This document shows, one piece after another, positions 1 through 35,047 of a DNA stretch of 35,047 bases. Below the pieces are notes generated by a model. The model saw only the letters and a program-made list of their open reading frames with translations. It was not told the DNA's origin and made no database searches. How positions within the stretch are numbered: the stretch's first letter is position 1; every line of letters starts with the position of its first letter. This DNA comes from a virus. Location: the IMG/VR virus record IMGVR_UViG_3300005338_000426, positions 1-35,047 of that record; one strand, 5' to 3'. The translations under genes were made by a program, and so were the position numbers.

Positions 1-605
1 ACACAACGAATTACAACGTTTTTCCGGTGGTACCCAGCGGGCCGGGGGGCGGTACACACAGGCGGACCCTTTCGGAGTCTCGGGCTGATATCAATCTGTA
101 TCGCTACGCCGTGTCGAACGCTCTCGCATTCTCAGATCGGACGGGCTTGGACGTGCGCATTTGCTGCCGTCAATTTGACGCTCCCATTTTGCGGTTGTTT
201 TTCGACCACTGCTATATAGAATCAAACACCGGTGGCGGTAGGCGGACCTGGGGGCTGTATGGTCGAAAAATCTCATGGGCTGTTTTCACACCGGGCGGCC
301 GGCATGATGGCATTACCGCGCCGCACCGTTACGGCGTACCGAGAAAGAATGACAAGAGTGACATTCCTGATCCGAGTACGAGGTGCGGCCCGTGGTATCC
401 GATGTGGGACTCGTGCCTGGATGACGCGATCGGCAAATATCCAATCGAAGACTATTCTGAATTCGACGCGCCGACCGGCAGCGGCACTGGCCGGAACAGC
501 AACACGTTCACACGCTGCATGGTGAAAAGGTGCGGCCTTCCCTATGCCAACGGCTTTTCGTCAAACGCAGCGGGTTACTATCAGCCATGTCCGCCGGGTT
601 TTTGA
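1..605 (+). pseudogene. Rhs-family core end plus C-terminal tip, frameshifted and partial
   Basis: This is the 3' end of an Rhs/YD-repeat polymorphic toxin gene that enters from outside the window. Read across frames it gives the conserved end of an Rhs core: NVFRWYP (12-36), GRYTQADPFGVSG (47-85), then INLYRYAVSNALAFSDRTGL (about 93-150). These pieces lie in different frames. Removing one T from the T-run near 19-23 and one G from the G-run at 44-49 would join the first two; another shift is needed near 85. After the DRTGL junction comes a tip of about 150 residues, rich in Cys and Trp, with a GRNSNTF motif near the end. That motif recalls the Asn-Ser-Asn signature of some uncharacterised hydrolase-like domains, but I cannot name the family. 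Core recognition is firm; the tip's activity is unknown. The shifts could be real decay or homopolymer sequencing errors. Confidence 0.72.
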
Positions 606-907
606 GAACGCTGATTCTCCGGAATCTGATCGCTGCTGCCGGAGCCCTTTTGCTGTGGCTCGCGACCGACTATGTCTACGTTGTTGGCGCATATCATCAC
701 TCAAATGTGTGGCTCACGGCAGAGTGGCTCTTGGTAGTCACTGCTTTCATGTCGTTCTTCGCGGCCACATGGTCGGTGTCCACTGGCATCGTTGTCTTTC
801 GCGCACTCTGGTCACTCCTGAGCGCAATCGGTCTGACTATGCTGTGGTTCGCGTGCGCACTTCCTATTGTCTACTGGGTTCATTTGGCTGTTGGTGGCGC
901 CGAATAG
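587..907 (+). CDS. small multi-pass membrane protein, candidate immunity protein
   Basis: This encodes 106 residues from ATG 587; an in-frame start at 530 would add 19 residues inside the Rhs tip. The protein is mostly hydrophobic, with three or four likely membrane segments (about residues 8-30, 40-60 and 65-98) and no recognisable enzymatic motif. Its start overlaps the last 19 bases of the Rhs tip gene, the usual arrangement for a tip followed by its cognate immunity gene. Membrane immunity proteins are common when the toxin acts at or across the inner membrane. The role is inferred only from position and topology. I do not recognise the family. Confidence 0.55.
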   Translation: MSAGFLRTLILRNLIAAAGALLLWLATDYVYVVGAYHHSNVWLTAEWLLVVTAFMSFFAATWSVSTGIVVFRALWSLLSAIGLTMLWFACALPIVYWVHLAVGGAE

Positions 908-987
908 TGAGGAAACCTCAAGAGCCACTACAGCCGTCGCAACCTACCTGCAATCCACCACCTGGGCGCCCGTGGTGGTAGATGATG

Positions 988-1374
988 ATGTCCAATCGGC
1001 ACTTACTCGTCAGTTTGCTAATGGCGCTTTCACTCGTGCGATGTTCTCATCGCGACGGCCGTTTTGCGCAGGTTTCGGGTCGATACTTCGACCATGCGAA
1101 AGTAGGTGCAATCGAGAACTGAAAGACATCTGAAGTGGAGATCGTGCGTCTCTTTGGGCCTCCTTATGAGACAGTAATACTCGGCGATGATCGTCGGCGG
1201 TTCGTCTATTCTTCAGTCCGACGCCGCGAGAACATCGAGGGCTTTTTATGGTTCAAGCGCGTGCACGTTCAGGTATGGGATCAAAGACTGAATGCGTTTC
1301 ACGGTAATCGGGTCGAAAACCACGATTACACTTCCAAACGGAATACTTCATCCGTAGTTCTTCTGCTCGCGTGA
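988..1374 (+). pseudogene. BamE/SmpA-like lipoprotein with an in-frame TGA
   Basis: The frame opens at ATG 988 (also 982 and 985) with a typical lipoprotein signal: a hydrophobic run ending in a Leu-Val-Arg-Cys lipobox near residue 18. It continues to a TGA at 1120-1122, and the same frame then runs on to 1374. Sequence on both sides of the stop looks like one protein: GAIEN, stop, KTSEVEIVRLFGPP, then a Tyr- and Arg-rich segment ending in VHVQVW. This resembles the small BamE/SmpA fold of outer-membrane lipoproteins, in which a Thr-x-x-Glu-Val turn precedes a Gly-Pro-Pro loop. A single GGA-to-TGA change would explain the interruption. A restart at GTG 1135 would lack the signal peptide. It sits in the Rhs cassette, so it may have been an immunity or accessory lipoprotein. 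Confidence 0.5.
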
Positions 1375-1528
1375 ATGGAGGTTTGTCCCACGTGGTGCCG
1401 CCCAGGACGCGGACGCCCTCGATAAGTATCGGTATCCCGGCTATTCAAAGAATGTATTGAAATGCGAAGAGTGCTTGAATGGCGGTACGACTCCGCAATG
1501 CTGCCTGGACCAAATCCATAAGAAATGA
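1358..1528 (+). pseudogene. orphan Rhs-type C-terminal tip remnant
   Basis: This is an open stretch without a proper start, bounded by TAG 1355 and TGA 1526. It encodes about 56 residues, including DALDKYRYPGYS and then a cysteine cluster (KCEEC...QCCLD) before the stop. The next gene begins 8 bases later. Placed between Rhs core fragments and directly before an exported protein, it looks like the 3' end of another displaced toxin tip. It is too short to assign a fold, and no catalytic motif is visible. Confidence 0.35.
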
Positions 1529-1535
1529 CGACGAT

Positions 1536-2093
1536 ATGCCGGCTCTGCTGATCATTGTTACGCTACTCTTTTTAACGTGCGAGGCAGAAGCGCGCGCGCC
1601 GAGCGCCGCTGTCAACGTATCGACGACCACTTGGCACGTCGGTCACGATTTGACCTGTACGGTGACAGAAGGGATAGATCACGAACGCACTCTGGCGATT
1701 CGCGATGGCACTCGGGTCCTGTTACGTGACGCAGACTATCTGCAATTCGTATCGATGTTCACGACACGAGACTTGGCCGGCCCGCTGATAACGGTTTGGA
1801 TCTCGGCGAATACCTATCGCATTCGTGTCCTCTCGTATCATGACGGCAAAGTGACCGTTGCACTCGATGATTATTCATCGTCGTTTCCCGAAATGTTCGA
1901 TTTGGACCATGATGGAGTTCCTGAGATCGTGCTTCGCGATCGCACCTATACCAACGCCCGTCCCGATACACCCACGCTCGCCGCTCCTGTCCGCGTATAC
2001 AAGTGGACCGCGAACACGTACACCTACTTGCCGTCATGGTCGGGATCGCAGACGGAGCTCTGTCCCAGCGTTGCGCCTCCGGAACGCCGGTGA
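1536..2093 (+). CDS. exported protein of unknown function, candidate periplasmic immunity protein
   Basis: This encodes 185 residues from ATG 1536; an in-frame start at 1479 would add an unlikely hydrophilic leader. Residues 1-19 form a classic signal peptide (hydrophobic core LLIIVTLLFL, then Cys-Glu-Ala-Glu-Ala). The mature part is beta-rich and includes an acidic segment, DLDHDGVPEIVL, near residue 125. That segment resembles the calcium-binding loops of FG-GAP/VCBS repeats. The C-terminus ends soon after a Ser-Gly-Ser-Gln-Thr-Glu-Leu segment. It follows the orphan tip remnant by 8 bases, which fits an immunity gene behind its toxin. I do not recognise the family; the immunity role is inferred from context. 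Confidence 0.55.
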   Translation: MPALLIIVTLLFLTCEAEARAPSAAVNVSTTTWHVGHDLTCTVTEGIDHERTLAIRDGTRVLLRDADYLQFVSMFTTRDLAGPLITVWISANTYRIRVLSYHDGKVTVALDDYSSSFPEMFDLDHDGVPEIVLRDRTYTNARPDTPTLAAPVRVYKWTANTYTYLPSWSGSQTELCPSVAPPERR

Positions 2094-2104
2094 CAGGCCG
2101 TCAT

Positions 2105-2160
2105 AACGTTTTTCAGATGGCACCTGATGAGGTGGGCGGTATACGCAGGCGGATTCGACG
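2105..2160 (+). pseudogene. second Rhs core fragment (NVFRWH...RYTQAD)
   Basis: This stretch aligns with positions 15-67: AACGTTTTT, a tryptophan codon region, then GGGCGGTATACGCAGGCGGA against GGGCGGTACACACAGGCGGA. Corrected translation gives NVFRWH...RYTQADST before a TAA at 2161. The same two interruptions occur as in the first copy, a five-T run where four T would be in frame and one surplus G before the RYTQAD block. It is the end of an Rhs core with its tip deleted or replaced, lying between two small accessory genes. Confidence 0.6.
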
Positions 2161-2187
2161 TAAGTGCGCTGCGACTGAGCACGAGAT

Positions 2188-2583
2188 ATGTTCCGACGAT
2201 ACAAGGCGACTGTTGCCGTCGAGACAATGCCGGAGGACGCGAACGTCTTCGTCTATGCACCGCTCGAACTGGCGGGAGCATCGATTCAAGTCAACGGGCG
2301 GATCGCTGGTCAACTCTGGCCCGACGGCGTGGTTCAGAGAAGCGCGTTTTTGGGCATTTTTGCACGCACACTTCCACACTCGAGGCGAGCTGTCTCCCGA
2401 CTGAACCTTGATGCTGGCCGGTATGAGCTGACGATCGAGAAAGATGGTTATCGAGCAATCCGGCGCACATTTGTGCACCCGAAGCAGCGAACGACAGAGA
2501 TCGTCATCGACGCGGCAGAAATGAATCGAAAACTGTCTGACGAACAACGCGAGGAGCTTCGGGACCGCGGCATCGAGAAGTGA
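2188..2583 (+). CDS. PEGA-like beta-sandwich protein, function unknown
   Basis: This encodes 131 residues from ATG 2188. Residues 5-105 have the look of PEGA and carboxypeptidase-regulatory-like beta-sandwich domains: an opening VAVETMPEDANVFVY strand, a VNGRIAG strand pair in the middle, and LDAGRYELTIEKDGY followed by an Arg-rich strand. The C-terminal 25 residues are charged and probably helical. No signal peptide or membrane segment is evident from this start, although PEGA proteins are usually exported. The true start may have been lost with the flanking Rhs debris. It belongs to the same run of small genes as the other cassette members. Function is unknown. Confidence 0.5.
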   Translation: MFRRYKATVAVETMPEDANVFVYAPLELAGASIQVNGRIAGQLWPDGVVQRSAFLGIFARTLPHSRRAVSRLNLDAGRYELTIEKDGYRAIRRTFVHPKQRTTEIVIDAAEMNRKLSDEQREELRDRGIEK

Positions 2584-2926
2584 CGCACCTACACTTCGAG
2601 TGCTGATCTCGGCGCGAAACGAAGCGCTGAACGGATTGAGAATCTTGCAGACTCAGTTCGATCCTTTGATCTTCTCGGAGTCTACCCAGCGCCCCGGTGG
2701 GACGGCTGTATCACGCGTGCCACGTTGAGCTTCCAAAGGGATGAGCGATGTCGTGACCGAGTCACATCAGCCGACGCCCCCCCCAAAGTCGGCCCGCACT
2801 TTGCTCTTTCATGTTGTTTTTCCTGATGTTCTGCAAACCGGGATTTCCGGGGTTTCGCCGGGACGGCAACGTTAGTAAACCCGTGTTTTGCAGGCACTTT
2901 CGCGCAATTCAACCGTTCATCCCACT
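2584..2926. other. non-coding junction between Rhs debris and prophage
   Basis: I see no convincing gene here. Bases 2670-2725 may be a third, badly decayed Rhs core end: a TACCCAGCG block followed by CCGG and GGG tracts parallels positions 31-52. A C8 run follows at about 2776-2783. From 2827 onward the direct repeats of the presumed phage end begin. The host-phage boundary therefore most likely lies between about 2760 and 2830, but no target duplication can be confirmed because the other end is outside the window. Confidence 0.4.
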
Positions 2927-2943
2927 TCACGATTGTTTTGCAG
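2827..2943 (+). repeat. three direct repeats at the presumed prophage left end
   Basis: The motif TGTTTTGCAG occurs at 2884-2893 and 2934-2943, and a close variant, TGTTCTGCAA, at 2827-2836. Spacing is 57 and 50 bases. Two of the three are followed by an ACCGGG block. MuA-type transposases bind several similar short sites near each phage end, and Mu-like genomes begin with TG. These repeats sit where such sites would be expected, outside the last leftward phage gene. The assignment is by position and pattern only. Confidence 0.45.
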
Positions 2944-3211
2944 GACCGGGGCGCGGCTCGGACCAGACAAAGCTGTCGTTTCGGTGCTCGATGTCTCTGC
3001 CGACGGCAGGTTCATGCCCTCTCACCAACGCGCACGAGATGCCCTCAAACCGGTCTGCCCTTGCTCCACAGTCTCCGAGTTGCTGCCGTAGCCGTCTGGC
3101 CTTTTCGCGTGCCGCAGCTTCGCTCAGCGCGGTCTCGTCCACGTCCCGCCGCCCCGCGATGAAGGCATGCCATTTCGAACCGATGCGCTTAGTTGTGATC
3201 TCCGAATCCAT
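2927..3211 (-). CDS. small hypothetical protein at the phage left end
   Basis: This encodes 94 residues from ATG 3211; GGAG lies 11 bases upstream. Longer frames to 3370 would run through the terminator hairpin, so I prefer this start. Residues 1-45 read like a compact strand-plus-helix unit: KRIGSKWHAFIAG, then an acidic turn and a helix with AREKARRLRQQL. This is reminiscent of short DNA-binding or integrase-associated domains. The rest is of low complexity and carries few landmarks. It is the leftmost gene on the phage side and lies beyond the terminator, so it would need its own promoter or readthrough. Function is unknown. Confidence 0.4.
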   Translation of the reverse strand: MDSEITTKRIGSKWHAFIAGRRDVDETALSEAAAREKARRLRQQLGDCGARADRFEGISCALVRGHEPAVGRDIEHRNDSFVWSEPRPGPAKQS

Positions 3212-3328
3212 GCCGACGAGTCTCCACGGCCGGTCGGTTCGTTGGCAAGGGCGGCCGGCCCTTTCTGTCGCGAGTTGGACGCGGAACGTGAATCGCGTCC
3301 ACCAGACGTAGAACCGCCGAAAACGAAA

Positions 3329-3355
3329 AAGCCGGACGCGGTGAGCGTCCGGCTT
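3329..3355 (-). terminator. rho-independent terminator of the transposase operon
   Basis: A perfect 11-bp inverted repeat (AAGCCGGACGC / GCGTCCGGCTT, loop GGTGA) lies 25 bases beyond the stop of the HTH gene. Reading leftward it is followed by TTTTTCGTTTTC, the U-tract of an intrinsic terminator. It closes the leftward transcript carrying the transposase, the small protein and the HTH gene. Confidence 0.85.
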
Positions 3356-3380
3356 ATCTTTCAGAAGCATGCGATTCGGT

Positions 3381-3632
3381 TCAGGCAGCGCGGCTGATGT
3401 CGGGATCGATCGTCATCTCGTCCATTGCAGCTTGGTCGATCTCCTTGCAGTGCTCCTCGAACCAGTCGCGCGGAATTCGAACGGCGGTGCCACCAAACGG
3501 ACGTGAGCCTGGAATGAGGCCGTCTGCGATCTTGCGATAGACCGTTGAGACTCCCATCCTGAGTTTCGCGGCGACTTCCTGCACCGTGACGTAACGACTC
3601 AGTTGCTTCAACTTCATTCCGTTATCTGACAT
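3381..3632 (-). CDS. excisionase-type helix-turn-helix protein
   Basis: This encodes 83 residues from ATG 3632; ATG 3617 is an alternative start. Residues 13-60 match the MerR-like winged HTH of excisionases and HTH_17 proteins: YVTVQEVAAKLRMGVSTVYRKIADGLIP, then the wing Gly-Gly-Thr-Ala-Val-Arg-Ile-Pro and a terminal Asp-Trp-Phe-Glu-Glu helix. Such proteins bind and bend DNA, acting as recombination directionality factors or small regulators. It is the last gene of the transposase operon and could modulate transposition or early transcription. The domain call is firm; the role is inferred. Confidence 0.75.
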   Translation of the reverse strand: MSDNGMKLKQLSRYVTVQEVAAKLRMGVSTVYRKIADGLIPGSRPFGGTAVRIPRDWFEEHCKEIDQAAMDEMTIDPDISRAA

Positions 3633-3657
3633 GTCGGGTCTGTGGCGTCCTTTCGAG

Positions 3658-3924
3658 TCAGATCACGCGCGGCAAGATGGCGAACAGTGTCTCGCACCGT
3701 GCGCACTCAAAGAGTGCCCGAGGGCTGTGCCGCCAAGTCCGCAGCACGGGCACATGTCCTTCGATGGCGCAAGCGAACGCTTTCAGAAGCATCGTCCCCG
3801 CGACTGCGAGCCGATCCGCGACCGGCGCTCTGCGGTCGGCGAGCGCTGCCCTGACCAGCGCAAAGGTGCTCTTGATGCCGCCGATCGCTTCGGCGTAATA
3901 GGCAACTGCATTCAACTGCATCAT
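3658..3924 (-). CDS. small early phage protein with a terminal Cys pair
   Basis: This encodes 88 residues. The start at ATG 3924 is supported by a strong GGGAGGGG site seven bases upstream. The first 60 residues are predicted helical and Ala-rich (AVAYYAEAIGGIKSTFALVRAALADR), and the end has a CARC pair that could be half of a metal site. It lies between the transposase and the HTH gene in the same leftward operon, the position where Mu-like phages keep small accessory early proteins. I do not recognise the family. It is far too short to be a MuB-type target-selection ATPase and has no Walker motif. Confidence 0.55.
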   Translation of the reverse strand: MMQLNAVAYYAEAIGGIKSTFALVRAALADRRAPVADRLAVAGTMLLKAFACAIEGHVPVLRTWRHSPRALFECARCETLFAILPRVI

Positions 3925-4063
3925 GTTGAAATCCCCTCCCAACACGAGATTGATGATTGATCGGCGCGCAGACGCAAAGCGGCTCTCGCTACGAGTGAGA
4001 GACCTTGCTGCGCGGGTTGGAATCGCCACGCCGGGCGCGCGGCGGTTGAATGACCGGACTGGA

Positions 4064-4095
4064 CGCCCGGCAGCGTTGCCTACAGCTGCCGGGCG
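4064..4095 (-). other. strong hairpin after the transposase gene
   Basis: CGCCCGGCAGC (4064-4074) and GCTGCCGGGCG (4085-4095) form a perfect 11-bp stem with a 10-base loop, 45 bases beyond the transposase stop. There is no U-tract on either strand, so a terminator is unlikely. A role in RNA processing, mRNA stability or attenuation of downstream genes is possible. It lies in the 215-base gap before the next leftward start, which holds no other gene I can support. Confidence 0.55.
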
Positions 4096-4139
4096 CGGAT
4101 GGAAGCGAGGTTATTGGGTCGTGAGCGGTTCGGGTTCCT

Positions 4140-6302
4140 TTACTTGGGTTCGGTGAAGCCGGTCTCGATTTCGTGATTGGTGCAAAGGACGCGGCTGCGA
4201 CCGACGTGTTCGCCGCACAACTCGCAGAGGCCGTGATCGAGACGAACGATGTTCGTGCGCACATCCGAATCCTCGGCGGTGTCTTCGGGCGAGGGTGCAA
4301 GGTGGTTCGGGTTCGCGTCGAGGTAAGAGGCGCGGGCAAGAAACTCGGCTTCGGAGAAGAGACGCCATTCGGCCTCGGGCAAGTCGCGGAGTTTCCCTTC
4401 GCGGTCGCGCGTCACGTCGTGCAGTTGGGTCATGAATGCAAATGCCTCGGCGGTGGATGAAGGGGCGGCCTTATCGGATGTTCCGGACGTCAGATGTTCG
4501 TAGTAGGCAAGCATCACGCGCGCGTGCTCGGCAAGGCGCGCCTTGACGTCGCCGCTGATGGCGCGAGCGGCCATCCGCCGCAGCGCATAGATGTCACGGA
4601 AGGTTCTCGCGATCAGCCACTTTGTGACGTCGTCGCGCGTGTCGTACGTGGCGAGGACTTCATCGAGAACCGCGTCGCAGATATATCCGCCTGTTTTTCG
4701 ATCGAAGAGGACGACGCGGCGCGGATCGTCCGGCCAAATCCGAACCTCCACGCGTTCGCCGAAATATTCAAACTGCTTTTCGAGTGCGCTCAGGCGATAC
4801 GTGCGACCATCGATCCGGACGCCGAGCCGTCCAACAATGCGGGTGCCGGCGGGCTCGAAGAAGAGAAGTGCGAAGGTAGCAGGATCGGCATCGCGGCGTG
4901 GTGCGCGAAGGGACTCATCGCTGAAGACCTCGTGCGGTGTGCGGCCATTCATGCCGAGTCCGCCGTGCGGAGTCATGTTGTATCTCTCAACGGCGAGTTG
5001 AAGGCGATAGGCGATCTCCGAGACCTTCGGCAGTGCGTCGCGATCCTGAAACTCGTTCGGAATCGGGAACTGCTGATCGAACATCGCATCGAACGAGCGA
5101 AATGCGCTCTCGATCATGCCCTTTCCCTGTGGATTGCCGGGCAACGCATACACAACCTCGCTTCCCAATGCCGCCAGGCGAGGCGCAAGTTTCGTCGGCT
5201 TTTGATGCTTGTAACTCGACTTCGATAGCGGTGAGTGGTCGCCGAACGCGGCCACGAAATCGCTGCCGTTGTCCACGTAGTATCGCGGCGCGACACCGTG
5301 TTCGAGAGTGATTCGTCCAACGCTGCGAAGCGTCCGCCGCGTGTCGGGAGCATCGAGCGACAACTCATGACCGACGATGTAGCGCGAGCGCGTATCAATC
5401 CACGCGGTCCAAACGGGGCGGTGACCCAATACCCGCCTTCCGGCTCCTCCGAAGTAGCAGCGGCGGCATGTGTGGTCATCGCAGGAGACCGCGATGTCGA
5501 GCCAGCGATGATCGCCTTGAATCGTGTGATAGACGGGAACGCTCGTCGGATCGCGGCGCACGTACGGCAGCACGTCGCGCGGCGAATCGGCCGACTCGCG
5601 GCCGAGCATGCGCGCCATCCTCGGAATCGACTTCACATACTTTCGAAATGCGCGGTACGAAGGCATCGCACCCCAACCGCGCACCGCTGCCTCATCACAG
5701 ACATGGTTATAGACAAGGCGCAGCTTCGGCTGGCGCTTCTGAAGGTAGAGATCGCGAATGAGCTGCCGCGCCTCTTCGGGAATCGTCGAGCCGAGTTTCT
5801 TCGAGCCGTCATTGCCATCCACGAGGCCGTCGATTCCGAACTTCGCGAAGTCGGCGTCCCAATTCTTGACCGACCGCAGTGAGACTTTCAGCTCGGGATG
5901 CGTGAGCCGGTAGTGGTCAATCCAAGCTGATTCCACGGCGGCGAACGTTTCGTGCGGCAGACGCGCGGCGCGCGCCGCACGATAGGAGAGGACGGCGTCA
6001 ACGCGATCGTCCGCGCGGCTCCGAACCGATTCGAGGCGGGCGTTGGTGTAACGAGGGGCGGCGTCCGCGATCGCTTCGGCCGGATTCAGGTGGGGATAGA
6101 GGGTGAAGTAATGCCGTTTGTCGTCCTCCGGAAGCGAATAGATATTGATCTCGTAGACGCCGGGAGTGACTTCGCGGGCCTCGACGTGACGCGTCCATAT
6201 CCACTGCCGGAGCGCAACGGGATCGAGGGCAAGGTCGGACGCTAACTGAGGCACAGAGACCCAACGGCGGGGTGGCTGCGGTTCCTGCGGAAGTGCGGTC
6301 AT
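4140..6302 (-). CDS. Mu-type DDE transposase (MuA/TnsB family)
   Basis: This 720-residue protein catalyses the strand transfer by which the phage integrates and replicates. An N-terminal winged-helix segment (residues 12-55, with WVSVPQLASDLALDP) resembles the MuA N-terminal domain. The RNase H-like core follows, with the expected DDE triad at D264 (IQGDHRWLDI), D344 (YYVDNGSDF) and E398 (QGKGMIES). A Cys/His insertion (CDDHTCRRC, about 275-282) sits inside the core. Residues 455-545 form the Mu C-terminal beta-barrel region, and the last 35 residues carry a CELC...CTNHE zinc-ribbon-like motif not typical of MuA. The start overlaps the upstream leader ORF by ATGA, implying translational coupling. 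It points toward the left end, opposite to the late genes. No MuB partner is encoded nearby. Confidence 0.95.
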   Translation of the reverse strand: MTALPQEPQPPRRWVSVPQLASDLALDPVALRQWIWTRHVEAREVTPGVYEINIYSLPEDDKRHYFTLYPHLNPAEAIADAAPRYTNARLESVRSRADDRVDAVLSYRAARAARLPHETFAAVESAWIDHYRLTHPELKVSLRSVKNWDADFAKFGIDGLVDGNDGSKKLGSTIPEEARQLIRDLYLQKRQPKLRLVYNHVCDEAAVRGWGAMPSYRAFRKYVKSIPRMARMLGRESADSPRDVLPYVRRDPTSVPVYHTIQGDHRWLDIAVSCDDHTCRRCYFGGAGRRVLGHRPVWTAWIDTRSRYIVGHELSLDAPDTRRTLRSVGRITLEHGVAPRYYVDNGSDFVAAFGDHSPLSKSSYKHQKPTKLAPRLAALGSEVVYALPGNPQGKGMIESAFRSFDAMFDQQFPIPNEFQDRDALPKVSEIAYRLQLAVERYNMTPHGGLGMNGRTPHEVFSDESLRAPRRDADPATFALLFFEPAGTRIVGRLGVRIDGRTYRLSALEKQFEYFGERVEVRIWPDDPRRVVLFDRKTGGYICDAVLDEVLATYDTRDDVTKWLIARTFRDIYALRRMAARAISGDVKARLAEHARVMLAYYEHLTSGTSDKAAPSSTAEAFAFMTQLHDVTRDREGKLRDLPEAEWRLFSEAEFLARASYLDANPNHLAPSPEDTAEDSDVRTNIVRLDHGLCELCGEHVGRSRVLCTNHEIETGFTEPK

Positions 6303-6391
6303 CGACCGACCTCCGAGGCGATGTTCGTGGTGGCGTATCGCGGGGCGAAGTCGAGGTGTAGCAATCGCTTGATCGAGAGAAGCAGCGTCAT
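6299..6391 (-). CDS. 30-residue leader ORF coupled to the transposase
   Basis: ATG 6391 is preceded by GAAAGG with suitable spacing. The frame runs 30 codons and ends in a TGA that overlaps the transposase ATG (ATGA). The peptide begins with a hydrophobic-basic stretch (MTLLLSIKRLLHL) and has no known domain. The spacing and overlap suggest it controls or couples transposase translation; it may also be a functional micropeptide. It is immediately downstream of the palindromic operator in the leftward direction. Confidence 0.5.
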   Translation of the reverse strand: MTLLLSIKRLLHLDFAPRYATTNIASEVGR

Positions 6392-6404
6392 GATGTTGGA
6401 CCTT

Positions 6405-6439
6405 TCGAGGTGGATGTATTAGGTAATACGTTACCTCGA
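6405..6439. promoter_or_regulatory. nested palindromic operator between repressor and transposase operon
   Basis: Three overlapping inverted repeats sit in the divergent intergenic region: TCGAGGT (6405-6411) with ACCTCGA (6433-6439), GTATT-AGGT-AATAC (6416-6429), and AGGTAA-TACG-TTACCT (6421-6436). This is the natural binding site for the divergently encoded repressor and lies just upstream of the leader ORF, where it would block leftward early transcription. No clear -10/-35 pair can be fixed by eye. Confidence 0.65.
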
Positions 6440-6560
6440 CGAGACGAGCCTTCTCAACAACTTTTCTGTCGGCGTATTCCTACATGCAACCGCCTGCGAA
6501 ATGACGATTTAAAGCCACCTTTACGGGTCTGCTGTAGTAGCCTTCGCGACGGACCCGCCG

Positions 6561-7331
6561 ATGGAAACGAGAGAGCCGGAAGGCGCAGAGGAAGGTCTGC
6601 CGACCGAAGAGGAAGAGTCCTTTCTGATGCGCTTCGGGCGCACCATCAGCCAGCAACGGCGCCAGAAAGGTTGGTCACGGACGATTGCCGCTCGTCGGAT
6701 GCGGTGCTCCGAGGAAACGCTCAAGCGAACCGAACGAGGCGGCAACCCTACCCTGACCGTCTTTTTGGAGATCGTTCGAGGCCTCCAGATGCCGCCGTTC
6801 GAGATCGAGGGATACGTGATCGGCGCCAAGGACGAGGTGACCGTGAATCCGAAAAAGGGGAAAAATCGGTCTCGTGTTCCTCCAAACAGACGGAACGAGT
6901 TCCCGCTCCGTTCCAAAAACAAAGACTCACGCGTCGAATCGCTAGAGGTTGTCGGTCACAACCCGCAGACGAACCCGGTCCGGCTGAACGCCGAAATCCG
7001 GGAGCGGCGGCTCGTGACATCGGGGGATGGCGACTTGGTAATGCTTCCGGCGGACATTCCGACGGGCGACACGATTGCCGTGCGCATGATCGGTGACGAC
7101 TATGTCGGCGCCGGTCTCCGCAACGGCGACGTGTTGATGATCAAGCGCACGTCCGAGGTAGAACCCGGAAAGTTGGTCGTGGCGATCATTGATGGAATGG
7201 TCGTCATCGGCCGCTATCGGCCCGAGAATGGGAATCGCCGGCTCGTCGCCGATGATCAGACTGAGACGTTGCTACGAGACGAAGATGAAATCTATGGCTT
7301 CGTAGAAACACTCGTTCGGAAGTTCGATTAG
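6561..7331 (+). CDS. phage repressor: HTH plus S24-fold domain lacking the Ser/Lys dyad
   Basis: This encodes 256 residues from ATG 6561. ATG 6627 is an alternative with a better AAGAGGAAGAG site and would begin just before the HTH. Residues 24-75 form an XRE-type helix-turn-helix (FGRTISQQRRQKGW..., then ETLKRTERGGNPTL). Residues 95-150 are a basic linker, and 150-250 have the LexA/CI peptidase fold. The canonical Gly-Asp-Ser-Met is Gly-Asp-Asp-Tyr (178-181), and the usual Lys 37 residues later is Gly217. Self-cleavage as in LexA or lambda CI therefore looks impossible, and the domain probably serves oligomerisation. It faces the transposase operon across the palindromic operator, as an immunity repressor of lysogeny should. 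Confidence 0.85.
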   Translation: METREPEGAEEGLPTEEEESFLMRFGRTISQQRRQKGWSRTIAARRMRCSEETLKRTERGGNPTLTVFLEIVRGLQMPPFEIEGYVIGAKDEVTVNPKKGKNRSRVPPNRRNEFPLRSKNKDSRVESLEVVGHNPQTNPVRLNAEIRERRLVTSGDGDLVMLPADIPTGDTIAVRMIGDDYVGAGLRNGDVLMIKRTSEVEPGKLVVAIIDGMVVIGRYRPENGNRRLVADDQTETLLRDEDEIYGFVETLVRKFD

Positions 7332-7492
7332 CGCCGCTTTTGCCTCTCCGGCCGCAAGATTCTTTCTCGCGTTTCTCTCCTTTCTCATCCTTCCTATGCG
7401 TATTCGCACAATCGCGAAACGGCTCCTATATTCACGATCGTTGAATGTGAGTCATGCGGTAGGGCTCACGACGAAAGAGAAAAGGAGCTTCA

Positions 7493-8287
7493 TTGCACAC
7501 TCGTTCCCGGTTCTTGAATGTGGTTCTCGTGCTCGCGGTCACGGCGGTTGCCATGACTGCGAACGCCGACGCGATCCGCGCGACGACCGCACCGTCGAAT
7601 CTCGCGATCAAGTCGGTTGATGGTTATGCCGTTTACGGCGTGACCGACACCATCTCGACGCTGCTTCAGCTCACAACCAACCGTCCGCTCGCGGCTGTGG
7701 CGACGCTGGGCGACGGGCGCTCGTTCGATCTCGCGCCTGACACGTCGGCGTTCATTCCGTTTACGCCTGCGCCTGACGCGTTGGACGTCGGCGCAATCAG
7801 AATCCGCGGCAGTAACATCGACGGCTCAACCTTCGTGACGTTCAAATCGACGGCGGGCGCACATGTGATGGGGTTCGAAGTGCCGATCCTCACACAGAAG
7901 GTCGGCGACACCGCAGCGGCGACCGAGATTCGGCAGCTTACGAATCCGGACGGCAGCTCCTACTCGACCGCGCTCCTTCTGTTCAACGTCTCGAATGAGC
8001 GCGCCTGGGTGACGGCGACGATCTACGATGACGCCCGACCGGGCAAAGTGGCGGGTCGCGAGTTCATCCTGACCGAGCCGCACGGCGCGCTCACGTGGTA
8101 CGACGTCCGCACGAAATTCGATTCGGGCCGCATCGAACTGACACGCGGGACAATCGGCTTCGGTTGCACCGAGTGCGGAGCCCAGGGCGAGGTGTACGGC
8201 TTCGCAGTCATCGGAGCGCCGGATGGTGACGCGCCACGCGTACGGCCGATCATCGCGAAGCAGCCACTCGCAGTCTTCCTCCCGTAA
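7493..8287 (+). CDS. exported cargo (moron) protein of unknown function
   Basis: This encodes 264 residues from TTG 7493, chosen because AAAGGAG sits seven bases upstream and the signal peptide follows at once (hydrophobic core VVLVLAVTAVAM, cleavage after about Asn-Ala-Asp-Ala). The mature protein looks all-beta, with short repeating strands, several Ser/Thr-rich stretches (GSNIDGSTFVTFKSTAGAH) and a late CTEC pair that may form a disulfide. It resembles uncharacterised exported beta-sandwich proteins of environmental bacteria rather than a phage structural protein. It lies alone between the repressor and the lysis/late genes, a common site for lysogenic-conversion genes. The 160-base gap before it has room for its own promoter, with TATATT near 7426 as a possible -10. 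Function is unknown. Confidence 0.7.
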   Translation: MHTRSRFLNVVLVLAVTAVAMTANADAIRATTAPSNLAIKSVDGYAVYGVTDTISTLLQLTTNRPLAAVATLGDGRSFDLAPDTSAFIPFTPAPDALDVGAIRIRGSNIDGSTFVTFKSTAGAHVMGFEVPILTQKVGDTAAATEIRQLTNPDGSSYSTALLLFNVSNERAWVTATIYDDARPGKVAGREFILTEPHGALTWYDVRTKFDSGRIELTRGTIGFGCTECGAQGEVYGFAVIGAPDGDAPRVRPIIAKQPLAVFLP

Positions 8288-8361
8288 CAACGAAAAGGCC
8301 GTGGCGAGCCTGTCTACCTCCTACTAGCGAATCGACCACTCCTACACATCAACGCGCGAGC

Positions 8362-8396
8362 GGCGGTGGGCCTTTGGCACCGCCTCCGGCCGGAGG
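8362..8396 (+). other. paired GC-rich hairpins after the exported cargo gene
   Basis: GGCGGT (8362-8367) pairs with ACCGCC (8379-8384). It is followed at once by the perfect 14-base palindrome CCTCCGGCCGGAGG (8383-8396). They lie between the cargo gene and the holin-like gene. No U-tract follows, so they are at most a rho-dependent or processing element. Confidence 0.35.
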
Positions 8397-8444
8397 TCTG
8401 CCGCCGCGAGCGCAACTGACAAACCCTCGAAAGGACTCCTCGTA

Positions 8445-8654
8445 ATGGCAACCAAATCGAATTCGAAGCCGTGGTATCAGTCGACCACCATCCGCGTGAA
8501 CGGCCTCGTGCTGCTCGGCGCGATCGCATCGTTCGCGACGAACTACGTCGCGACGCTTCCGGCGGGCTCGAACACGGCGATTCTCGCGACCGCCGCCGTT
8601 TCGGCCGCGAACCTGATCCTCCGCAAGCAGACGAATCAGGCGATCACGTTCTAA
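8445..8654 (+). CDS. holin-like small phage membrane protein
   Basis: This encodes 69 residues from ATG 8445 with AAAGGA upstream. A short polar N-terminus containing KPWYQSTTIRVNG leads into a hydrophobic segment (residues 26-45), a Pro-Ala-Gly turn, and a second hydrophobic segment (about 50-62). It ends LRKQTNQAITF. The Trp-Tyr-Gln-Ser opening and the LRxxTNxxI ending recall small holin-type membrane proteins found beside lysis genes in many phages. The two-segment layout fits a class II holin, which opens the inner membrane for endolysin. The endolysin here lies 12.6 kb away, so the lysis module is split. The holin role is inferred. Confidence 0.6.
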   Translation: MATKSNSKPWYQSTTIRVNGLVLLGAIASFATNYVATLPAGSNTAILATAAVSAANLILRKQTNQAITF

Positions 8655-9075
8655 CGCTACACACAAAGTCGCGGGGCGGTATGCGCACCGGGCGCGCATG
8701 CCGCTCCGCGAGGTGAAGTGAAGACAGGACGGCGGATTCCCGCAACTCATCGACGGCCGATCCCATAACAGACGGCAAACCCCGCACATCAGCGGGCGAG
8801 TTGCAGGCGATCCATCGCGAAGGTCAGCGCGGCGCAGCGGTTTGAAGCCCTGTCCCCCGTAACGTACTCACCAGCACCCTCGGTGATGCGCGCCTTCCTC
8901 GTGACCCCTGCCGGGCTCCCGACGTGTCGCTACGCGCTCCCCATTGGACCGCCTGCAACCCGGATATCCGCCCCGCCTGTCTTCTCTTGACTTGCAGTTC
9001 AACGAATCGGCGGCTCCGTCGCCGCCAAGCCGGGCACCGGCCCGGCGCTCAAAAGGGAGTGAAGGGAGAGAGTCA
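8655..9075. other. structured non-coding stretch with a 16-bp hairpin
   Basis: No credible gene is seen in these 421 bases. The main element is an imperfect 16-bp stem, GCGGGGCGGTATGCGC (8671-8686) with GCGCATGCCGCTCCGC (8694-8709), whose two mismatches become G-U or A-C oppositions depending on the strand. It lies 17 bases after the holin-like stop. A second GC-rich set (GGCGGC..GCCGCC and GCCGGGC..GCCCGGC, about 9010-9048) precedes the next gene. No U-tracts are present. Candidate roles are an untranslated leader for the late operon or an unrecognised structured RNA. Confidence 0.4.
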
Positions 9076-9348
9076 ATGACCATCGAATTACGTGCTGTCA
9101 TTGAGACGATCGTCGGGCTGGTGCTTTCCGGCTGTGTCTCACTGGCCGTTTACGCGATTAACGCCAAAGTGAATCAGCGGTATCTGGAGTTGAAGATCGA
9201 CCTTGCGCAGAACTACGTGACGAATAAGACACTCGAGGCGCTCATCGTGCGCTTCGAGAAATCGATCGCGAAGCTCGAACAACAGGTCGAAGTCGTCGGC
9301 CGGCTCGAATCAGGTTTTGCCTCGATTCGTCGCGTCCTTCCGAACTAG
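9076..9348 (+). CDS. membrane-anchored coiled-coil protein, possible spanin or lysis accessory
   Basis: This encodes 90 residues from ATG 9076, supported by GGGAGAGAG just upstream; a longer frame from 8944 has no ribosome site and adds proline-rich sequence. Residues 10-30 form one membrane segment (IVGLVLSGCVSLAVYAINA). The rest is a charged helix with heptad-like spacing (YLELKIDLAQNYV, then IVRFEKSIAKLEQQVEVV). A short tail ends the protein. This one-anchor-plus-coil layout is common in Mu-like phages between the holin and the small terminase, and may be an i-spanin analogue or a lysis modulator. Assignment is by topology and position only. Confidence 0.5.
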   Translation: MTIELRAVIETIVGLVLSGCVSLAVYAINAKVNQRYLELKIDLAQNYVTNKTLEALIVRFEKSIAKLEQQVEVVGRLESGFASIRRVLPN

Positions 9349-9420
9349 GCACCCGCCCCTTCCCGCCACCCCGCGCGCAGCCGTTCCCGCCATTCGCGCG
9401 ACGCCAAAGGTTCTCCACTC

Positions 9421-10020
9421 TTGTCAAAAACTCCGTTCGATCTCCGTACGCCAGCGCGTGAGCGAGGCGGCAAACACAAGCGCCACACACGCTCGTCCAT
9501 TGAGAAGACGGGCGCAGACGCGAGGCTTGCCGAGCTGCTCGACGAGCGACCGAAGCTCACATATGACGAGATCCGCGCGCGCCTCAGGGCTGAAGGTTTC
9601 AGCGTCTCGCGGTCTGCCGTAGGCCGTTGGGCGATCGAATATCTCGATCAGCAACGCGAATTCAAAGAGCGCCTTGCGCAAGCGAAGGGACTCCTCGCCG
9701 GCGACTCACGTAACGCACTCGCGCTCGAAGAGGCGAACGCCTCGCTGCTTCAAGCCAAACTCCTCGGCCATCTCCAATCAAAACGCGAGGTCGATAAAGA
9801 AGTCTACGAGGCCGCGTACGCCGTCGCAGCGCTCACGTCTGCGGCCTCGCAACGCGAGCGCGTTCGCCTTGCGCGTGAGAAGGCGATCCGGCTTGCCACC
9901 AAGCGGATCAAGGCCGACATCAAGCGCGAGCTTGATAAACATCCCGATCTCGTAGCGCGCCTCTCCGCAATTGCGGATGCGGCCGAGGCGGCGCTTCTCA
10001 CGCGCGCGGAGGCCGCGTAA
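9421..10020 (+). CDS. small terminase-like DNA-packaging protein (Mu gp27/DUF3486 type)
   Basis: This encodes 199 residues from TTG 9421, with AAAGG about 11 bases upstream. Residues 25-75 match the DUF3486 pattern: SSIEKTGADARLAELL, LTYDEIRARLRAEGF and the HTH-like SVSRSAVGRW. The C-terminal two thirds are long charged helices with many Ala, Lys and Arg residues, suited to oligomerisation. In Mu the equivalent gene sits directly before the large terminase, and here the stop overlaps that gene's ATG (TAATG). It should recognise phage DNA and load the large subunit for headful packaging. Confidence 0.75.
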   Translation: MSKTPFDLRTPARERGGKHKRHTRSSIEKTGADARLAELLDERPKLTYDEIRARLRAEGFSVSRSAVGRWAIEYLDQQREFKERLAQAKGLLAGDSRNALALEEANASLLQAKLLGHLQSKREVDKEVYEAAYAVAALTSAASQRERVRLAREKAIRLATKRIKADIKRELDKHPDLVARLSAIADAAEAALLTRAEAA

Positions 10021-11732
10021 TGGCCGCGCGTCGTCAGCGGAGCTGGACGCTCACCGAATCGATCAACCGCGATCCGGTGACGGCACGCGCGCGAAGCTAT
10101 TCGTTCCAACAGTTCCTCGAACGAGAAATCACGACGGATCAGGGGCCGTGGACGATCGCGGGTCATGAACCACTCGGCAAACTCGTCGAGCTGTTCCAGC
10201 GCGTCATCGCGACCCCGGAGCGTGACGTCGAAATCATCGGCCTCAAGGCCGCGCAAATCGGGTGGTCAACCCTCGCCCTTGCGCTTGCCTTCTATCTGAC
10301 GTCCTGTCGACAGCTCAACGTCGGCTATTTCCTTCCGACCGACAAATTCGCAGAGCGATTCGGACAAACGCGCGCCGACAAAATGATCAAGGCCGCGCGG
10401 TTCCTCCGCGCCGCGATGAAGGACGGCGCGCTCGGCGGCGTCCATCAGAAGGGTCTCAAGGAGTTCCGGGGCCACTACTTCTATCTGCTCGGCCTCGAGT
10501 CCGTGGCAAACGCGACGTCCATTCCGATGGACGCGCTGATTTACGACGAGGTTGATCTCCTCGACGAGGAGAACGCGACATGGTCGGAGGATCGCGTCGC
10601 TCATTCCGCACTGCGCCTCAAGATGTATCTGTCTGTCGGGATGTATCCGGGCGCCGGCATCGACGCGCGCTATCAGACCGGTACACAACATCGCTACGCC
10701 GTCTCCTGTGAGCGCTGCGGGAAGCGCGATCAGATCCTCGAAGACTCCTTTCCGGAGTGTATGCGCGTCATCGACGGATCGGCGCGGCGCGTATGTACGA
10801 AGTGCCACCGGCCGCTCGACCTGACGCGCGGCCAATGGATCGCCGAATACCCGTCACGCGAAGCGGATCGCCGGTACTCCTTCAAGCTCTCTGCGCTTTC
10901 GATGTCATCGATCGACGGCGATTACATCTGGAGCCGCTACACGCGCGCACAGCGGCGTAAGGCGTGGCTCGCAAAGTTCAACTGCTCTGTGCTGGCAAAG
11001 CCTGACGCAGGCGCAATGATGCCGATCACCGACGCGGAGATCGAGCAAATGAAGCGCGCGGGAGTCGCGCTCAAACTCTCCGGCGGCAACGGCGCGCCGC
11101 GTTTTGCCGGAGTCGATGTCGGCGATATCTGCCACTTCTGGTCCCATGAACTCCGACCCGCACGGGACGGAGAAGATCGCGCGCGTCAACTGACATGGCT
11201 CGAAGAGATCGACAGTGACCACCTCGTCGAGCGCGTCGCGACACTCATTGAGAAGCTCGATGTGCGGCGGCTTGTCATCGATAAGAAGCCACACACAGCG
11301 AGTGCGCGCCGGCTCGCCTATCTCTTTCCGCGCATCGTCGTCTTACAGGACTTCGCCGCCGGCGAGATGCGCGTGGTCGATGAGACGCACGAGGGCAAAC
11401 GGTACAAGTGCCTCAAGGTCGACCGCGACGATTCGCTCAATCAGTTCTGCTCCGAGATCACTGATCCGGACAACCCGCTACTGATTCCGGAAGCTGACAG
11501 CGAGGTGCTGCAAATCCTGGCGCGGCATCTCAAGCAATTACGTAAGAGCCGCACACAGGACTCGCGCGGCAACGAGATCGACGCTTTTGTGCGCGGGGTT
11601 GAAAACCATTTCGGAATGGCCGGCAACAGCGCACGCCTCGCCGAGGTCATCTCTCCGAAGAACGTGCGCTTCGAAGCCGATTTCCCCGACGAGGCGTACT
11701 GGCGGGCCGATGCGTTAGGAGCGATTCTGTGA
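10020..11732 (+). CDS. terminase large subunit (GpA-type)
   Basis: This 570-residue packaging motor and nuclease starts at ATG 10020, overlapping the previous stop. The ATPase domain shows a deviant Walker A, KAAQIGWST (75-83), and a Walker B, IYDEVD (174-179), as in the lambda GpA family. A four-cysteine zinc site (C230, C233, C259, C262) is inserted after it, which is also typical of that family. The RNase H-like nuclease begins at FAGVDVGD (D366, D369), and IDKKPHTASARR (420-431) follows. The protein cuts concatemeric or integrated DNA and drives it into the prohead through the portal. Its stop is two bases from the 3' end of a leftward cargo gene. Confidence 0.88.
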   Translation: MAARRQRSWTLTESINRDPVTARARSYSFQQFLEREITTDQGPWTIAGHEPLGKLVELFQRVIATPERDVEIIGLKAAQIGWSTLALALAFYLTSCRQLNVGYFLPTDKFAERFGQTRADKMIKAARFLRAAMKDGALGGVHQKGLKEFRGHYFYLLGLESVANATSIPMDALIYDEVDLLDEENATWSEDRVAHSALRLKMYLSVGMYPGAGIDARYQTGTQHRYAVSCERCGKRDQILEDSFPECMRVIDGSARRVCTKCHRPLDLTRGQWIAEYPSREADRRYSFKLSALSMSSIDGDYIWSRYTRAQRRKAWLAKFNCSVLAKPDAGAMMPITDAEIEQMKRAGVALKLSGGNGAPRFAGVDVGDICHFWSHELRPARDGEDRARQLTWLEEIDSDHLVERVATLIEKLDVRRLVIDKKPHTASARRLAYLFPRIVVLQDFAAGEMRVVDETHEGKRYKCLKVDRDDSLNQFCSEITDPDNPLLIPEADSEVLQILARHLKQLRKSRTQDSRGNEIDAFVRGVENHFGMAGNSARLAEVISPKNVRFEADFPDEAYWRADALGAIL

Positions 11733-11734
11733 AC

Positions 11735-12664
11735 CTACTCGCTCAGCGTTACATCAACGCGATTGTCATTGACGATCACGACCGACGCGTTCACGAGTGC
11801 CTGACTCGTAATGTCGGCATCGGCGAACTGCGCCATCGACTGGCAAGGCACGTACATCTGAATGACATCGTCGCCCGCGTCGCCTTCGCTCACGAAGTTT
11901 TTGTACGAGGTCAAGATAGAGAACTTGACCCCGGCCATCGAGTCGGGACACTTACCAAGCGTCTTGTTGATCTGCTTAAGCGCCGGGAACACAGTGCGCG
12001 AAAGCGCTTTCGCAATGCGCTGCGGCTGCTTGACCTGAATCGTGTTGTACACGTAGCCGTCCGAGCCGAGATTGACGCCGAGGTACGCCTTCTCTTTGTA
12101 CATCTCAGGCTTGATCGAGACCACCTTGGCATCCTGCGCCGTGGCGAGAATCGCAATCTGCTTGTCAGCCGGAATGTTTGCCAGAGGGCCGGTGAACGTC
12201 GATTTTGCGAGCGCCGCAAATGCGGCATCGCGGAAAGCCTTGATGTCGCTTGCATTCGCGGCGGGCACAAAGAGATCGGGCCATACGCGCGCGGCTTCAG
12301 CAACATTCGTAAAGCGGAACGTCTCGGCTGCCGTGCCGTATCCGTCGCCGGACAGCTCCACCTCGAACCGGCCGGTGCCACGATCATTGCGAATCTTCCG
12401 TACCGTAAGCACGGTCGTCGTCGGGAAGCCGGCTGCGAGCCACTGATCCGAGCCGTTTACGCGAACGCCACCAGACGCTGCGTCGATATCTGCGCTATAG
12501 CTCGCGTTTCCATTCCACGCACTCACGTTTTCGAACTTCATCGCTGCCAGCGGCACTTTCGAGACGTACTTCTCGCCGCGCTTCATAGGTACGTCGTCTG
12601 CCGCTTGAGATGACATCCCCACAAACAGCACAGCGACTGCGACAACAGCACACCTGATTTTCAT
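11735..12664 (-). CDS. exported periplasmic cargo protein inserted against the late operon
   Basis: This encodes 309 residues from ATG 12664, with GGAGG six bases upstream. Residues 1-22 are a clear signal peptide (AVVAVAVLFVGM, then Ser-Gln-Ala-Ala). The mature protein has alternating beta and helical stretches, including a strand-rich part near 40-110 (RFEVELSGDGYGTAAETFRF) and a central YLGVNLGSDGYVYNT, with a single pair of cysteines (near 246 and 282) that may form a disulfide. I do not recognise the family. It is the only large leftward gene within the structural region and fits exactly between terminase and portal, with its own ribosome site, so it is probably expressed in the lysogen. 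It is a lysogenic-conversion candidate; no phage role is apparent. Confidence 0.75.
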   Translation of the reverse strand: MKIRCAVVAVAVLFVGMSSQAADDVPMKRGEKYVSKVPLAAMKFENVSAWNGNASYSADIDAASGGVRVNGSDQWLAAGFPTTTVLTVRKIRNDRGTGRFEVELSGDGYGTAAETFRFTNVAEAARVWPDLFVPAANASDIKAFRDAAFAALAKSTFTGPLANIPADKQIAILATAQDAKVVSIKPEMYKEKAYLGVNLGSDGYVYNTIQVKQPQRIAKALSRTVFPALKQINKTLGKCPDSMAGVKFSILTSYKNFVSEGDAGDDVIQMYVPCQSMAQFADADITSQALVNASVVIVNDNRVDVTLSE

Positions 12665-12743
12665 GAATTCCTCCGGACCGATGAAATGTGGTTCGGCAGG
12701 ATAACCGCGATCCGGTTCCCGAACAACTTCCATCCCGCTAAAC

Positions 12744-14297
12744 GTGCCTCTTCCGACCTCATCCAACGCCCCGACTGTTCTGGACTGGACCGGAACGCCA
12801 ATCGTGCGCGAGTCTCGTCCGCCTGGGGAGAGGATCGCCGAAACGATCGGGGTTCGCGAACCATGGTCTTCGCGTGTCGTGCGCGAGGTCAGTCCGGAGC
12901 TTGTGTCGCGCGTTCTATCGCCGAACTGCGAGCTGAGCGACCGCATGGCTTTCTGTAAGCGCATCGGCCGCGACGATCACATTTTCGCCGTCTCGCGGAC
13001 CATGAAGTTGTCCATCTCCGGACTGCGGTGGGAAGTCCTTCCGTGTGACGACTCGCCGAAAGCGGAAGAGATCAGGAGTTTCGTCGAGCTTGTCCTTCGA
13101 GGCTTTCCGCGTTTCTCACAGATGCTCGTCAAGCTCCTCGACGGTATCGTCAAGCCCCTCGCCGGCGTCGAGATTCTTTGGGATTTCAAGACCTGGCTGC
13201 CTATCGGCTTCACGGAGATTGATCCCGTTCGCTGGACGTGGAATCGGCAAGTCAATGCGCTCCACCTCCGTACGATTCGCGCGCCGCAAGGCGAGCCACT
13301 CACGCCTAACGGATTCATCATCCATCGCGCCGACGACGAGCCGCTGTGGGAGAAGCTGGCATGGCTGTTCTCATTCAAACGCTTCGCATACGCGGAGTGG
13401 GTCCGATTCGGCGAGCTATACGGCAAGCCCTTCCGCATCGGCTTCTATCAAGACAAGAACGACAAGGCCGCAATCCTCGAAGCAATTCGTGAGCTTGGCG
13501 TCAATGCGGCGGGAGTGTTCCCGGAAGGAACCGAGATTCGCCTGGAAGAGGCCCAGCGCTATGGCACGGTCAACCTCTATCAGCTCCTCAAACGCGAGTG
13601 CGAAGAGGGAATCTCGAAGGTTGTTCTCGGCCACGCGCTCAACGCGGACGCTCGCACCGGCTCGGGATTACAGGCAGGAAACGCCGCCAAGGATGTCTCA
13701 GATGACAACCGCAGGGCCTATGCGATCGGCCTCGCGGACACGTTGCGGGATGCGCTCATTCGGCCGCTCGTCGGGTGGCATTTCGGATGGCAGTACGAGC
13801 CGCTGCTGCCGATCCTCAAGTTCGCGTACGAGGCACCGGAAAACCTTCTCAACACCGCGCAGTCGCTCAAAATCGCGAGCGATCTGCTCGCGGCCTCGGG
13901 CGAGGCTATCGATCCCGAGTTCATTCGTCAGAAGTTCGGCATCACGAAAACGGTTCGGCGCGTCTCCGTTCCGGCAGCGGTTCCGAATGACGCGGCGGGG
14001 AATAACGGCAACGACACGCCTCGTACGACGGAAGCTCGCGCGCTGGTTGCGCGTGACGGCGTTCCTGTCGTTCGCACTCTGGACGACGTCCATGCGCTCG
14101 CATCGCGTCTGGCGTCTCGCGCACTAAAGGAAATCACCGAGATCGTAAGGGCTAAAGCCGCCGCCTCTGAGTCTGTCGAGGCATTCGTCGATGCTCTGTA
14201 CGAATCGTATGATGAGATTTCCAACATCAAAACGGCGGCAATCGTGCGGGACGCCACCGTCGCCACGCATGAGATTGGGAGGGCGACGGCTGCATGA
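12744..14297 (+). CDS. portal protein (Mu gp29-like, DUF935)
   Basis: This encodes 517 residues from GTG 12744. It matches DUF935 portals: an N-terminal stretch of short helices, then DDHIFAVSRTMKLSISGLRWEV, a conserved central part with FSFKRFAYAEWVRFGELYGKPFRIG, an acidic segment EGTEIRLEEAQ, and the clamp-like GSGLQAGNAAKDVSDDNRRAYA. The last 100 residues are helical and Ala/Arg-rich. Twelve copies should form the ring at the unique capsid vertex through which DNA passes. The stop overlaps the next start by four bases (ATGA). Its promoter-proximal side is interrupted by the leftward cargo gene, leaving an 80-base gap. Confidence 0.88.
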   Translation: MPLPTSSNAPTVLDWTGTPIVRESRPPGERIAETIGVREPWSSRVVREVSPELVSRVLSPNCELSDRMAFCKRIGRDDHIFAVSRTMKLSISGLRWEVLPCDDSPKAEEIRSFVELVLRGFPRFSQMLVKLLDGIVKPLAGVEILWDFKTWLPIGFTEIDPVRWTWNRQVNALHLRTIRAPQGEPLTPNGFIIHRADDEPLWEKLAWLFSFKRFAYAEWVRFGELYGKPFRIGFYQDKNDKAAILEAIRELGVNAAGVFPEGTEIRLEEAQRYGTVNLYQLLKRECEEGISKVVLGHALNADARTGSGLQAGNAAKDVSDDNRRAYAIGLADTLRDALIRPLVGWHFGWQYEPLLPILKFAYEAPENLLNTAQSLKIASDLLAASGEAIDPEFIRQKFGITKTVRRVSVPAAVPNDAAGNNGNDTPRTTEARALVARDGVPVVRTLDDVHALASRLASRALKEITEIVRAKAAASESVEAFVDALYESYDEISNIKTAAIVRDATVATHEIGRATAA

Positions 14298-15544
14298 GCG
14301 TTCCCGAGCTCCCTCCGATGCTGAAGCCGTTCGCGGAAGCGACCACGTTTGCGCGCGAACGCGAGCCGCAGCAGCCGGAGTTCTATGCCGCTCTCGATAA
14401 CGACGCGCGCATGCGCGCATTCACCATCGCCGGCCTGCTCAAAACCTCCGCGCTTCAGGCGGCGCACGAGTTAGCCATCAGGCAAATCGAAGAGGGAACG
14501 CCAATGGCCGAATTCAACGACCAGCTGGCGAACCTAATCGAAGCCAACGGCGGCATGTTGTTGTCGAAGGCGCGGCTCGATCTCGTCTTCCGCAACAACA
14601 ACGCCGTCGTCGCATCCGCCGCGCGATACCGGCAAATCGTCGGGGAAGGCGTGGCCGATCGTCGGCCGTACGGGCAATACCCATTAGGGCCGGATGACTC
14701 GCATACGACCGAGGTCTGCCGACGCCTGCAAGGGTTGGTTTTTCCGCTGCGCTCGCTGCTGGCGAAACGAATCTGGCCGCCAAATCATCATGGCGAACGC
14801 CACATCGACATCACCACGATGACCGAGGAACAGGCGCGGGAATCCGGCCGCCTCTATGCCGGATCGCCGGATGACGAGTATCCGTTCCTTGAAGACCCGG
14901 AAACGGGGCAGGCGGCGCGCGTGATGCCGAATTCGGGGTGGGACTTCGATCCGTCGATCTTTGCGGCGGACGGCCAATACCTCGCGACGGAAGCAGCGGC
15001 AGCGACAAGGAAAGAAGTGGGGAAGAAGACGGCCGCCGACTACGGTCTCGCGCCTCTGGTGCAGACCGCCGCGGAACACATCGCGCGCGGCGAGCTTCTC
15101 CTGCCGGTCCAACTGCGAACCGCTGAAAAGAAGGCGTGGGAGGAATTCCGGTCGTCTATGCGCATGCCGCGCGACGGTTCCTCCGTGTTCGTTGCGGATC
15201 ACGCGGGCGACGGAGTGATGGTCACACGCGAGAGCTTCGCCGCGATCTACGCCGACCGGCCGGACACCTCGCGCTATTTCCGCTTCCTGATACCTACGAT
15301 CGAGAACCCTTACGAGGCGTGGCTCATCCCGGTACAGAGCGAGTCCGGCGAGACGACGTTCATGCGCCGGTACATCGGCCTGTACCGCATCACAGGAAAC
15401 CGGCTTGTCGCGATCGTCGTCGATCGTGCGCCGAACGGTTGGCTGATGCGGGCGCGCTACTACTACGACCACGATATGCCCGAGGCCGAGCGTCGCGGTC
15501 TGCTCACCTCGAACAAATCCATCAAGAAAGGTTCACCCAACTGA
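14294..15544 (+). CDS. Mu F-like head morphogenesis protein fused to a PBECR-type nuclease domain
   Basis: This encodes 416 residues from ATG 14294, overlapping the portal stop. Residues 45-190 are the Mu F (gp30-like) minor head domain: ALQAAHELAIRQIEEGTPM, LDLVFRNNNAVVASAARY and a CRRLQGLVF...WPPNHHGER close. Residues about 325-400 match the phage Barnase-EndoU-ColicinE5/RelE-like (PBECR) nuclease domain often found at the ends of such proteins: RYFRFLIPTIENPYEAWLIP, MRRYIGLY, then VVDRAPNGWL. F-like proteins sit at the portal vertex and may be injected with the DNA, so the C-terminal domain could act on RNA in the new host. Its activity is inferred from similarity, and I cannot verify the catalytic residues. 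Confidence 0.85.
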   Translation: MSVPELPPMLKPFAEATTFAREREPQQPEFYAALDNDARMRAFTIAGLLKTSALQAAHELAIRQIEEGTPMAEFNDQLANLIEANGGMLLSKARLDLVFRNNNAVVASAARYRQIVGEGVADRRPYGQYPLGPDDSHTTEVCRRLQGLVFPLRSLLAKRIWPPNHHGERHIDITTMTEEQARESGRLYAGSPDDEYPFLEDPETGQAARVMPNSGWDFDPSIFAADGQYLATEAAAATRKEVGKKTAADYGLAPLVQTAAEHIARGELLLPVQLRTAEKKAWEEFRSSMRMPRDGSSVFVADHAGDGVMVTRESFAAIYADRPDTSRYFRFLIPTIENPYEAWLIPVQSESGETTFMRRYIGLYRITGNRLVAIVVDRAPNGWLMRARYYYDHDMPEAERRGLLTSNKSIKKGSPN

Positions 15545-16533
15545 AGAAGCACTTTCCACACGTAAGCCTCATCCACAAGGACTGTCGAGAGGCGTTGCGA
15601 TCGATGGCGGACGAAAAAATCGACGCGATCGTGACCGATCCGCCGTACGAACTGGCGCTCGACGGTAAACAGTGGGACTCGACCGGCATCGCATTCGACG
15701 TCGATCTGTGGCGCGATGCGCTGCGCGTACTAAAACCGGGAGGCCACCTGATTGCCTTTGGCGGTTCACGCACGTATCACCGCATGGCCGTCGCGATTGA
15801 AGACGCAGGGTTCGAGATTCGGGATTGCCTCATGTGGTTGTACGGGTCCGGTTTTCCAAAGTCACTCGATGTCAGCAAAGCCATCGACCGACGAGCTGGC
15901 GCGGAGCGGCCCACAATCGGCTATCGAAATGCGAGTGTCACCGCCGGCACGACACTCTACAACCCGAGCAGGCGGGTTGCCATTCAGCTCGCCATTACGG
16001 AGCCGGCGACCGACGCGGCGAAGCAATGGGATGGCTGGGGAACGACTCTAAAGCCCGCATACGAGCCCATTGTGCTTGCCCGGAAGCCATTCAAGGGAAC
16101 GCTGCTCGACCATGTTCTCACGCACGGAATCGGAGCACTCAACATCGACGCTTGCCGCATTCCGTATGCAACGGGCGAGACGCCTTGGGCAGTCGGCAGC
16201 GCGGCCAAAGGAAGATTTCCTGCGAACGTCGTCTTCGATGAGGAAGCAGCCGAAGCACTCGGCAAGCGTTCGCGATTTTTCTACGTCACGAAACCGGCGA
16301 AGAGGGAACGCGGCGCGTATAACCACCACCTCACGGTCAAGCCGCTCGACCTGATGAAGAACCTCGTCCGGCTGGTCACTCCTCCGGGCGGAGTTGTACT
16401 CGATCCATTCGGCGGCAGCGGCACCACAGCGCTCGCAGCGCTTGCTGAAGGGTTCGACGCAATCGTCATCGAGCGCGATCGCGAGTCGTTCACGACCGCA
16501 GAACGGCGCATTGAGGACGCAAAGGCCGCGTAA
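15541..16533 (+). CDS. beta-class DNA adenine N6-methyltransferase with CTG start
   Basis: This encodes 330 residues. The frame has no ATG, GTG or TTG near its natural beginning; CTG 15541 overlaps the previous stop as CTGA and has AAGAAAGG nine bases upstream, so I take it as the start. Restarting at ATG 15604 would remove the first strand. Motif IV DPPY is at 33-36, followed by a substrate-binding part with FGGSRTYHRM. Motif I (DPFGGSGTT) lies near the C-terminus at 288-296, the order of the N6_N4_Mtase beta class. DPPY points to adenine N6 methylation. No cognate restriction enzyme is present, so it likely protects phage DNA from host restriction or alters gene control. Confidence 0.88.
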   Translation: MKKHFPHVSLIHKDCREALRSMADEKIDAIVTDPPYELALDGKQWDSTGIAFDVDLWRDALRVLKPGGHLIAFGGSRTYHRMAVAIEDAGFEIRDCLMWLYGSGFPKSLDVSKAIDRRAGAERPTIGYRNASVTAGTTLYNPSRRVAIQLAITEPATDAAKQWDGWGTTLKPAYEPIVLARKPFKGTLLDHVLTHGIGALNIDACRIPYATGETPWAVGSAAKGRFPANVVFDEEAAEALGKRSRFFYVTKPAKRERGAYNHHLTVKPLDLMKNLVRLVTPPGGVVLDPFGGSGTTALAALAEGFDAIVIERDRESFTTAERRIEDAKAA

Positions 16534-17834
16534 TGGCTTCCGGCCCTCTCGCGCGCGAGCGCGCAACGCGGCTCGCGGTCGCTGTGGGACCCCTCACGCC
16601 ATACCGCGCGGCCTCCGCAACGATCGGCGGCGATCCACCGGCAAAGGTGCTGATCTTTCCTCCGGACGTCTGGCCGCTCGCAGACGGCGACGGGCTCGTT
16701 ACGGATGCCGAGTCGTTTCAGAGCGTCCTGGCGAACTTCCACGAGCGCGGCATTTTGATTGTGTTCGATTACGAACACATGACGATTGATGAATACCGCA
16801 AGCCGGGGGAGCTGCCGATCGCGGCGGGGTTCATCACCGACCTCGAGATCGCTCCCGAGGGACTCGTCGGAAGCGTGACCTGGACCCCTCGCGCAGCGGC
16901 ACACATCGCGGCCGGCGAGTATCTCTATCACTCGCCCGTTGCGATCTACGACAAAACGACATTACGCGTCATGGCTCTACACAGCTGCGCGCTGACGAAC
17001 ACGCCGCGCACGAATCATCAGAAGCCGATTACCGAGCAGGTGGCGGCGCGGATCATCGCCGCGTGCTGGCCTGACGAGAAAGGAGGTCAACAAGTATTGA
17101 AGTGGACAGAACTACTTGCACAATTCCTCGCGGCTCGCATGGGTTCACCCGCCGCCGAAAAGATCGCCGCGCTGCAAGCCGTGGTCGATTCTCTTGCAGC
17201 ATCCGGTGCTGAGACGGTCGCCGCTTCGAACGCCGACGAGTCGATCCTCGCGCACCTGCAACTGGCGCCGCTCAATGACATTCCGGCCGCGTCCGAACCC
17301 GTTGCCGCCGCACTCGGTCTCGATGCCTCGGCCGACTCGAATGTCATCGTCGCGCGGATCACCGAAATGAAAACCGGTGTCGTTGTGAAGGCCGAGCACG
17401 ATGCCGCGATCGCGGCGCTGACAGCGACGGTGGCCGATCTCACCTCGCGACTCGAATCCGCGCATCCGAACGACGTCGAAGCGGTGATTGCGGCGAACCT
17501 CGAAAAACTGTCCCCCGCTTTGCGGCAGAACATCCGGGCAGTCGCGAAGTCGGATAAGACGCTTGCGCTCGAAATGATCGCCAACATCACCGGCACACGC
17601 GCCGCAGCAACGGTGCCGATGTCGCCGATCGCCGGCCACGAGTCCGCCGGTTCACCGGACGCCAGGACGACAGAAATCGCTACGCACAGGGTCTGGCGCG
17701 GACAGCCGCTCCCGGTAAGCGAATCCTCCGGATCAATGGCCGCCGCCATTCGCGCGATTGCGGCCTCGGAAGGCTGCGACTACGTCGAAGCCACGAGCCG
17801 CTACCACAAGCGGCACACAAAGAGCGCCGCGTAG
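16533..17834 (+). CDS. Mu I-like head maturation protease fused to scaffold
   Basis: This encodes 433 residues from ATG 16533, overlapping the methyltransferase stop (TAATG). The N-terminal 185 residues match Mu gpI: VFDYEHMTIDEY near 75, AAGFITDLEI near 95, WTPRAAAHIAAGEYLYHSPV near 112-131 and LHSCALTNTPRTN near 150. The Asp-Tyr-Glu-His and Ser-Cys-Ala-Leu-Thr blocks are the conserved landmarks of this protease family. The rest is an Ala-rich, helical, acidic region typical of a scaffold. The protease trims scaffold and itself during prohead maturation. A strong internal ribosome site at 17080 allows the scaffold part to be made alone. Confidence 0.87.
   Translation: MASGPLARERATRLAVAVGPLTPYRAASATIGGDPPAKVLIFPPDVWPLADGDGLVTDAESFQSVLANFHERGILIVFDYEHMTIDEYRKPGELPIAAGFITDLEIAPEGLVGSVTWTPRAAAHIAAGEYLYHSPVAIYDKTTLRVMALHSCALTNTPRTNHQKPITEQVAARIIAACWPDEKGGQQVLKWTELLAQFLAARMGSPAAEKIAALQAVVDSLAASGAETVAASNADESILAHLQLAPLNDIPAASEPVAAALGLDASADSNVIVARITEMKTGVVVKAEHDAAIAALTATVADLTSRLESAHPNDVEAVIAANLEKLSPALRQNIRAVAKSDKTLALEMIANITGTRAAATVPMSPIAGHESAGSPDARTTEIATHRVWRGQPLPVSESSGSMAAAIRAIAASEGCDYVEATSRYHKRHTKSAA
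17097..17834 (+). CDS. internal in-frame scaffold protein (Mu Z-like)
   Basis: TTG 17097 lies in frame within the protease gene and is preceded at 17079-17087 by AAAGGAGGT, the strongest Shine-Dalgarno match in the head genes. Translation from here yields 245 residues covering only the helical, Ala-rich scaffold part. In phage Mu the scaffold gpZ is made in the same way from within gene I. The product would outnumber the protease and fill the prohead interior before cleavage. The evidence is the ribosome site, the frame and the domain boundary; expression is inferred. Confidence 0.65.
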   Translation: MKWTELLAQFLAARMGSPAAEKIAALQAVVDSLAASGAETVAASNADESILAHLQLAPLNDIPAASEPVAAALGLDASADSNVIVARITEMKTGVVVKAEHDAAIAALTATVADLTSRLESAHPNDVEAVIAANLEKLSPALRQNIRAVAKSDKTLALEMIANITGTRAAATVPMSPIAGHESAGSPDARTTEIATHRVWRGQPLPVSESSGSMAAAIRAIAASEGCDYVEATSRYHKRHTKSAA

Positions 17835-17898
17835 AGCGCGCAATCCCAAACCACCCGAGGCGCGCATCGCGCCGCTCATAGGAGACGCATCCCCACTC

Positions 17899-18276
17899 AT
17901 GGCAAGAAACGCAGGGATCATTGCGGGCTTACGTGTACCGCGCTTTCCAACGGTCGCCGTAACGATCGGCCTTGCAGTCGATCGTAGAGGCAACCCGATC
18001 ACCGTACGCGGCGCACGTGCGTTTGGTGTCGCGGTAGACGGAGTTGATGCCGCAGGCATTGCCGCCGGTAAAGGCATCACGGTCGGAACGAACGGCGAAG
18101 AGAACGTCCTTTATGGCGAGAACGTCACGGAGACTGACGAGCTGACGGCCGGATCGGATGCGAAGTGGTATCGCGCCGCATCCGGCGAGGTTGTCAGCGC
18201 ATACGCGACCTTCGCAGGAGTGACCGGCCAGCTCGGTCGCGCGAAGCTCCTCGACAGCGGCTACATCAAGCCGTAA
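17899..18276 (+). CDS. small capsid decoration (cement)-like protein
   Basis: This encodes 125 residues from ATG 17899; AGGAG is 14 bases upstream, slightly far. The protein is Gly/Ala/Val-rich and beta-type, with ARAFGVAVDGVDAAGIAAGKG in the middle and a late SGEVVSAYATFAG strand pair. This pattern recalls DUF2190 and related cement proteins encoded between scaffold and major capsid genes. Such proteins bind the capsid surface and stabilise it after expansion. The family match is by composition and position, so confidence in function is moderate. Confidence 0.55.
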   Translation: MARNAGIIAGLRVPRFPTVAVTIGLAVDRRGNPITVRGARAFGVAVDGVDAAGIAAGKGITVGTNGEENVLYGENVTETDELTAGSDAKWYRAASGEVVSAYATFAGVTGQLGRAKLLDSGYIKP

Positions 18277-18296
18277 TCGCACACAAACCAATAACG

Positions 18297-18373
18297 ACAC
18301 CCCGGCGGAGTCGCATCGCGCGCCCGTCATGCGCGAGCTGTCTCTTATGACACCGCTCCGCGATTCGGGGTGT
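18297..18373 (+). promoter_or_regulatory. large two-level hairpin upstream of the major capsid gene
   Basis: ACACCCCG plus GCGGAG (18297-18310) pairs with CTCCGC (18356-18361) and CGGGGTGT (18366-18373), giving 14 base pairs with a four-base bulge. Inside it TCGCGC (18316-18321) pairs with GCGCGA (18331-18336). The structure ends 20 bases before the capsid start codon. Placement suggests mRNA stabilisation, processing or translational control of the most abundant virion protein. Confidence 0.55.
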
Positions 18374-18393
18374 GACCACGGAGATCCAATCAA

Positions 18394-19356
18394 TTGGCCG
18401 TCAGCAAGCTCGAAAAGCTGCGCTATGTCGATGAGCACAATACGAACCTCGTCACCGGGTACCGGTTTCCGGAGTTTGTAGGCGTTACCGAAATCGCGCC
18501 GATCATCGACACCACACAGGAAGCAGGGAAGTTTCCGAAGTTCGGGGCCGAGGCGATGATGGTCTACCCCGAAATCCGCCGCCCGTTCATGTCGCCTCGC
18601 GTGCGGATCAATCAAACGATGAGCTTCGGCACCTACGCCACCGACGAGGTGGGCGTTGAGGTGGCGATCTACGACCGCGAGCGGCGCGCCGTGCCCGACA
18701 AGGTGCGCGCGCGCTACGAGGAAAACAAAGTGAAGCTCGGCGAACAGGTCATCCAGTTATGGATGGAGTATTCGATCGCGACCATCCTGCAAGACCCAAC
18801 GCGCTACGCGTCCGGTTGCGTCGAAGCTCTTACGGGCGCGAATCAGTGGCAGGACAAACTCAATTCCGATCCGTGGGCCGACATGACGCGCTGGCTCACG
18901 ACGCTCAAATACAAAGTCGGCAAGGACTTCAAAGACCTCTCGATTGCCCTCGGCGCGAAAGGCATGCTCGCGCTGATTCAGCATCCGAAGACCATTGACC
19001 GTTTCGCGCGCGGCACCGTGGCAAACGAAGTCGGAATCGCGAACATGCTCGGCTGCCGCAGCGTCAAGCTGTTCTCGGGTATGTACGTCACCGACATGCT
19101 CGACGCCGAGGACCCTGATTCGGCGGTCATGTCGGACCTGTGGGGCGACGTCGCCGTTTCCTACTACAAAGTCGACGACGCGCAGATCGGCGATCCCGTC
19201 GCAGCTGCAATTGCGCGTGTGGACGGCGCGAAGGTCGTGACCGAGTACCGCGATGAGCGGCACACCTGCGACATCAAAGCGGTCGATGACAACTTCGGTT
19301 TCGTCCAGGTCTCGAACCGTCGGCTCGTGCTCGCGACCGGTGTCGCCGGGAACTAA
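18394..19356 (+). CDS. major capsid protein (HK97 fold, Mu-like group)
   Basis: This encodes 320 residues from TTG 18394, with GGAG about 12 bases upstream. The length, order and features fit a Mu-like major head protein: a short N-terminal arm, an acidic E-loop region (PEIRRPFMSPRVRINQTMS), a central spine helix (ARYEENKVKLGEQVIQLWME), and a beta-rich A domain (LWGDVAVSYYKVDDAQIGD). There is no long N-terminal delta region, consistent with a separate scaffold. It assembles the icosahedral shell around the scaffold from the preceding genes. The hairpin in its leader and its position after the cement gene support the call. Confidence 0.8.
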   Translation: MAVSKLEKLRYVDEHNTNLVTGYRFPEFVGVTEIAPIIDTTQEAGKFPKFGAEAMMVYPEIRRPFMSPRVRINQTMSFGTYATDEVGVEVAIYDRERRAVPDKVRARYEENKVKLGEQVIQLWMEYSIATILQDPTRYASGCVEALTGANQWQDKLNSDPWADMTRWLTTLKYKVGKDFKDLSIALGAKGMLALIQHPKTIDRFARGTVANEVGIANMLGCRSVKLFSGMYVTDMLDAEDPDSAVMSDLWGDVAVSYYKVDDAQIGDPVAAAIARVDGAKVVTEYRDERHTCDIKAVDDNFGFVQVSNRRLVLATGVAGN

Positions 19357-19379
19357 TCCATAACTAGAGGAACCCTCGA

Positions 19380-19799
19380 ATGGCAGCTCACGACAAGAAA
19401 AGCATCGCATTTGCCGACAAGCGGGACGCGGCGCGGATCGATGATGAGAAGAAATACCCGGTGGTGCACGCGATCGTGCTCGGCAAGGGCGAAACGCGCG
19501 AGCGACGCGCGTCCGGCCACGTCACGGCAGCAGAAGTCGGCGGCGAAGCGGCGATCGAGCATCTGCTCAAGATCGGCGCCGTTCGCGACCCCGATGCGCC
19601 GGTCCGGCCGAGTGCGGCCAGTGAAGAGAAGGCGCGAGGCGTCGTGATGGACATCGCGCTTGACGGCAAAGTCGTCACGCGCGAGGGCGAGCGGTATCGG
19701 GTCGGCGACCGCGTGCTGGATTCGGACGGTATTGCGGCGATACCGCTTCCCGAGCTGGCCGCACTCGTCGTCGCGGCTCTCAACTCTGTGAAGTCCTAG
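19380..19799 (+). CDS. hypothetical head-region protein
   Basis: This encodes 139 residues from ATG 19380, preceded by GAGGAA. It has a mixed charged start, a strand KKYPVVHAIVLGKGE, a middle helix (AAEVGGEAAIEHLLKIGAV), and an ending helix LPELAALVVAALNSV. In Mu-like genomes this slot, after the capsid gene and before the gp36-like gene, holds a gp35-like protein of unknown role. I do not recognise a specific family. Its last 20 bases overlap the 3' end of a leftward gene. Confidence 0.6.
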   Translation: MAAHDKKSIAFADKRDAARIDDEKKYPVVHAIVLGKGETRERRASGHVTAAEVGGEAAIEHLLKIGAVRDPDAPVRPSAASEEKARGVVMDIALDGKVVTREGERYRVGDRVLDSDGIAAIPLPELAALVVAALNSVKS

Positions 19800-19980
19800 C
19801 CTCCATTGCGTCTGCAAGCTGGTTCAGATCGTCGCGTGTCAGTGCGGAAGGACGCGCAGCACAGGCATCGAAGTGCATCAGCACTTGTGACCGCTCATAC
19901 GCAAACCACCCTTCGCACACCTCGATTGGGGTCCGGCAAAACGGACACGTAAAGCGACTTTCCTTGCACACCCCCGACAT
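19780..19980 (-). CDS. small zinc-ribbon protein on the opposite strand
   Basis: This encodes 66 residues from ATG 19980, with GGGGG nine bases upstream; the frame opens as far as 20034, but without a ribosome site. A CPFC pair near residues 12-15 and HFDAC near 35-39 give four possible zinc ligands in a compact finger (CPFCRTPIEVCEGW). The C-terminal 20 residues are a helix (LTRDDLNQLADAMEA). It sits in the gap between the head and connector genes, facing left, with a 20-base overlap of the preceding gene's end. Mu-like phages often carry a small zinc-finger regulator (Com-type), but I cannot claim that identity here. Confidence 0.5.
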   Translation of the reverse strand: MSGVCKESRFTCPFCRTPIEVCEGWFAYERSQVLMHFDACAARPSALTRDDLNQLADAMEARTSQS

Positions 19981-20094
19981 TGCCGAAATCCCCCAGACCG
20001 ACTGCATTTCACGATGCGAGTAGCGGACCAACAAGCCGACTAACGAGATTGCGACATTGAAGAATCAACAGACACGCCATCAAACGGAGCAGTC

Positions 20095-20601
20095 GTGAGC
20101 GAGTTTCCGCCACCGATTCCGCTCCCGCAGCCGCCGCCCAGTGCCTACGGAATCACGGTCGATGATCTCGCCGCTCGCCTCACGGCGCGCACACTTGCCG
20201 CCGTTACCGATGACGTCACCGGCCGAAACATCGATGCGTATCTCGTCGCTCAGAAAATCGTTGAGGCTGAGGCCGTGCTGCATTCATACGTGGCCGTTTA
20301 CTACTCGACGCCAATTGCGGAGGACTCCCCGGATTTCATCGTCGTGCGCAAAGTGGCGATTGATCTGGCGGCCTGGGAACTACTCAGTCGGCGACCCCAC
20401 GCGATGTCAGGGGATACGGGCGAGATCGAACGCACACGCTATGAAGCCACGATTGCGTGGCTGAAGGGACTTGCAAGCCGTAATCGGACGGTGAAGCTCG
20501 CCGGATCAGCGGAACGCACAGCCGCACCGGCAGCAAGCGGCGGGGCTGAGACCGTCGCCGATGAAACCCAATTCACAGACGAAGCCCTCGCGTCCTTCTG
20601 A
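20095..20601 (+). CDS. connector protein (Mu gp36-like, DUF1320)
   Basis: This encodes 168 residues from GTG 20095 with GGAG six bases upstream. After a proline-rich leader, residues 18-130 match DUF1320: YGITVDDLAARLTARTLAAV, then IVEAEAVLHSYVAVYY, VAIDLAAWELLSRRP and a final helix before a disordered Ala-rich tail. In Mu-like phages gp36 follows the capsid genes and forms the head completion ring below the portal. It abuts the next start (TGA then TTG) with no gap. Confidence 0.75.
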   Translation: MSEFPPPIPLPQPPPSAYGITVDDLAARLTARTLAAVTDDVTGRNIDAYLVAQKIVEAEAVLHSYVAVYYSTPIAEDSPDFIVVRKVAIDLAAWELLSRRPHAMSGDTGEIERTRYEATIAWLKGLASRNRTVKLAGSAERTAAPAASGGAETVADETQFTDEALASF

Positions 20602-21273
20602 TTGCCAGCACAGCTCGAAATCATCGGCCTGCGCGCGGCGCAGGAGGCCATCAATCGTCTCGGTCTTGCCGCAAAAGACACAAGAACGGTTCGCGCCGAC
20701 ATCGGCGAGGAGATGTTGCGGCGAATCGAGAAGCGGTTCGCAACAGAAACCGGGCCGGACGGCGAGCGTTGGAAACGCTCCAGACGCGCCGAACGCGAGG
20801 GCGGGCAGACACTACGACAAACCAATGCGCTCAGAAGCAGCATCCACTATGACGTAAGCGACGGCAATCTCAACCTCTACTCGTCCGATAAGAAGGCACG
20901 GGTTCATCAACTCGGACTTTCGATTTATCCAAAGCCGGGACATCAGTACCTGACGATTCCACTGCGCGCCGAGGGCGGTGAATTCGGCGAGCCGGAAAAG
21001 TCCACGCTATCTCGCAAGGGCCGAGACAGACGCCGTGCGGCTCACTACAACGTTGCCGACGAAGGTGTCGGTCGTACGTGGGTCGCGCGCGTACATGGAA
21101 AGCTCTACCTCTTCCAAGCGACTGGCGAGCATACCGTGCGCGCCCTGTTTCTCCTCGTCGGTTCGGTAACGATGATCGCGCGCCCGTTTCTCGGCTTTGG
21201 CCAGGACGACATCGCGATGGTCATTGCGATGCTCAGCGAATACCTCGGCGACGCATTCGACAAAACCTCATAA
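20602..21273 (+). CDS. virion morphogenesis protein (Mu gpG-like)
   Basis: This encodes 223 residues from TTG 20602, directly after the previous stop. The first 120 residues fit the phage_tail_S/gpG family: an N-terminal helix, EEMLRRIEKRFATETGPDGERWK, then LRQTNALRSSIHYDVSDGNLNLYSS and a VHQLGLSIYPKPG loop. It is longer than the usual 150 residues because of a C-terminal half (about 130-223) that includes a hydrophobic stretch (VRALFLLVGSVTMIARPFLGFG). The family acts in head-tail joining or tail completion. In Mu the homologue lies before the protease; here it has moved to the connector region. Confidence 0.72.
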   Translation: MPAQLEIIGLRAAQEAINRLGLAAKDTRTVRADIGEEMLRRIEKRFATETGPDGERWKRSRRAEREGGQTLRQTNALRSSIHYDVSDGNLNLYSSDKKARVHQLGLSIYPKPGHQYLTIPLRAEGGEFGEPEKSTLSRKGRDRRRAAHYNVADEGVGRTWVARVHGKLYLFQATGEHTVRALFLLVGSVTMIARPFLGFGQDDIAMVIAMLSEYLGDAFDKTS

Positions 21274-21283
21274 GGAAACTCCT

Positions 21284-21967
21284 TTGCCCGATTCCAGGAA
21301 TCTGACCGATCTTCATCCTTACTTCGAGTCCATCGTCAGGGAAGTCATCAATCGCGCGGTCATGAGTGGCATCTATCCGTTCATCACCGCGAGCCGCAGA
21401 CCGTATGAGCTGCAGGCCTGCTATTACGCGCAAGGCCGTCTGAAGCCGGGCGACACGGCGACCTATCAGGGATTCACCGTCTCCGTTTCACAGCACGAGG
21501 ACATGGTCATTGCCAAGTGCGGCAATGAAGCGATCCGAATTCCCGCGTTTGACTGGCACGACCATCACATCACGAACGCGAAGCCCAAACAGTCGTGGCA
21601 CACCCTCGGCTTCGCCGTCGATTTCGCGTTCCGCTCCTCGCTCAATGCCCGCGACGCACGTTACGACCTGGCGCTCTATCGCAAGCTCGCGGCGGTCTTC
21701 CGCCAAGTCTGCCCCGACGTGCGGTGGGGCAACGATTGGGACGGCGACGGAATCGAGGTCGCCAGTGATCCCGACGAGCACCTCTGCGACACGCCGCATT
21801 TCGAATGGCATCCGGGCCTGACGATCGATGAAGCAGCGGCGGGCGAGCTTCCGCCATACCCGAAGCAATGTCACAAGTGCGGCAATTTCCGCGATGACTT
21901 TCGCGGCGAGCGCTGTGCTGACTGCCGCCGAGGACGGGTGACGGCGCCGTGCGTCGGAGTGAAGTGA
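21284..21967 (+). CDS. endolysin, M15-type peptidase with C-terminal zinc ribbon
   Basis: This encodes 227 residues from TTG 21284 with AAGGA upstream. It cuts peptide cross-links or stem peptides of the cell wall at lysis. The family pattern is clear: SRRPYELQACYYAQGR (38-52), SWHTLGFAVDFAF with zinc ligands H106 and D113, RWGNDWDGDG (147-156), and DTPHFEWH with catalytic D169 and ligand H172. An unusual CHKCG...CADC ribbon (196-214) follows the catalytic domain and could help substrate binding or stability. There is no signal peptide, so export needs a holin. The gene lies between connector and tail terminator, not beside the holin-like gene. Confidence 0.85.
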   Translation: MPDSRNLTDLHPYFESIVREVINRAVMSGIYPFITASRRPYELQACYYAQGRLKPGDTATYQGFTVSVSQHEDMVIAKCGNEAIRIPAFDWHDHHITNAKPKQSWHTLGFAVDFAFRSSLNARDARYDLALYRKLAAVFRQVCPDVRWGNDWDGDGIEVASDPDEHLCDTPHFEWHPGLTIDEAAAGELPPYPKQCHKCGNFRDDFRGERCADCRRGRVTAPCVGVK

Positions 21968-21968
21968 T

Positions 21969-22403
21969 TTGCACATCCGGACGCGCATCCGCCGGAGCGC
22001 AATCGCGGAAGTGCAGCAGCTGCCCGCCGTCGTCGAGACCGGCACCGTAAAGGACGTCGCGGCCGCCATGCGGCAAGCGATCAATGTCCCGGCCGTGTTC
22101 GCGGTCGATAACGGCGGACGAAGTAAGGGCCGCATTGTGGCCAACCGCCGCAAGAAGCTCATCGATGTGAGCCTGTCATTCGTGGTCGTCGCGGATGACT
22201 ACTTCTCCGAAGAGGATGCATCGGATACCGCGCTGGAAGTGCTCGACGCGCTGATCGACCGTCTCGATGGCTTCACGCCGGACGGCGCCACGAAACCGCT
22301 CGACTACGAACGCGACGACTTCGTGATGACCAACGGAGAGCGCGTGGCCTACGAGGTCTTCTTCGCGACCAAGGCCGAAATCCTGACGGCAGAAAGGGGG
22401 TGA
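21969..22403 (+). CDS. tail terminator/completion protein (Mu gp37-like)
   Basis: This encodes 144 residues from TTG 21969, one base after the endolysin stop. It shows the layout of gp37/DUF1834-type tail completion proteins: an N-terminal helix (HIRTRIRRSAIAEVQQLP), a central strand LIDVSLSFVVVADDYF, a helix ASDTALEVLDALIDRL and a final strand pair ending FFATKAEIL. Proteins of this type cap the tail tube and join it to the head. The position before the tube gene supports this. Family membership is judged by pattern rather than a strong motif. Confidence 0.6.
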   Translation: MHIRTRIRRSAIAEVQQLPAVVETGTVKDVAAAMRQAINVPAVFAVDNGGRSKGRIVANRRKKLIDVSLSFVVVADDYFSEEDASDTALEVLDALIDRLDGFTPDGATKPLDYERDDFVMTNGERVAYEVFFATKAEILTAERG

Positions 22404-22410
22404 CTTTCAA

Positions 22411-22689
22411 ATGGGGAAACGTACGAAAGATGACGGCATGCAGGCGGCGATCGAGCAGCTGGAAAACGAAGGCGGCACGATCGTCGATACCACCGACAAC
22501 ACGCTGCGCCTCGTCGCGTATCGCGGCGGACATCCGCTGATTCGTCGCTGCGGCTATGTCTTTGAACCGCACAAGCTGAAGCGCGTTCCGGCAGGCGTTG
22601 CCGCAGTCCTCGTCGCCGTGAGCGACTTCGAGGACTCCACGCCTTCCGCCCACACAGGCAGCGAGTCCGAGCTGCCTCCCGCCGCCTGA
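22411..22689 (+). CDS. small hypothetical tail-region protein
   Basis: This encodes 92 residues from ATG 22411 with AAAGGGGGT upstream. A helical start (MQAAIEQLENEGG) is followed by a compact strand segment including TLRLVAYRGGHPLIRRCGYVF, a basic stretch (PHKLKRVPAGVAAVL), and an acidic, Ser/Pro-rich tail. In Mu-like phages this position holds a short gp38-type protein. I see no certain homology. It is probably a small structural or chaperone-like protein of tail assembly. Confidence 0.55.
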   Translation: MGKRTKDDGMQAAIEQLENEGGTIVDTTDNTLRLVAYRGGHPLIRRCGYVFEPHKLKRVPAGVAAVLVAVSDFEDSTPSAHTGSESELPPAA

Positions 22690-22754
22690 AACAGGCGGCG
22701 CAATGACAACCGCACCACACGGACACGCGACAGGCGTGTCGGGAGGGTCCATCC

Positions 22755-23699
22755 GTGTTTGGTAAAGAGGACGTGTCGCTGCGCGTCGGCGCACAGACGG
22801 CGTTCGGCACGCAAGCAGCCTCACCGAAATTCTACGAAGTGCCGCGCCAGGCCTCGGCGAACGTCGAGCACTCGCGCTCGAAGATCACATCGACCGCTGT
22901 CTACCGCGACGGCTACAAGCGCAAATTCGCACTCGGCAATCACAAGTCGACCGGTACGCTTCCGCTTGCGCCGAATCTCGAATTTCTTTTTCTGCCATTG
23001 CGCGGTCTCAGCGGCGGCTATTCGGCCGGCACCGCGACCGGCGGCATCACGCCGTACACCTTCGATCTCACGAAAACAGTCCTGTATCACACGTGGGAGG
23101 TCGGGTTCGGTTCGGGTCTCTTCTATCGCCACACGGACCATGTGTTCAATCGCGTCGCGCTGAAGATTCCTGTCGAGGGCGAATTTACGCTCGATCTCGC
23201 GACGGAGGGCAGCGGCAACTTCGACAAGAACGCCGCGTCGATCGACCCGGCCGCTACGGAACTGATCGGCAACACACCCGAATACGCGAACATGACCATC
23301 CTCCAAGATGGTCTCGACACGGGCGACATCTCCGATCTCTCGGTCACGATCGAGCGGAAGCTGATCATCAAGCGTCCGCACAACAAGGGCGGCAAAGCGT
23401 CGGAAATCGCGTTCGGCGGTACAGAAGTGACGGGCGAACTGACCGCGTATTTCGACAGCGAAACACGTTGGGAAAAAGCTCTCAACGGCGAGCTGATTGC
23501 GCTCTCGGCGAAGCTCCAGGACGGCGCGAAGTTTTTCCAGCTGACGCTTCCCGAGGTCCAGCTCGAGCCCAAAGGTCCGGCGCTCGATGGTGACGACGGC
23601 CTTCTTCAGAAATTCACTTTCGAATCGGTCGTCCATACCAGCACCGCGCCCGTTCACTTCGCGCTCTCCATTGCGACTCCCGTCGCGACGTGGAGCTGA
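22755..23699 (+). CDS. tail tube protein (non-contractile tail)
   Basis: This encodes 314 residues from GTG 22755 with GGGAGG upstream. It begins with the FGKEDVSLRVGAQTAFGTQA pattern common to tube proteins of siphoviruses in the Phage_tube_2 group. It is strand-rich throughout, with TGTLPLAPNLEFLFLPLRGLSGG near 75 and a long second half that suggests a tandem pair of tube folds. No sheath gene precedes it, unlike in Mu, so the virion should have a flexible non-contractile tail. Stacked hexamers or trimers form the conduit for DNA. The following frameshifting chaperone gene supports the assignment. Confidence 0.78.
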   Translation: MFGKEDVSLRVGAQTAFGTQAASPKFYEVPRQASANVEHSRSKITSTAVYRDGYKRKFALGNHKSTGTLPLAPNLEFLFLPLRGLSGGYSAGTATGGITPYTFDLTKTVLYHTWEVGFGSGLFYRHTDHVFNRVALKIPVEGEFTLDLATEGSGNFDKNAASIDPAATELIGNTPEYANMTILQDGLDTGDISDLSVTIERKLIIKRPHNKGGKASEIAFGGTEVTGELTAYFDSETRWEKALNGELIALSAKLQDGAKFFQLTLPEVQLEPKGPALDGDDGLLQKFTFESVVHTSTAPVHFALSIATPVATWS

Positions 23700-23749
23700 C
23701 GCACCGACTTCACGAATCAACGAATTCCCCAAAGAAAGAGAGGGTGGGA

Positions 23750-24208
23750 GTGTCGGAATCCAAAGTCTTTGTATTTCGCGGCGGACGCCGCGGAGCAGTG
23801 GAGCGGACGTTTCATGCAGGCGGTGTTTTCCTCATCAATCGACTCGACCTCACGAAGTGTCTCGCCATGCAGGAACAACTCGAACGCACGGATTTCGTGC
23901 GCGACGATCGCACGGGAGAGATTCTCTACAACCAGATCACGGGCGCGCCGGTCACGCGTAAGACGCAGGACTTCGCGTCGATCGTCGAGTTCGTCGAGAC
24001 GCAAGTGCTCGCCGGTTGGCGGAGTGTCGAATGGGAGATCGACAAGGGCGGCGAGCTCGTTCAGGAGGCGATGCCATACAGCGAAGAGAACGTCCGGCTT
24101 CTGCTGAACTACATCCCGGATGATCCCAACGAGGCGCTCCTCGCGTGGCTCATCGGTGAAGCAGTCGGTGTGGCACAGACCGCAACCGCCGCCGCAAAAA
24201 AAACCTAG
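23750..24208 (+). CDS. tail assembly chaperone, short form (G-like)
   Basis: This encodes 152 residues from GTG 23750; GAGAGG lies six bases upstream, which favours it over GTG 23744. The protein is acidic in its second half, with LTKCLAMQEQLERTDFV, a DRTGEILYNQITGAPVTRK loop and FASIVEFVETQVLAGWRSVEW. It ends just after a run of eight A residues and a TAG. Size, position before the tape measure and the slippery run all fit the lambda gpG role. It coats the tape measure and directs tube polymerisation. Confidence 0.72.
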   Translation: MSESKVFVFRGGRRGAVERTFHAGGVFLINRLDLTKCLAMQEQLERTDFVRDDRTGEILYNQITGAPVTRKTQDFASIVEFVETQVLAGWRSVEWEIDKGGELVQEAMPYSEENVRLLLNYIPDDPNEALLAWLIGEAVGVAQTATAAAKKT

Positions 24209-24585
24209 AGGCGCGAGCGCGGTGGGAGTTTGGCGCGTCGGGAGCGGTCGCGGGAGTCAAAGCACGGCTCGACCGCGCCGCTGCTCGCAAGAACAGCAAA
24301 GCAGCGGCGCGGCGCGCGTCGGCCGGGCCGCCCCAACTGCTGCCAGAAAACATCCTGCCGTGGGCTGTCTTCCGCTCGTGCCTCACGCAACTGATTCTCG
24401 GTCCGGCCGGGGGCGTCATCGGCATCTCGCACGACTCGCTGGAGCTGAAGTTTCGTGTCTACGGCGTTCCAGCAGAGCGGGAATCGGAGGTGTATGAGAA
24501 ATTCGAGTTTCTGGAGGGGATCTTCGTCAGCGAGGTTAATAAGAGTCTCAGCACTGACGATGGCACGCGCCGTAGAAAGTCGTGA
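23750..24585 (+). CDS. tail assembly chaperone, frameshifted long form (GT-like)
   Basis: After the -1 slip at 24196-24203 the frame stays open for about 127 more codons to TGA 24583. The extension starts NLEARARWEFGASG, passes an Ala/Arg/Lys-rich region, then LPENILPWAVFRSCLTQLIL and GGVIGISHDSLELKFRVYG, ending with an acidic helix and a basic tail. This part has no start codon of its own near its beginning, yet reads as good protein, which is what a T domain looks like. In lambda the T domain binds the tape measure while G recruits tube subunits. The combined product is about 278 residues. The frame and its length are seen in the sequence; the slip is inferred. Confidence 0.7.
24196..24203 (+). 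promoter_or_regulatory. A8 slippery site for -1 frameshifting
   Basis: The run GC-AAAAAAAA-CC gives the heptamer A AAA AAA in the zero frame, with a stop (TAG 24206) two codons later. A -1 slip lets the ribosome continue into an open frame that runs to 24585. Tail chaperone genes of many siphoviruses and myoviruses use this mechanism to make G and GT at a fixed ratio. Confidence 0.72.
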
Positions 24586-24609
24586 GGCGCATTACCTGAT
24601 TAACGGTCA

Positions 24610-24891
24610 TCAAATTCGCCGAGCCACGTCGTCCTTCAACGAGTCCGGTGTCATTGTCAGTGTTACGGTTTCCGTGACTGCGCTCTCGCCCATTTCGCCG
24701 AGCATGGCTTGGCAGTTAGAGGCGAGAAACTGTAGCAATCGATGAGTGAGCGCTTCACGGACTTCCTGCAGCGTTTCGCCCTCTGCATATGGACCGGGTA
24801 TCTCGGCGATGACTCCTTCGAATGTCTCCGTCTCCCTCTTGCGCCGGAAAACGTAAGTAAGTTTTGCGACGGTGGTGGAGTACGAGTTCAT
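24610..24891 (-). CDS. HicB-like antitoxin, apparently without HicA
   Basis: This encodes 93 residues from ATG 24891 (GGTGA upstream); GTG 24903 would add four. Residues 18-60 are a typical HicB fold: FEGVIAEIPGPYAEGETLQEVREALTHRLLQFL, the strand-helix unit that binds HicA toxins. The C-terminus (VTETVTLTMTPDSL) is short and lacks a clear HTH or ribbon-helix-helix. No HicA-like gene lies on either side. It points left against the tail operon, 24 bases from the chaperone stop, inside a gap of 870 bases before the tape measure gene. It may protect against host or rival HicA proteins, or be a relic of a complete module. Confidence 0.65.
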   Translation of the reverse strand: MNSYSTTVAKLTYVFRRKRETETFEGVIAEIPGPYAEGETLQEVREALTHRLLQFLASNCQAMLGEMGESAVTETVTLTMTPDSLKDDVARRI

Positions 24892-25458
24892 GTTGAGTGT
24901 CACCAGATCGTCGATTGGTGCGGAGATCAGTCGAATACGACGGTCCGAAGTCCAGCAAACCCAGTTCCGCGAAAGTGTTGCTTCGGCAACACACCCGTGA
25001 AGTTAGATGGACCCGGCGGGCGCGCGCGCACAATCAATCTCGCGGTAACTGACAATCGCATTCTCGTCTGTCGTATCCGACCGACCTGCCGCAAAAGGAG
25101 CTGGCTGCTCGGCCAAACCGGTCATGTCTCCTGCGAGTGGCCTACCTCGCAAGACTGAAAGTCACGATGTACAGCGTGGCCGGCCAATTGAGCGTGGCCG
25201 TTCTGCACGGTCCGGCACGACAGATACATGTTTTGGGTCCAAGTGTCTGCCGCAATGTTCCCGGTCGGGGTACGTACGCGCGTGTTTAAGTGACAGTGAG
25301 GACCGTGCAGATCAACAACTTCGCTCAATTGACCAACCACAGTTAGCAGAGTAGTTGGAGCGACCACTAAGCCGCAACAAGCAATTTGTTGCCCGTCACG
25401 TACGCGGCGATCTCCTGGTCGCGCTGTTACGTTCCGCCGAACGCCTTCCATTTCGATC
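24892..25458. other. insertion-like gap before the tape measure gene
   Basis: Between HicB and the tape measure start lie about 570 bases of lower GC content than the flanking late genes. No late-gene ribosome site is seen at its right edge. The only open frame of note is the doubtful leftward ORF at 25122-25466. A short reading TFAELGLLDF (minus strand, 24920-24980) recalls the start of XRE-type antitoxins but is not an intact gene. The block looks like inserted cargo that has partly decayed. Confidence 0.4.
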
Positions 25459-25466
25459 TTGGGCAT
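25122..25466 (-). CDS. doubtful hypothetical ORF on the opposite strand
   Basis: This is an open frame of 114 residues from ATG 25466, with GAGG about 12 bases upstream; ATG 25451 is an alternative. It contains VAPTTLLTVVGQLSEVVDLHG and a His/Cys-rich second half (GPHCHLN, LSCRTVQNGH, FQSCEVGH) that could bind a metal. Its start overlaps the tape measure start divergently, which is unusual. Neither a family nor convincing codon bias is visible. I keep it only because it fills the inserted block and faces the same way as HicB. Confidence 0.28.
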   Translation of the reverse strand: MPKIEMEGVRRNVTARPGDRRVRDGQQIACCGLVVAPTTLLTVVGQLSEVVDLHGPHCHLNTRVRTPTGNIAADTWTQNMYLSCRTVQNGHAQLAGHAVHRDFQSCEVGHSQET

Positions 25467-28400
25467 TACAGACAAAGTCCTCACAGTCACGCTTCGCTTC
25501 CGTCCTGACGGACTGCCCCATGTGACGAACTTCTCGTCGAGTATCGAGAAGGTCGGCACGGCAGCCACCGGTGCAGAAAGGCGGCTCGGCGAATTCAACC
25601 TGACGGCTCTTCGACAGAACCAAGTCGTTGAGGGTGTCTCGTCGAAGTTGCGTGGGCTGCTCCTATCGGTAACCGCCCTTGCGGGAGCGGGCGGCGTGGG
25701 TCTGCTCGTCAAGCGCGGCTATGACTACAACCAGCAGCTCGAGTCTCAGCGCAACTCGATTGCGGCCATCCTCGCCGCCAATCGGCAGTACATAGATTCG
25801 AACGGCCGGCTGCTCGATGCAAACGCCGCATTTCAGACGGGGTTGTCCGAGGCCGACGGTCTTCTCGTAACGATTCAGAAGCGCGCGATCGATACGTCGG
25901 CAACCGTGCCGCAGATCGGCGACGCATTCGCGACGGCGTTGTCGGCCGCGAAATCGTCGGGCCTCAAACAAGACCTCGACAAGATCCTCGAATCGACAAT
26001 CCGCATCGTCCAGGCGGCGGGCGCATTTCACGTGCCGATGGACCAGCTGCGTCAGGAAGTCAATTCGCTGTTCATGGGACAGATCACTGAAGACTCGGTG
26101 ATTGCGCGGAAGCTGGGCCTCGATAACGCGTCTGTTCACAAAGCCATCGCCGCCGGGAAACTGTACGAAGAAATCATCCGCCGAACAGACGCCATCTCTG
26201 TCGCGGCGCAAGCGCAGTCCAACACCCTTTCCGGCGTCATCGTCAACGTCGCCGAGATGATCGATATGACCGTCTCGAAAGCGATCAACTCTTCGCTCGA
26301 CGGGGTCAAGCGCGTCATAGCGGGAGTTGGAGAGACGGTCATGAAGAACGGGCCGCAGATTGCGGCCGTCGTCACGATCATTACGAGTGCGGTAGGCGAG
26401 GCGATCTCGCGCGTTGCGGCGTGGGGCCGCGAGCACTCCGATCTCATTAAAGAGATCGCCGCAATTGGAACGGTCGCCGGCATTGCTGTGGCGGCCTACG
26501 GGTTGATCGGCGCCGCAATTGCGGCAATCACCTCGCCGATCGGCCTGACCATCGCCGCGATTATCGCGCTCGCGCTGTTGTGGGAGAAGGCGCGCGAATT
26601 CGGCGAGATTGAAGTCGGCGGACGGCCGGTGTCGGCCTACATCCGGGCCACATGGGATTTCATCGGCGGTGTAACCGCCGCCTTCGTTCAGTCACTCATT
26701 ACGCAATTCGAAGCTCTCTGGCACGGGGCGAGGGCAATTTTCGGTTCGCTTGTGCAGGTCGTCATCGAGCCAATCCGCGAAGCAGCGGCGTTGGTAGCGC
26801 AGATTCCCGACAGTACGGCGGCACTCGTACCTGGCGGGGCGCAGCTCAAGGCGTTCGCGGCGAACACAAGGGAACTGCTTGACACCGCTAAAGCAGCCTA
26901 CTCACCCCTCGACGACTTTCGGCAGGTTGGCGCCGATCTATCCGAGGGATGGCAGATCGGAGGCGCACTCTTCGACCAGACGCTCGACAAGATGGAAGCG
27001 TCCCTCAAATCGAAGGAGAAGCTCCCAAGCATCGCCGCAACGATTTTTGGCGGCATTGCAGCGGCGTTCCGCAAGCCGATCGATGAAATCACCAATGCCG
27101 CCGCAAAGGCTTCCGTCACGCCGAAAACCAAGGGTGGGGCGACCGGCCCGGCGATTGCGCCAGAGGTTCAGAAAGCCTTCGACGAATACCTCGCGTTCAT
27201 CGACGAGGTTCGCAAGAAAGGCGAAGCCGCCGGCGATCCCGTTGCCGAGGCGCTCAACAACGTTGCGCGGCAGCAACGGGAGGCGCTTGCCAAGATTGCG
27301 GAGGCGCAGAAGAACGCAAAGTTCGCCCAGATCGGCCACGACTATAAGGCTGACGTTCAGGCGGTCAATGACTCGTTCAACGCGCAGGCGGTCGAAGCCG
27401 CAAGCAATGCGATCAGAACCATCAACGAACGCACCGTCGCGAACATGCGGGCGCTGCGATCGACAACCAAAGAGATCGGATCGCAAATCGAATCCGATCG
27501 GATCGCGCTCATCAAGGACGCCGATGAGCGCGCGCTCGCGGAAAAGCTAAACGCGAATAAGGAATGGTTCGAATCTGAGAAAGAGCGGGTCGAGGGCGAA
27601 GTAAGTGACGAACGCGTCAAGAATCAGATTCTCGCGAAGCTCGCAGACGAGAAGAAACGCCGAGATCGTCGCGACAACGACGAGGCCGAGCAACAACGCG
27701 AAGAACAGCTTGTCGGCTTTGGCGCCTGGACCGACAGGGTGCAGCGGACGATCCGCGAAAAGATCGGAAAGATTCCGCAGCAGATCACCGACAGCGTGCT
27801 TGCTTCGGTTGATGCCGTGCAGTCGGCGATCAATGGCCTGCTCGACGACTTCGTAAACGGTCAGCTCGATCTCGCGCAGTCATTCGACAAGTTCACAAAA
27901 CAGCTCGGGTCCATCTGGTCGCATCTGCTCTCGAACATGCTCACGCGCACGATCGCGACGGGCGACAGCATTGTGAGCCAGCTCTCCGAGCTGATGACGC
28001 AGATCAACAACCTTCATGGCGTCGATGCTGCGCTCGCGGGCGCAGGCATCGGCTCGCTTGTCGGCGGCATCGGGCAGGCAATGGCGCCGAATTCAAATGC
28101 TTCGCTTGGCGGCACCATCGGCGGCGCGCTCGGCGCGGTCATCGGGTCATTTTTCGGCGCCACGGGTGTGGGCGCAATCATCGGCTCCGCGATCGGCACG
28201 GCGATCGGCGGCGCGATCCAGAAGGGAAAGGATCAGATCGAGGTCGCGATCACCGCCGCCGCAAATCAGTTCGGCCTCGTCACGATCGTTGAAAAAGGCA
28301 TCTCGGCGGCGGCGCGTGGACGCGTCACGCGTGACGTTCAGCGGCAGGTGAACGACGTCATCAAGTCGTATCAGTCGCTGATCGATCTCTTTCCCGAAGA

Positions 28401-29838
28401 GCTGCGCGCGAAGATTCGGGCAGACGTCAAAGCCGTCTCGATCAATGGAGGCGTCGAGGCCGCCGACATCACCGACGAGAACGCGCTCCAATCACTCTCG
28501 ACATTCCTGAGCGAAACGATGCCGCAAGGCGTCTTTACCGCGTATGCGGATGCCATCCGCAAAGGACTTGCGCTTCTCGGCGTGTCACAAGGGCGGATTG
28601 ACCAGGAGTTTCAACACTTCGGCGATTTGCAGGGCAAGGAACTGCACGACGCCGTTGCCGCGTATGTCGATGCCGTCGTTAGAACCGGATCGAATCGCGA
28701 CCGCTTCCGTGCGCCGTTCGATGAGCTGGAGTCGGTTGCACGTGAGCGCACGTCGCAAACGGAACTCTCGCGCATCTCAGCGATGAACGATCCGCTTGCG
28801 CAGCTCGTCGCGTCGATGTCGAAGCTCGATGTGACCGACCAGCTCGCGGCAGCGCAGGAGGTGAACCGGCTCGCGGACGAGAAGTATGAGAAAGAGATTG
28901 CGTACCTCCAGCGCATCGACGCGATTCAGAACGCGATTGCGCAATCGAGCCAGCAGCTTCGCGACCAGATCAAGCTCGCGGGGCTCGACGACAACGGCGA
29001 GCTCGAGTTCGACTTCGAACGGATTCGCGAGCTGCGCTCGCAGCTTCTCATCTCCACTGATCCGGAGCAGATTCAGAGCGTCACGCAACAAATTCACAGC
29101 TACATCTCACAAGCGCTCTCGCTCGGCGCGAACAACCCGGAACTTCGCGATCAGCTTCTCAAGATCGTCGATGACGTCGAGGCGATCAGCGGCGGCCAAA
29201 TCAGCAAGGCGAAGGACGCGGTCGACGAACAGCACCGCAAGACGGCGGACCTGATGGCCTCTGCCGCCGACATGCTGATGAAGGCTTCGTCCGCACTGCT
29301 TGATTCGGTCGGTGGGGGCGGCACAGCTCCGGTCGACCAGCAGCCGGACCGCGAGGCGCCGACCGACGAGTCGCGGAAACTCACGCCGAAGTTCCGCGCA
29401 ACCGCAACGGGATCAGGTTCCTCCGGCGGATCGAACGTCATAACCGATCCGATTTCCGCCGCCCTGAGCGCGACCGTACAAACTCTCACCGACTACACCG
29501 CGCGCATCGGTGGCGTTCGTTCGATGCTGGACGCTTCTCTTCCGTCCTCACTAAACGCGCACTGGACGCAGTTCGACGATGGGATCGCGCTCGCGGTCAC
29601 AAATCTTCGCTCGTTCAATCAGTCGTTCGGCGGCACTGGTGGTGGTGCTGCCAGCGGACGAAGCGAGATGCAGTCCGTGGTCGAGATGCTTCGGCAAATT
29701 GCCGACAACGGCGAGCGTGAGCTGCGCATCACCGGCGACGGGCGCGGCCTGTTGGAACAACTCGGCTTCACCGTCGAGGAGCGCGTCATCCGCCGCATCC
29801 GGCGCGACCCGGATGTGCTGCACGGCTACTCCGACTAA
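25459..29838 (+). CDS. tail tape measure protein
   Basis: This 1459-residue protein sets tail length; at about 1.5 angstrom per residue, as in other siphoviruses, the tail would be near 220 nm. The start TTG 25459 has no ribosome site, and the frame stays open upstream without a start codon, so the N-terminus may have been altered by the neighbouring insertion. Residues 1-300 are coiled-coil and helical. A hydrophobic region lies at about 335-380 (IAVAAYGLIGAAIAAI). A long charged coiled coil spans 560-780, and a glycine-zipper membrane segment at about 858-923 (GGTIGGALGAVIGSFFG). The last part is helical with a Gly/Ser-rich linker. The hydrophobic parts may insert in the host membrane at DNA ejection. 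Confidence 0.9.
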   Translation: MGITDKVLTVTLRFRPDGLPHVTNFSSSIEKVGTAATGAERRLGEFNLTALRQNQVVEGVSSKLRGLLLSVTALAGAGGVGLLVKRGYDYNQQLESQRNSIAAILAANRQYIDSNGRLLDANAAFQTGLSEADGLLVTIQKRAIDTSATVPQIGDAFATALSAAKSSGLKQDLDKILESTIRIVQAAGAFHVPMDQLRQEVNSLFMGQITEDSVIARKLGLDNASVHKAIAAGKLYEEIIRRTDAISVAAQAQSNTLSGVIVNVAEMIDMTVSKAINSSLDGVKRVIAGVGETVMKNGPQIAAVVTIITSAVGEAISRVAAWGREHSDLIKEIAAIGTVAGIAVAAYGLIGAAIAAITSPIGLTIAAIIALALLWEKAREFGEIEVGGRPVSAYIRATWDFIGGVTAAFVQSLITQFEALWHGARAIFGSLVQVVIEPIREAAALVAQIPDSTAALVPGGAQLKAFAANTRELLDTAKAAYSPLDDFRQVGADLSEGWQIGGALFDQTLDKMEASLKSKEKLPSIAATIFGGIAAAFRKPIDEITNAAAKASVTPKTKGGATGPAIAPEVQKAFDEYLAFIDEVRKKGEAAGDPVAEALNNVARQQREALAKIAEAQKNAKFAQIGHDYKADVQAVNDSFNAQAVEAASNAIRTINERTVANMRALRSTTKEIGSQIESDRIALIKDADERALAEKLNANKEWFESEKERVEGEVSDERVKNQILAKLADEKKRRDRRDNDEAEQQREEQLVGFGAWTDRVQRTIREKIGKIPQQITDSVLASVDAVQSAINGLLDDFVNGQLDLAQSFDKFTKQLGSIWSHLLSNMLTRTIATGDSIVSQLSELMTQINNLHGVDAALAGAGIGSLVGGIGQAMAPNSNASLGGTIGGALGAVIGSFFGATGVGAIIGSAIGTAIGGAIQKGKDQIEVAITAAANQFGLVTIVEKGISAAARGRVTRDVQRQVNDVIKSYQSLIDLFPEELRAKIRADVKAVSINGGVEAADITDENALQSLSTFLSETMPQGVFTAYADAIRKGLALLGVSQGRIDQEFQHFGDLQGKELHDAVAAYVDAVVRTGSNRDRFRAPFDELESVARERTSQTELSRISAMNDPLAQLVASMSKLDVTDQLAAAQEVNRLADEKYEKEIAYLQRIDAIQNAIAQSSQQLRDQIKLAGLDDNGELEFDFERIRELRSQLLISTDPEQIQSVTQQIHSYISQALSLGANNPELRDQLLKIVDDVEAISGGQISKAKDAVDEQHRKTADLMASAADMLMKASSALLDSVGGGGTAPVDQQPDREAPTDESRKLTPKFRATATGSGSSGGSNVITDPISAALSATVQTLTDYTARIGGVRSMLDASLPSSLNAHWTQFDDGIALAVTNLRSFNQSFGGTGGGAASGRSEMQSVVEMLRQIADNGERELRITGDGRGLLEQLGFTVEERVIRRIRRDPDVLHGYSD

Positions 29839-29872
29839 CAAACACGAACACAAACAAACAGGGAGGGTGTGA

Positions 29873-30376
29873 ATGCCGGCGTCGCTTACTCCGGCCGTAA
29901 TGGTGCTTGTCCCTGACAACACCAAGCGCACGAATTTCGTCGTGTCGATCGACACGCCAACGCCGCGCCGCTGGACGCCATATCCAACGGGCCTCGTCAT
30001 CGACGGCGTGACCTACACGCCCCTCGACGTCTCCGCCTCAGGGGTCGTCGAGTCGCTCGAAGACACGCAGCCGGTGACGGCCTCGCTGACGGTTGCCAAC
30101 GCAAACGGCGCGGTCAGCGATCTCGCCTACAACAACGCGAATCGTCGTAAGCCGGTGACAATCCGGCGCGTCTGGTTCGACGCAAATTGGAGCGTCGCCG
30201 GAACGGAGCTGTGGTTCTCCGGCTTCACCGGAAAGCCGGTGGTTCGCGGCGCATTTGTCACGATCACCTGCACGCGTTTCGCCGGCCGCAAGGGATCGAC
30301 GCCGACGCGCACGTGGGCCGAGGTCATGACCTCACATACGGTGCCGGACGGAGTCTCCGTCCGGTGGGGAGCGTGA
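29873..30376 (+). CDS. minor tail protein
   Basis: This encodes 167 residues from ATG 29873 with GGGAGGG upstream. It is beta-rich, with FVVSIDTPTPRRWT, a YTPLDVSASGVVESLED stretch and TASLTVANANGAVSDLAY, then VTIRRVWFDANWSV and a final FTGKPVVRGAFVTITCTRF pair. The pattern resembles small tail-tip proteins that follow the tape measure and have a DUF2163-like or hub-like fold. It probably forms part of the distal tail complex. The family call is tentative. The stop is directly followed by the next start. Confidence 0.6.
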   Translation: MPASLTPAVMVLVPDNTKRTNFVVSIDTPTPRRWTPYPTGLVIDGVTYTPLDVSASGVVESLEDTQPVTASLTVANANGAVSDLAYNNANRRKPVTIRRVWFDANWSVAGTELWFSGFTGKPVVRGAFVTITCTRFAGRKGSTPTRTWAEVMTSHTVPDGVSVRWGA

Positions 30377-30964
30377 TTGGCGAACCCGTTCCCTGACCTC
30401 TATCCCTCGCTCGAATACTTTTGGGAATCGGAAGCCGATCAGACGGTGCTCGACCTGGCGAATAAGAGCCGTCAGGTCAATCAACACTCTCCGTACGATC
30501 GACGCCGCTTCACCCTTCGCTACGGCATGGAGGACGACGCCACGATGTGGCAAGTCCTTTACCCGCATTACGACGCACACAAGGGCGAGACCTTCACCTT
30601 CTTCGATTTCTGGCGCATCCCTTGGGCGCGTCCGATTCACGTCGCTACCGGAGACGGATCGACGCGCCGCTTCATGCTTCCAGCGAAGGAGTGCGAAGGC
30701 CTCGTCGCCCGTGTCGGCCCGACCACGACGGCCGCCACGCTGTTCTCCGGAACCGGCGTTGAAGGTGCGGATGAAATCGAGTTCTCCGCCGCCAGCACGC
30801 CCGCTGCCGGGTCGGACATCAGTTTCACGGCGGCGTATGCGCGGCGTCGCTTTCTCGTCTGGTACGACGGTGGGCCCAACAGCGCGGCGACGGTAAAGCC
30901 CGTTCCGGTCGACGGCGGATTGTGGGGAGTCGAGATCCATCTCGTCGAGGAGATCGGATCGTAA
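30377..30964 (+). CDS. minor tail protein
   Basis: This encodes 195 residues from TTG 30377, immediately after the previous stop; the ribosome site (GGTGGGGAGCG) lies inside that gene's end. Aromatic residues are frequent (LYPSLEYFWESE, RRFTLRYGMEDDATMWQVLYP, FTFFDFWRIPWAR). A late strand (ARRRFLVWYDGGP) precedes the C-terminus VEIHLVEEI. Similar proteins lie between the tape measure and the tip protein in many siphoviruses and resemble DUF2460-type or gpM-like tail proteins. It is probably structural in the distal tail. The stop overlaps the next ATG by one base. Confidence 0.6.
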   Translation: MANPFPDLYPSLEYFWESEADQTVLDLANKSRQVNQHSPYDRRRFTLRYGMEDDATMWQVLYPHYDAHKGETFTFFDFWRIPWARPIHVATGDGSTRRFMLPAKECEGLVARVGPTTTAATLFSGTGVEGADEIEFSAASTPAAGSDISFTAAYARRRFLVWYDGGPNSAATVKPVPVDGGLWGVEIHLVEEIGS

Positions 30965-33756
30965 TGCCGCGCGTTCGTGCGATTACACCACCCTCACTCC
31001 CGCCCGATTTCTACTACCCGCCGAAGCTCGGCGGCGATCCGGAAGTGCCGCGTCCTTCCGTTACTCACCGCACGGCCCCGGTGTCGCGTGATGTTTCGAT
31101 TAGTGGCGAGAAAGGACTCGTTGAGCTTGGATACGGACTTCAGCGGCTCGTTGCTGGCCCGGAGCGCATTCTCTATCACTACAAACCAACGAACGAGAAT
31201 GCGTTCTGGTACATCGTCCCGCTAAGTGAAGGACTGTGCGGGAATCTTCTGTCTGTTCGGGTCACAAGTGCCACGCTCGGAGCGAGCGGCGTTTTCCCGA
31301 CCCTGCAAGCAGGCGGGATTTCCGTCTGGTATCGAGACGGGTCGTCCGTACAGCCGGTCGATCCGGAGTTCGCGGCGGTCTGCGCCACATGGAACGAGAC
31401 GCTCGCCGGCGCCGCGTATCTGCTCGTCAAGCTGTGGAGTCTCGATTACTTCTGGCGTAGCGGCGTTCCGACGCTTGAGATCATCTATGAGGGACTCGTA
31501 TGCCTCGATCCGCGCGACAACGTTGCACGGTTCACGCGCAACAGTGTTCTGCAGCTCTATGACTACGTGCGGCGCACGTCGGGCAAGGCGATACCCGCCT
31601 CGCTCATCAACACCGCGACCATCATCGCGGGCGCCGATCTCGCCGATGAGCTGATGCCAGACGGCTCGCGCCGTTACGAGTCGGACATCACGATCCGAGA
31701 CTCTGCCGACGTCGAAGACTGGCTCAAGACGTTTCGTTTGCTGTGCGATAGCTTCTTTTCTTATCAAGGCGGACAGTTCTGTCTCGTCATTGACCGCCCG
31801 GCCGAATCGTCGGCGACATACACCGACGCGCATCTCGCTGAAGACACGGAACCGGTGTTCGAACGGAGCGAGCCAACTGACGTCGTCAATCACATCCGCT
31901 TGATTTGGGTTGATGCCGCGAACGGCTACGTTGAGGTTCCTCATGACGAGGAAACCGACGCGCTGAAGGCAGGCCTCGAGGAACGAGTCACTGCGACATA
32001 CCGCTTGCCGTGGATCAGGAACGCGGGCCGCGCGAAGCGGCTCGCGGTGTTTCTACTCAATGCCTTTCAGTTCGACGGAAAGCTATCGGTGAGGTGGGCG
32101 GGAAACACGGCGCTTTCCATTGTGGGCGACGTCATCACGCAATCGTCGACAAGGGTGTTTCTGGCCTCGCAACGTTTTCGCGTCGTGCAGCGGACGCTGC
32201 TCGCGGATAACGCGTATGACGTCGTCCTCAGCGAATACAACGAGGCGCGATACTCAGACGCGGTCGCGACGAGCGCTTCGCGCATCGCCTCGACCGCGCC
32301 TGACGCTGACGTCGATCCTCCTGACCTCGCTCTCAGTGAGATCGATGTAGCAGAGAACCAATACGACGAACAGAGCGGCATAGTCAAGACGCGCGCAATC
32401 ATCAGCTACTCGCCTCCTGCCGGGTATCCATTCGTTGATGCGGTCGAGGTCTATTCGGATTTAGCCGGTGGAGCGTGGACGTACGTTACGGAATTCAAGG
32501 CCTCGCCGGGCGTCGCACCGCTGCATGAGATTGCGAAGCAATTCAATTTTCAGTTCAAGGTCCGCAACATCTTTGGTCGTCGCTCTGCGGGGGTCGTCTA
32601 TCCCTTCACCGCACAGGGAAAGACGTTGCCACCGACAAACGTCCCGCTACTCCGCGCCGCTGTGAATGATGGACGCGTAACTCTGCGGTGGCAAAAGTCC
32701 ATTGATCTCGATCTCGTCGGATACGAGATCCGCCGCAAATATGGAGACTCCTCCGGACTCACCGGGCAAGCGTTGCTCGACGCCTGGACCGCCGCGACGC
32801 CGATCGGTAAGCCGGATGCGCTCTCGTTCGATGACGAGCCGCCGTACGGTGGCCATACGTACTTCATTTGCGCGATCGACAGCGGAAAGCGCTATTCGGC
32901 GATTCCCGCAGTTTGTTTCGTCACAAACGAACCGGTAGGCCGCTATACCGAGACTCCTTCTCCGCTCTTCGTCTTCAACGCACTCAGTCCCTCGCCCGAT
33001 TACCTCAAAGGGACAGGAAGCATGATCGCGGAAGGCGTCAACTCGGGACGACTGCAATTTCTCCTCTCGCGGGAGGACACATGGGATGACATCGCGGCGT
33101 ACATGAGCACCAACGGCCTCGCTACGTTGGATGACTATGACGCCGCCCGCAGCGGCGCGGAGCTGTGCTTCCCGCTGCCGCCGAACGCAACCGGCACGAT
33201 CACCGGCATGGGAACGACCACGGGCGGCAGTTCGACGCGCAACCTCGAATATCGTGTGCGGCTCGCGCGCGAGGAGCGTATCGGCCGCAGCTCGTTCACG
33301 GAGTCACATCAAATCGCTGAGCCATTTTGCGGCTCACAATTCGGCTCGAAGTTCACGGCGGGTTCCGCCGGTATGCATCCGCGCTTCGGCCTACATCTCT
33401 CCACCAATGACCCGTGGGCGCAAGTGGTCGTGCGTGCTGAAGGTGAGCCGATCTTCTACGTGACTACGCGACGTATCGAGGTCTTTATCGGGGTCTACGA
33501 TGCTACGACCGGCTCTGACGGCCGCGCGCTTTTTACGCTGCCCGCCGACAAGCAACTCGGCGTAACCGAAACGGTTTCCGTCGAAGCGCGCCCGCTCTAC
33601 TCCGCACCCGTTCAACTCGTTCCCGAGGACGAGACGAATGCCACCTTCACCGTGCGCGCATACAACGTCACCGGCGCGCCACTCGCCGGAGTGCCGGTTC
33701 GCGCGAGCGTGTGGGATCGCGGCGTCGGCGGAATCTTTAGCACCATCGCGATTTGA
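30964..33756 (+). CDS. tail-tip attachment protein (gpJ-like) with fibronectin-like domain
   Basis: This encodes 930 residues from ATG 30964, overlapping the previous stop as TAATG. The first 480 residues have the tip/hub character of siphovirus J-like proteins, with YDYVRRTSGKAIPASLINTA and a LLCDSFFSYQGGQFCLVID block near 260-278. Residues about 557-660 look like a fibronectin type III domain (VTLRWQKSIDLDLVGYEIRR and GGHTYFICAID). Residues 850-925 form another beta-sandwich (TFTVRAYNVTGAPLAGVPV), similar to Ig-like adhesion modules. The protein should close the tail and make first contact with the host, so it is a candidate determinant of host range. It has no signal or membrane segment. 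Confidence 0.75.
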   Translation: MPRVRAITPPSLPPDFYYPPKLGGDPEVPRPSVTHRTAPVSRDVSISGEKGLVELGYGLQRLVAGPERILYHYKPTNENAFWYIVPLSEGLCGNLLSVRVTSATLGASGVFPTLQAGGISVWYRDGSSVQPVDPEFAAVCATWNETLAGAAYLLVKLWSLDYFWRSGVPTLEIIYEGLVCLDPRDNVARFTRNSVLQLYDYVRRTSGKAIPASLINTATIIAGADLADELMPDGSRRYESDITIRDSADVEDWLKTFRLLCDSFFSYQGGQFCLVIDRPAESSATYTDAHLAEDTEPVFERSEPTDVVNHIRLIWVDAANGYVEVPHDEETDALKAGLEERVTATYRLPWIRNAGRAKRLAVFLLNAFQFDGKLSVRWAGNTALSIVGDVITQSSTRVFLASQRFRVVQRTLLADNAYDVVLSEYNEARYSDAVATSASRIASTAPDADVDPPDLALSEIDVAENQYDEQSGIVKTRAIISYSPPAGYPFVDAVEVYSDLAGGAWTYVTEFKASPGVAPLHEIAKQFNFQFKVRNIFGRRSAGVVYPFTAQGKTLPPTNVPLLRAAVNDGRVTLRWQKSIDLDLVGYEIRRKYGDSSGLTGQALLDAWTAATPIGKPDALSFDDEPPYGGHTYFICAIDSGKRYSAIPAVCFVTNEPVGRYTETPSPLFVFNALSPSPDYLKGTGSMIAEGVNSGRLQFLLSREDTWDDIAAYMSTNGLATLDDYDAARSGAELCFPLPPNATGTITGMGTTTGGSSTRNLEYRVRLAREERIGRSSFTESHQIAEPFCGSQFGSKFTAGSAGMHPRFGLHLSTNDPWAQVVVRAEGEPIFYVTTRRIEVFIGVYDATTGSDGRALFTLPADKQLGVTETVSVEARPLYSAPVQLVPEDETNATFTVRAYNVTGAPLAGVPVRASVWDRGVGGIFSTIAI

Positions 33757-33778
33757 TCTCGAAGGAGAAATCCATTCA

Positions 33779-34801
33779 ATGACCATGACCTATGATCCGC
33801 TCGAACCGCGGACGAACAAGAGTGTTTACGCCTTTGCGGCTGCGATCCGCGACCAGTTCTCCGCAGTGCTCCGAAGCGATTTTGTCGCGGGGCAAGGCTT
33901 CTCGAGGTTTCAGCTGTGGCAAACACCTTCGGCGTCGGCAGGCGCCTCGGGACTCTTCCTCGGTGACACGACTGCGGCGCGTTGGAACTTCCGCATCGAC
34001 ACCTCCTCCAATCTCGCCCTCGACCGCTTCACCAGCGGCACCGGCTGGAAATCGGCCCTCACCTTTTCAAACGGCAACGGAAGCGTCGGGATCGGCGGCA
34101 CCTGGCCGTCGGGCGGCAAGCTCTCCATCTCGGACTCGTCACCGTGGGCGGCCGGTGGATCGATGCGCGCCGCGCAGGTGATCCTCGACACGTCACCCCA
34201 AGCTGCAAACATCGGCGCCGGGATCGCGTTCGGTTTCACCTATGACGACGGCGGCGCGATCCAATGCACGACCGGGATCACGCCCTACAAGTACAACTCC
34301 GTTTCGGGCGACGCTTCGGGCGGCCTCAGATTTACCGTCGCGAGCATCGCCCGAGGGGTTGTCGACGCGTTGACGCTTGACCCTTTCGGAAGCGCAGGCT
34401 TCGGTGGGCCGATCTCGACCGGGGGCGGACAGGGCGTTGTGTTCATCGCGAACGCGGCCATTGTTCCGGCAGCCAATCCGACCGGAGGAGCGATCGTCTA
34501 TGCGCAGGGTGGCGCGACGAAGATTCGCGGCTCGTCAGGTACCACGACCACCATCGCGCCGGCCGATCCGCATTGCCCCGCCTGCGGCGCCGACTTCACC
34601 AACGAACACTACAACGCGCGTTACGGCTACGTCTCGATCTGCTGGTTCTGTCTTGCCGCCGATCTCGGAGACAAACCGTATGTCGTTCGCCATCAAACCG
34701 ACGAGCACGCGGCTGAGGTCGCGCTTCGCGATCCCGAGTTGATCGCTGACGCGAAGGCCGAACGTCTCGCCGAAGCCGAGGAACTCGTCGAAGCAGCCTA
34801 A
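33779..34801 (+). CDS. tail fibre protein with C-terminal zinc finger
   Basis: This encodes 340 residues from ATG 33779 with AAGGAG 11 bases upstream; ATG 33785 is an alternative. The N-terminal 250 residues are Gly/Ser/Thr-rich and beta-type, typical of a fibre shaft: TGWKSALTFSNGNGSVGIGG, a central SGGLRFTVASIARGVV, and a VYAQGGATKIRGSSG repeat-like stretch. Near the end HCPACGADF (265-273) and ICWFC (287-291) make a four-cysteine zinc site unusual for a fibre. The last 45 residues are an acidic helix. The zinc site may stabilise the fibre tip or act in receptor binding. It follows the tip gene directly, in line with a receptor-binding role. Confidence 0.7.
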   Translation: MTMTYDPLEPRTNKSVYAFAAAIRDQFSAVLRSDFVAGQGFSRFQLWQTPSASAGASGLFLGDTTAARWNFRIDTSSNLALDRFTSGTGWKSALTFSNGNGSVGIGGTWPSGGKLSISDSSPWAAGGSMRAAQVILDTSPQAANIGAGIAFGFTYDDGGAIQCTTGITPYKYNSVSGDASGGLRFTVASIARGVVDALTLDPFGSAGFGGPISTGGGQGVVFIANAAIVPAANPTGGAIVYAQGGATKIRGSSGTTTTIAPADPHCPACGADFTNEHYNARYGYVSICWFCLAADLGDKPYVVRHQTDEHAAEVALRDPELIADAKAERLAEAEELVEAA

Positions 34802-34816
34802 TCGAAAGGACTATGT

Positions 34817-35047
34817 ATGAATCAGGACCAGCAGGACGTCGGCTCGGGCCGACCTCCGCAGACCTTCGCCGAAGCGCTCCAGATCGTGAAGGTAATCCCC
34901 GTCCCGGCCGAAGTCTACGTCGCCTGGATGCGCCGCCTCGCGCCCGTACCGTCGCAGTTCGCAGGTGGGGTGTACGACAGCATGGATCAGCTGCTAGCCT
35001 CAGCGATTGCTGCTGCTGCCGCTGGAGCAATCGAGCGGCGCGGGTAG
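34817..35047 (+). CDS. small hypothetical protein after the tail fibre
   Basis: This encodes 76 residues from ATG 34817, with GAAAGGA upstream; an overlapping ATG at 34813 is out of frame. The stop coincides with the last base of the window. The protein has a polar start, a helix (FAEALQIVKVIPV), an aromatic segment (AEVYVAWMRRLAPV) and an Ala-rich helix at the end (LLASAIAAAAAGAI). It could be a fibre assembly chaperone, which small genes after fibres often encode, but nothing specific identifies it. Confidence 0.5.
   Translation: MNQDQQDVGSGRPPQTFAEALQIVKVIPVPAEVYVAWMRRLAPVPSQFAGGVYDSMDQLLASAIAAAAAGAIERRG

Follow-up and report, generated by a model that had tools for sequence, protein, structure and literature searches.

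Why should a gene for an exported protein lie, in reverse orientation, between the terminase and portal genes of a Mu-like phage? The question is raised by a 35,047-base virus record from IMG/VR that holds a Mu-like transposable prophage; this whole stretch of DNA is referred to here as the window. The gene, which we call P0001, occupies positions 11735-12664 on the minus strand.

Bases 1 to approximately 3600 of the window look host-derived, with a weak match to the end of an Rhs core and a PEGA-domain protein. The host may be an acidobacterium, a possibility suggested by protein style and treated as a lead only. The element is marked as a transposable phage by a Mu-type transposase (4140-6302, minus strand). 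On the plus strand are an HTH/S24 repressor (6561-7331), a gene for a secreted protein (7493-8287), a Mu gp27-like small subunit of terminase (9421-10020) and an intact, 570-aa, gpA-type large subunit of terminase (terL, 10020-11732; phrog_675, E = 1e-85; GpA_ATPase, E = 3e-16). Beyond P0001, the plus strand codes for a 517-aa Mu-type portal that is gp29-like (12744-14297; Portal_Mu, E = 3e-64) and a gp30/F-like head protein (14294-15544), in which a C-terminal PBECR2 nuclease-like domain was noted (Pfam, E = 8e-10). A Mu-I-like protease (16533-17834) and the major head protein (18394-19356) lie farther along, and an N6/N4 methyltransferase is listed between the gp30/F-like head protein and the protease.

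The coordinates and strand given for P0001 in an initial annotation of this DNA are exact, as is the spacing of two bases from the terminase: the gene begins with an ATG at 12664 and ends with a stop codon at 11735-11737, and the stop codon of terminase ends at 11732. The same annotation described terminase and portal as the flanking genes, which agrees with the family matches listed above, and attributed to P0001 its own ribosome site and a clean signal peptide, both of which we also find. A GGAGG in the 5' leader (12665-12767, minus strand) precedes this ATG by 5-6 nt (CCGGAGGAATTC-ATG). The N terminus of the 309-aa product, MKIRCAVVAVAVLFVGMSSQA followed by ADD, fits by eye a Sec-type signal peptide (approximately residues 1-21) that has SQA as its cleavage site and is without a lipobox. 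The mature part, of approximately 288 aa, contains two cysteines and, again by eye, no obvious transmembrane segment. Although the frame stays open upstream to 12964, we take the ATG at 12664 as the start, since this is the one that combines a signal peptide with a ribosome site.

P0001 is a real coding gene. None of 2000 dinucleotide shuffles of the insert reached 309 codons (the longest frame had 308, and the median was 126). Its codon-usage score is 0.245 nats/codon, ten other genes of the window span 0.171-0.324, and the other five frames over the same DNA score 0 or less. It is very improbable that the frame is the shadow of another frame, or that the window is an assembly chimera of two contigs. 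Such doubts might come from a 294-aa plus-strand frame on the same DNA (11729-12613) and from the fact that the locus is a single metagenomic record. However, the plus-strand frames score no higher than 0 compared with 0.245 for P0001, and the 294-aa product has no match in Pfam, so we rejected that frame as a gene. A chimera would take two joins, both exactly at gene boundaries.

The initial annotation saw no known family for the product, and this is upheld within the libraries searched. P0001 matched no entry of Pfam, PHROGs, NCBIfam or PADLOC significantly, nor any PDB sequence; we took the top-ranking PDB and NCBIfam lines (E = 0.03-0.26) as chance. At E = 10, tblastn found no match in 50,697 phage and 72,556 plasmid records. 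Peptide-pattern scans, two over viral contigs and one over genome contigs, reach close relatives only and yielded no relative in IMG/VR or in 84,980 species genomes. Whole-genome searches covered three phyla, with 287, 398 and 296 genomes. One match to P0001 (locus L180, E = 0.009) contains an internal stop, and another (locus L183, E = 1e-4 per genome, in 398 genomes) lies where longer frames exist on other strands or frames; both were judged spurious. Structure prediction and search were also run and gave no confident fold. Because AlphaFold without an alignment produced no usable model (pLDDT of 40 for the whole protein and 53 for residues 178-309), structural matches were disregarded, and fold searches with the model of residues 178-309 gave no match below E = 0.01.

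The evidence for insertion comes from the same junction in related phages. An alignment-based scan with the terminase over viral and genome contigs gathered 43 loci with both genes, some of which are two records of one phage, so that approximately 35 are distinct. In 42 of the 43 loci, which share this terminase type, the portal starts between 3 nt before and 25 nt after the terL stop. The exception, L056, has an apparent distance of 636 nt and a split terL frame, and its true gap is approximately 80 nt. The terminases of the six nearest records (L048/L103, L100, L101, L102 and L104) are approximately 39-43% identical to that of the window, and in these records terL and portal overlap by one base. 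The distance in the window is 1012 nt. Because relatives have the two genes directly or almost directly adjoining, approximately 1.0 kb was inserted in the window, and P0001 is shown to be an insertion between terL and portal. The gene is wholly missing from the full records of five near phages (L100, L101, L102, L104 and L048) and, one spurious match aside, was not found in any frame of the related loci. With the junction closed in these loci and no relative of P0001 in the closest phages, the earlier proposal of a precise cargo insertion is supported; the contrary case that it had named, a gene conserved in this phage lineage, was looked for and not encountered.

The left side of the insert retains an AGGAG-7 nt-GTG(A) element that overlaps the terminase stop (11716-11732, plus strand) and, given the one-base overlap in relatives, is apparently the former portal start. 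This abandoned-looking ribosome site and GTG also open the 294-aa frame, a nonsense frame antisense to P0001. The present portal start, a GTG at 12744, has no clear ribosome site and adds approximately 4-9 N-terminal residues relative to relatives. Because the start is shifted in this way, the right end of the insert can be placed only within 12665-12767. No repeats or transposon ends were found at the insert boundaries.

A wider set of junctions comprises 109 loci, duplicates included, in which a long gene precedes a Mu-type portal. The gap is 100 nt or less in 95 of them, and the larger gaps are mostly 665-745 nt, in phages like the Faecalibacterium phage FP_Mushu, which has an annotated DNA methyltransferase between terminase and portal. 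Methyltransferases are co-directional cargo at L003 (2644-3309) and L034 (5991-6797, where the insert is read as one); the other inserts of 665-745 nt were not read one by one. At L081 the junction holds a co-directional 311-aa frame with a HEIGH motif (1707-2642), and in phage RC1 it holds a small frame. The terminase-portal junction therefore accepts cargo, but none of the cases read showed another reversed gene at this place. The generalization that terminase and portal are almost always adjacent, on which the initial annotation relied, stands for this terminase type but not for Mu-type portals as a whole, since approximately one-tenth of their loci carry co-directional cargo.

The composition of the insert is shifted toward that of the host-like flank. 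GC content is 57.7% in the insert, 61.8% on both sides of it and 56.5% in window positions 1-3600, which puts the insert among the lowest 2.5% of phage windows of equal size. Its trinucleotide usage is equally far from the host flank and the phage, falls under the 5% quantile for phage windows, and leans toward the host flank more than that of 95% of phage windows. The codon usage of P0001 is phage-like. Because it equals that of the phage genes, the case for a foreign origin comes down to a modest GC shift; P0001 is probably foreign and perhaps from the host, and uptake from the host chromosome would fit the composition.

This shift would also suit a neutral passenger, that is, recently captured host DNA with an intact frame and no benefit, which may even disable the phage, having cost the portal gene its ribosome site. 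P0001 has no relatives in phages and is known from one contig only, and the portal GTG has no evident Shine-Dalgarno sequence, its former site having been left behind. We nevertheless consider this explanation doubtful, because the frame of P0001 is fully intact with phage-like codon usage and the neighboring terL and portal genes are intact. Moreover, the window genes that begin at 9421 and 6561 are likewise without a clear ribosome site, so the missing site of the portal gene is weak evidence.

A part in the lytic cycle, for example as a late lysis or virion factor, might be expected of a gene in the late region, and many exported phage proteins serve lysis. However, P0001 is on the strand opposite the late operon and is missing from all relatives, in which the genes from the small terminase subunit to the major capsid protein all run in one direction, except for a 78-codon call in the capsid-gene region of L101. 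We therefore regard a lytic role as highly unlikely.

In our assessment, P0001 is probably a moron of the Mu-like prophage: one gene of foreign and perhaps host origin that is kept for an envelope or periplasmic function at the lysogen stage. A moron has been defined as one gene between two core genes and outside the late transcript (PMC4378225), and the arrangement of P0001 fits this definition. The gene separates two neighbors that stand side by side in related phages, and close relatives do not have it. The insertion is thus real and of an already known kind.

As a moron, P0001 would be one complete gene that came with a leader of its own, probably from a bacterial chromosome, and illegitimate recombination would have placed it exactly between terL and portal, pointing opposite to the late operon. 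Transcription would proceed from this leader at a time when the lysogen keeps its late operon silent. A promoter would be expected in the leader; around P0001 we found no match to a sigma-70-like promoter, from which host promoters may differ, and no convincing terminator, terminator-like matches being at chance level. The product would be exported by Sec to the periplasm or medium, where it may act on the host envelope to the benefit of the lysogen. During lytic growth the gene should be off, because late transcription runs against it.

The initial annotation suggested a surface-exclusion, defense or fitness factor, and these roles are conjectural. One benefit to consider is superinfection exclusion, in which exported P0001 in the periplasm or on the lysogen surface would keep related phages from adsorbing or their DNA from entering. 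Known prophage exclusion proteins work in the cell envelope, and P0001 is a prophage-carried gene with an exported product, whose orientation suits expression independent of the late operon. Against this, P0001 has no significant match in PADLOC, Pfam, PHROGs or NCBIfam and no confident fold, it exhibits by eye neither the transmembrane segment nor the lipobox common in known exclusion proteins, and its mature part of 288 aa exceeds most of them in size. We judge exclusion unlikely; because there is no positive pointer to it, a host fitness or envelope function is the more likely role of the moron. Even less likely is the farther-reaching idea that P0001 founds a new exported prophage family that alters the envelope of poorly studied bacteria, excludes competitor phages and is delivered via the terminase-portal junction.

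The window contains other exported or inserted genes. An exported-protein gene of 249-316 aa lies between the repressor and the lysis/terminase genes in the window (7493-8287, plus strand) and in its four nearest relatives (L104, 2004-2864; L100, 2524-3330; L101, 2385-3134; L102, 2643-3593). These proteins are very diverged, and phmmer links the window product to that of L104, L104 to L100, L100 weakly to L102, and L102 to L101, with E values of 1e-7 to 1e-62 and one link at 2e-4. The window product has no Pfam or PHROGs match. Judging from these alignments, we take the gene to be an undescribed, recurrent and fast-changing exported gene of this Mu-like lineage. It was rejected as cargo of the P0001 type because it recurs at the same place in the four nearest relatives. 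Separately, positions 24610-24903 of the minus strand code for a 97-aa protein that is HicB/UPF0150-like (Pfam, E = 1e-4, below the cut-off). The gene lies in a patch of approximately 1 kb with low GC content (approximately 56%) between the tail-chaperone and tape-measure genes. It is another reversed insert among the late genes, and no HicA partner for it was seen.

Phages change their hosts to a large extent through the cargo genes of temperate phages, which are one of the main routes. With P0001, the candidates for lysogenic conversion gain an orphan exported protein, and its position indicates that the terminase-portal junction, tight enough for a one-base overlap in relatives, tolerates a reversed gene of 1 kb. 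Alone, it settles no open question.

Several known systems can be compared with this locus. Lambda Bor and Lom, P22 SieA and T4 Sp/Imm are lysogenic-conversion or exclusion proteins that are phage-coded and exported to or active at the envelope, as is predicted for P0001. They differ in that the family libraries reveal no sequence relation to P0001, which resembles neither a lipoprotein nor a membrane protein. FP_Mushu and similar phages also have a cargo gene in a Mu-type head module, at exactly this junction, but their methyltransferase is a cytoplasmic enzyme, is co-directional within the late operon and accompanies a different terminase type. A like arrangement is that of the morons, or accessory genes, in regions of genomic plasticity of Mu-like phages of P. 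aeruginosa, which also consist of a single nonconserved ORF between core genes that are adjacent in relatives (PMC4378225). Those ORFs are mainly 34-100 codons long, whereas P0001 has 309 codons, is predicted to be exported, and lies reversed at the terminase-portal junction.
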